NCBI GenBank assembly: GCA_022605955.1
Contig: JAKCOZ010000003.1
Span: 55,366,179 to 55,430,178, forward strand
Length of the DNA stretch: 64,000 nt
Source: Rallus limicola
Taxonomy: Eukaryota; Chordata; Aves; Gruiformes; Rallidae
Reading direction: 5' to 3'
A program made the translations under genes and the position numbers. Each line of letters opens with the position of its first letter. Within the stretch, counting starts at the first letter, position 1. This document shows positions 1 to 64,000 of the stretch, piece by piece. The notes below the pieces were generated by a model. That model worked only from the letters and a program-made list of their open reading frames with translations. It did not search any database and was not told the DNA's origin.

Positions 1-58
1 GTCAGGCAGACAGCTGGACTTGATGATCGTATAGGTCTTTTCTAACCTTAAAGATTCT
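1..58 (+). mobile_element. CR1 LINE, extreme 3' end
   Basis: This is the last part of a CR1 3' UTR. The phrase GGACTTGATGATC, followed by an AGGTCTTTTCTAACCTTA block, matches the conserved CR1 3' end, and a short tandem ATTCT tail follows. The body lies upstream of the window, so length and subfamily cannot be judged. It is non-coding here. Confidence 0.75.
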
Positions 59-645
59 ATTCTATTCTAAAGGAAGCATGACCAGAGATGAGGGAGCCCC
101 TGATGGGAGCAACCAGCTCTGGAAACAGGTCTGGAATTCCAAGCTGGGATTTATAAACTGACTCAGCAGACACATTCATGGTATCCTGATTTGTGGAATT
201 GATTCAGCAAGTGGTGTTGTGAGTGCTTTAACATCAGAGACTGCTTCTTCAATATTGTCATGATCATCAGGTTGAATTTAAAATGTCCAGCCTGTATTCT
301 GGAAAGGCGAGAGCAGCCTTTCTGGAACCTTTTCTAATCCATGTTAGTTCATGGCTTGCCAGGAGTACAAGATATGGATAACTGAAGAGCCTGGTGAAAA
401 AAAATCCAAATGAAACCAAAACAAAAACTTCTGAAAAAAATAGTTAAAGACTGTGTTCTGCTCAGGAAGTGAAGAAATTGTTCGATCATTCGTTTTCCAA
501 TTCCTGAAATAAGTAAAAATACCTTATTGATCTGCTTGTATTGTGCTGTCTTGAAGATACAGAACTGTAGTAAAGAAACCTGGAGTTGTCACATGAAAGT
601 CTACCCAAGAGAAAAGCCTCATTTATGCTCCTGCAATACTCTTGG

Positions 646-816
646 ATCATAGAATCATAGAACCATAGAATCATAGAAGAGTCGGTGTTGGAAGGGACCG
701 TAAAGATCAAGCTCCAATCTCCCCTGCCATGGGCTGGGACACCTCTCACTAGACCAAGCTGCCCAAAGCCCCATCCAACCTGGCCTTGAACACTGCCAGG
801 GATGGGGCAGCAACAG
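646..816 (-). mobile_element. CR1 LINE, 3' end segment (left of a nested LTR)
   Basis: The segment begins with tandem ATCATAGA units, the reverse complement of the CR1 3' tail. The reverse complement of the conserved CR1 3' UTR follows (GTTGGAAGGGACC, CCCCATCCAACCTGGCC, CCAGGGATGGGGCA). The copy stops in the middle of the UTR at the edge of a long LTR and resumes at 2010, so the two parts are one element. It is non-coding and old, with many substitutions. Confidence 0.85.
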
Positions 817-2009
817 TGTTGCAGTTTTGCATAGTTGGCTACTGAGAGAGGGCCAGGGCTTACAGAAAATGGCTGCTGGAATCTTCTGCAAGCCTGCTTA
901 TAGTGCCTCTCAGAATCACATATAGGAGAGAAAGACTCCACCAGAACACGGAGTGCCAGGAAGGCTGCAGTTTCGGCCCGTTGAGGGCATTGGGATGTCT
1001 ATTTGCATATAAATGTAAGCAGTTGACAGACACAAAAGGCCAGGAAGGCTGGGGGTGGGGAGTAGACAGCCCAGGTACCCGGGCAAGTGAGTTTGCCCCT
1101 GCAGCCCGAGCTGATGGAGTAGCGGAAGGAAAGGACCCATGGAGGAGGCAGAGACCCGACCTGCCCGGTGGAGAGGCTCCAAGCTGGATGGAGCCGGGGG
1201 AGACATAGAGAAGATGCCGTGACTTATGTTGGGATGAGCCCCTGCCAGCACAAGCGACCTACAGAGATGAGTGAAACAGGTTTGCTGGAGGAGGCATCAT
1301 AGCCCCGTGGAGGACTGGGACTGAGAGACACTGTGATTTGTTGCTGCCTGCCAGAGCACAGATGAAGCCCGGTGGGAAGAGATTTGCCTTGGAGAAAGTT
1401 CGTGCAGGACTGTCTCTCGTGGGTGAGATCCTACGGTGCAGCAGGGGGAGGCTGTGTGGAATGGATGCCCCCATCCCAGCCGAGAAGGAAACCATCTTGC
1501 AAGAGACTGACCAAAGCCCCCATCTCCTAGTTCCTGCCCCCCTGTCCTGTGCTGCAAGTAGGAGAGGGGAAGAAGGGAGCAAAATCATGTCAAAAAGGAA
1601 GTCTACTTTAGAATGGAGGGGTGGGGGGAAGGTGTTACCGAGACCCCCATTTTCCCCAGTCCCTGCCCCTCCTGGGCTGCGACCGGGAGGGAAGAAGGGA
1701 GCAAACTTCTAACTAAAGCCTGCTGAGGAGGGAGTGGTGGGGGGAAAAGTGTTTACCTGGTTTGCATTTGTTTCAAGATTGTTGGTTGCACTCCTGACTG
1801 GTTCTTTTTCACTGTTTTTCTCTTTAGTGTAATAAATTAGCTAACTTTTCTCTTCAGCACTCTGTGTTGAGTCTGTTTTGCCTGTGTCATTAACGAGTTT
1901 GCCTCTTGAGCCACACAATTATGTTATTTCTCCCCTGTCCAACTGAGAAGGGGAGTAATAGACTGATTTTGGTGTGTGTCTGGCCTTTGTACAGGGCTCA
2001 ACCATCACA
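817..2009 (+). mobile_element. Solo LTR, long type (copy A), nested in CR1
   Basis: The element is about 1.19 kb, starts TGTTGCAG and ends ATCACA, giving the TG...CA termini of an LTR. It interrupts a minus-strand CR1. The flanking 5-mers are AACAG (812-816) and CACAG (2010-2014), a one-mismatch target-site duplication. Orientation follows the AATAAA at 1831-1836, about 170 bp before the end. Relatives are the copy at 44988-46366 and the two halves at 6673-7494 and 9568-9905. No proviral interior is present. A 5-bp duplication fits an ERVL-like or related avian retrovirus, but the family was not named by search. Short open frames inside (such as 1338-1712) have no recognisable domain. Confidence 0.8.
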
Positions 2010-2690
2010 CACAGTTTCTCTGGGCAACCTCTTCCAATGCCTCATCACCTTCACAGGGAAGAATTTTTTCCTAATATCCAATCTAAATCTACCCCCTTCC
2101 AATTTTAAATTATTTCCTCTTGTCCTATCACTCCTTGCCCTTCTACATCCATCCCCAGCCTTCTTCTAAGTCCCCTTCAGGTACTGGAAGGCCACTGCAA
2201 AATCTTCCCAGAGCCTTCTCTTTCTGGGCTGAACAACCCCAACTCCCTCAGCCTGTCACTGTAGGAGAGGTGGTCCAGCTCTCTAATCGTCTTTCTCCTC
2301 TGGACCTGTTCCAACAGTTCCATGTCCTTCTTACGTTAGGGACTCCAGAACTGGATGCAGTACTCCAGGTGGTGTTTCAGAAGAGTAGAGGGTAAGAATC
2401 ACTTCCCTTGACCTGCTGGCCAGACTTTTTTTGATGCCGCCTGGGATATGGTTGGCCTTCTGGGCTGCAAATGTGCATTGTTGAGCTTCTTGTCCATGAG
2501 CATCACGGAGTCCTCTGCAGGGCTTCTCTCTATCACATCATTTCCCAGCTTGTGTTGATGATGAGGACTGCCCTGACCCAGATGCAGGACCTTGCACTTG
2601 CTCTTGTCAACCCCCATGAGGTTCACATGGGCCCACTTCTCCGGCTTGTTCAGGTCCCCCATCCTTCTGTTGTATCAACTGTACCACAGA
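2010..2690 (-). mobile_element. CR1 LINE, segment continuing right of the nested LTR
   Basis: This continues the copy at 646-816 through the rest of the 3' UTR and the C-terminal part of the second ORF on the minus strand. Landmarks are TTCTCTGGGCAACCT, the region for the end of the polymerase, and GACCCAGATGCAGGACCTTGCA near 2580. The minus-strand frame 2399-2662 contains recognisable CR1 C-terminal polymerase residues but is broken by stops and frameshifts. Homology ends near 2690, the 5' truncation point. Confidence 0.85.
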
Positions 2691-5600
2691 ATGAATCTGC
2701 TGATGTCAGTTGAGAATATCAGAGACAGCTGTGTTAATGGTTGTGTATTTCCACTTGTTGGAGAGGTTTAGAAGCAGAGAATTGTTTTAAATACAGACTA
2801 GGAAGTGAGGCAAGAAATAAAAGTATCCTTTCATCTTGTTTCTGTCAAATACAGAAATACATCTGCGTTTATTGTCATCATTTGTCTGGATAAGTCCATC
2901 TTTTCAGTCCAAATACTCTCAGATTTTGAATGCCAGTCAAACTGGAAACATTGACTGTCCCAGTCTTACTTCTCATTATGACAGTAGAAATGTATTCATA
3001 ATGGGAAAGCATTACAGTTAAGTTTAAAAAACTTTTTCTTTGCAGGTTTGGAATTTGTTACTCAATTGTAATGTAGGAGCATAGGCACAGTCAAACTGTC
3101 AACATATATTATTAGCTTAAATGCTAATACTACATGTTGGAAGAGCACCGGCTATGTGAGCTGGCTTAAGATGTCCTTGGATCAAGGTGCCATCATTGTT
3201 ACTTCTGTCTGGATCGAGACATAACTCCTGGGCTAACTCCCTTTATTTCACTGATAGTAGGCATTGTAGACAGGTTCCCTAGGTCTCTTCCCCTTAATAC
3301 TTCTATGAGTCTGTAGTTATGAACATTTTAGAGCTAAATCTCAGCATATTACGTATAGCTTTCTGTCTTAAGAGATGCAATTACAACACCTATTTGACCT
3401 TTTTGTTTAGGAATCCCATGATAGGCTTTTAAGTACACAGTTTCAGATGGGTGGAAGAATTAAAGGACTCAGACAGAGCAATTGTTTGGAACATGATGAA
3501 TGCACTTGTGGAATGACTTTGAACATGTAAACTCTTGAACTGAGCCTAGAAATTCTTTTAACTGTGCTTCGTATAAACATTTCACATCCTGCTCCATAGC
3601 AAACCTGTGCCCCTACTATGCTGAGATAAGATTAACTTGTAGTGCTTTAAAGTATGCAGAAATTGTTTAACATATAATCTTATAGAATGTTTTTATTCCT
3701 TTTTAGCAGAACATTTACATTTTATCTGAAGAAAAAGTAATATCCTGTTATAACAACATTAAAGACTTGTTTGAAACTTTAATAAAGCAAATATAATACT
3801 GGCAAAGCTTTATACTAAAATATGGCATTTAATTGGCTCAGTCTCATGATAGCAGCAGCAAAGCTATTGTTATGTTCTTTATCACCACTTATACTGGCTG
3901 TTATATTAATCACTTCCCTCCAGCTTGCTGCCTTTCCTCTGAAGCAAGAAAACTTTCTGCTTTAAGAGGAAGTGGGGATAGGACACAGAAGTTGGAAGGA
4001 CAGAATGTAGTGGTTTTCCTTTTCAGATCTAAAATGTAAAGGCAGGTGATCTTGTCCAGGAATTTAAAAAAAAAAAAAAAAGAAAAAGAAAAGTAGATTC
4101 CAGATTCATGCATCTTAAATCCAACCAAGTCCATCTTCCTACTATTTCCTGTGGACTGGCTGTGGGCCGCAGGAGGGTACCCTGCCAATAGAAAACACCA
4201 AGCATAGAGAATTGAGAGGAATTTAGGATGTGTGAATTAGAGCCAATGACTATATACAGGCATAGAAACGCAGTTATGTTGCCATTTTAAATCACTTCAA
4301 AGACCCCACACAGTTATAGGAACCTAATTTTAAGTAAGTTGGCTTGGGTATTTTGTTTAGGGTTTTTTGTTTGTTTGTTTCCACAGATCTTTTGGTTTGC
4401 TGCAATGAGAACTGTACCACATTCAATTATTCTGAAAATTCACAGCTTTTGAAAAACAGTACAATACCAACAAAACAAAAAAAAATCTAACATACTGTTT
4501 GGTTTGCTCTGGAGTAAGCTCAAAGGAAAAGTTGTTCTTAACAGAGAAACTATGCTTGCTAATTTAATTTTTTTCTTTTTTGTCCTATTGATATATGTGT
4601 TATAGTAAGACAGGCAAATGTTTCTCTCCAAGTAAAGAAGTTTTCTATGGAGCCTTGACTTTCATAACTTCAGGGAAGTCACTTTTCCTGGAAAATGCAA
4701 AATATGTAGAGGACGAAGGAAGGAATTGAACATATTTGTAGCAACATACTCCTACTTTCAACAGCAATTAAAAGCTATTTTTAAAAAGCACCAGAGATAT
4801 ATTGCCCTTTCACAACATCAGAAAGTTCCATGCCTTTCAATATTAAATTGTCAGAAATTTCTATATATATTCAGAGCGTGTAATTTGTTCAGGGAAAAAT
4901 ATCTTCTTTCTATCTGTATAATCTCCTGTGGTTTTATTTCCATTCTGCACAAAACACCAGCTCTGATGCTTCATTGCTAGATCCTTCAAGCAGCATGTTT
5001 ATGTGTTTTGGTACCACTAGCAAGCACCATAGAACATTCCTCTCTCCTTAAGGATCTGGTCCAAATTGCAACGATAACTTAGAAATCAGATACTTGGCTT
5101 CTGGAAGCCTATTCTCAGACTTCATTTCTCACCAAAATTCTTATCATATCTCCCAGCCCACCTGGAATACAAGAAAAGAACACGTTCAAGAGAACCTTAT
5201 TTCTCTCAACTTTTAAATGAACTGTCAAAAATCCCATTGTTGGCATAAATCCCTTAAGTAACATGGAGATTTAAATGAAGTAAGTCTATTAATGGCACTG
5301 TAAAAGATGACATATTCTTAGTAGAACATCTTAAGCACGCTGTGATTGAAATGTGTGTTTTATCTAGCAAAGGGAGGAGGCAGAAATAGAACCACATGCA
5401 TTTAGTTCTGTGGGTCTGCAGCCCTGAATGGAGGATGACTGCAGGAGCCTTAACTCAGCTTGTCCGTCTTGTCTTAGTTCTAATTTAAGCACAACTATTT
5501 CTGACACCATCTGCATTCAGGATTAGAAGTAGACAATGTACTAAATTGGAAATTTGTAAAGCCTGGAGGAGTAATGTGCCTTCAGTTGCATTCTATCCCA

Positions 5601-6435
5601 ATTTTTTGTGCCTTGCTCCCACCTAGGGAGTGATGGCTCTTTGTGTTCATTTACATTGTCAGTCTAAAAAACACCATGACTACCCAGAACAGAGAAATTC
5701 CACTCAGAGGGCCACCCAAATGTTGATTTTTGTGGCCACCCAGGCCCTTGCAGGTTAGTGAAATCCTAGAACTCCTCCATAGAGTTAGATCATAAGGAGA
5801 ATTATAGCTGTGCTACATATACCCTCCACAGTGATGGCTTTGGGACTCCAACTAATGGGGTAGCATCACCATAATTTATATATATCATTAACCCCTGTGT
5901 CATGAGAACCTAAGTTTTCTTGCCAATTACAATTATCCTAATTAAGAAGCATATATCAGGCTAATTATTACCCTGCTTTAGTATCTGAAATCATCCTGTC
6001 TTTGGTCTCATGCCTGAAAGTCTAAAGAAACTGACTGCAATTAAAAAAAAAACCACTCCACAAACCTCAATATGCCAGTTGTAACTGGGCCAAGCAATGA
6101 GTAATAGGAACAATGTTTGCAACAATTCTGCATGCATAAACACCAAGGAAAGATAGCCTAGTTATATTGGGTGGTCGAAAGAGGTATTAGCAACAAAAGA
6201 GGAAGGACATAAAAGAAAAAAATCAAATCCCTCTACCACCAATTCCCCAGTTATTATAAGCAGCAACTTCTTTCTCCAAAGACTGGAGGATACAGTTTGG
6301 AACGGGCAGATACAATCATGATTTGAACTCAAGGTTTAAGAGGAAGCAAACCTAGGTCTTGTTCTTTCTCTCCCTCCATCTCCACTTGAGAACTTTCTTC
6401 CATGAGAATGTATTAGGAAAAGCAAGACACCAGAC
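2691..6435. other. Unique AT-rich non-coding stretch
   Basis: No recognisable gene or transposon was seen. Open frames are short and lack known motifs. It contains an A-rich run at 4066-4093. It may be intergenic or intronic. Confidence 0.5.
4066..4093. repeat. Poly(A)-rich low-complexity run
   Basis: A run of about 16 A is followed by GAAAAAGAAAAG. There is no adjacent retrogene body that I recognise. Confidence 0.8.
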
Positions 6436-6672
6436 AAGGTGAAATGGCACGAAGCTGTGCCAGGGCAGATTCAGATTAGATGTTAGGAAAAATTTCTTTA
6501 CTGAAAGAGTTGTCTGGTCTGGAAAAGGCTGCCCAGGGTGGGGGTTGAGTCATCATCCCTGGATGTGTTTAAGAAAAGGGTAGAACATGTAGCTAGAGAT
6601 ATGGTTTAGCATAGGACAGGAACGGTTGGACTTGATAATCTTAAAGGTCTTTTTCAACCTTGTGATTCTGTG
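6436..6672 (+). mobile_element. CR1 LINE, 3' end with tail
   Basis: This plus-strand CR1 3' end begins in the last codons of the polymerase (TTCAGATTAGATGTTAGGAAA, then the CCTGGATGTGTTTAAG region). It runs through GGTTGGACTTGATAATC to an ATTCTGTG-type tail. It joins directly to LTR half B at about 6673, and that junction is interpreted as an inversion breakpoint. Confidence 0.85.
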
Positions 6673-7494
6673 AAAAGGCCGAGACCCCACCTGTAGCCTG
6701 TGAAGAGGCCCCATGCTGGAGCAGGTGGAGACATAGAGAAGACGCTGTGACCCACATTGGGCACCAACCCTCTGCCAGCACTTGCAGCCCATGGAGAGAG
6801 ATGGAGACACAGTGATAAGCGAGGGAGAGATCCGTGCTGGAGCAGCGTTGCTGACGGAAAGCTGGTGACCCCATGGAGGACTGGGACTGAGAGACACTGT
6901 GATTTATGACTGCCTGCCATAGCAGTGACCCACGCTGGGGCAGCTGGTGAAGACCTGAAGCCCTGTGGGAAAGGACGCAAGTTGGAGAAGTTCGTGAAGG
7001 ACTGTGCCCTGTGGGTGGGATCCCATGGTACCTCAGGGGAAGGGTGTGTGGAATCAATACTCCCCCCAGCTAAGAAGGAAACCAGTTTTTGAGGAACTGA
7101 CTGAAAACCCCATTTCCCCAGTCCCTGCCCCTCCTCATGCCATAGTGGGGAGAGTGGAGAAGAAGGGAGTGAAATCATGACTCAAGTAAATTCTGATAAG
7201 AGGGGAGGAGTGGGGGGAGGTGCTTTAAGATCTGGTCACACTTCTCATTATCTGACTCTGGTGTTAGTGGGTGTGCAGTGCAGTGTGATAAATTAGAGAG
7301 GTTTTTTATTCTTTTCTTTATTCTGTGTTGAGTCTGTTCTGCCCATGACACTAGTTGCAGAATGATTTCTCCCTGTCCTTATCTCAACTCCTAAGCCTCT
7401 CAATATATTTTTTTCTCCCATGCCCAGCTGAAAAGGGGAATGATAGACTGACTTTGGTGTGCATCTGACCTTCAGCCAGGCCTAAACCATCACA
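6673..7494 (+). mobile_element. LTR half B (long-type LTR, distal part)
   Basis: The sequence parallels copy A from about 1150 to its end. Shared blocks include GGAGACATAGAGAAGA, GGACTGGGACTGAGAGACAC, the TGTGTTGAGTCTGTTCTGCC block and the terminal AACCATCACA. The first 330 or so bases of the LTR are missing here and are found in opposite orientation at 9568-9905. The AATAAA of copy A reads GATAAA here. The 5-mer after its end, GTGAA (7495-7499), is the exact reverse complement of the TTCAC that follows the other half. Confidence 0.8.
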
Positions 7495-7858
7495 GTGAAC
7501 TGTACAAAGTTCAACAAGGCCAAGTACTAGGTCCTGCATATGGATCAGTGCAATCCCTAGCACAACTATAGGCCGAGAGGAGAATAGATTTAGAACATCC
7601 CAAAGGAGAAGGACTTGGAAGTGTTGGTATGTGAAGCTCAACATGAGCTGGTAATGACTACTTTAGCCTGGGTTGTATCAAAAGAAGTGTGACCAGTAGG
7701 TTGAAGGAGGTGATTTTCCACCTCTAGTCTGCTCTCATGAGACCTCACCTGGAGTACTGTGTCCAGTTCTGGGGTCAAATATGACTGTGCAGGCCAACTC
7801 CTACACTCAAGGGCTGAAAGACTCTCTAGAAAACATAGGTGAAAGGACAATTAAGAAA
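7495..7858 (+). mobile_element. CR1 LINE, C-terminal polymerase segment (inverted part)
   Basis: The sequence matches the plus-strand CR1 region after reverse transcriptase: AAGTTCAACAAGGCCAAGT, GGAGAAGGACTTGG, and CACCTGGAGTACTGTGTCCAG. An internal deletion of a few tens of bases lies near 7790, and homology fades near 7858. It begins at the point of the CR1 consensus where the segment at 9906-10885 (minus strand) ends, so the two look like parts of one element. Confidence 0.8.
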
Positions 7859-8057
7859 GATTTATATAATAATAACAACATAACAACAACTCCAAAAACA
7901 GGTGATTTAATCTCTTCTTCTTCTATTACAATTTAAATTATGCTCACTGTCTTTTTCTGATCTTTTTTAATCAAAATCTTAATCAGCATCCTAGTGTTAG
8001 ATATGACCATGCTTTTCCACCAGAATGAACATCCCAATGTTCCCATAACTGATGTGC

Positions 8058-8109
8058 AGGATTTGAAATTACCCCTTAGGTAGGGGTAGGATTTGAAATT
8101 ACCCCTTAG
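8058..8109. repeat. Tandem duplication, period 30 bp
   Basis: The 21-mer AGGATTTGAAATTACCCCTT(A) occurs at 8058-8078 and again at 8088-8108, separated by GGTAGGGGT. The two copies are identical, so the duplication is probably recent. Confidence 0.9.
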
Positions 8110-8142
8110 CTTTCTTTTTGATGGTCTAGATACATTGAGATA

Positions 8143-8162
8143 TCTAGATCTAGATCTAGATC
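8143..8162. repeat. Short TCTAGA palindromic repeat
   Basis: About three units of TCTAGA, each a palindrome in itself. A short repeat with no sign of function. Confidence 0.8.
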
Positions 8163-8842
8163 CTAAAATGACTTTTTTCTACTTTATCATTTTTGCGTTT
8201 GAGGTTATGGTGGTTTTGGGAGGGTTGGTTTGTTTTTTCTCTCAGCTCTTCAACTTTCCATATTCTACTTTGAGTATCAGAACCAGATATGGCACAATAT
8301 CCAAATTTTGATCATGCCAAATCATTAGATTTGTTTCAATTGCACATTTTCCTCCTTAAATAACCAAGAATCAATTAGCATTTTTTTTATCAGCACATTG
8401 GGTGATACTTTTACTGGTGACAGTAGAAGGCTTTCTCTAAATTGGTGGCTTCCAAACCAAATTCCTTTTGTTTAATCCAGATAGAGACAGGACAGTCTGA
8501 AAATCTTGTTTCATTTGAAAACAGTTTCTCAATTAAATATAAATAAGATTCACTTAGTTCTTCTGCCCAGAAATCGAAGTATTCCAAACCACTAAGTATT
8601 TTTGAAAACTTTGGCCAATGATTACGCCTTTCATCTGAGTCTGTGCACCAAGGGCCTAAGGTCAGACTGAAAAAAAAAAAAGATTATATGAAAAACCTAG
8701 TAGGATATCTGAGGGAAGGACGGAAAACTGACCAAAAGTTCAGTGGTTCCATTTTTTTTTCCATTAGACCCTTATGGCTGTCACTTAACTTGGACTGGGA
8801 ATCCCACCAAACGGGAGGCTCCATCATTTTCTGGCTGCTCTG

Positions 8843-9567
8843 GCTGGATTTTTTCCCATTTATCACTGCCCTTTGGGCCCAGCCATCCAGCCAGTTTTTA
8901 ACCCAGCTGAGGCTGTGTCTGTCCAGGCCAGTGGTAGCCAGTTTCTCAGTCAGAATGCCTTGAGAAACTGTGTCAAAGACTTTACTGAAGTCCAGGTAGA
9001 CCACATCCACAGCCTTCCCCTCATCCATTAAGCGGGTCACCTGGTCAATAGAAGGTGATCAGGTTAGTTTGACAGGATCTACCTTTTGTAAACCCATGTT
9101 GGCTAGGCCTGATCCCCTGGCCATCATACATGTGCTGCATGAAAGCTCCCAAGATGACCCTCTCCATGATATTCCCCAGGACTGAGGTCAGACTGACAGG
9201 CCTGTAGTTCCCCGGATCCTCCTTCCAGCCCTTCTTATATATGGGTGTAACATCTGCCAGCCTCCAGTTGAGTGGAACTTCCCCAGTTTGCCAGGATTGC
9301 TGGTAGATCATGGAAAGGCATTTGACTAGCACATCTGACAGCTCTCTCAGTACCCTTAAGTGGATCTCATCTAGCCCCATTGATTTGTAGGTGTCTAATT
9401 GGCCAAGTAGGTCACTAATCATTTTTACCTGAATCATGGAAGCTTTGTTATTCTTGCCCTCCCTGTCAGTCAGCTCCTAAGGATGAGTACTCAGGGAATA
9501 TCTTACTTTACCATCAAAGACTGAGGTAAAGAAGGAATTAAGTACCTCAGCCTTGTCCTCATCCTTT
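8843..9567 (-). mobile_element. CR1 LINE, reverse transcriptase fragment
   Basis: Two minus-strand frames, 9045-9437 and 8684-9040, together cover the N-terminal part of a CR1 reverse transcriptase. The first has the DPGNYRPVSLTSV block and the following QHGF..GRSC block. The second has the YLDFSKVFDTV block, where the catalytic motif A aspartate lies. A frameshift separates them. The catalytic YADD-type motif, the C-terminus and the 3' UTR are missing. The subfamily differs from the CR1 at 9906-10885. Homology on the low-coordinate side fades somewhere between 8760 and 8843. Confidence 0.85.
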
Positions 9568-9905
9568 TTCCATGGGCTGCAGCAGGGCTTCTTTTTCTCC
9601 AGCAGCTGAGGCACCTCCTTCCTCCCCCTTCCCCAACGTTGGTGTCTGCACAATTTCCTACATCTTCTCACTCCCTTCTCTGGTGGCAAAATGCAGCTGC
9701 TTCCAGGGTTTTTTTTCTTAAATGTGATTCACAGAGGTGCTGTGACCAACGCTGATGAGCTTGACCTTGGTCAGCAACAGCTCTGGCCTTGAATCAGCAG
9801 ATGTTCACTCTCTGGGGCCTGCAGAAAGCCTCCAGCTGCTTCATGAAGCAGCCCCCCCTGCAGCCCCCCTCCTCCACCAGAACCCAGCCCCGCATAACTG
9901 CAACA
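9568..9905 (-). mobile_element. LTR half D (long-type LTR, first part)
   Basis: The sequence aligns with 46070-46366 of copy C. Shared blocks are CCATGGGCTGCAG, TGGTGTCTGCA, TCTCTGGTGGCAAAATGC, ATGTGATTC.CAGAGG and the terminal CATAACTGCAACA. It ends at 9905 in CA and is followed by TTCAC. Only about 340 bases remain. The missing remainder corresponds to half B at 6673-7494, in opposite orientation. Confidence 0.8.
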
Positions 9906-10885
9906 TTCACACAGGACCACCTGTCAAACCAGTCAAGGTCCCTCTGGATGGCATCCTTTCCCTCCACATCACACAGCTTGGTGTCATAGGCAAACTTGCT
10001 GAGAGTGCCCTCGATTCTACTGTCCGTATCACCAACAGAAGGTGTTAAATACTGCTGGTCCTAATACAGACCTTTGAGGAATACCACTTGTCACTGGTCT
10101 CAATTTGGACATTGAGATGTTGATTGCAACTCTTTGGGTTTGACCATCCAGCCAATTCCTTGTCCATGCAGTCATCTATCCATCCAATCCAAGTCTCTCC
10201 AATTTAGAGACAAGGATGTCAGGTGGGACAGTGTCAAATGCTTTGTACAAGTCTAGGTAGGTGACATGACTTGCTCTTTCCTCATCCACCACACTGTAAC
10301 CACATTGTGGAAGGCCACCAAATTCATCAAGCACATTTTGCCCTTAGCGAAGCCATGTTGGCTGTCACAAATCACCTCCTTGTTTTCTATGTGCCTGAGC
10401 ATAGTTTCCAGGAGGATCTGCTCTATGACCTTGTCAGGCACAGAAATTAGATCCACCAGCCTGTAGCTCCCCAAGTATTCCCTTTTCTTGTTTTAAAAAT
10501 GGGGTTATGTTTCCCCTTTTCTGGTCAGTGGCAACCTCACCAGACTGTCACAACTTTTAAAATAGGGTGGATAGTAGCATACCACATCTGCCAGTTCTCT
10601 CAGGACCCACAGATCCATCTCATCAGGTCCCATGGATTTGTGCACCTTCAGGTTCCCTCAATAGCCCTTCAGTGGGTCATACTTCATTCTGCCAGTAGGG
10701 ACTCCTGTGACTTGGGAAGTGTGGCTAGAGCCCTTGCTGTTGAAGACAGAGGCCAAAAGTTCATTGAGTACCTCAGCTTTCCCCATATCCCAGGTAACCA
10801 CGTATCCTGTTACATTTTGGAACGGGCCCACATTTTCCCTGTCTTCCTTTTATTACTAACATAGATATAGAAGCTTTTCTTTTTA
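9906..10885 (-). mobile_element. CR1 LINE, reverse transcriptase segment
   Basis: Minus-strand CR1 covering reverse transcriptase. Recognisable blocks are CAAGGTCCCTCTGGATGGC, GTGTCAAATGCTTTGTACAAG, AAGCCATGTTGGCTGTCAC and CATCTCATCAGGTCCCATGGA. The frame 10253-10474 keeps residues such as [19 protein letters not shown], but stops and frameshifts break the ORF throughout. The low-coordinate end starts at TTCACACAGG directly after LTR half D. The continuation of the element is the inverted segment at 7495-7858. Confidence 0.9.
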
Positions 10886-12313
10886 GTGGATCTAGAAATC
10901 TCTTTTTCCTTCAATATTATTGGGTCAGCTCTACTGATATTAGAACAAATTACTATGTTAAGGTTCAGAAATTGCGTGTTAGTTCCTACAATCTTTATTC
11001 ATAAAAATGCAAGTACAAATTTTCATGTAAATGCAAATACATCTCTATAAAATATGCAGTGCATTGTTTGCATGCATAGAACTTCTTCAAATACAGTCCA
11101 ACATAAGCAAAGCAGGAGGTGTCTTCAAAAAATCATCTCTCAGTCTTTGTTTGGAGCTTAAGTGGAAACATGTCTTTGTATGACTACATGCATGTATATG
11201 CTTCATATACATAAAGATTCAACTACAGTATTTGGGCTTTAGACCAAATCCATCAAACTTTGGTATTCTCATTTAGAATCCTTCTGTGTTGAAATACCAT
11301 CTCTTGTACTATCAGTCAACTTTGCTTACTTGTTTGTTTTGTAGATGGAATGCAGTTGGGTATCTGCTCCTGCCTTTTGTTCACAAAACTAAAGGAAACC
11401 TTTAGTAGAGCTACTCCCAGCAACTCCCTACTTGTTAGGTGCAAGAGTCATCTCTTCCATCATCCATTTTCAGTACATTATTTTATGTTTCTGCCTAACA
11501 GCCACATGGGTCTCTGTGAGCACTGCTTTGCTTCCCAGTTATGGAATGCTAGTTCCCATGATAATCCAGTTTTGCTGGAAGAGTGAGAGGGGATGATGAA
11601 AATTTAAGTTTTGTATGTGTAGAGTGGCACATTGTTGTTCCAGAGCAGACAAGGGAAATTGGTTATTTTACACCTACAGGCAGATATAATTCAAAAAGGA
11701 AAAAAAAAAAAAATCCAATTACTATTACGGAAAGTTTTCTGCAAATTACTACCTGAGGAAAAATGGTGGCAAAAATGTGACATAGTAATTTATTTAAGTC
11801 ACTATTACTCAGCATTCTCATTCTTTGCATCAGATTTATCTCACATCACACAGACAACTGCATAATTCCGCTTCGTGGCGATGTGTTACAGATGACTGAG
11901 CTATAGGCTTGACTGTTTCCATCAAACTTTTTATTTCAGGTCAACTGAAGTACTGAAGAGTTCCTTCAGTGGATGTTTCTAATTCAGGTATCAGGGGATT
12001 GAAGTCTTTCCATGTATTATACTAATTCCCTCTTCTGGTTCAATAGTGTACAAACACAGAACTTTGGTATACAAATGCCAAAAAAAGTGATCAGAGCACA
12101 CGGAATCATCACTTTGCCTCAGACTACATTAAGTAGTACATGAAAGCCACAAGAAGTTGACTCCTATTTTATTTACACCCCTGTAAAATACGTGTCAAAT
12201 TAAAGCTTGGAAGCTTTTCTTTATAGGGGAAATCAAAATCGAATCCCAATTCCAATAGCTGAAGAATTCAGCATGATCAACATGCCCAACATGGGAGCAG
12301 TGAGTTCACAAAA
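10886..12313. other. Unique AT-rich non-coding stretch
   Basis: No gene, RNA or transposon recognised. Only short open frames without motifs and one poly(A) run near 11700. Confidence 0.5.
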
Positions 12314-12858
12314 TGTAATGCTTTAACCCAGCAGGCAGCTGAAATAACTTCATGGCTGTTTGCTCACTACCCTCTTCCCAGTGGGTGGGGAACAGAACCG
12401 TAAAAGGGAAAAAACCCAGCAAAACTCATGGGTTGAGATAAATACAGTTTATAGGACAGGAAAGGGAGATAATAACAATAGCAAACAACAACATTAAAAT
12501 CTACAAAACAAGTGATGCACAGCACAATTTGTCATTACCCAAAGCCAATGTTCAGCAAGTTCCTGAGCTGTGATGCCTCTTCAGTTATATACAGAACATG
12601 AAGTGACATCATATGGTATGAAATATCCCTTGGGCCAGTTTGGGTCACCTGCCCTGTCTGTGTCCCCTCCCAGCTTCTTTGGCACTCCTTGACTTCTCGC
12701 TAGCAGGGCAGCATGAGAAGCTAAAAAGTCCTTGTCTGCTTGGCAACAACTGAAAACATCCAAGTGTTATCAACATTGCTCTCATCCCAACTCCTAAACA
12801 CAGCACTACACCAGCTAGTGAGAAGAAAATTAACTCTGTCCCTGCCAAAACCAAGAAT
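12314..12858 (-). mobile_element. Solo LTR, short type (about 545 bp)
   Basis: The plus strand reads from a CTTTAACCCAGCAGGCAGCT start, through GGACAGGAAAGGGAGATAATAA and the ATATGGTATGAAATATCCCTT block, to GAAAATTAACTCTGTCCCTG near its end. This is the reverse complement of an LTR family widespread in birds and shared here with 25541-26099 and 52648-53066. The sense strand is taken as minus because the ATTAAA-type polyadenylation signal of the family lies that way; here it is degenerate. No clear target-site duplication remains. No internal region is present, so it is a solo LTR. Confidence 0.8.
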
Positions 12859-13600
12859 TTAGCATTTCTTTGACAATATTTCTTTGTGCCAGCAACCTAA
12901 AGTTTCTAAAAACACTGCTCTATGCAAAGGACTAGAGATAGAAAGACCTTGTTTTAAGTAGAGCTGGATGAAACTTCTCATTCTTTGAAAATGCTGATTT
13001 CTCTTCCAAAAGCATTTTTTTTTTCTGAAATAAATACACTTTTTATTGAAACTTTCACGAGGAATTTTCGCAGATCCAAGGCAGAATTTCAACCCTGGAT
13101 TGACAGAGGCCTTTCTGTCATTCTCTTCTGCAGTCAATGACTGCTCTGAACCATTTAATGACACAACTTAGATTTTCAGAAACAATAAATTTCCTCCTCA
13201 TTATTTCTTTCCCTACTAATTTTGCCTCATCTACTTACTTAATGAACAAGATATTGCCTAAGTCACTGAAAGACAATATTATATGACATTGTCTGTAGAA
13301 ATAGTTACCTATATTAAGTTTTCTTAATTGACCATTGTATTTCAAGGAGTGTCAGTAAAGGATTCTGAAAAACAGGGCTTGAAGGAGCATTGAGATGATA
13401 CCTTGCCGCCATTCATGAGCAGGTATCTTTTTGCCATATCTAAGGTCATTCTTCACAGACCTACAGTGAGTGAAAGTTCTCATTTTCTCTGGAAAACAGT
13501 AGCACAGCTTAACTATTCTTATCACTAAAGAGTTTTTTCCAAAACTAAATGAACTCTCCCATAAATGAACTTTCCCACTAAAATGAACTCTTATAGCTCC
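12859..13600. other. Unique non-coding stretch
   Basis: No recognisable gene or repeat. Only short open frames. Confidence 0.45.
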
Positions 13601-13700
13601 AGTGGACACAGAGGACAGACTATTTCACCACTCTTTGCAGAAGCCTTTTTTGTATTTGAAGATTGCTATCACATCTCCCCTCAGCCCTCTTCTCGCAAGA
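13601..13700 (-). mobile_element. Old CR1-like fragment
   Basis: The stretch GCAGAAGCCTTTTTTGTATT, then GAAGATTGCTATCACATC and CCCCTCAGCCCTCTTCTC, resembles the part of the CR1 3' region that reads TTGAAGACTG.TATCATGTCCCCCCTCAG in other copies. It is short and diverged with no tail, so it is probably an old relic. Confidence 0.5.
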
Positions 13701-16700
13701 ATCCACTTTGAGTCTCAAGATGGGGAGATGCTGGCATATGAATGCAGATTTCTCTGCTTTCCACATCACATGTCTGACTTTCTTCCCAGCGCCCAGAGCA
13801 GAGTTCTTGGCAGCAGCTAATCAGCACATTACAGTTTTGCTCAATGATTTTTGCCTGCAACGCGGCTCTTTGGTCATAAGGCAGTGGAAAGGGACAGTGA
13901 GGGAAGGGAAACAATAGCATGGTTCTCCATTCCTAGGGAAGGGTATGAATGTGTTCTCCATTACATTTATCTGATACAGCTATTTTAATCAAAATGTCAT
14001 GTGAAATGTAGTCATTTGACTTGCAGAAATTTAGGAATAGAACACCAAAACAGTATCCTTTATCAGAAAGACTTGTGATCGTTTTTAAAAGCAAAAACAA
14101 AACCACACAACAGGTTTTTCAATAGGATCTATTTTCCATGAATCACAATGACTGGAAATGATTGTATTTTTAGCCTCTCAAATGCCTTGTGTGGCTGTGT
14201 GAAGCTACTTGAGTTTAGTAACTCTTGCAACTGAGCTCGGTTTCTTTCACCTTGTTTTTGCAGGTGTTTTGTCATAAATTGCTGGTATGCAGGATCTCAG
14301 GTTTGATATTGTAATGCCAAATATTTAACCATACCCTTTAAAAAATCCTTTAGGCCTTGGAAAACCTTTAATCATCACTGCTTGCATAAGATTAACTTGT
14401 ATAACTCATATAAACTGGGTGTCTGCAGCCTGAAAGAATGCAGCCTGGCAGAGGACTGCAGGAATAATGGGTGAGCTAGAAAAAGCATCATTATTAGCAG
14501 AGAAATCATGGCATCTTGATTCTAATTTTTTCCGAATACTGCTAACCGTACAATGCAATGGATCATTCCAGGCACATTTTGGAGTCATAAGCCACAAAAT
14601 AAATGCAAAGAAACTACAGAATTAAAAACTGTGATTTCTTTAGACACACCACATAGACAGTCTTATTTATTCCAGGTTCTGCTTTCTGAAAAATGTTAGC
14701 AGTACCTCAATTTTTCTATCTTCTCTAATGTTTTTTCTTTAATTTCTTGTGATTTTTTTTTTTGAATTTGTTCTTTTGAGTGACTAAGTTGTGCAGTCAC
14801 AAGCCATAGCTGGGTTCACATTATTATCCTTGAGAAATGGGAATATCCAAGAGCTGGCTGATCCTTTACTGTAGTCAAGTAAAACCCTCCAGAACTAGAA
14901 TCAGTAAAATGTGCTTTCTTTCATAAAAGTCTCCATGATTACTCTTTCTTTCCTTACCACTCAGAATCTATTTTGGGCAAGCTTCAAATACAACAGTACT
15001 GGCAGACAGCTCTCCTTACACAGTAGACCGCAGCTACCCACTTTTAGTCTCAATCATCCTGTGACAGAAACAAAACCAAACCAGGCCAGCCAAGACTTAG
15101 TCCCCAAAACAGAATATCATTAAGCACATCCATCTCAAACAACCTTGTTCTATGGCTCATAAAGCATAAACATACCACCCAACTTGTAGAAATGTAGAGT
15201 CAATTAAAATTACTCAGATTGCCTCATTACAAAAACTTGGTAGGATTAGAAGGGACTTAATGAATGATATTGTTATACAGCTACCCAAACTGACCTTAAA
15301 CTACTGTGACACTTTTTCCATGGAAAGGGTCTCCGGACTTCTGTTTTGCTTTTTCTAACCACATTTATCATCCATGGAAGAAGCCTTTTCATTTGTCTTA
15401 GAACTGCATTATTCCACACTGAGCTGCCAACAGCAACAGTGGATTTGATTTCTTTTTAATAAGAAGATAAATTATCTTTGGAGAAAATGGCCAATTAATA
15501 AATACTAAGATGTATTACTAGAGGGTCTTCAGTTATTTCTGAGATATAAACATGCACTCATTTCCAAAATACTTGGAGATTGAGGCAAAACCACCAAGTG
15601 TGTGATAATTCCATTCTCTGAAGATCTCAGTCTCCAGTTTTATAGGGAGAGAGAAGACATTAAAAAAAAAATCCAAGATGGTTGGAGTGACATTCACCCT
15701 ATCCATCCCTTTCCGTTTCATCAAAGCAAGAGAAAAAATATAGTGAAGGCATATTTTTTCTGGTTCGAGTCTTTAGAGTTATATCATTATCAGAAGTATC
15801 TGTAGGTTCTCTGCAAGTGATTGAATATCCAACCCATTTGTCATATATTTCTTTTAAAAGTGAAATAAATCTGTCAATAAAGTCTTAATATATAAGATGC
15901 ATATAAAAAAACCCCAAAGCTATAAAATGCACTAGAAAACCTGGCCCAATTTTATAAAATTATTCATACACAGGCCCAATAAAAGCAAAGCTCTATAAAT
16001 ATCACCTGCTTTGGGAATTTTGCAAGCAGAGCCTTTACGTTGGGAACAATTCTGCATTCTTGAAATTGCATGTAATTTAGCACTTCTTCCCTGAGATTAA
16101 GATGATGTATCTCTACCTTACAGCACTGCAGTGTGCTGTGCTTTTCCAAAACAAAAGATGAGTTCTGAAAGACTGTAGTGCACTTTGGAGAAGGTAAGAA
16201 CATAGATGGCACCCACTTCATATACACAGCATACAGGCAGAGGTACCTCTGAGAAATGTGACTTGAAACCTCACGCAGAGTAGGAAGTCATTTAAAGTCA
16301 GGCAAGAAGCAGTGTAGGAGTATGTCTGTAGGAGGCAATTCCTACACCTCTCTCAAGCCTATAAGACTTCATGGCATGTTAGGTTCCTCCATTACTGTCA
16401 AGTTATTACCTAATCCAGGTACCTATATAAGCAGAACTGATTCCTTTTAGAAGGGGTTATAGTAGCCATGACCTCTAGATAATTATATAAAATACTGCTT
16501 AGCATGCTAATCCAGAATATAGGAGGTCTGGGTCTATCTGACAGCATCTTGATTGCATTCAAACCCACAGCCTGGAAAAACACAGTTTTCCTACAAAGGC
16601 AGCACTAGAACAGTCCTGTCTCCAGCTCTCACACACCAGCAAACACAGAAAAGCAAGTTTGATTTAATGAATGGGAAAGCAAGCAAGAAGGAGTGTTCAC

Positions 16701-19700
16701 GTCTAGATTCTAGTCCATCCTTAGTTCTGGAATTTGGTTTTGACTTAAACCTGGTTTTGACCGTCTAGCATGAAGTAAATAAACTATCCAGCAGTAGCTC
16801 CCCCTCTTCCAATAGATGACCCAAAGCAACAAGTCAGAGAAACTGGTGTGCTGCCTTTGTAATTCCTGCAACTTTAGTAGCCCATCCTCAGCTAATCTAG
16901 TCTGTGGCTCAGTAACTGTTGTACTCCTGTCGTAATTGCTGTATTCTTTTGACAGTACAGCCATTTGATACCACAAGCTGAGGTCCAAGCTTCACAACTT
17001 CTGAAAACATGCTGTTGAGTTGGATACCTGCTTCATTGTATTTTTGAACAAGTGACTGCTGAACTGCATGAAGCAAATCTTTGTTCTATTAAGTGAGGGG
17101 ACTGTGTAGGAAATGCCATATATAAATATTTCCTCCATTTTAATTATGCTCAATTTTAATACAAATTATCAGAGAAAGCAGGGGTACAAAATGTCATCAA
17201 GATCTGACTGTGAGGGTTTATAACAAGTACTGTACATTACAGGTTTCCATTTCTAATGTACCTTATTCCTGGCTTCTAAGGTTAACAGATATGGTAAAGC
17301 CTCCACAAATGCAATAGGGGAAAAAAAAAAGTTTATTTAACAATTATTTAATTGGATTTGCATAAAATCTTACAGGCTATTAGTAGATGTCAACAAGTGG
17401 CTTAAAGGTGAATTGCTTTGCTGTCTACTACCACCCAGTCATCCCCCGTAGTAGTCTCCTTTTAATGCATTCTCCAGAAGAGACAGAGCCATTACATCTG
17501 GGAGGAGTGCCTGATCTTTTTATCCCAGGAGATGACTTTAAAGTAACCCTCCTGACTAATCTCTCTCAAGCACCACTGACTGCTGATTTGTGAGGTGACT
17601 GTCTTTCATATATACCACATCTAGGCCAGATGTCTCAGCTATTGTAAACCTCAACATGACTTAATGGGACTGTAAAAAATTCTGTGCATTTAACAAAATT
17701 CAGAGCTCATTAGCATCAAACATAAGGGAGAGAGTAAAATAAATTACAAGCTATGTCACGAGATCTGATATGGTATGATACCTATGAAAAACAAACTCAT
17801 TCACAAAGAAAAGTGAAATAGCTTCAGATAACCTGGCAAGATTTATCCTGAATATAAATGATCTTGTTTAAGTATGTCCACATAAGCAATATTAAAACAT
17901 TAGGACCATAACTTAAAATTTTTCAGGGAAAAAGTTCTCGCTTTAATTGATAGCTTCCATATGTAATATTGTGGAAGCAGAGCATAGTTATGTGAGACTC
18001 ATAAAAGCATTATACAGTTGTGCTTATTTTCTAACATTGCTTAAATTAAATGAGTAATAAAAGCTTATTTTATAAGAGGAAATCTTCAGTGACACTTTTC
18101 TAGGGAAAGACTCTTGTTACAGTATGAAGAGTTAGATGAAATAATATTTATTGACTATTTCAGTCAATCTGTTGCCAATTACTCCTGACTTATTCTGTGT
18201 TTGAATCAGGATGTCTCCATAACTCCTTTAATAACAACTAGTGATATTATTCCCTAAGCTCTAAGTACAACTTTGATACCAGAAAGTAAGCATCTTAACG
18301 GGTTCTAGAGTAAACTTTACAGTTAATTAGCTCAGAGGTCACAGAAGACTTGCATTTAATCCACCCTCTAAGCTGACTCTTCCTCATGCTCTAGCCAGTC
18401 TTTTTCTCCATATCCTGTTAAGGGAGGAGAGCTTTCAGAGTTGTTTTCATAGTGCTCCTCTGTTGTGCTGCAGATAGTGATCTGCATTTGGCTCATAATC
18501 TCACCACTGTTTCCCTGTCCCACAGACATTCTTTACAGCTTTTTTTCTTTGGCTTTTTTTTCCCCCCCTTTTTGTTGTTTTTCTTTAGTGTGTGTATATG
18601 GAAAAAGAGTAGCACTTCTTGCATGAAACTTCTTGCACAAGGAGAACTCAACAAATAATATTTACATAGATACTCTGACTTGCACGTGTTGTGGCATTTA
18701 AAAAGAAAGTTATGTTTTTGTAAATGAGTTTTGGCCTTGAACAGCAAGTAAACCAGTAGATTTTCAGTAAAGAATCTTGAGATCTCTTTGGAGCTGGGTG
18801 AATCTTTTCCCTGTTCTTGTGTATGTCTTTTGTCTACCTCTACCCCTTCCCTCCCTCCTCCAGCTTGCTAGCAACCTCTACAATGCTGATGTTCTCTACT
18901 ATACATTTATGAAATGACTAGAAAAGCTGCAATCTTGAATTTATTTTCTCATCAACTTCATTACATGAAGAGTGTCAATTTTAAAGCATGTAGAACAGAA
19001 TCACAGAATCAGAATTTTTGGGCTAGATGTTTCCATTTCCTTTCACTGGATAGACAAGAAAAAGACCAAGAAGTCATCTATCAGCAATCTTCAATTGACA
19101 TTGTGTTTTCAATGAAGGTTCTGGCAGAAAAAGATAGTTCCAGTATTAAAATTAAATCTTTCATCCACACATTACTTCTGTGTATATTGTTAAAGCTGTA
19201 GGCTAAAATATTGATATTTAGCTCTATAATGTTTTAGACACAGAGATATTCTGGACAGATCATTCCAAGCTTTGTGGGTTTTCATCTGATTGGTATTTCA
19301 ATGCACAAAACAACAGCTTCAAAAGCAGTCTGAAAAAGGGCAATGGAAGGAGTGACTAACTTCATTCTAATCAGCAAGTTTTAGAAAAGGAACATCATTA
19401 TATAAGTCACAGTTGCTTGAGAGCACGCGGGGAGACAGAGATTGAACTGATATAGAGGCCACCCTCTTGAGCTTCATTCTGCTGTGGTATCTGCTTTGCA
19501 ATTTTCCCCACTTATTTTTGTGTTAATTAAGTTGGTTTAAGATAAGCCATATGTCAATAGTTGTCTAATTCTGTCGGCCTACTGACAAGGGAAATAAACA
19601 CTTCCCTTTCCTTCTCAGCTAAAGTCAAACCAGATTCACACAGATATTTTGTTTCTGTCACATGGACTGGTCTGTGTTCTCCAACTGTTGTAACACATCA

Positions 19701-22700
19701 ATCTGCCTGATAAAGGGCAGTTTAAGGAAGGCAAAGCATGACACCGTGCTCTTTAATCTGTCAGGGCATATTTTCCTTTGCTTTTGAAATGTTCCAGTAT
19801 CCTCTGTCAAAGGCAATTTTTTAAATTTCACCTTAGCATTCATATTCATTAATCTTAAAAATGTAATTGCCCAACACAATGCCAATTATGAAGAACACAT
19901 CTCACCTATCTTATTTTGTTGCTGGTGCTGTGACTATATTGCAACTGAAGGTTGTTTACATTATGCAGACAGAGAGAGGACATTCTAGTGCTCAAAACAG
20001 GTGAGAGGAAGTAAGGACTAAAGATAGATTCACTTGACATGTTTAAAACTATTTGTTTCTCTGCCACAGGATTTCTTTGCATTTTGCTGATGCTTGTGAT
20101 AGCATGTCAACATGTTATAATAAGTCAAACAGAAAAGTGTCTGATTTTGACGATAATCCAAAGCTCCTAAAATGGTTTAAAGAAGAGAGATTTTATTGCA
20201 CCTGGAAAATGGGTTTTGTCACAGAAAAAAAAAAGTCAAAACTGCCCAGCGAAGAAACATCACTACCTGTTACTCAGCTTTTGCTGAAAGGCTTGCAATA
20301 AAGTTTTATACTAACTTCGTCTGCTTGGGGTTTCCATGTTGGCATTTAATACCAAGTGTATTTTGTTTGTCAAATTTGCTGTAGAAATTCTGATTATTGG
20401 GCAAAATTACCAGGATCTGTCCCCTGCACTGGGACTGAACGGTTTTGACCCCTTTTGGTGGGTCACTTTGTTGACTTCCAAAAGCTTCTGGACTCCATCT
20501 TTTATAAAAGTTGTGCAGTGAGTTGTCAATGACACTTGCGCTTTTCTGACTCCTGTGTGTACAAGAATTAAAATATACTTTCTTTATGTAGTGTACCTGT
20601 CAAATAAAGGATTTAATTACTCAAGCTTTCATGTTAATATATACCCAGATTAAATACTCGCACCATGATGAATAATTTATTTAAAGGCTTATCAATGTAA
20701 TTATTATGATCTAATACCAATGTTTGGTCATCAGGCTTGTTTGCCTGATAGAAAACACACGAAAGTACCAGTCATGACCTTGAATGATTTATAACCCATG
20801 GCACTGACACTCAGACAGAGAGGCACTGTAAAACAGACCCCAAACTAATAAGCTGTGCTGCAGCTGGAGAAAGGAGTCGGTAGCAGAAATTAGGAGGCAA
20901 TTACCGAGTGGCACAAATGAAGAAAAGGCAACATCAATGGGACTTGGCTAAAACCAGTTGGAAACATTCAATCAGAATGCTTAACTAATTCTCTGCTAAA
21001 TCTGTGTGGAAACTAGGTTCACATCCTGTGTTATCTTCTACGTTGCTATCTGGCAGTCACTTTTTCTATTAGAAATATTATCCTACTCAACTACAGGCCT
21101 TGCTTGCATGAAATAAGTAAAAGGGACACCTTATTCTTAATTAGACTGTTTTCATATGTAATGGATCTTCTTTATCGAAATGGTTTTGTAATTTAGGTTT
21201 AAGCCCAGATTCCATGTATTTAAATCCAAAAGGGTGAAGGACAGAAAAAAAGAGGCACATAATAATACATCTTCATACTTACAGGACAAATTAGGGGATT
21301 CAAAGATAGTTGAAATATCAGACTGTAGGATGATAATTTAATTAATAAAATTTAAGCTAATATTGGAAAAATCACTTCCCAGATTATAAAATTTATAAAT
21401 AAACATTTGGGGTGGAGTGTAATTAACAAGACTTTACAATGTAAAGAATGTTTGCAAAGAAATTACAGTTTTGATTGCAATGCAGACAGCATTATTTGAA
21501 AACATGGGTTATTAGATTTGAACAGCATGTTTTAGGATGAAGTTACATAGAAGGGACACTATGAAATGAATAGACTGTGAGCAAAATCTTCCTACTCCAG
21601 ACGAATCCAACTAAGTAACAGCATTGTAACTTCAGGTCACTCCAAGTTGAGGACTCCGCAAATGCTCAATTGTCCAGCAGCGTTGTAATTGAAAGAAAAT
21701 CTCTTCTTCACTCAACTTATCCATAATTTCTTTTGGCAGCTGGAATTACTGCATCGAAGGATGCAGTCCATGCTCTTGTATAGTCCAAAGCATCTGCTAA
21801 CGTGTCAGGCCCTATTACTTGCCAGGTGTTACATTTTCATATGGTAACTCTGGAAAAGACATTGTACTCTGATTTTAATTCTTATGTAGTGGCTTTTTTA
21901 CTATGTTATTAGAAAATTGAAAGGACTTTATTATTATTTAGTGTATGTAAAATAGTAATTTTCCAAGTTATATATGAAATGTGTCAGCGAATGTTTGGTT
22001 TTCATTAAAGACAGAGGGTCAGTGTTTTAGAGTACCCTTGAACTGGTGACCCACACAAACATCCCACAGAATACTCAGTATATGCAGAAGCGTTAATTCC
22101 AGATGCTGCCACAAGGTAGTGTACCAAAATTAACGTAAGATAAAGTACTCTTGTCAGCAATATCTGTGTTGCAGGTTATTTTGATTAGTCATTATAAGGT
22201 CCTAAAACTGCCTTAAAAATAGTACACTGGGCAGCCAATTTTAAAAATACTGTTTTGAAATTGAAATTCTATTTTTCATCAATAGTATTTTTATAAAGAA
22301 GAAATAATTCAGTAAGAAATATTCATTAGAAGCTTTAGAACATTTTAGTATCACTATATTTTTCATCTACAAAACAAATTATTAGTTCTAATAGTAAAAG
22401 TGGCTCTGACCGTCTTTCCAGGGACTCTCCAGCCACATGTAATGATACATCAAGGGCTCTGTTGCCATTCCAAGTCATTGTAATGGAAAGAACGAGACAA
22501 AGACTGTGATCCCAGTGGGAGGTCTGCTATTCTTGGCCTCTGTTTTCCTTCTTCTTTCATTTCCAGCTATGGAGTCTTCTCAGAAGAGTGGAGTAAGGAG
22601 AGCAAGAGCTTTATTGGGTACACAGACATGATACATTCTGATTCTGATCTTGGATATCTTTCTCTTTTTAAAAGGGCTGACCTAAATAAACTGACTAGCA

Positions 22701-25540
22701 AATAATTCAATTCCTTATAGGAACAAGCAACAATGTGAATCTTCTCTATTTAACAATATCACATGGAAACCTCAGACAACATCCCAAATCAAGCAGTTAT
22801 GTTTTCATGTGAGGCATACAAAACTTGGATTTTACTTTATTTGAAATATCTGAAATTCTCTCTCTTATCCAGAAGAAAGATAAGAGACAAGATAAAAATA
22901 GACTTCTCACAGAAATTCACAGACAACAAATCAAGTACCTAAGAGCCATTTTGATTCATCTACTTGACTGTGAACTCTCAAAATCTTGGCTAGAAGAGTA
23001 CTGAGGAAGGAATATACATGTTTTATGTAAAATACAAGATTAAAAGAAAACTTAAATACTGTCATTCAGTACATTCATTCTGTACAATTTGTGCACATGC
23101 TATAAACAAATAATACATTTGGATGCATACAGCTACTCATCCTTGGCATGTATATGTGGGAGTAAGATGCAGCCAACAAACAACTTTGCAAATAAGGAAC
23201 ACAATGTTGCCTAGAAATGGTGCTTTTCTTTGAAAAGATGAGTAATATACCAAGATGAAAACAATTAGTATTGGACTTGTATCATATTTTTTCCAATACT
23301 TTCAAAAGAATTGGAAAACCAAGAGATGTACTGAAATAAATTTATAAAAACAAAAACATGAAAGGAAAATTAGTGAAGCTATTGAGAGCAGAGTATCTAA
23401 ATTTGGACTTCTGAGTCTACAGTAAAGCAGCTGTATATTAGACCTGATTTTCCAAAGGGCTGAGATCTCAACATTGTCTATTAAAGCTGACATTTTGTAA
23501 AGTTTGACCACCTATTTAAATGTTTACACCTGGGATTCAGCTCATAATGCTTAATTCCCACCTTCATTAGCCCTCAGGAAAGGAAAATAAATGCTCTGCA
23601 AATAGTAAAACATAATGGAGAAAGGAAATACAAAGAGAAGAGTCAAATATAGTAATAAAGGAAAATCAACAATATCAAATAAATCTCAGATGTCAGCCTT
23701 TATCTCATGCAAATCCATGCTGTTACTTCTCATATGCTTGGTTTTTCAAGAATACCAGGAAGTAATATCAGACAATTATATAAAGGTAGTTAAAAGTTTA
23801 TCGTTCAACTGTGGAAACATCGATGAAACTGGCCATCCAGTGGTCTGTATTCTGTTGATTATTGCTACAGACAGAATGAGTCTTCTGAACACCCAGTTAG
23901 CAGTAAACATCTGGGAATCTCTTCTATTTTAACAAGTCCTCTTCATTTGGAATGCAAAGAGTACAGTGTTCAAAGACAGCAAAAGCAGTCCTTAGTTGAC
24001 TAGCTTCCTGAGTTTATATGCACGGTGATAAAATGTGCTTAATTTAAGTTTAATGGAATTCAGCTTATTGCACTATTGGCATCTTAATGGGAATATAGAT
24101 TTCCTTTAATGTTTTGGGGGACTTGTCTATAAAAATAAATTGTTTCTACATGCATTTCCATTCCAGAATCTACAATTGTGGGAACAATAAAATATATACA
24201 ACACATTTATTTTGCTTGAGACACTTATTTTTAAGTATTAAACAATAAGTTATGCATCGCTTGATTTCCCATTCTTAATGGTTACCTTCTGATTGTTATA
24301 CCATGGGGGTAAAGATCCAAAAGAAGCTAGAGGAAGCACCATTCTCCAATGGAATGCATCAGTGGAAGCAAGGCAAACTGATACTGGCATTCCAGACACA
24401 GTGACTAGATGAATTTCCTTGTAAGAGTAAAAATTTCCTTGTTAGCAGTAAAAAACAGGTGTCCCCTATGCTGTATAAAAGAGTGCTTAACCCATCTCTC
24501 ACTCTGCTCTAACTGTGCAAATTGGTGTTATTTAATGCAATTCACTTTGCTGCGGTGACATATGTTAATTTCTTTGGGCTGTTAGGCTGTTTTTTTCCAA
24601 TAATGCTACAGCTTAAGTTTTTCCTGTGGTGTAGTCATGGAAAGTCTGGAAGCACCTTTATTTTTTTCATAGATCCACACTAGATTCCTTCACAGATCAC
24701 CTTGACAGAAGGAAAAAGAAAACCATAGAAGGAAGAAAAAAGCAGGAAGAAAACCAGGACTTGGAGCTAGGAAAAAAAGAGACAGTTCTAGTTAAATAAA
24801 GATCCAGTTATTTTTGAAGGGCAAGAAGCAAGCAGTGCTGGGAATTGTTTAATTATTATTTTTAGGTAACCATACACCTTCATACCGCCAGTTTTCCAAG
24901 ACCTCTTGCCTGCATATCATGTGACTCTAAAGAGCTGCTTAGCACAGGCAAGCAGTTAGCTGATAATATGCAAAATTATTCTTATGACAGGTACTCTGCA
25001 CAAGAAGTGGTATTTTTTCAGTAAGCTCTGAAGCTTTTTCAGTAAGCAGTAATCTCTGAAAACAAACATAATGGCTACATGAATAGGCTTGCCTGCTTAC
25101 ATAAAATGATTTTTAAAGGAAACTAAAATTCATGATATTTGGTAACAGAAAAGGACGTAAATGTGTTGGAAGAATACTTATCATGACTGACCTTTATTAG
25201 CATTAGCAACTGCTAGATGAATGACTGCTGTTCTTTGGCAATGCTCTGGCAAAGGAAAGACTTCATAAAAACTACTCTTTTTTTTTTTTTTTATTAAGGT
25301 ATTTGTACCCAAAACTGTTCAGTTCAATCCAGAGTTTGGGACTACCTTTGTATTCCTAATTGACACAAAGCTTTAACACAATGTATTATCTCCAGTCTGT
25401 GCTCTCTGAAGTCTCACTGTATAAATAATTATGTCATATACCAGAAGATGATGATTTAGCCAGTTAAATGTGAAGCATTAAGTACTTAGGAAATGCTAAC
25501 TTTTGTAAAACATTACAGATTGTCTTTTCAGTAATATTGG
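13701..25540. other. Long unique AT-rich stretch (about 11.8 kb)
   Basis: No recognisable gene, RNA or transposon body was found over nearly 12 kb, in contrast with the repeat-dense flanks. Open frames are below 100 codons and lack motifs. It holds a polypyrimidine tract ending in TTTAG near 18590 and a T run at 25278-25292. Low repeat density over this length would fit an intron or a gene desert with conserved regulatory elements. Confidence 0.45.
25278..25292. repeat. Poly(T) run
   Basis: About 15 consecutive T, followed by ATTAAGG. No adjacent element recognised. Confidence 0.8.
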
Positions 25541-26099
25541 TGTTGTGGTTTAACCCAGCAGGCAGCTAAACCAATCCCATAGCCATTCACTCACTTCCCC
25601 CACTTCACTGGGTTGGAGAAGAGAATCAGAAAAGTAAAAGTCTTTGGCTGAGAAAAAGACAGTTTAATAGGACAGAAAGGAAGATAATGATGAGGAGGAG
25701 GATGATAACAATAACAATAGAATATACAAAACAAGTGATACACAACACAATTGCTCGCCACCCACAGATCACTGAAGACGAGCTCCCTCCCAAGCCACAT
25801 TCTAAACCACCAGCCAGCTTCTCCCAAGTTCTGAAGCATGACATCATAAGGTATAGAATATCCCTTTGGCCAGTCCGGGTCAGCTGTCCTAGAGGTGTCC
25901 TCTCCCAGCTTATTGATCACTCCTAGCCTCCTCACAGGTGAGGTAGTATGAGAAGCTGATAAGACTTGACATAAATATGGCTTAACAACAACCAAAACAT
26001 CAGTCTGTCGTCAGCTTTAATCTGATCATAAATCCAAATCACAGTGCTATACCATCTACTGGGAAGAAAATTAACTGTGTCCCAGCTGAAACTGGGACA
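25541..26099 (-). mobile_element. Solo LTR, short type, with target-site duplication
   Basis: The plus strand begins TGTTGTGGTTTAACCCAGC and ends GCTGAAACTGGGACA, 559 bp with TG...CA termini. It is flanked by ATTGG (25536-25540) and ACTGG (26100-26104), a 5-bp duplication with one mismatch. Sense is minus: TTTAAT near 25663 is the complement of an ATTAAA polyadenylation signal. It is the best preserved member of the family here. No retroviral genes are present. Confidence 0.88.
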
Positions 26100-26104
26100 A
26101 CTGG

Positions 26105-28583
26105 CTACTGTAAACTGCTGAAACCTGCATTCTATCTCTACAGTAAAGAACCCATCAAATTAGGAAGAGTTCAGTAGCCCAAAACCAGTATATTAGCATT
26201 ATCTCTTAAAGCTCCAGGATGCCTTTAATCACTTCCTGTTCCTATGGCAATGGCGTTCACTAGGAAAAGCCTAAGGATTGTCTGCACAAGGGACAGGCGT
26301 ATTCAGGGGCTGACCCAATGGCATGCAAGCCATCCCCAGGGATGAAGAACTACTTTCTGCTCTAAAGTAATTTCCTCAGCATTTTATTTTAACACTACTA
26401 TAAATGTGCCCCGATGTGAATCTATCATTGAAATAAACCCGAAGCACAACACTTCTTGTGTATCTAACACTGGAGAGGAGATGTGAGAACAAACGTGGCT
26501 GATGTTACTTATGTTGTTTAATGCATTAGTAGAAGGTGTTCAAGTAAGATATTTTATAGAATACAGTAGAAGAGAACACATGCAGCAAACAAAACCTGGA
26601 AAGTAGAATTTTGCTGCAAGCTTTCTGGGTTTTTTTTCCCCTTTCCTCATAGGAACATTTCATACGGTTTAATGATCTCAACCTTCGAAGAAATGAATGT
26701 GTTATCACAAGGTCTTTTTCCTCTTTTTCTGTCCTTATCCAAACACAAAATTTTGAAAGCCTTGCCTTTCTTTTTCTTTTCTTTTTTTTTCCCCCCCTTA
26801 GGCTTGTGTGGAAATTTGTTCTCTTAATGTAGTGTTTAATGGAGTTGTTTTACTGCTTCCTCTAATATGTTTATGGTTTGTTCTGATATGTAGATAGATT
26901 AATAGAACAGAGGGCCTAAACTGACATCCAGGTCACCTATCTAATCTGACTTCCTGCATGTCATGAGCCGCAAAGGTTATGTCTACATCTTACAACTCAG
27001 CATGATGAAGAGATGCCTGAACTAACTCCAGAATCATAAATATTTTTGTCACATCATTATGGCATTCCTTCTGGGATGATTAGCTCAGTTGGAGCACTAC
27101 ATAACATAGCTATACCACTGCTGGATACAAGCTAATATTTTCACATGAGACCCCAAGAACACCCCAACTCAACATATTTCAACATGAGATTGCTTGACTT
27201 ATGTTGGCATCCCCTCAGTTTCACTTAGTTTCGGATGCTTGAGACAAGCTAAAGATAATGTTGAATATATATGCTTGTTTTTAATTTCATCCTTGCACGT
27301 AATTCATAATTTGTGTGGGTTTTAATATAATATTAGATATAGTGAAAAAATAAGATAAGAAAGCCTATCTTAAACATTCAGCTAGAAAAGTTCTGACATA
27401 TATGAAGACAAGATACTAAGCAGAACGTGAAATTATTCCCATTGTTTCTTAAGTTTATATGGCAAAATGTAAAGCCTTCTAGGGGAACTAGAGCCATGCA
27501 AAATTGTCAGCAGTATAAAAGCAGTAGCTGACTCTCTACTCCTTCAGGATCTTGCTTTTCATTTGCTTGTTGCAAATAAAATGCAGAATGCTTCTACTGA
27601 TAGAAGTTAACCTTAAAGTTGTTTGGGATGGCTCCATGGAAAACATGGAGCCAGAAGATCTCCAATTTAATCATTACAGCATATATTCCCAAATAATGAG
27701 TCTTAGTGTTTCCATTCCTGAGCAGTGTGAAGAAATCTGGCATCAGTGTGACCTGTCTTTCATTACAGTCTCTATAGACTATTTTCATGTACATGGAATG
27801 CATTCAAATATGTTTGTTTTCAGGTTAAGATGCTTCAAACAGATCAAGATAACAAAAAGAAAACAGCAAGAAAACAAGATAATACCCAAGCTTTCACAGG
27901 CTTACTCTGCACTAAAGAGCTAGTTTTACAAGAATTATCACAGCCATAATAGTCGCTGTTGTAATGGGGAACAAAAAAAATATTGTCTAAATTGTACTAA
28001 AATATATATAATTTTAAACCCTTGTTTGGTTGTTTTACTTGAATGAACTTCCTCTGTTTTGTCCTTCTCAGTACTTTGCATGATTTAGTTGCTAGTGAAG
28101 TGTCTCTTTCTGGCTACTTCACAACTTTAGGGTGAATCTATAGTGGCCTGAAACCATATGGTTCATGTTTCAAAAGAAACACTTCTTTTTCTATATACAG
28201 CCTAAAAGGGTGAATGTTGGTTTTTATTATACTGATACAGAAATGTGCTATTGTTTTGATTGCGACCTATGCTTCCCCTATCATCCTCTTGAGTTCAGGA
28301 TCATCTATAACTTTCACACTGAAAAGCAGTGATATGAATGTAAGAAGTCACTCCACTTTTCATCAGATTCCATTTAAGGCAATATCCATCTTTGCAATGG
28401 TAGCCCTACCATACAGGGTAATAAAAGGGATTTATGAGCCAGCAAACAGTTGCAAATGCATGTGTATGTATCTGCAAATGAATCATGAGCATGAGTCGAG
28501 AGTAAGTAGAGTTTGAGACTGGTTTTAAATGCTGCAGTTCTTATTTGGCTCCTTATTCATAACAAATGTATATGGTCACTAAA
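26105..28583. other. Unique AT-rich non-coding stretch
   Basis: The longest frame (27552-27923, 123 codons) has no motif that I recognise and is not supported as a gene. A tRNA-like A box/B box pair lies near 27081-27132 and a polypyrimidine tract ending TTAG near 26801. Confidence 0.45.
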
Positions 28584-29308
28584 TAGAATCATGGAATCCC
28601 AGAATTCCAGAATCCCAGAATGGGAGGGGTTAGAAGGGACCTCTGAAGATCATCTAGCTCAATCCCCTGCTACAGCAGAATCACTTACAGCAGGTTTTAC
28701 AGGTGTGTTGTGAATGTCTACAGAGAAGGAGACTGCACAGCCTCTCTGGGCAGCTGGTCCCAGTGTTCTGTCACCCTCAAATAAAGTAAGATTTCCCTCA
28801 TGTTTAGATGGAACTTTCTGTGTTCCAGTTTGTGCCCATTGCCCCTTGTCCTGGCACTGGGCACCACTAAAAAGATTCTGGCCCCATTCTCTCAACATAG
28901 GCCCTTTAGATATTTGAAGCACTGGTAAGATCCCTCTGTCTTCTCCAGGCTAAGCAGACCCAACTGCCTCAGCTTTCCTCATATGAGAGATGCTCCAGTC
29001 CCCTCATCGTCTTTGTAGCTCTCCTCTGAACTCTCTCCTCCAGTTCCTTGTTTTTATTTAACTGGGGAGCCCAGAGATTGACACAGCACTCCAGATGAAG
29101 CCTCACCAGGGCAGAGTAGAGGGGCAGGATAACTTCCCTCAACCTGCTGGCCATGCTCTTTTTAATGCACACTGCTGGCTCATGGAGAGGGTGCTGTCCG
29201 CCAGGACTCCCAGGTCCTTCTCCACAGAACTGGTTCCCAGCAGGTAACCTCCCCAACCACTACTGGTGTATGGAATTATTCCTCCTCAGGTGCAGAACCT
29301 ACACCTGG
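28584..29308 (-). mobile_element. CR1 LINE, 3' part
   Basis: It begins with tandem AGAATCCCAGAAT-type units (the 3' tail seen in reverse), followed by TTAGAAGGGACCTCTGAAGA and the CAGAGAAGGAGACTGCACA block. It then runs into the C-terminal polymerase region with CTCACCAGGGCAGAGTAGAG. The minus-strand frame 28969-29256 has recognisable CR1 C-terminal residues ([18 protein letters not shown]). It is 5' truncated at about 29308. It belongs to a different CR1 subfamily from the copy at 29600-29852. Confidence 0.88.
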
Positions 29309-29599
29309 AAACAAACAAACAAACAAAAAATTGAAAACAACTACATTGCTTTTTTAAAAAAATATCTGTGAAGGGGGAATAGCAGGAAGAGAAACAACTG
29401 TGGAACTGATGGCTATAATCTTCAGTTGCTTGTTTCCTTTAACATGCCATTTGCTTTCTCACTTTCACTAATTGTCCTTTTTTGTCAGGTGAAATTTTAT
29501 GCTAAACATCTGTTTTGATCAGCCATTAGTCAAAGGATCTCACTAGTTACTGGGATTTGAATACAGTATCTTCTGTAGCAGAATAAAGTGAAGATACTA

Positions 29600-29852
29600 A
29601 GCACTAATGGCACAAAGCTGCAGCAGAACAGGTTCAGATTAGATATTAGGAAAAAAATTTTCCCCAAAAGAGTTGTTGGGATGTGGAACAGGCTGCCCAG
29701 AGAGGTGGTTGAGTCACCATCCCTGGATGTGTTTAAAAAAAGGGTAGATGAGATACTTAGGGATATGGTTTAGCACAGGACAGGAATGGTTGAACTCAAT
29801 GACCTTACAAGTCTTTTCCAACCTTGGAATTATGTGATTCTGTGGTTCTGTG
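29600..29852 (+). mobile_element. CR1 LINE, 3' end with tail
   Basis: The plus strand carries the last codons of the CR1 polymerase. The frame 29588-29773 shows an [11 protein letters not shown] block and then [20 protein letters not shown], which is characteristic. After the stop comes the 3' UTR and the tail GATTCTGTGGTTCTGTG. It is severely 5' truncated, as is usual for CR1. Confidence 0.9.
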
Positions 29853-32800
29853 AAGACGTCCTCCTGCTCTCTCTAAGATGTGTATTGATGCAAGTCAGCC
29901 TTTATCCCACATGAGCATGCAGGTGAATGGTCAGTGGTCAATTTCCATAAACTGGTGCATTTAAAAGAAAATATTTTTTCTAACATACTACATATTAAAT
30001 AGTATGTTCTTAATCTTTCTTAATTTTACTATGGCAACAGAATACTTTACATCTGTATTGGAGTTTAAAAGTGGTGTTTGTTTTTTTATAAAAAAAGAAA
30101 GTGACTGACACTGAAGTATATGGACAGAGGAAAGTGTACCCCTCTATGAGATCATAATGGGATCAATGCTGGCTTGGTTTAATAAAATATTTATAAGGAA
30201 AAACAAGGTGATTTTTACTCATTTTTTAATCGTAATAATCTTGGTTGCATCTAGAATAAGTGTAAAAGCTCAGGGCAGACATGTGACATTTGGTTTGGTT
30301 TCTTTATTCAGTTGGGTTTTTACTAGAAGTGTAAGAAAAACACAACTTCAAAATTTTAATTTATTTACTGATGTTGATTCACAGTGACATTCACAGTGCT
30401 TTGGCTTGTGCGTGATCTTGAGTCCTAAGTTTGAGCACAGACAGGTATACTCCTCAGGACACACATGTATACACAATGAAAAGATGATTTCTGTTGCAGA
30501 GACATAATGCTGTTTTATACTAGTTGGATTTGTTTGTGATTACTTCTGGCATGTGGGGGTTTTATTTATTACAATTAACTAGTCTTTTTTTAATGCTAGT
30601 GGTATATAACTGGCCTACTAGTTAGCAGTTTAAACGTTCTTAGTTGGGAAGCTATACGCCCTATAATCAGTGACATTTTCTATAAACATTTATTTTGTCA
30701 ATAGAAAATGTCACATTCTGCAGGGCACTATGAAGTATGCAATGAAAATAAAGAGATGGCCTATTTCAAACAAACGGAGGAAAGTCAAGGCAGCAGATAT
30801 TTAATGCCCTGGTCCATCTGCCATTTGAAGACAGAGAATGTCTGTTTCCTGTCAGCTCTCAATAGGAAGCAAAGCAGGATGTAAGAGCTGCTGCAGTACA
30901 GAGGAAAAGGGCACACCAAACATCATTCATGTCAAGTCCATTGTTTGATCCATGCTTCTTTATCCTTTACATCTTTGTATATCCATATCATTTAGGTTTT
31001 GTCTATATGAACATGACATCCAGCTCTTGAGCTCACAGTCAGTTTTCAAGAACTTCTAATTTACATCCTGACCATGTAGCTAATTATCCTATAAGCATAT
31101 TCACACAACTAATAACAGTTATAATATTGTTAATAACTTCTGTTCATGTGCTTAGTTAGTCAATGTCTCCATAAAGTAACAGGAAAAAAATCTTCCATAA
31201 ATTAAGTGTTCCATAGCTTCAGAAGAGTTATTTCTGAACACCTTCTGTCTAAATCTTTGTTAAATGAACCTGTTGCTCCTGGTTCTTGCATCATGCATTA
31301 CCCTATATGTTCTACCATAGTCTAGAGGTCATTTGAGATCTCAGAGTCTAGGTGCCTCAGCAGGAAAATTTCAATGCTCGCTTCAGTGCATTTCTGGTCT
31401 AGCGTAATAAGATGTTGCTTGCCATAAGAAGTATTATAGATATGGGGAAAGAAGGTTTTGGAAGGAAATACAAACTTAGTTTTTCATTGGCTAGGAAGAT
31501 GAGGGAAATAATAATCAAGAGGTGACACTTAAAGGTGTCAATCTTCTTTGTGAGAGCAAATTTGGGAGTTCAGGTGTTTTTAATAGTTCATGAGGAAAAC
31601 AAGGCAAAAGAAGCTTGTGGTGTAAATTTGTTTACATAAAATTGGCTACTGGTAATGCTTTTCATGTCACTATTATGTGAGGCTTTTGCTTAGAAATTGA
31701 ATTCAGGTTGATTTTTATACCTTTCAGATGATAGCAATGATGCAGGACTGAAAATAGAAACACACAGTGCATAACTATACTGTAAGTACCTATTTCACTG
31801 AAGCAGGGCCATGCCACTGAAAAGATGATCAACAAAAAAAAAAAATTCCATAAGCCAAGTTCTATTTTGTCATTCCAGTACAGTGAAAGGAAAAGTGAAC
31901 TTCTTTAGTGACTTTATGTAATCCATCTCATAGTACTATTCATCCACAATTTAGGACTTGGAACACAAGATGCAAATGTTACCTGCATTCCCAATAGACA
32001 GTTGATTTACCTCAAGATTATGTATGTATGAATGAACAGAGAGCCCAAAAGCTTGCTTGTCTTCATTTTCCAGCAAGGAGTCTACTTTGCATCCCTCTGC
32101 ATTATCTTGCTTCCTTGGCACCTTTAGACCACTGCTCACACAACTGCAAAGTCACCACAGAGAATGTTGTGGTGAACACAGGCTGATCCCAAACTGCATG
32201 GACGTCTTACACTGGAGGCATGGAGTAACAGGAAAAAGAACCTGCTCTGATCCAGGCTTCTATACATTGACCTCTGAGATACAGTCAGGAGACAGCCCTG
32301 TGATGTTCAGTTTAGGTGACAATTGAGCATGACATCAAACACTTGTACAGATGAATCAAAGTAACAGTTGATTTCTTAAGAAGCTACTCAGGTTTAGTTT
32401 ATGAGCCTATACAAATATTGTTAATAGGAAATATCCTTGGCTTAAAAATCCTCTCCATGACCAGAAGGGTGCATTGTCTGCATAGAGTTAATTACTGCAA
32501 AATTTAAGACTGGGAAGATACGTACCATGTACCATGGGTGGAGTCTAGCTAAGTATTTCAATGTTGAAATAATGGCATAAGAAAGGCATCTTTTGACTGC
32601 CTATTGTAACAGTGGATACCCTCATGTGGAAAGCATTTTTACACCCTATTCATCAAACAGAAAAGCCTCCATTGACGCAGTACAATTGTAAACAGAATGA
32701 TTTTAAGAACCTCACACAAGAAATCTGACTGTAAAATTTTATGGTACTGCTGAAACTCCTGTTGATGTCATGTTGGCAACCAGCTAACTTCCTCAGCATC

Positions 32801-35800
32801 TGGTGCTACTACACTTGATCAGGTCAGTGGTGACTGGTACCAATACATATAAGAATGGGAAGGCTACTTATAGCTTGCTCTGGGAATGTAAGTCAAGAAG
32901 CATTAGTGCAATAGATCTTAACACAAATATCCCAGAATTAAAAAAAAACAAACACAAACACAAACCAAACCAAACCAAAACACCAAAACCAAACAACATT
33001 GACTGCAGACAAAGTTCAGCAGCTAACTCTGCTGAAAGGAAATTAAGCAAATAGGAACATTTCATGCAGAAAGCTTGTAACTTCAAAGATAGGAAATGAG
33101 AAATTTCATGGCAGTGTCTGAAGAAGATTTTCCCTGTGAATGCTAACAAGATTCACAATTAGTTGTTGGAGGCATACACAAAATTAATATTCTGTAACAG
33201 AACCAACTAAATGATTTTTTAGAACTCAAAGAGACAATACATAGGATTGCTTCAAAGACAGACTGAACTGTGATCAAATGTAATTTTCAGTCCCCATGTT
33301 AGGCCCAAAAGATACACGGTGCACAGATTATGTTAATTTTCCTTCAAAAGTGATTCCTCAGGATTTTAGCACAGCTGTTCAAAATACAGTTTCTTCTCAG
33401 AAATTAAATATAAAAAGGAAATCAATCTAGAAATGCTGAAACCCTACCATATGCTTCGGTTAATTTGACAAAACTTCTTCTGCCATTGCAAAGGTCCATT
33501 TTTCAAGGATTCATGAACATGTCATGAATATCTACAGTTCAGAAAATAGCCAACTATTATTCTGGGAAATTACATGGTTTGTTGACTGCCCCAATAACAT
33601 TCAGTTGAACTGCTTGTTAAAATGGTTTCCAGAAGTACAATTAATATTTAAAGTCTTTCTGCAGGCAAAAAACAGAGTCCTACAAAAATGAAATCTGTTT
33701 TCATCATTCAACCTAAACCAGATATTTTGTCTTGTGTTGATACAACTGGCTTTTATGCATAATTGTTTCTAGGATAGGTTCTTCTGTATAAAGTAGCATA
33801 AATCTGTGCTCTTCCTAATCAGTAGTAAGATTTATATACCAGTCATATATGAGGAAAGGAACCCTGGAAAAAAAAAAGATTACAAGTCACATCAGTGGTA
33901 TTTAGCAGTACTTTCACTAATTAAAATTTCATTAAATCTGGTGTAATGAGATTGGTGTAGGGTGGATGGCTAATTTTGCACAAATACTAGTGACAGAGTT
34001 CTAGGAAGGCAGGCTGAGGAGAGGATTCGTCACTCTGACCTCAGTGAATTTTGGTCATAGCCATATCTGTATGTCATAGAATTTATGGCATAACATGAGT
34101 CCTGGCTCTACAAAGGCTTACTCCATGTTTCTGAATCATAGCTGGGGTCTAGTTAAGGGTAGAATATTGGCATCTTGATGGGTCATGGCAGGGAGGGAGG
34201 TTGGTGCAGCTTGATTTCCTATGTAATAGCACCATCCTACATGGGATGTCCTTCTGAACCTGCTTTCTCCCTTGTGACAAATTGCACTTCTATATGAAGA
34301 AACAGGACAGACTGTGACTGTACTTTATATTATATCCAGTATGGAACAAAGTAGTTAATGTATTTCTGCTTATGCCTCTGTTTCTTACATCGTCCCCAAA
34401 AAAATGGAAGCTTTCATTCCATCAGAAGTGCTGCAAACATATACAAAATCACTTTTACCAACTCTAGACAGCTGACCATTTTTACAGATGCTGCATCAGC
34501 TCCTAAGAATATGAAAAAGTAAAAGATACTCAGATTTTAAACATTTGATTGTAACTTAGGTAAAACTAAGCAGCAGATCAGATATCCCACAAGGCCAATC
34601 TACAATTTCTAATTATTTTCCAATTACATTTCTTTCTGAAATGTGGCATGGAATCAAGTGGAGTAGGTCAACAGTCAAACTATTTTTTCTTGAGAAAGAC
34701 CAATTCCTTGTCATCCAACACAAGCATTAAAGGAAGTAGATGCATGAACTTTTCAAATGATTTCAAAACCCTCCTGTTTAGATTTCTTTTATTTTTTATT
34801 GCTTCATTTGTGAAACCAAGGCTCCTAGGACCTTGGTTTTTTCTCCTATATTCCCTTAAAGCTTTATATGTTTCCAGAGTAATGCATATGTCTGATATAA
34901 ATAGATGTAGTGTAACTTTCTGCCAATAAGACTGTAGAGTGCACCACCTTACAGAAAGTCAACTTTTACTTGAAGAAGTGTTCAATTAACTATAAATAGA
35001 TTCTTCAAGGTACAAAATACTTCTGAGACACTACCTAAATTATTGTTTTAAACCTGTAAATTCATTATCAAATGTATACATGAGCTCTTTGGTCATATAA
35101 TTTCTCTATCTTGTACTGAACAAAAAAAAAAATAATACAAATCCATTGTTAAGGACGCTCATTAAGCTTTCTATATTGCTGCAGATGTACTGTTATTATG
35201 TCACTGCAAAACACCATGTGAATCAATTTTTGCTTTAGTTTAATCCCAACTGACTTGGAACAAACAAACAAAACCTGCAATAAATCATCTTAACCCAAGG
35301 CATTCACAGAGGTTGGGATTTATACAGATTTGAGAGTAGAGGGGAAATGCTGAGACAACTAGCACAAGTTCACTTAGAAAGTAATCTCTAAGAAACTTCT
35401 ACTTATTTAGGTTAGAGCATTTGGTACACAATTGCTCAGGGTTCAGATTGCAGATTGAGGTGACCTCTTAATGGGTTCTAGCTTTGACTATAGGAAACAA
35501 TGACAGGTGAGTGTTGAAACATGATCAAACAAATTAGGCAGTAGAGAAGAGATCTCTGCTGATTCCCCATTATTTTTAACTTGGACATAAGTAATGTAGA
35601 GTCTCTGAGAGGAAAAATTATTTATTCTTCTGGGAATTTTCACAGACTTTTTCTCCAACAGAAGTATTTATAATATAAAGTTAACTGCAAATTCATTCAC
35701 ATAACTTTGGCAAAAGCAATAAAAATACTTACCTATTACCCTCTATCACTTTTAATGCATATTTTATGTGTCTGTGTGTGTGTATACACATGCACACAAA

Positions 35801-37860
35801 TTTACAGAGATTTAAGGGCAATTATTTGTTGCTGGGTTTAATCCAATTCTGGTTTGCATCCACAGAAATATTCTAGATCATACATAGACTTAGCCCTTTA
35901 AATATACTAGATCTAACATTTTAGAAAGAGTCTATGATAAGTAAGGACATATTTCTTTGCTTGCCTTGGCTACTGCTTAAACCTGATTAAGGACAGCATC
36001 TCTAAAATAGGAATAGAAGAGAATGCTGTTTGCAGCCTAGCTAAACCAGGGCTGTAGACAAGTTTGTTTGGGAAGATCTTATCTGAGTGATAACTGTTGG
36101 ATACTAATAAAAACAGCTGTCAACTTGATGTGAGTCAGCTTGACCAAAAGACAAGTGCCAGAAGAATCCTAGGATATAAAATTTTGATCGCTTTCTTCTT
36201 TTTCCACATAGCTTCACAAGATACAGTTAATAATTCAGAAGCCATACAAAACTTGAGGATGGTTTGTATCAGCAATATATGCACTAAATATTACAAAGGT
36301 CTTGTTTACACAAGGACTCTTGAGAAATGTAGAGTAATCAATTTAACACGCAAGTGCATTAAGCTCCTGTTCCCTTTACACTGCCACATTCCGGGGCACA
36401 GTGGCTTTTTTTCCGTTTAATCTGATACTATCCAGAAAGAATTAAGAGGTTCCCTCCAAAAAGAGGTCACAGCTAGTGGACAAATCCATTTGTATTTTGT
36501 GATTAGCTCTGGTTGATTATTTTTAACTTTTCTTTTTCATGTGTACACTGGCCTGAGCATAATTTTTGACTCTCCAGACAGGTACATGATTCAGGTACCT
36601 GATGACTGTTGATTTCCAGGCACAGCTGTAAGGTGTGTAGGTTAGAAGACTCCCAGAGAAAAAAAGTTTCTAGGAAAGCTCACTATAGAGCTGTCCTCCA
36701 CAATATCTCTTTCCAATCCCTGCAGCACGGGCATAAAATGTAACCATGTGAACTGTAAGAGGATACAAGCCTTGGGCCTGTTTAAAATAACAGCGAAATA
36801 GGTATCTGTCAGCAATATGTTTTGCATTACATTGGACAGAACATAAAACCAGGAAAACAACATAAATCATTTTATAACATAAGAAGCATTGTAACTGTGC
36901 TATAATTTATGTAAGTTTTTTTCACAGCACTTGATTTCATTCCTGCAAGCCTTCATTCTCTCTTTACTTGGTCCCAATTCTGCTTTGGAAACATCTCAAT
37001 TATTTTAGTACCAGTTTAGCAATTTACCCCAGAGTAGGAAATGGCACTTAGATGCATTAGTCAGGAGCTAAGGGATGGCAATAACAAGGTGAACCAGAGG
37101 AAAAAAGACCAAATACTGATGGATAGGAGAGGTCAAACTCTTTTGTTTCTCCCCAAGTGAAGGAGAGAAAAGGGGTGATGGGGAAGAAACAGGAACAGAC
37201 TCATGAAGAGGGCAGAAGGGACCAATAAGCCTGCATGGTAGAACTTCACCCACAGGTCAGGAATGTTAAACTGAGTCTAGAAAGAGAGTGAAGCACAGAG
37301 AGAAATTCTAAAAAAAAATCCCAGTCTAGTTTAAAAACAGGATTATTTTAAACTTTTTTTCTGGGAAAATTATTCTTGTAATTGCTATTCCAGTTGCCTT
37401 TGAGTTTTCTGTTTACATCTACCTTGTACTAGTGGTTGGACATGGGAATGCAATAGAATTAAAATTCAGAACATACTCTCTGTTATATAATGTAACCTGT
37501 TCTATTGGAGTTATATATGGAGCATGAAAAAACAGGAATAAATTAACTAAATTACTAAATATCTAAAGCAGACATTTAATTTGAAGTTTGGTCACACAAA
37601 AATCACTTCCATTTATGGGCACTAAAGATATGGATTTTTATACCATTCTGCTACATATATCTTGTACCTATATATGCATTACTGCTAGTGATTCTTTTAG
37701 GAAATTAGTATTTCCTTACACATTGTAAGTTTTATTCTGACAAGTAGCTTTTTACCCTTTTTGTAAATTTAGCATGCAGTGCAGCTAGACTTAAACTGTC
37801 CTGTTTTTATCTAAGGATGCAGCTTGATGTTACAACTAAACTAATCTAACTGTAAACTAA
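29853..37860. other. Long unique AT-rich stretch (8 kb)
   Basis: No recognisable gene or transposon body. It contains an A/C-rich simple repeat at 32939-33000 and a short TG/CA stretch with dyad symmetry near 35770-35798. Open frames are short and motif-free. Confidence 0.45.
32939..33000. repeat. A/C-rich imperfect (CAAAC)n-type repeat
   Basis: Irregular units of CAAA, CAAAC and CCAAA. Low complexity. Similar tracts lie at 42287-42325 and 60510-60605. Confidence 0.8.
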
Positions 37861-38333
37861 CCTTCCTTCCTTCCTTCCTTCCTTCCTTCCTTCCTTCCTT
37901 CCTTCCTTCCTTCCTTCCTTCCTTCCTTCCCTTTCTGTCTTTCCTTCCCTTTCTGTCTTTCCTTCCTTCCTTCCTTCCTTCCTTCCTTCCTTCCTTCCTT
38001 CCTTCCTTCCTTCCTTCCTTCCTTCCTTCCTTCCTTCCTTCCTTCCTTCCTTCCTTCCTTCCTTCCCTTTCTGTCTTTCCTTCCTTCCTTCCTTCCTTCC
38101 TTCCTTCCTTCCTTCCTTCCTTCCTTCCTTCCTTCCTTCCTTCCTTCCTTCCTTCCTTCCTTCCTTCCTTCCTTCCTTTCCTTTCCTTCCTTCCTTCCTT
38201 CCTTCCTTCCTTCCTTCCTTCCTTCCTTCCTTCCTTCCTTCCTTCCTTCCTTCCTTCCTTCCTTCCTTCCTTCCTTCCTTCCTTCCTTCCTTCCTTCCTT
38301 CCTTCCCTTTCTGTCTTTCCTTCCTTCTTTCCT
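37861..38333. repeat. (CCTT)n microsatellite, about 470 bp
   Basis: Nearly uninterrupted CCTT units (AAGG on the other strand). The interruption CCTTTCTGTCTTTCC occurs four times, near 37930, 37948, 38066 and 38306. The minus strand gives an open frame of Lys, Arg, Glu and Gly repeats only because no stop codon can arise in AAGG repeats; it is not a gene. Such a homopurine-homopyrimidine tract can form triplex (H-) DNA and is very prone to length change. Confidence 0.97.
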
Positions 38334-38590
38334 TTTTCTTTCCTTCTTTCTTCCTTTCTTACTTCCTTTCTCTCCTTCCTCTCCTTCCTTCCTTTCCTTT
38401 CCTTCCTTCCTTTCCTTCCTTCCTTTCCTTCCTTTCCTTTCCTTCCTTCTTTCTCTTTCCCCTTCTCCTTCCATTTTATTTTTCCTTTTCTTTTTCATTT
38501 TTCCTTTTCTCCTTCTCTTTTTCTTTCCTTCCTTCCCGTGCTCCTTCTTTCCTTCCTCCCCTCTGCCTCTCACGGCCCCACTTTCTCCCT
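38334..38590. repeat. Degenerate polypyrimidine tract
   Basis: This continues the CCTT microsatellite as irregular C/T sequence with few purines, ending in TCCCTTCTGCCCCACCC beside the CpG-dense patch. It appears to be an older, decayed part of the same repeat, or a pyrimidine-rich promoter flank. Confidence 0.85.
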
Positions 38591-38780
38591 TCTGCCCCAC
38601 CCGCCTAACGCAGCGGGAGCAGAAATGGGGGACGCGGGCCGTGCCGGGGTCGGGCGGCGCTGGGCTCGCCGGGGCGGCTGCCGGCAGAGGGAGCGCGCAG
38701 CATTGCTGCTTCGCTGCCCTCGCACCAAACCTCCTTGTCCAGGGCCGGTGCCGGACCGATGCACGTAGCAGGAGCGGGGT
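38590..38780. promoter_or_regulatory. CpG-dense patch (CpG-island-like), possible promoter
   Basis: About 24 CpG dinucleotides occur in some 190 bp, counted by eye, against a very CpG-poor surrounding. A GC box (GGGGCGG) lies at 38671-38677. Short frames cross it on both strands without recognisable motifs. It is shorter than the usual CpG-island threshold. It may be a promoter of an unannotated transcript, an isolated regulatory element, or the GC-rich 5' part of an inserted element that I do not recognise. Confidence 0.4.
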
Positions 38781-41063
38781 TGCACGTTCAAGTCCTTTCC
38801 CATTTATTACAACATCAAAACTGAGATTTAGCGGCTCAACCTGAGTAACAGCTTTCCCCTTGTCCTCACAGAAGGTTTGATACTAGTCAATTAGAATAAC
38901 CACTGTTTATTTAGCCATCTGGTCAGAACTCAAAACTGGGATGTAACACACATGAAATAACTTCTAAAGAACAGGGAGCTAATAGAGCAACAGCTTTGGA
39001 GAGCCAAAAGCTGCCTTGTGGCTCTTACAATTTCCATAAAGCGAGTCAATTTACGTAAGAAAATACCCTCTAAGACAAATAAAGCAACATGCGCTCAAAA
39101 GTCAGGAAAGCCAAATGCTAAGCTTTAACTTCCTCACTTTTAACTCTTCACATTGTACATCCTGTAGTTTTTATGGTAGACCATAAATAACAAAATGATA
39201 CACTAAGGTCTCCATTTAATAAGGAAACCAGGAATAGAAAATAACACGTGTACAACTGGGCCAAGTAAACACTTGTGGAAACAGTCTTAAACTTTAGTGT
39301 TTCCTGAGCCTGGATTGAGGATGGTTTAGACCCACATCTGGATCAAATGATATCACTTGGGTCCTTCTCAGATATGAAACTATGGCATAAGATCTCTTCT
39401 TACACTAATACTACTCAGCTCCAGTGGTTTGGGTTAGTGTATTTAGATTGAAAAGCAACAACTATAAATTTTACCAACAAAGCCATTCATTTGGAAAAGT
39501 TGCAATGCACTCGGAAAGGAGTGAGAAGCTTAAGAAAAAACATCTCGTACTGAGAGAAATTTGGCTTCTTGAGACACCCACATTCAAACAAGAGAGTGTG
39601 CAGTTTATCACAGCTGATAATGATCTGTCTTTCATTAAATTACATCAGAACTGCTACAACAGTTGCAAGTGAATTGTTTCTCATTTACATAAGCACAAGC
39701 TCAATTAAACAAGATACTCAGTTACATTTAAGACATAAGATCAAGCTTTTCAAGAGCCTACCATTTGACATAATCTTGGATTATGACAGGTTTCATTTTG
39801 CCTTTGTGGTTGCAGAAAACTCCTACAGTGAACTCTAGTTCTCTCCTTATTTGTATAAAATATCTTTTTTAGAATGTGCACCTCTTGCTTGGTTTAGAGG
39901 TCTAACTTGGAAAGTGTCTAAAGTAAAATTTAAAGAAAGAGCAATACTGGTGCATGAGACTGTAAATACAGGTGAGTAATTTGGGTGTATTTTTGAGACC
40001 TATAAGAATATAAGAAAAATTGAGATCTATCTTGTATACTGTAAGTAGACAGTAAAGCATCCTGTGTAGACACAGTCTTCAACAACTGCAGAATCCCTGA
40101 AAATGGATCAGACTGAATTTTGAACTGTGAGACACTCAGAGTAGGCACAGTTACATTGATGGCCTGAGGCATGCTATCACAACTTCTTTGGCATATCACA
40201 CTTTCCTCCAAGAGCGGGACTAAATAGGATTAGAAGGAAACTTATCTTTCAGCTTCCCAGTCTTTTCCCCCTGGATTCCAGATGTCCTCCAGGGGCTTTG
40301 CAGATGCTTAAAATTACACCAGCTTCACTTATGTTACCATGTAGGGAACCAAATACACAGCTTCAACCATTCCAGCTGCCAGTGTTATTAGCTACTTTTG
40401 CTCTAAGACATTGGGTGAATGAGAGGCATCTTCCATAGCACCTGTAGGTCTTCTGCATGAGAACATGGGGTTTAATTCACAACAACCTGAGGACTCTCTA
40501 GTTCAAGCGTATGTGTCTTTGATTTGAGGCATTTGCTCTAATGTTTGGTCACTTGGATCTTTGCTCATACCTTTTGTCTGAAGGCCCAAGGGTGTTTCCA
40601 TGTATAGACAGCCCACATTTTAAAACAAAGGCTTTACTCCTACTGATACAGAATTGAAGAGCACTTGGCAGTTCCGGTTGTCTGGTGGACTGGTGGTTCA
40701 GGATGTTAATGTTCCATTCTTTGAAATTCTTGAATTAAGGTTCTCACCATGTGTGTTTCTAAAAGGAATTTGAGGTAGCTATGAGTATCAGAGACTGTAC
40801 AAAGCTATGAAGTACTCACCATGAAAGTTCACTTGGAGTTTTAACTGGATCTGGGGAAAAAAAATCCAAAATCCCAAAACAGTTGCAAGTGCTCCAGGAA
40901 AATCAGTAGCTACTTTTACTTTATCACCTCTCACTCTGTTGGAACTCAGAGCACGTAGATAGGTCTAGAACAACAGTGGGATGAGTCCAGAGGTGCTTTC
41001 CTGAACGGAGCACCAAGTGCTCACAGCCTCTCCAAGCCCAAAGCCTGCAACAAGTGCCCAGAT

Positions 41064-41099
41064 ACCAGGATGTTTCATTACACCAGGATGTTTCATTAT
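41064..41099. repeat. 18-bp tandem duplication
   Basis: ACCAGGATGTTTCATTAC is followed directly by ACCAGGATGTTTCATTAT. Two copies with one mismatch. Confidence 0.9.
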
Positions 41100-42286
41100 A
41101 CCTCTCCATGCACTCTGAAGTCACGGTCTGCTGAAAACAGTGTTCCACATTGATGCACATTCGTTGAACTGCCACAAGCAAAAATTAGCCTGCAAAAGAC
41201 TAATGCAATGCAGCGGTGCAAACATGCACACAAAACACAGAACCTTGCCTCTCTGCAGGAAAGGACTCCAAAGGCCTCTGGGTGACTGCTACATTTTAAG
41301 TAAAATCCAGGAGCATCTTGTATGTTTTTATTCTGCTTACTAATTTCTGTTCTAATCAACATTGTCAGTGATTTCTTCCGTCTCTGTTCACCACAAAATC
41401 CGAAAGGCTCTTGGAAAACCTGTCAGCTTGCTGTCCTTTTGCATGTTTCAGATGGACAAGCCATTTTGACATAAATCAAAATTTTATTATAATTTCACAT
41501 AAATTTTCTCTGTAAATATTTTCTGATGGTTCTATTCCTAAATTATCAAGTCATATAAAATGTATCTCTGGCCAAGCCTACCAAGGTCCTTGTAACTCAT
41601 TGGGTAAGCAATGGTTACACATATTAAGGTTTCCTAAGCATGGCTTTGGCAGATCAGAAGTGTTGATATTTTAAACAAGATTTCATAGTGTTTTAGTGAA
41701 GAAACTATTGGTCCAGTGGACTTACTACACTATATGTTTCTTGCACATACTTTATGTTATGGCAACATTCCTAAAATACTAAGTAGACTCATAAGAACAA
41801 TTAAATTCCTTCTAAATCTGCAAATATTTTTTACCATTTCTTTTTAAAGTACAACACTCAAAATGAAAACATAGGGTGACTTCCATTTTGAGTTTCCCAC
41901 TGCTAATAGCTGATACTGCATGAGTTTGAACCAAAGAAGGGAGAGAATTACCAGGCAATAGATGCAGATCGTGCAAACCAAAATCAAGAAGTTTTTCCAA
42001 GAGTTCATTGAAACCAATGATGTGTGGTGCACACTAGGTGGTGTTTGAACAGGGGTTTTCTGACCCTACCTGCATATATACTCTGCCTCCTCTTATGCGT
42101 ATGAAATTTATTTGTTCACTATCCTGTGAGGACTTAGCTCTTGGGCACATGCTTTGTAGGATGATGCCCAGGAGATGGGAAAGAGAAGAAGTGGTTTAAG
42201 TGTCTGTGGGTGAGACTGAACTCAGTTGCACATGGGGCAGCTCCCTAAAGTCCCTAATTTTCACTGCAACTTCCCCCATCCAAAAA

Positions 42287-42325
42287 AAAAAACCAAACCA
42301 ACCAAACCAAACCAAACCAAACCAC
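42287..42325. repeat. (AACCA)n microsatellite
   Basis: An A run followed by about six AACCA units. Confidence 0.9.
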
Positions 42326-42776
42326 CCTAACAACTTCACTATGATCCACTGAAAACAATCATTTACCTAATTGGGCAATATTCAAGTAATGTCTGAGCTG
42401 CATTGTGGGATAAATCAGTTTTAGCTGGAACTAAAAAGCAATGAATAGTGTATAGCAATGTAACAGTTAAGTAATACGTGACAGAGAAGGAAAACCATTT
42501 CCGGTAGCCAACAGAGTAAAAACATGTCAAGGAATTTCATATTCTATGCAAGTAAGAGCTTTCTCAGAGTATGGACACTAAAAGAACACATTTCCTTGAT
42601 CGTCTAGCACCAACTTGCAAAAGCAGGTAGGACAGACACCTCTAGGAAGGACACATATCCTGCCTGGGGTGGTGAGTAGAAATCTCTTTGTGTCAGCACT
42701 TCTTTCTCTGGGAGTCTCTAGTGCCCACCAGAACCTTTTTCTACCCAACCTTGTTTTCCAGGTTATCCACTGTATT

Positions 42777-43172
42777 ATCACAGAATCATAGAAACATGAA
42801 GGTTAGAAAATACCTCCAAGATCCATCTAGTCCAACCATCCCCCTACCATCTACATCACTTACTAAAACATTGCCTTAAACACCCCAAGGGATGATGACT
42901 CCACTATCTCCCTGGGCAACCCATTCCAATGTCTAACCACTCATTCTGAGAAGAAATTTCTCCTAGTTTCTAACCTGAACCTCCCCTGGTACAACTTGCA
43001 GCCATTCCCTCTTGCTCTGTTGCTAGTTATCTGTGCAAAGAGGCTGAGCCCCCAGCTCACGACAACCTCCTTTCAGGCAGTTGTTGAGAGCAATAATGTC
43101 TCCCCTGAGCCTCCCCTTCTCCAGATTGAACTGTCCCAGTTCACTCAGCCACTCCTCATAAGACTTATGAGT
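42777..43172 (-). mobile_element. CR1 LINE, 3' part
   Basis: It starts with ATCACAGAATCATAGAAAC (reverse of the CR1 tail). It continues with CATCTAGTCCAACCATCCCC, CTCCCTGGGCAACCCATTCCA and the CCCCTGAGCCTCCCCTTCTCC block, and stops near CTCCTCATAAGACTTA. It is a diverged subfamily with no open polymerase frame left. Confidence 0.85.
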
Positions 43173-44982
43173 TCTACTTTCATGTGGTCTTCTATTATTT
43201 TGAATATATACTTACAATGTTCTCTGCAATATTACCACAGCAGAGGGACTAATCAATGTAAAATAGACTTCTTCATTCTTTTAACTAGTTAGCTGTGGTA
43301 TGAGGAGTTGTCTGGCTACTCAGCATGGCCTGATTTACCTTGCTGGTGAGTTAAGTCTATTCAGAGCAGAGGTGTAAGAAGAATCTGTATTTTATCCCAC
43401 ACTGGAAACTGACTGGGAGCCATTAACACCTACTTATCATGGCTTTCTGCACAATACTAATAAGGCTGCAATTTTTGCAATGTTTTCTGAAAAGCCTTGA
43501 AAGTCTAAAATGGGCTTGTTCAGCAAAACTGCAAGTGGAAGGCAAAAGGAAAGGGAGTATTTTAAATAGACAATTGCTTCAGGGGTCCCTAGTGCCAGTA
43601 TTTTGGAAACATATTCTGCATTAGTCTCTCTCTCTCCAATAAAAATTGGTGAGAGTCCAAAACTCCAATCTTTTGTTTTTGGAAAGTATGCCCCTGTTAA
43701 ACCATTTCATGTAATGTAAAGTTTAAACATATATTAATCAAGAAGTATATCCTTTTTTTTTTTCTTTTTTTTTTCCCCACAGAAACAGGATTGTCTGTGA
43801 AGGTTCAGTTACGGCCCTGGTTTCACACTCAGTTTTACATCAGTGGATTTTTGCAAATACCCCAGGAATAAAAATAACAATAGAAACAGAAAACATGACA
43901 GGAATGGGGTTTTGGAGACAAGCTGACAATTCTAATGACCAATTTTTGGTGGGCTCCAGATAGAATACAAATAACATATATAGAGTAACTAGAATACCAA
44001 ACATGAAATACCAGACAATGTTAAGTCAGGGAATTAAAATTGTATCTCCTGCAGTAAATTAATCTGTGCTGCAGATAGAAACCTCTTGCAGGTTTTGGAG
44101 TTGGTCCATATATGTTAAGTTTAGCACAAAGAGAGGAAGAAGGAAGAAACATCCTGCTAAGGACAGAAGAAGAAGGAAAATGTTTAATTGTTTCAGCCAC
44201 AGTATTAGAGTGAGGCTCTGAATTTCAGAAGTCAGGAAACTAGCAGGTTCATCACAGAGAACATTAAAAAGTCCTTTCTCTAGGGTCAGTTCAACAAACT
44301 CACTGACACGGTCATAGATAGACTGTCATAGATAGGCATAGATACACAGTTAGAGAAAGAGAGGCTATTAAGGGCTCCTTACTGTGGCTAGGGGGGATAG
44401 TGGTTATTGTAATCAGTTATTTACATGTCTTGGATGTCCATGACATTAAGGATGATTCCTCAACTTTACTTCCATCACCCTCATGATGATTCATCATAAG
44501 GAATTCTCTCAAGTGCTATTATTTGACTTAGATGAAGACTGAAACCTTATAAAACAGGAAAAACTGATTTAGCAAAGCTTATACTAAAGAATCTTGTTTG
44601 CAGAATTATGGCCTATTGCTAAACTAGGCATATCTTGAAACTGCTGTATGTGATTACTCAAGAGAACTTGGTCGTTTACTTGAATTTTTCTGCTCTCACT
44701 TATTCATTCATTTATTCCAAAGCTCTGAATGTAACTAAACATGTAGGAATGCCTGTTGAGGTACAGATTAATATTTTTTAACTCCTTCTTAATACATTTT
44801 CCTAACCTGGTATGGCTACGAAGTCACATAAAACTGCCCAAACTAATATGAGATTCACCACTGGGTTCATCATTCCTGCCCAATGACATAGTGGAGCTGT
44901 CAGCAAAATAATCACTCATTTGTCCAACCCCTTAATAAAATTGGAGTCGCCAGTTCATATTTTCACATTATGTTTGGCTTAA
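43173..44982. other. Unique non-coding stretch
   Basis: No gene recognised. A strong polypyrimidine run followed by CCCCACAG lies at 43751-43781, and short CATAGATA repeats lie near 44312-44345. Confidence 0.45.
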
Positions 44983-44987
44983 AAGAT

Positions 44988-46366
44988 TGTGGTGGTTTAG
45001 CCCTGACTGAAGGTGAGATGCCCACCAAAATCAGTCTATTACTCTCTTTCTTAGTTCATATTTTCTCAGGGGGAAAAATATGTATTAAGTGGCTCAAGAG
45101 TCAAAATAAGGACAGAGAAATCATCCTGTCATTAATGACATGGGCAAAACAGACTCAACACAGAGTGAAGAAGAGAAAACAATCTGATTTATTACACTAC
45201 GCTAAAGAGAAACAGTGAAAAACCAGAGTCAAGTGTGCAACCAAATACCTTAAAACAAACACAACCAGGTCTTAAAAAACACATTTCCCCCACCACTCCC
45301 TCCTTAGCAGACTTTAGTCAGAATTTGCTCCCTTCTTCCCTCCCAGTCGCAGCCCAGGAGGGGCAGGGACTGGGGAAAATGGGGGTCTCGGTAACACCTT
45401 CCCCCCCACCCCTCCATTCTAAAGCAAACTTCCCTTTCAGCCATGATTTTGCTCCCTTCTTCCCCTCTCCTGCTTGCAGCACAGGGGGGCAGGGACTGGG
45501 AAAAAAAATGGGGTTCTCAGTTACTTCTTCATGAGCTGTTTTCCTTTTCCAGATCTTAAAACACCTCTATCTCCCCCCCTCCTCACTCCCTTCTTAGCAG
45601 ACTTCACTCTCGTCATGATTTTGCTCCCTACTCTCCCTCCCTAATCACAGCACGGGGGAGGGGGCAGGGACTAGGAGATGGGGGCTTCGGTCAGTCCCTT
45701 GCAAGATGGTTTCCTTCTCGGCCGGGATGGAGGCATCCATTCCACACAGCCTCCCCCTGCTGCTCACGAGAGACAGTCCTGCACGAACTTTCTCCAAGGC
45801 AAATCGCTTCCCACCGGGCTTCATCTCTGCTCTGGCAGGCAGCAACAAATCACAATGTCTCTCAGTCCCAGTCCTCCACGGGGCTATAAGCATCCCCCAG
45901 CAAACCTGTTTCCAGCACAAAACTCTGTCCTGCTCGTCTCTGTAGGTTGCAAGTGCTGGCAGGGGCTCATCCCAACTTAAGTCACGGCATCTTCTCTATG
46001 TCTCCACCTGCTCCATCCAGCGTAGAGCATCTCCATGGGCTGCAGGTGGAGTCTCTGCCTTCCATGGGTTTCTCCATGGGCTGCAGGTGCATCTTTCTCT
46101 TGGGCACCTGGGGCTCCTCCTCCCTCGCCCTTCCCAGCCTTTGGTGTCTGCAGCTGCTTACATGTTTGCACTCCATTCTCTGGTGGCAAAATGCTGCTAC
46201 TTCCGGGTTTTTTTCTCCTATATGTGATTCTCAGAGGCACTATCATTGCGACTTTGGCCTTGAATTGCCCGGTGTTTATAAGTTTGAGGCCAACAGAGCA
46301 TTCCAGCAGCCATTTTCTGCAGCCCCTGGTTTCTCTCTCAGCACCCAACTATGCACAACTGCAACA
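44988..46366 (-). mobile_element. Solo LTR, long type (copy C), with target-site duplication
   Basis: The plus strand begins TGTGGTGGTTTAGCCCTG and ends ATGCACAACTGCAACA, 1379 bp with TG...CA termini. Flanks are AAGAT (44983-44987) and AAAAT (46367-46371), a 5-bp duplication with one mismatch. Sense is taken as minus from TTTATT at 45188-45193 (AATAAA on the minus strand) and a TATAAA-like site on the minus strand near 46280. It aligns along its length with copy A in reverse. It holds an internal duplication: TCTCCATGGGCTGCAGGTG at 46030-46048 and again at 46071-46089. Overlapping frames at 45645-46390 on both strands are shadows in GC-rich LTR sequence. Confidence 0.85.
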
Positions 46367-46371
46367 AAAAT

Positions 46372-46927
46372 AGTTGGCTTGCCTTGGTAGATGAAGTTAG
46401 ACCAGGAGTCCTGAAAGAACAGAAGCAAGACCAACAACAAATAGAAATGGTGGCATGTAGCTTTTTCAGAGTGTGTAATGTGGCTTCAGGAACACACATT
46501 TGTTTCTAGAAAGGGTCTTTCCTGTAATTTATGAGCTATAGTTCCTCAAAGGTCAAACACAGACCATGGTGGATGAACTGTACTTTCAGCATAAGCTGTA
46601 ACTCAGAGGAGGGTCCAGTGCACCCCATCCCCCTCAGAAAGAGGGAAGAAGGACATCAATGCCATTTCCTCAGCTTTCTTTCTGAGCTACACTTCATTGC
46701 CAGTCATCAACTTCAGTGGTTATCCTGCCTATTTTTTCCATAAGGAATCATCTGGTGAGCAATTGCAGCCCTTCTTTTCTAATCTGTCTTGCCAAATCTA
46801 CTATCCATGTGTTTGGCATCATTAAGTTGAAGCTTGCTGTCCAGTCCCAAAGGGAAATTAATATATTTTAATGCCATGGATCCATAATAATATTTTTAAA
46901 TAATGTTTTTTAAAATTACATTCATGT
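46372..46927. other. Non-coding gap between LTR copy C and a CR1
   Basis: About 550 bp with no recognisable feature. Confidence 0.45.
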
Positions 46928-48445
46928 TTCATAGAAACATAGAAACACACAAATATCCTGAGTTGGAATGGACCCATAAATATCATCGAGTGCAACTCCT
47001 GACTCCTCACAGGGCCAGCCAAGTCCAAGCTTGGGTTTGAGCACATCGTCCAGATGCTTCTTGAGCTCAGTCAAGCTGAGTGCTCTGACTACTTCCCTGG
47101 GGAGCCTGTGCCAGTGCCTGGCCACCCTCTCAGTAAAGAACCTCTTCCTAACATCCAATCTAAACTTCCTCTGTCGCAGCTTCATGGTGTTCCATTGGGT
47201 TCTATCCCTGGTCACAAAAGAGAGATCAGTGTCTAGCCCCTCACTCCCCCTCATCAGGATGCCACAGACCATGATGAGGTTTCCCCTTAATCTCCTCTTC
47301 TCCAAGCTGAACAAACCAAGGGACTTAAGCCTCTCCTTGCAAGACCTCCCCTCTGGAATTTTCACCATCCTCATTGCCCTCTCTGGACACTCCCCAATAT
47401 ATTTATGTCCCTCTTGTACTGTGGCACCCAAAGCCGCACACACAAGACTCAAGGTGAGGCTGTATCAGCACAGTGCAGAGCAGGACAATCCCCTCCCTGG
47501 ACCGTCTGGCAATGCCATGCTTGGTGCACCCCAGGATAAGGTTGGCCCTCCTGGCTGCCTGGGCACACTGCTGGCTCATGGGTAACTTGCTGTCAACCAA
47601 GACCCCCATATTCCTCTCAGCATGGCTGTTCTCCAGTGTCTCTTTTCCCAGCCTGGATGTGCAGCCAGGGTTCCCCCTTCCCAGAATCCAGCACTTGCCC
47701 TTGTAAAACTTTCAGCTGTTGGTGATTGCCCAGCTCTCTCATCTGTCCAGGACTCTCTGTAAGGCTTCTCCTCCCTCAACCGAGCCAAGAGCTCCTCCCG
47801 ATTTAGTGTCATCTGCACATTTACTTAAAAGACACCCTCTGATCCCGAGTCCAGGTTGTTTATGAAAATGTTAGAAAGAACTGGGACTAAACTGGAGCCC
47901 TGGGGAACCAGGGCTATGACTGTGACTGAACCTCTGTGACTGGACGCCAGCCAGATTTACTGTCACCCATTTACTATCACCATCTGGCCCAACCTTTCAA
48001 CTAATTGCCCGCCCAACGCATTATGACTTTGCCTAGTTGTATGCTAGACATTTCATCCAGGAAGATATTTTGAGACACAGGATGAAAAGCCTCCCTGAAA
48101 TCCAAAAAACATAATATGGTTCCCCTTGGTCAACCAGCTTGTCATAAAAGGAAATCAAGTTGGAAAAACAGGACCTTCTGCTCCTGAACCTGTGTGGCTG
48201 TGACCTATGATTGCATTGTCCTTTAGGAGTTATTCAGTGTCTCCCAACATGATTTTCTCCATAATTTTACCAGGCATTGAGGTGAGACTGAAAGGCCTGT
48301 AATTACAAGAGTCCTTTTTCCAGATCTTTATATGCTCTGGCACAACATTTTCCAGCTTCTAGTCAACTGGGTCCTCTCCAGATTCCCAAGAGAGTTGTAA
48401 AATAGAGTGAGATCTCTCAATGACATCAGCCAGATCCTTGAGTGT
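46928..48445 (-). mobile_element. CR1 LINE, longest continuous copy (about 1.5 kb)
   Basis: The copy starts with TTCATAGAAACATAGAAACA (reverse of the tail) and CTGAGTTGGAATGGACCCA. It then runs back through the polymerase C-terminus into the reverse transcriptase domain, ending near TGACATCAGCCAGATCC. The minus-strand frame 46922-47452 shows an RKFRLDVRKRFF block and the HRLPREVV block. The frame 47403-47609 shows a preceding segment (AARRANLILGC). Further upstream, DNA-level blocks such as GGAGCCCTGGGGAACC and GAGACTGAAAGGCCTGTA mark reverse transcriptase, but stops and frameshifts interrupt all frames. The element is dead. This subfamily differs from the others in the window. Confidence 0.92.
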
Positions 48446-49626
48446 AAATATCTTTGTTATTTATAAAATATGCTACATGTGTGTTACAAAGGAATGTCAC
48501 AAAGTCTAAAATTATCATTATGAAAATGATATATAGCATATATTTTTTCATTTTATAATTACTTAGTTAGAAGGTGAACAAATGTGTGATATTTCACAGG
48601 CTAAGTATTTACAGCATGTCCTTCCAACACCACTAGGAATTCCTCCTCATAATACGATCCTTCCTGGAAAAGTTGTACTAGGTAGAGCCTCATTTTTCAT
48701 TCTTTGCCACATTTCTTCAGTGTCACTAAAAACATGTAACTTAACATATATGTTATTCAATATATTAAGGTAACATCTATTGAAAAAATACATACATTAA
48801 AATATTAATTATTATATTCATGTAATTAAGAGCAAAAGTGGTTTTCCACGTTTTAAAACCAAAAATCTGTCTAGCTTTTGAAAGTTAAATATTTAAAATA
48901 TTCTGTGAATTGTTTTTCACCACATAATTTTTTTGTAACTAAGGAGCAAATTGTAATTTAGTATCCACGTAAATACCATGGTAACATTTTAAACAATTGC
49001 ATTTGCTTATACTACAATTAACTATTTATATGATTTTAATTATGAAACTACAGCTATTAAACCATTTATGTGGTGTATAGATCTTTCAGACTGGTAGTGA
49101 TACTGCTCAGAATTTCACAATCACTTGGTTACTTAATAATTTCTTGCCCTTCTAGACAATGTTGATTCAGTTCATAACATGGTTGCTTTTGAGCACTGCA
49201 CCATGGCTTGGAGATAGATTTTTCATATATGTGATTCCAGTAACAAAATTATAAGTAACTTTTGTGTGCTGAGACTCCTAGATGAACATTGAGATCTATT
49301 CTTTTTCCTACAGATAAAAAGTCTATTTGAGTTGTTGCTCCTTGGAAATTATTAGAATAAATATATGCAATTTTACTGTAAAATTTAGGGTAGATGAACT
49401 GAGCAGCCCACATTTTCACCAGTTGCAAACAGTTGACTCTAGAATAGTTCAGAGACAAACTTTCCAGGAAGGGTAAACTTTCATCTATTTTGTAATTAAA
49501 ACCTTTACCTGATGCAAATTAAGTAGTCCTTTTTTCCCAAGCTTTGACCTAAAGGGATGGGTTTGAAGTGCTTCCAAACAAAAGAGAGTTTTAAGAATTC
49601 CAGTGAAAGACGGATATTTCTGAAGG

Positions 49627-49664
<38 letters not shown>

Positions 49665-50084
49665 GCGGCTGTTTGGGAACTTATGGCAGAGCTTCCTGGC
49701 CTTGCCTGCTGCCACTGAGCTAAGCTGACATTTCATGGTTTCCTGATTCTGCTGTAGGGCAGTAAGATGGAAAATACAGAGGAGTACAGATATTTAATTT
49801 TGTCCAAAAAAAAATCACTTTTGGAGACAAGAATAAGTTTTGAAGATTTTTGCGACTTAAGAAAAAAAACTTGACTGCATAAAAAAAATCAATTTTTTTT
49901 TTATTAAAATGTTGTGTAATGCTTGAACTTCACAGACTCATAGAATGATTCTTTGAAAATTCTATGTTGTTACAGGGTTGTTTCTTTACATAACCTCAAT
50001 CACTAGCAGCTTGCACATAATACTTTTTAAACTTTATTAAATAACCAAAAAATAGGCTCTAACACACTATGTCATTGCTGGGAG
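48446..50084. other. Very AT-rich non-coding stretch
   Basis: No gene recognised. It contains a perfect GAT trinucleotide repeat at 49628-49663 and several A or T runs near 49800-49910. Confidence 0.5.
49628..49663. repeat. (GAT)12 microsatellite
   Basis: Twelve perfect GAT units. The poly-histidine stretch in the minus-strand frame over this site comes from the repeat. Confidence 0.97.
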
Positions 50085-51445
50085 GAAGTTGGGAACAGCC
50101 CAGGATATTCTTGTGATGTCACTGCAGAACACCTGTGACTGCTTCCTGAAGTCACTGCTCTTTATCATCCCCTGCCTCTGTTCCAGCACACATTACTCAG
50201 GTGTCCAGCAGCACACAAGCATCCTGGGCTTGAGCTTGGGTCCCAGCTTTGAGGAGTGCAGCAGCTCTGGGTGCTGAGCTCAGGCTGCCCCTTCCTGTGC
50301 TCCAATCCCCACTGCCCACTTACTCAGTGGCTGTCTCAGGGACACGGGCCCCGCTGAGGACTCCCAGCGAGTTCATCTCTGTGCTCTGAACTCCTCATCC
50401 TTCAGGTACTGCCTGCTAGCTCAAACCATGCTGGTCATCAGGCAGCTGGGGTGGGGGTCAGGGGCTGGAAGGGAGAGTGTCTGAGGGAGCTGCGGGGACA
50501 GGAGCGGAGGGCAGCCCATGGGTCTGGCTGCCGCACAGGGCTGCTGCTGCAGCTGCTGCTTTTCATGACTCTGGAGGACCCTTTGAGAGGCCCTTCCCTC
50601 CCCTCTCCCAACAATGTAGCTTGTGTTGCGTTGTGCTTCCATCGCTTCTGCTTTGGCTGCATCCAGCGGTGGGCCGCAACAAGAGCAGTGTGCCCGCTCT
50701 GCAGGAGGCCTTTTGATCACATCCTGCGGGTGCAGCCAGTGGATGAAAAGGAGGCAGAGGACAGAGACGGCTCTCCTATCAGCCACCAGATGAATGTGGC
50801 CAGGGAGAGATCCCAGGGCAGATCCCCACAGCAGCACTACGTCCTGTCCAGGCATACTGTTGGCAACAGGACCCCAGCTCCATGGAGGTGGACTGTGAGG
50901 ACCGTCCAAGCATCAAGGGAGCACAGAGCTCCAGTGCCAGCACACACCACCTCCCAGCAGGCTCCTGTACCCATCATTTTCTAGATCTAAACCCCACTGG
51001 GCACAGGGGAGCACGTGGTCAGCGTCAAGGATGGAGCCCCTGTGTATATTGGCATGCTGGCACTGCCACCCCTGCACATCCATCTCTCCTTCCAGAGAGT
51101 CCAATAAACACACAGTTGCTTTTCATGGGGTGTTTTTTCAAATACAAACAAGAGCCTGTCTGTTGCAGGGAACTCTCTCCAATGTGGTCTCCACAGTGTA
51201 GGAAATCCAGAGGGGAGAATTTTCTGGAGTGCACAGCGATTTTACTTGGCTGTGAGAACTGCCAGGCTGGTTCCCAAAGCCCCCTCCACCCCCTCCAGGC
51301 AAATGAACCCCCTTTGTTGAGTCACTTGCCTGGGCTTGATCCCTGTCAAAGAAGCAAAGCTCCAGATGTGGGAAAGTGGGTAGGAATCCAGCATGGTACT
51401 GCCACGCAAATAAAGCAGCTTGGTGTCACAGACCAAAGCTGTTGA
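50085..51445 (+). other. GC-rich block containing the TOPORS-like frame
   Basis: The base composition shifts sharply to GC-rich at about 50085 and back near 51445, where a CR1 begins. The block holds the RING-finger frame, about 360 bp of upstream sequence with short open frames, and about 460 bp after the stop with two AATAAA hexamers (near 51104 and 51408). The even shift suggests that the whole block arrived as one unit or is a relic gene. No target-site duplication or poly(A) tail is obvious at the edges. Confidence 0.5.
50451..50984 (+). pseudogene. TOPORS-like RING-finger gene, degenerate
   Basis: A 177-codon frame holds the second half of a C3HC4 RING finger of the TOPORS E3 ubiquitin/SUMO ligase type. 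Residues 62-70 give C-x-H-x-F-C-x-x-C (Cys62, His64, Cys67, Cys70). Residues 81-84 are CPLC, followed by RRPFDHIL, which closely resembles the segment after the TOPORS RING. The first zinc-binding CxxC pair expected near residues 46-50 is absent: RGPSLPSP stands there. Residues 1-40 look unlike a RING-protein N-terminus. Downstream is a basic, Ser/Arg/Pro-containing stretch (RSQGRSPQQHY) that recalls the arginine/serine-rich tail of the family, but the frame ends far short of full-length TOPORS. AATAAA signals follow at about 51104 and 51408. No introns are evident. I infer a decayed retrocopy or member of a TOPORS-like family. A functional short variant is less likely because two zinc ligands are missing. 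Confidence 0.65.
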
Positions 51446-51915
51446 GGATTTGACACCTGCACCAAACCAGGTTTCCCAAAGCCCCATCCAACCTTCTCAT
51501 GGACACTGACAGGGAGGGTGCAGCCACAGCTTTTCTGGGCAGCCTATGCCAGGGCTTCTTCCTAGTATCTTATCTAAATCTTTTAGTTTAATGCCATTAC
51601 CCCTCATACTGTCACTACACACCCTGACAAAAGAATCCCTCCCCAGCTTTCCTGTAGTCCCTCTCCATCAGGTACTGGAAGGCTGCTATGAAAGGTGTCC
51701 CTGGAGCCTTCTCTTCTCCAGGCTAGACAAGCACAAGTCTCTCGGCCTGTCTTCATAGGAGAGGTATTCCAGCTCTCTGATCATCTCTGTGGCCCTCCTC
51801 TGGACTTGCTCTACCAGCTCCATGTCTTTCCTGTCCTGGGGGCCCCATGAGCTGGATGCAGTACTCCAGATGGTGTGCCATGAGAGCAGAGCAGTGGGGC
51901 AGAATTTTGTTACAA
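51445..51915 (-). mobile_element. CR1 LINE, internal 3' UTR and C-terminal segment
   Basis: It contains GCCCCATCCAACCTTCTCATG, TTTTCTGGGCAGCCTATGCC, CTTCTCTTCTCCAGGCT, and the AGCTGGATGCAGTACTCCAGA block. The tail and last 3' UTR bases are missing on the low-coordinate side where it abuts the TOPORS-like block. The minus-strand frame 51686-51931 has recognisable CR1 residues (ELVEQVQRRATEMIRELEYLSYE). Confidence 0.88.
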
Positions 51916-52647
51916 TGAAACCAGAATTCAAGTCCGTGTCAACAAATGTGTGTAAGATGCTTGCCTTCAGGAAATTTTAGTCATGAATCATAAAACACAA
52001 CTGAAATCTTTATTCTATGAACACAAGGAACCTGGGAGAGTAATGGATGAATAGCTGCTAGTCCAGGATGTGAAACCAGAGACAGCAGAAATAACAAACA
52101 GCTACTGTAAATGACGCAAAGATGCAGGATTTAGAGGAACTGACAAACATAAGGATGAAGGTGCAAAACTGAACCATACTTATGACGGACACAGAATAAG
52201 AACTAATACAAATTAAAGTAAATCTATTAGAATACAAATATCAGTCTGTGATGAAGAACGATGGTGGAAGTTTATTGAGATTAATGTTGGAAAACTGCGA
52301 ATCTTTTAGATTACATTTTGATATAAACAAAAGGTCTTGTAGACTTTGTTTAGGCAAATAGTAAAAGCCATCACAAAACAGTTGGCCATGAAATATAAGT
52401 GATTATGAGTTGTTTCACTTTAAATGGAAGAGCAAACAAAAGCAGATCTGCAATACAGGCTCTTCATTTCAAATACGTGAACTAGGAAACTTTGGAAGCT
52501 AGTCATTGAAGACCAATGGAATAAAAAGATAGAATTGATTTGTTTTTAAGAGGTAGAACAATAAACATAGTGTTGTTTTTATGTAATCCAGTGAATAAAT
52601 AGCTGAAAAAAGATATCTAAGTCCACAAACTAAATTAGAAGCTGTGC
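51916..52647. other. Unique AT-rich non-coding stretch
   Basis: No gene or repeat recognised. Confidence 0.45.
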
Positions 52648-53066
52648 ATAAAGCAAAGACAGACAAGTGATTCATTCCCCATTTCCCATCAGCAAGCTGG
52701 TTTTTATCCATCTCCAGGAAAACAGGGCTCCCTCACATGTAACAGTGACTAGGGAAGACAAATGCCATCTCTCTGTATGTTCCCCCCTCTTCATTTTTTC
52801 TTCCTCAAGGTTTTTACATGCTGAGTATGGGATATCCCTGTGGTCAGTTTGGGTGAGCTGTCCTGGTTGTGTCCCTTCCCTGTCCCACCAGTCTACTCAT
52901 TGATGAGGTGGGATGAGAAGCAGAAAAGGCCTTAGCTCTGTGTAAACACTGCCCAGCAATTGTGAGAACATCTCTGCATTATCAATGTTTTTTTCAGCAT
53001 AAATCCAAAACAGAGCCTTGCAGTAGCTACTATGAAGTTTAATGCTATCCCAACCAAAAAATCACA
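52648..53066 (-). mobile_element. LTR, short type, partial (probable 3' LTR of a remnant)
   Basis: It shares the family of 12314-12858 and 25541-26099. Blocks are CCATCTCCAGGAAAACAGGGC, GTATGGGATATCCCTGTGGTC, GGTGGGATGAGAAGCAGAAAAGGCC, and CATAAATCCAAAACAGAGCC near the end. The end containing the GTGGTTTAACCC terminus is missing on the low-coordinate side. The sense strand is minus. A purine-rich run lies directly upstream on the sense strand (rc of 53067-53080), as expected for a polypurine tract before a 3' LTR. Confidence 0.8.
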
Positions 53067-53539
53067 TTCTCCACCGCTTTTGCAACACCATTTATGTCAG
53101 ACTCGTTTACCACACTATCCAATACAACTTCATTAATCACCCCCCTTCCTATCTTGAAATAATATACAGATATGATTCCCTTCATATACAGAACACCCCT
53201 GTGTAATGTCTTCACAATTCCCATTGAGTTCATTTAGCCCATGACCTTAGGGTCTATGTTATGGTGGTCACTCAGGACAGGAAAGGTCATGTGTTGCATG
53301 GAGTGACTGGCTACAAAAGCCAGCTTAGGTCAGGTCGCTGCTGCACATACTTGGCTTCTTGTAAGGTTTGTCCTCCATTGTTTCAGGTGGTTCATGCTAT
53401 AGTATTTCCTGTAATATGCAACCTGAAGCATGGGATTAAAGATATTTCCATTACAATATCCATCTCTGGTCCCTTTGGGCCAGACCTTCAGATTTAGCAT
53501 TACAATGATCTCCTCCCCTTACTCTTAGTCTGACTGTTT
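53067..53539 (-). mobile_element. Endogenous retrovirus, internal remnant
   Basis: The stretch lies between an LTR and a stub of a second LTR start in the same orientation, so it is probably the 3' end of the internal region of the provirus. A minus-strand frame of 62 codons (53045-53233) runs into the LTR and has no recognisable domain. No gag, pol or env feature can be claimed. The remnant cannot be functional. Confidence 0.5.
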
Positions 53540-53612
53540 TAAACACAGATCCAAAACACAGCCCCGTACTACCTACTATGGGGAAAATTAACCATATCCC
53601 GGCATAATCCTT
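53540..53612 (-). mobile_element. Stub of a second LTR (U3 start) of the same family
   Basis: AACACAGATCCAAAACACAG, then CTACCTACTATGGGG and AAAATTAACCATATCCCGGC repeat the end of the LTR at 52985-53058. Only about 70 bp remain, consistent with a 5' LTR deleted after its first bases. Confidence 0.65.
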
Positions 53613-55662
53613 TAGGTTAGGTGAGATGTATTTGTAAAATCACTGGTAAATCTAGAAATGTGTGATCTTTACATGGCAATAGGCATTTGGTGGCTCATTT
53701 TGAATTGCTGTTGAATGATACTGTGAAATTAATTTTGAAGGCTCCTAGCTCTAGATCAGTGATCCTTCAGCCATTAGTCAAAAAGTATTGTTGCTTTATA
53801 AGATCATCTGGTACTTCAGGTGCATTCTAAAAATATTGCTTAATTAAATTGCTATCTATGGATTTTATGCTGTGTTTCCACGACTAGCAGTAGAAAACAA
53901 GGCCAACATGCATAGTATGGTTTGGCTGATTTGACAGTAAGTTTTTGTGCCTGTGCCTGGTCTAGAACCTATTTATATTTCTAGAAACTGCACTGTAAAG
54001 ACCTAGTATGCCAAAAAGACTCATACTCAGTGATTAGAACAAGATATGATCTAAGCCAATTTAAAGAATTAAAACAAAAATGAAAAAGGGAAAAAAAAAT
54101 TGATGTGTGATTATCAACTCTAAGGCAGTACAGATAAGCCCCATTTTTTCATTTTATCTAACTCAGAATCCCTTTGTGTCTGTTCAGGATAGAGTTGCCC
54201 CATTAGGTATTTTGATTCTCTTTAGCTCTTCACAGCATTTTACTGCTAAGTAGCACTTGAAGGGATCAGAATACCCAGACAAATTAATGACATCTGATAA
54301 AAAGTTGCTATAGTTATTAGTTTCCAGTATTGCATTTACAGTGGAATTGGAAAAGCCATTCAACGTTATCCACCTCTGGAACAACAACTGGCAATTAAAG
54401 CAGAAAATTTTATAGGTCTGTAATTTTTTGAAAATTAGTGAAGTCAAAATTGGCATAATGAAATCCTTGTTGGAATTTTAATTTAAACTCAAAGTTTATT
54501 TTTGTCAGATTTAGAAGAACATCTGGCTCCTCAAGTAGTTCAAGAAACCCTCATTCTAGAAAACAAAATGCTTTGCTACCTCAACTTAAAAAAAAAATTA
54601 CACATTTGTTTTTCTACTTTATAATATTTCAGTTTGTGTTATGTCTGGAACACAAGAAAATAAATCAATATTATCAAATCTCCTCTCTGTGGGAACCCAG
54701 AGAGACCATACTGCACCAGATGTTATTATGAACCAGCTGCAGAAGCAGAGCAAATGCCTAGTTTGTCAAAATTCACTGGAGCAGAAGCTTTCAGCAATTT
54801 ATTTAATCTAGCAGGATTTATCAAGACATGCTTCAGCAATAGCTACTTACAAGTAGCACAATTTGTTCATTATAACATTCTTCAGCCAAGTTAGTATTAA
54901 CACCCATGATTCAATGTGGAGAAGCCCTGCTGCCACTGGATAAAATGGCTTCACAAATATGTCAGTGGAAATCATATACATGTATACAATTTTAGTTTCT
55001 AAACTCATCAGCAGCCTGTCTGTCAATTAGATTAAAATGGTTTTAAACACTCAGCTTTTTCTTCCAGTTCTGTTCCAGTCTCCCTGACCTAGGTAAAGGC
55101 TTCTGCTTTACATCACAGAGTAAGACAGGTTCTGAACTCTGTTCTCATACCTGAAACCAAGTAGTAAGATAAAGTAGGTGTCAAGGACAGTAGAGAAAAA
55201 GAGCTGCTGCAGTGAGTCTGTAAAAATGTCACTTACACCAAATATCTTTTCAGTGGATGCCAACAAATCCCTCTGTTGATTTCCACTTGAATGCTGTGGT
55301 GCCTGTTATACGAAACTCTGTTAGGAAGAAAATTCAGAAGTGAGATTACATTTGTTTCTGCTTCTTAAGATATTTAAAATGGCAACTAGAAAACCTGAGC
55401 TGTAAAAAGTTGAACTAGCTACTGCTTAGAGACTATTTGTACTGTTCTGCTTATTATCCATGATGGCAGCTAACAAATTCCTCTCTACATTAATTCTGAT
55501 GATGAGTTCTTCTATGATTTTGAAATCCAAGGCATGTTTTCACCACACAATTGTCAGATTAAATTTAGTGTAGCTCTTTCTTTAAAAAAGCACTCTTTTC
55601 TTCAGCTAGCTGGACACTAGTTGTTTCAAATGCACTTACACCTCTGTAAATCATCTACCATT

Positions 55663-55682
55663 TTGTTGTTGTTGTTGTTGTT
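55663..55682. repeat. (TTG)n microsatellite
   Basis: Six to seven perfect TTG units. Confidence 0.9.
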
Positions 55683-56344
55683 AGGAGCATCATGAGCTCA
55701 TAAATCAGTGGATTTTTCACATTTTTAGGATTATGCCTAGAAAATCTTTATAACCCTTAAAGTGACTCCCACAAAAGTGTTTACCACACTAAAATGCCTT
55801 ATGGGATAGTCTGCCTCCAAACATTTAGATCACATGGCCAACCACTTCAAATGTACATTAGTGAAATCCCTGATGCATTTGTTCTTAGTAGGACTTCAGT
55901 TTCTGCTACCTCCTGCCACCAGACAATTTCCATGGTCTTTGAGGCAACTTAAGAAGTGAGAGTTTCTTAATGTGGCTGTGTGACAACACACTAGAGATGT
56001 TACAACATTGTCATGCAGGACTTAAGTTTTGTTCTCAGTTTGATGCCTCCTCTCTTCATGGTCTCATCCAGAGTCTTCTAAAACCCTTGAAGCCTTTGAT
56101 AATGTGTGGTTTATTTCATCATGTGGGAGTGCGTCCTATAAATGGTGCTTCTTAGTGAATTACTTCATCCAGTGCAGACAGCAAATGCTCAATAGTGATG
56201 TTAGCTAGCATTAACAGGAGCTGGTTGCTAAGTGGGTTTTATCTTCCTTAAATGAATAGAAGCAAAGTTATCACAATACCTATGGGCCTTACAGCTACTA
56301 ATAACACATTTTTTTCAGGAGAGTTTTAGGATCACCTGAATAAA

Positions 56345-56440
56345 AACAAAAACAAAAAACCATAATAATAACAATAACATCATTATATACCCTTATATTA
56401 TTATGATGATTATAATGATGATGATAATGATGAACTAATG
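56345..56440. repeat. A-rich and (ATG/ATA)n low-complexity stretch
   Basis: AAAAC units followed by AATAAC, ATTATG and GATGATAAT units. An imperfect trinucleotide-type repeat. Confidence 0.75.
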
Positions 56441-59400
56441 GATCAGAAAAGGAGAAAACAAACACTCAGGTCAATAACAGAGTGTTGTTAGCAACACAAG
56501 AAAGGTCTTCCGAGAGCCCAAGGATTTAATGAAAGATCCTGGGCTGAAAAGTCAGTCTTGAAATGAAGACTAGGTGAAGACAAAGTGAAATTATTTCCCT
56601 AATTTGTGGAAGAGAGTGGATAATTGAAAGGTGATTCATAGAATAGGAAGAAAGGTGAGATAAAAGAAAATAGTTAAATCAAAACTGAAAAATTGCCCTC
56701 CTTAAATATTTATGACTTAGATTGATGAGACTTTTATTCCTAATGGACAACTTGCAGATTAATGAGCTTTTAATTGTCCTTGATGCAATTAAGGATGATG
56801 GTCTTTTGCTAAATTTTGAGTTCCAACCATAGTTTATGTAAGTCATTCACATTACTCAACCTATAATGATGTCCTTGGCTTCGTTGTTTGTGGTCTGGTT
56901 CTCATTTGTCTGGCATTACATTCTAAGATTGCAATGACTCAGATTTCCTTTAGCTTTACAACAAAAAGCACTAGCATGTATTGCATGAGGTATCTCAAAT
57001 TTATTCACTTGTTTGTGGTCTTCTTATGCAGGCTTCTCAAGCAGGTGTATACAAACACATACCTCTGCATTTAGAGGACAAATAGAAACTCCCTGCTCTA
57101 GTGTCACTGTAGAGTTTCCCTCACTATATCAAGACTGAGCTACATTCAAATTTTAAAATGTAATTTGATATTTTCAGTCCAGGATGTTCCTGAGAAATTA
57201 TATAAGCATAGTCCTTTATTTTTAATAGAGCTTGAGACCTATATCTTCTTCAAATTTTTTTAAAAGCCTAGAAAGGAAATCTATACTGAAACTATGCGAA
57301 GTAAGAGAAAATAAAAATTCCACTGACAATGTTTCCAGAAAACCCTACTTAACCTTTATTTAGACAAAGCACTGCTAAAGCTGATAGTTTTTTACCTGGA
57401 GCAGGAAGGCGGGAGTTGGCCACTATGGTATTACAGTACGTTTTCATTTATAAAAAAAGAACCGCTATGGGTTTTAATTGGCTTTAACACAATTAGTATT
57501 TTTGCTGTAAGCAGTAAAAAGGGCTATCCAAATGTTCATGCAGATAAAGTGAAACTGAGTCAAGATTTTTAATAGACATTGGAATATTATTTTTATGTAT
57601 AGTCAGACAGCAGAAACAATAATGTAAACTTCAGCATATGCTAAAAAAGTATGTACTCAGATTCCCTTGACAGACTATGCATAATTTTGTCTGTATGCCC
57701 AAAGCTTTATTGTAAATGGTTGCAGCTAAGATTATTAAAATTAAAGATATTAAAATTAAGCCAGAGAGTCAAGTGCATGCTATTGTCTTACCTTCACTTT
57801 GTCATCTACATACACAACCAGAATACAGTATGTCCAGGAAGAAAAAGAAGGAAAGGATGAAGTGTAAGCAGGTACAGAGATTTTGGAAAGACAGGGCTTT
57901 TTGCTAGAATTTGAAATAGAAATGGACATTGAATTTAATTCCTGTATTCTAGATCCCTGTGGATATTCCTTTAGGCCTATCACTCCAAATTGTTAAGTTG
58001 CAGGAAAAAAGGTGGAAGAGTTTATTGAAAAGAAATAACAGAGACAGATCATTTTTGAGAGAATTCATGTTCTTCTACTTTGGATGGAGTTAAATGATCA
58101 GAAGAACTTAGCTAGCAGCCTGAGTTCATAAGCACAATACAATGATTATAGAGGGCTCTAGATTTGATTGACACTGTGAAAAGCCACACAGTGAAGCCTG
58201 ACAATTTACTTATTGGTGACAGATTTTCTTTGCGCTTCCAAAGACCAAGCCACATAACAGTTTTAGTTCTACACATAATTAGACTAGGTATTTAATTATT
58301 CTCTATTATGTTCAGCTATAGTCTCTGCATAAAAAGTAAGAAAACAAAGACCTTACATCCAAAAAATTCCTCAAAGAAACTACCTTGAGATTCTGAACTA
58401 CAGACTGCAGCAGCTGCATGCAAAACTCCAAAATTCTGAGGTCAGATTCTGCAACAGCTCATCTTCTGTGGATAAATAAGGGACAGATATACACAAAATA
58501 CTCACCAGAAAGTTTTGAATAAAGTCTATGTTGAAATAGCTTAATCTTAGTTACACATGGAAAGATTTATCATTCACGACAGGAAGTAAAAAAGAAAAAA
58601 ACAACACCCTACAATACATTCTAATGATCATTGTTTCATCAAAAAAGAAAGCCTTAGACATTTTGGTGTTCTCTGATTATTACAATGGTTTCAATAGAAG
58701 TTGTGTTTTTCTTGAAATATCAAATTATGTTTTATCTTCCTGCAGTGGCCAAAAAAATTGTTAAGGAAAACATAAGTCCTTGTGACCATAGAGGAAGCTT
58801 GTGAGTATGTCTGAAAGATGCTGTTGGCTTATGCTCTTCCTTTTTTTCATCTTTTTTCTGTGGTAGCCTCAGCACTGACCCCTGAAAACCAGGCACAAAC
58901 CCCCAATTTCTTTTTCTTCTCTATGAAGAAACCCCTAATAACAAAGATAAATACAGAAGACTGGATGGCCGTTGTCCAGATTAATTTTGGCAGGTCACAA
59001 CAATCTAATGTAAAATTCAATTGGTTCCTGGAGTTAGACTGTATGCCATTATTGATGCATTTCCTGGGATCCTAGCTCAAATTCACTCAATCAATCCTTT
59101 AAGCAACTCCAAGGATTCCAGTTATCTTTCTCTAGGGCACACTTCCAAAACCACTATCTGTTTTCTCAAAAATTACTTTAGCTGCACCTCAAGAAAAAGT
59201 TTACATCCCCACACGTTAATTTATAACATATATGATACTGAGATTTCAATAAGAAATGCAAAGTGATGCTGATGAAAACTACCAGCTGTCAAGCTGTTTG
59301 AGTATAGAACAAAATGAATTTGTAGACAGTGGAAAGTCTTCCCTTTCCCTTTTCAAGGTCACTTCAGTTGCTTTGGATTAGGCATCATGATTATTATTTT

Positions 59401-60509
59401 CCCAATGGAAGGTCTGCATTCCTCACCCCATTATGTAATTCACCTTGACATGCTTTTTACATTTCAAACTGTCCCAAAAATGTAAAATATTATAGTCTTG
59501 TTAGATATATGTTTTATTTTCAGAACAACATTAACAGAAACATTAGTTTCAGCAAGAGCAATAAAAGTAAAAACACTCATTACATAATGGAGTTTAAAGA
59601 ACCTGCAAAGAATTAGTTGGAACTGTAAATACACTCACATGGACTGTAATAATTTTGAATCAAAAGGAGATCACTAAGACTCAAATTTCATATGGGCAAA
59701 ACTCTACTTTCCCAATTCACATGAGTAGCCCCACAGGAGTCAGTGAACTAAGAGATGAGTAGTTTTGTTTATGCAGGGTTTACAGAGAAAAGAAATATCT
59801 CCAGTCTAGCATATTCCAGTGGTTATCCCCACAAACAGACACCAGAGAGTTCATCTCTCAGTCATACAGATTTTGAAGTGTTGGTGGAAGGGTGAATGCC
59901 ATGCTTATAGCACTTGTTCCTTGGCAGCAGGTCTCTGGCTTTAAAGCAAGAGTACCTATTTCAATGCAGAGAAGATATAGGAATGCATTATTCTTTAGTA
60001 AAAGATGCTGACAAAAACAGCATACCCTGTTCTCCTTGGATGAAGCTTTAGGCTCACAGAGAAACCTCCATGACAGCCAAAGCAGACAAAATAGAAGAAA
60101 AAGAAAAAAACTGTCTCTCCCTGTATCATGTGTCCTCCACACACAAAACCATCATAATCCAATGACAAAGATGAAACACATCTGTGTCAGAAAAGAAATA
60201 CAGAAATAGCAAACACATAGTTTTCCCAGAGAAAGACATATCATAAGTGAGTCTCTTTCTGACAATACAGTTTCAGAAAAAATACCAATAGCAAAATATT
60301 CTGATAGTTATAAGCATACTGGTCTTCTCTTTCCCATTTATTTTTCTTAAGAGGCAGAGATTCTTAGGGAAAAACAGCAGTGCATTATGAAAAATAAAAC
60401 TAACTGAAGAGGTCTGCCAAAATTAAGTAGCGACACAAAGCTGAGCAATCATAGGCATGAATGCTCATAAAGCAGTTCAACCTTCCCAAGGCTAAGATAT
60501 GAAAGCCTT

Positions 60510-60605
60510 ATTTAAAACACACAAACAAACCAAACACCACCCTCCCGCAACACAAACCAAAACCAACCAACCAAAAAAAAAACCCCATCAAAAAACAATC
60601 CCCAC
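60510..60605. repeat. A/C-rich low-complexity stretch
   Basis: Irregular CAAAC, CCAA and poly(A) units over about 95 bp. Confidence 0.8.
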
Positions 60606-62386
60606 CAAAAACTAATGTAGCATCAAAATCAGACTTGATTAAATTTTCTCATAAAGCTCTTGGAATGATTCTAGCTGGAGTCTTAGCTTTTGGCCCAGAA
60701 AAGAGAACACCAGTAAATGCATGCTAGCTTTTGCAGCATTTTGCTTGTACAGTGTGATCAGAGTTTCGCTTGTAGGATCCAAACACAGTTGAGCAACATT
60801 TGATTATGATTATTTTATTTGATTTTCTGAAGTATTTGCACAATATTCTTGTTACTTTGAAGATACTTCACTTCAAGCTGTTCAGCTTTTATTCAACAAA
60901 GCCAAACACAATGTCTTTTTATGAAACACTGTAAATATAGAAAGCTGTAAATTAAGCTGCTTTGGAACAGAGAAAGCAATTTTAAGAGATGTCAAGTAGT
61001 ATATCTAGCTTTGAAATCACTCTCTATGGGAAGGAACAAGATTTTCTCTATGCTCCTGCCACAACAGGAAGCAAAAAGGCTAATTCAATTTCAGGCCAGA
61101 ACAAAAGATAACAACTCTGTTTACATTATAACATACCAGTAGGTAAAAGAGATACTTAAGAAAAGAAGAATTGTGCTTATGAGCACAAAACTTAGTTCTT
61201 AGCATAAGTATTAGGAATATTTTAAAAAATTTAAAGTTATGAATCAATTAGTGTAGTAGTTTATTAGACTATATGCTTTACCTATGTGTTTACCTAAAAT
61301 AATCACTTAAAAGCTTGTACAATGAGTTACACACAACAGTGGTTTTGGAACTATCTTTATAAAAATAAGCAATTATTTAATTAATTAATCAAGAAAGCAC
61401 ATGTATTGCCCTACTGTTATCAGAAGGTCTGTTCATGATATGAGTTATTCTTGCTTTTAATATGCTTTTCATATACTGAACCATGTAATCATGTCACTCC
61501 AGATAGACCTGAAAGGCATTCTGTGTGGGCTGGGAACTATTAAAACCCTACCACAAGTAAAGATTTTGGAGCAGATCTTTCCAAACTGATTTCCTGACCA
61601 GAACTTGAAGTGTTCCCTGGACAATGGTGGTGGGTTACCTGAGTAGAAGCACTTCTATGGAGCCAGTTTCAGCTTATCCCTACTATACTGCTGCCACACG
61701 CTGCAGAGGTCACCTCTTGGCACCCTGTGTGGTTTGTGGCTTTTGAAGCTTTTTCAGCTCTGGATCCTGCTCTCCAGGCTCAGCACATGCTTGGAGCCAT
61801 GCTTGGAGGAGGGAGTCAAGATGCTCTACATATGCTTAATGGTACAATAGCCTTGGCAAAGAAACCATGTCTGGATGGGAATACAGAATGAGAAGACAGA
61901 ACATTTTTGTTGGGTCTTGACTTTAGGGCTTTGCAAGATAACGATGACAAAACAGGAATAACCAGATTTTTAAAAATCCATCTGGTAAAAGGGAAAAAAT
62001 AGAAAATCAGTTTGGGAATATATGTAAAGTTTTATTTCATCCAAACTGTAAAACAGTCCTAGAGTATGCTGGTCAAGTGGGTAAACTTCTGAGCTGGAAG
62101 AGTCCTAGAACACCTGCAATCTTATTTCCCAAAATTTGAAAGAAATTTTTATTCTAAGCTTGTCATTGCAGGCTATTTAAGTGCAGGCAATTGTGTAACA
62201 AATTAAATATCTTAAAAATTCAGTAAGAAATTTTGCCCAGAAATTGAAAGTGATTTCTCAAAATGCAACTCTATACCAGTAATATATATGATTCCACTAT
62301 ATACAAATTTTCTACAGGTTTATCCTCCTTTCCGATTACCACTGGAATTGTTCGTTGTGCTTTCAATCCTTCTTAGATGCATTTTT

Positions 62387-62407
62387 GGGGGGGTGGGAGG
62401 GTGGGGG
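62387..62407 (+). other. G-quadruplex motif
   Basis: Four G runs of 7, 3, 3 and 5 are separated by single bases T, A and T. Single-base loops make this a strong canonical intramolecular G-quadruplex motif on the plus strand. It sits alone in AT-rich sequence. Confidence 0.85.
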
Positions 62408-62564
62408 CAATACATAATAGCCAGTCACGCTCTGTAGATTAGCAACATATATGAAAAATGGCCTCTATTAATCCTGTACTCTAAACACTATTGGTTCTTC
62501 AATTTAAACAGCTGTGGATTGCAAATCAGTGAAGATAGAGCTAGAACACTATCATGCTCCAGCA

Positions 62565-62605
62565 CTATATATACATATAAATATATAAATATATATGTAC
62601 ATACA
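62565..62605. repeat. AT-rich (TA/ATAA)n stretch
   Basis: TATATATACATATAAATA-type sequence, partly self-complementary. Confidence 0.85.
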
Positions 62606-64000
62606 CACAAACCCAGAAGATATCTCCTAGAATGTTTATGAGTCCGAATAATAAATGCATCTACACATTCACATCTGAAACCTCTAACTGCTCTACTATT
62701 GCAAGCCCAAACTATACTGCTTCCTTATTGTAATGCAATTATTCATTAGCACATTATAAGTCAGCACTCCATTATCACAAGCAGATCTCAACCTCCTTCT
62801 GCCCAATCTGAACAGAAATAAAGGCGTACTATGGAACAGGCAGGTTTTGATACCTGGATTTCTGATTATAGCCCATTTTCTACCATTCTTCCCTTCCGTT
62901 TAAAGAGAATTTTCTACAGAAGTTTTCTTTTTGTCCAAACCCATGAAATCCAAATAGCTGTCTCCTGAGTAGGTTTTTTTAGGTTTCTGCTCTATTTCTA
63001 CTGGAGAGCATTGCTTGTTGTTTGATTGAGTTTATCAGCAACTTTTAGCCAGATCTATCAGCTGCAAGGAGATCTCTCAAGTACTGAGCAATTTCTCCTT
63101 CACAAGTCATTTCCTATTAGGCATGAAACTTGCTGTGATAGTTCCAGATTTTCTCTTCATCCCTTTGGGATGTTTCTTAAATCTCTTCACCGGGTCCTCA
63201 ACAAAGGAATGAGTTCTTGGGTTTGGAATCAACAAGAATAAACTGTTTAGTTTCTTAATTACTGGTCTAGGCTCTCTCCAAAAGGGACTAAGTCTGGAAT
63301 TCTTTTCCTGGCTACTTTTTCTAATCAAGAGCCAAGCATTTCCTTCTCCCTGGATGGGGACATAATTCTTTTAATTTCGTTTGGGCTTCTACTGTCTTTA
63401 TTTGCAGTTCAGAACTGCATTATATTCAGGAATACTGTGCTGAAGGCACAGATACAATACCACTGCGATGACAGCTACCTAGAGAGGACTCTGATAATTA
63501 TCTGCCTTTTTGCTAAGGCACAGGAAAGCAAAAGTGCAAAAAATAAGCTCTGGGAAAGTAATGGATAATAGAACACTAGAAAAGACAACAACTGTTATTT
63601 TTATATTCTAGCATTTATAGTCTTCACCAAGACTTCAAGCATTTAATTTGCAGCCTCCAAATTCTGCACTAATCAAGCTCAATTTATTCAAGTGCAAATC
63701 CCACAGCAACTTTTAGCATTGCATAAAAGTAATTTTCCATACAGAAGCTGCAAGTGACTAGGATCAGTTTGGAAATTTAAATACAATCTAGTTCATAAAA
63801 ATCCTTTCTTCACCAATGCATTGCCTTTTTGCTGGTTCTCTGTCAAAAGTCACTCAATTATTTGGTACAATGGCATGGTCCACTCATCCAAACTGTATAC
63901 AAGTCTTCTGTACTCTCACACCAATTTATTTCTTTCAGTCTTGAAGAAATTTCCCAGACTTTTCTAAAAGTCAATTTTGTAATCGGAGGTGCAGAAGTGA

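What the first reader, a model, noticed from the sequence alone, without database searches (positions are those of the whole stretch)
6673..9567. A 2.9-kb inversion that cut an LTR nested inside a CR1
LTR half B (6673-7494, plus) and half D (9568-9905, minus) are complementary parts of one LTR. B lacks about the first 330 bases seen in copy A, and D holds just those bases. Beyond the outer end of B comes GTGAA and beyond the outer end of D comes TTCAC. These are exact reverse complements, as expected for one 5-bp target-site duplication if one half has been flipped. The CR1 flanks agree: 7495-7858 and 9906-10885 meet at the same point of the CR1 consensus. Flipping 6673-9567 restores a single minus-strand CR1 with one LTR inside. 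Both breakpoints carry a GAAAAGG-like run in opposite orientation (near 6671 and 9562-9573), suggesting microhomology-mediated inversion.
Basis: partly seen in the sequence, partly recalled or inferred. Interest (0 to 1): 0.75.

Follow-up and report, generated by a model that had tools for sequence, protein, structure and literature searches.

The report
Small fossil inversion splitting an LTR
In this probably avian DNA a stretch of about 2.9 kilobases was flipped long ago, cutting one old retroviral LTR (itself lodged in an older CR1 element) into two opposite-facing halves; the flip is convincingly recorded but is an ordinary kind of genome change.

Summary
B (6673-7494, +) and D (9568-9905, -) are the 3' and 5' parts of one LTR and share no column in an alignment with two other LTR copies. 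Their outer ends carry one 5-bp duplication, GTGAA (7495-7499) and TTCAC (9906-9910). The decisive test is the CR1: joined after the flip with one duplication copy, its flanks read on in frame. Of 120 CR1-type proteins, mostly from one bird, 113 align without a gap across the join; 23 of 24 shifts of the join by 1-12 bases give 0, one gives 1; four wrong pairings give 0. So a CR1, then an LTR in it, then an inversion through the LTR, is well supported. The exact segment is 6673-9568, equivalent to 6679-9562, because both breakpoints share AAAAGG. About 0.2% of random breakpoint pairs share as much, so microhomology-mediated exchange is likely, not proven. The left breakpoint also lies at the 3' end of another CR1 and the 5' edge of a third, so loss there, or a role for that CR1, is not excluded. 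No bird genome could be searched; age, outgroup state and polymorphism stay open. An ordinary small inversion, well documented.

The parts
6431..6672 (+). CR1a: 3'-terminal part of a CR1 copy, just outside the left breakpoint
   Evidence: commonest tblastn edges 6431 and 6606, then a 3' tail ending GATTCTGTG(A); 80.6% identical to 29606-29837
6673..6678 (+). left breakpoint, microhomology AAAAGG
6679..7494 (+). LTR half B: 3' part of the LTR, ending CATCACA
   Evidence: alignment to LTR copies A and C
7495..7499 (+). target-site duplication copy GTGAA
7500..7858 (+).
   Evidence: in-frame continuation of 9911-10885
7859..8839 (.). non-CR1 spacer inside the inverted segment
   Evidence: only short weak matches elsewhere in the window
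8843..9566 (-). CR1b: separate CR1 fragment inside the inverted segment, truncated at both ends
   Evidence: commonest tblastn edges 9566 and 8843
9563..9568 (-). right breakpoint, microhomology (CCTTTT on +, AAAAGG on -)
9569..9905 (-). LTR half D: first ~337 bases of the LTR, beginning TGTTGCAG on the minus strand
   Evidence: alignment to LTR copies A and C
9906..9910 (-). target-site duplication copy (TTCAC on +, GTGAA on -)
9911..10885 (-). 5'-ward part of the split CR1 (CR1c); protein matches start at up to 10881
   Evidence: tblastn with CR1-type proteins
6673..9568 (.). inverted segment (equivalent to 6679-9562)
   Evidence: junction sequences

Best explanation
A simple two-breakpoint inversion of about 2.9 kb. 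Order of events: a CR1 (CR1c) inserted; a retroviral LTR integrated into it in the same orientation, leaving a 5-bp duplication and surviving as a solo LTR; then the segment 6673-9568 was inverted. One breakpoint lay about 340 bases into the LTR, the other between two further CR1 fragments (CR1a and CR1b). Both breakpoints shared AAAAGG in inverted orientation, and the exchange probably occurred there, by microhomology-mediated joining or template switching. Shown: one LTR, one duplication, one CR1, non-overlapping halves. Inferred: that it was one reciprocal event, the repair pathway, and that nothing was lost at the left breakpoint.
For: LTR halves complementary, no shared alignment column. 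Matching GTGAA duplication; chance about 0.001. Ungapped in-frame CR1 join in 113 of 120 proteins, against 0 of 120 in 23 of 24 shifts, 1 of 120 in the other, and 0 of 120 for four wrong pairings. Positive control: LTR copy A, unsplit and nested in another CR1, gives 101 of 120 when one duplication copy is kept. Shared AAAAGG at both junctions; 6 or more shared bases at 0.2% of random breakpoint pairs, 400,000 pairs in each of two ranges. No N in the window.
Against: The second restored junction (CR1a next to CR1b) has no independent support; 0 of 120 proteins cross it ungapped, which is also what two unrelated copies would give. With gaps allowed, matches do cross the shifted joins (69 to 118 of 120) and the wrong pairings (6 to 12 of 120), so only the ungapped count discriminates. 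At the LTR break copy C has about 9 and copy A about 30 bases more than D plus B (my count), so some loss is possible. A 20-base repeat makes B match once inside D's range. D is less like A (57.8%) and C (69.8%) than A is to C there (73.7%). By my count, 100 of the 120 proteins are from one species, and they are only the best 120 of 4134 hits. No orthologous locus could be seen.
Confidence: 0.92

Rival explanations
1. Assembly or clone artefact: the segment is reversed only in the assembly.
For: Raw reads were not available. A published human-chimpanzee survey excluded one inversion as an assembly error (passage of PMC2603318).
Against: No N in the window. The junctions share only 6 bases. Between 2-kb stretches around the two breakpoints only two weak inverted matches were found (28 bases at 82%, E 0.14; 12 bases, E 0.49); the one inverted pair of 40 bases or more listed in 1-14000 lies elsewhere (2341-2389 with 7728-7776).
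Confidence: 0.05
2. Two independent LTR fragments and two independent CR1 fragments that lie near each other by chance.
For: CR1 and LTR fragments are common in the window.
Against: Non-overlap of the halves, identical duplication, and a CR1 join exact to the base would all have to be coincidences.
Confidence: 0.01
3. A variant of the best explanation: inversion with loss of sequence at a breakpoint, for instance two end-joining events or a replication-based template switch, rather than a clean reciprocal exchange.
For: CR1a's 3' end and CR1b's 5' edge both lie at the breakpoint; D plus B lack about 9 bases of copy C and about 30 of copy A at the LTR break (my count).
Against: The same AAAAGG stands at both junctions, as a clean exchange would leave; A and C also differ from each other there, so the LTR difference may be ordinary variation.
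Confidence: 0.3

Closest known systems
Avian microinversions (Braun et al. 2011, PMC3123225; abstract, outline and passages seen)
   Same: Small, cytologically invisible inversions in bird non-coding DNA; that study found no stem-loops or motifs at its hotspots
   Different: Those come from a survey of non-coding sequence of many species; this one is read from one sequence, through a split nested element
Retrotransposon-related inversions between human and chimpanzee (Lee et al. 2008, PMC2603318; abstract and passages seen)
   Same: Inversions of similar size with breakpoints in retrotransposons (49 of 252 are recombination-mediated, 166 bp to 81 kb, median 1452 bp)
   Different: Those 49 recombine between two inverted copies of one kind of element; here only 6 bases are shared
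Human-chimpanzee microinversions with a proposed microhomology-mediated break-induced replication (Potapova et al. 2022, PMC8755829; abstract and outline seen)
   Same: Short inverted repeats at the edges of the inverted segment
   Different: Those are 17-33 bases long; this is about 2.9 kb
REANNOTATE, automated paleontology of repeats (PMC2672092; search listing only)
   Same: Treats repeat fragments left by later insertions and rearrangements
   Different: A general method, not read beyond the listing

Membership tests
Retroviral (ERV) solo LTR | TG...CA ends | tested here: met
   D begins TGTTGCAG on the minus strand, B ends CATCACA
Retroviral (ERV) solo LTR | Short target-site duplication around a single LTR | tested here: met
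   GTGAA on both sides; copies A (AACAG/CACAG) and C (ATTTT/ATCTT) match at 4 of 5 bases
Retroviral (ERV) solo LTR | ERV superfamily and named family | tested here: inconclusive
   A 5-bp duplication suggests ERVL; that link is recalled. No repeat library was available
CR1 LINE | Similarity to CR1-type reverse transcriptase | tested here: met
   tblastn with the best 120 of 4134 protein hits; the name CR1 is recalled, many source names say reverse-transcriptase-domain protein
Microhomology-mediated inversion | Same short homology in inverted orientation at both breakpoints | tested here: met
   AAAAGG
Microhomology-mediated inversion | No long inverted repeat at the breakpoints | tested here: met
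   weak matches of 28 and 12 bases only within 1 kb of the breakpoints
Microhomology-mediated inversion | Uninverted ancestral state seen in a relative | not testable with these tools
   I had no collection of bird genomes; the own-genome search did not complete

The most novel reading that the evidence does not exclude
The insertion of CR1a and the inversion were one event: the CR1 endonuclease cut at an AAAAGG site, the break was repaired against the LTR, and CR1a's 3' end was joined there. Its 3' terminus lies at the breakpoint, and AAAAG also stands at 6418-6422, near its other edge, like a target-site duplication.
Probability: 0.1. Interest if true: 0.4.

Novelty: new member of a known kind. 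Interest (0 to 1): 0.2.

Why it matters
It shows that a split nested element can reveal an inversion, and the order of events, from one sequence alone, and it offers a rare genomic change with two assayable junctions for bird phylogeny. It changes no general view of how genomes rearrange.

Tried and rejected
Chance neighbours: rejected by the sliding-join test. Recombination between long inverted repeats: none found at the breakpoints; CR1b and the CR1c 5' part share only short matches, best 62 bases at 77%. The first crossing test used a loose limit of 15 nt and let the as-lies right control pass (124 HSPs from 103 proteins, by overrun), while copy A failed because both duplication copies were kept (2 proteins); both were changed. 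Copy C gave no protein match in its flanks, so it is no CR1 control. Viral-contig scans: an LTR word gave 0, a CR1 frame gave 3 pattern matches, none confirmed. The own-genome search was sent unchanged six times and never answered. tRNA scan and Rfam scan at gathering threshold: 0. Papers holding all of inversion breakpoint, microhomology, bird and LTR retrotransposon: 0.

Full report
Setting. The window has no N and 39% G+C. Its CR1-type fragments match reverse-transcriptase proteins; of the 120 listed (of 4134 hits) I count 100 from Mycteria americana, 17 from Grus, Hirundo, Anas and Limosa, one from a turtle and two without a name. A RING-type frame has 7 hits, of which the three named ones are from birds. 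So it is most likely bird DNA; the species is not known to me. A tRNA scan and an Rfam scan at gathering threshold found nothing.

LTR. Self-comparison finds two other LTR copies, A at 817-2009 and C at 44988-46366 on the minus strand. B aligns to their 3' part and D to their 5' part. With the flanking bases masked, D occupies columns 2-397 and B columns 408-1557 of the joint alignment, with no shared column. Identities over aligned columns are 69.8% (D-C), 57.8% (D-A), 74.7% (B-C) and 71.2% (B-A); A-C gives 73.7% in the 5' part and 87.6% in the 3' part, so the split copy is the more diverged one. Pairwise BLAST at E up to 0.001 found D-C but no D-A match, and one 20-base match of B inside D's range of C, an internal repeat. 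The ends are TG and CA, and the flanks are GTGAA on both sides.

CR1 test. For the restored order I joined only the two CR1 flanks, with one duplication copy and no LTR. Of 120 proteins, 118 have a match crossing the join by at least 15 residues on each side, and 113 cross it without a gap within 15 residues and with at least 5 of 15 identical on each side. Moving the join by 1 to 12 bases either way gives 0 of 120 by this ungapped measure in 23 of 24 shifts and 1 of 120 in one; gapped crossing persists in 69 to 118 of 120. Four other pairings give 0 of 120 ungapped and 6 to 12 of 120 gapped: as-lies left, as-lies right, CR1a with CR1b, and CR1b with the CR1c 3' part. LTR copy A, also in a CR1, gives 101 of 120 ungapped and 102 of 120 in all, and serves as positive control. 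The proteins are related to each other, so these counts measure precision, not independent evidence.

Breakpoints. The left junction reads GATTCTGTG-AAAAGG-CCGAGACC and the right one, on the minus strand, CCCATGGA-AAAAGG-ATGAGGAC. The shared 6 bases make the flips 6673-9568 and 6679-9562 equivalent. Among 400,000 random pairs of positions in each of two ranges, 0.22% (whole window) and 0.20% (4-12 kb) share 6 or more bases in inverted orientation. This test assumes that the ancestral sequences resembled the present junctions.

The left breakpoint is odd. Most protein matches to CR1a start at 6431, its 3' tail ends at the breakpoint, and the commonest CR1b start is 9566, inside the shared run. 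Either CR1a and CR1b were already adjacent there, or sequence was lost, or CR1a came with or after the inversion. AAAAG stands at 6418-6422, 8 bases before the edge of protein similarity, so a CR1a target-site duplication is possible but not shown. At the LTR break copy C holds about 9 and copy A about 30 bases more than D plus B (my count); A and C differ there too, so this may be loss or ordinary variation.

Subfamilies. Similarity ranks of CR1c pieces on the two sides correlate weakly (rho 0.19 to 0.32, n 30 to 40), those with CR1b from -0.52 to 0.13; but two parts of CR1b itself give 0.03, and two parts of the CR1c 3' side 0.21, so the test has little power.

Literature. Bird microinversions (PMC3123225), retrotransposon-related inversions of similar size in apes (PMC2603318) and a microhomology model for microinversions (PMC8755829) are in print (abstracts, and passages of the first two). 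A link between LTR elements and breakpoint regions in zebra finch is cited in PMC6523648 (passages), and rearrangement by TE recombination in birds is discussed in PMC8665684 (passages). The event is therefore an ordinary small inversion with an unusually complete record.

Noticed in passing
817-2009, flanks 812-816 and 2010-2014: LTR copy A is nested in another CR1 with flanks AACAG/CACAG (4 of 5 alike); the CR1 rejoins in frame with one copy kept (101 of 120 proteins).
   Followed up: yes
50358-50984 (+): Open frame with a RING finger; 7 protein hits, one named E3 ubiquitin-protein ligase Topors-like (Lathamus discolor). Possibly a retrocopy; not tested.
   Followed up: partly
37841-38882: Long simple repeat (GAAGG/CCTTC type) read as long open frames in several frames.
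   Followed up: no
7858 and 8843: CR1c and CR1b both seem to lack their 3' ends where they face the non-CR1 spacer 7859-8839; cause unknown.
   Followed up: no
8059-8161: A doubled GGATTTGAAATTACCCCTTAG (8059, 8089) and a palindromic run ATATCTAGATCTAGATCTAGAT (8140-8161) inside the inverted segment.
   Followed up: no
45265-45691: LTR copy C holds internal repeats; by eye, A and B have fewer copies of the block.
   Followed up: no
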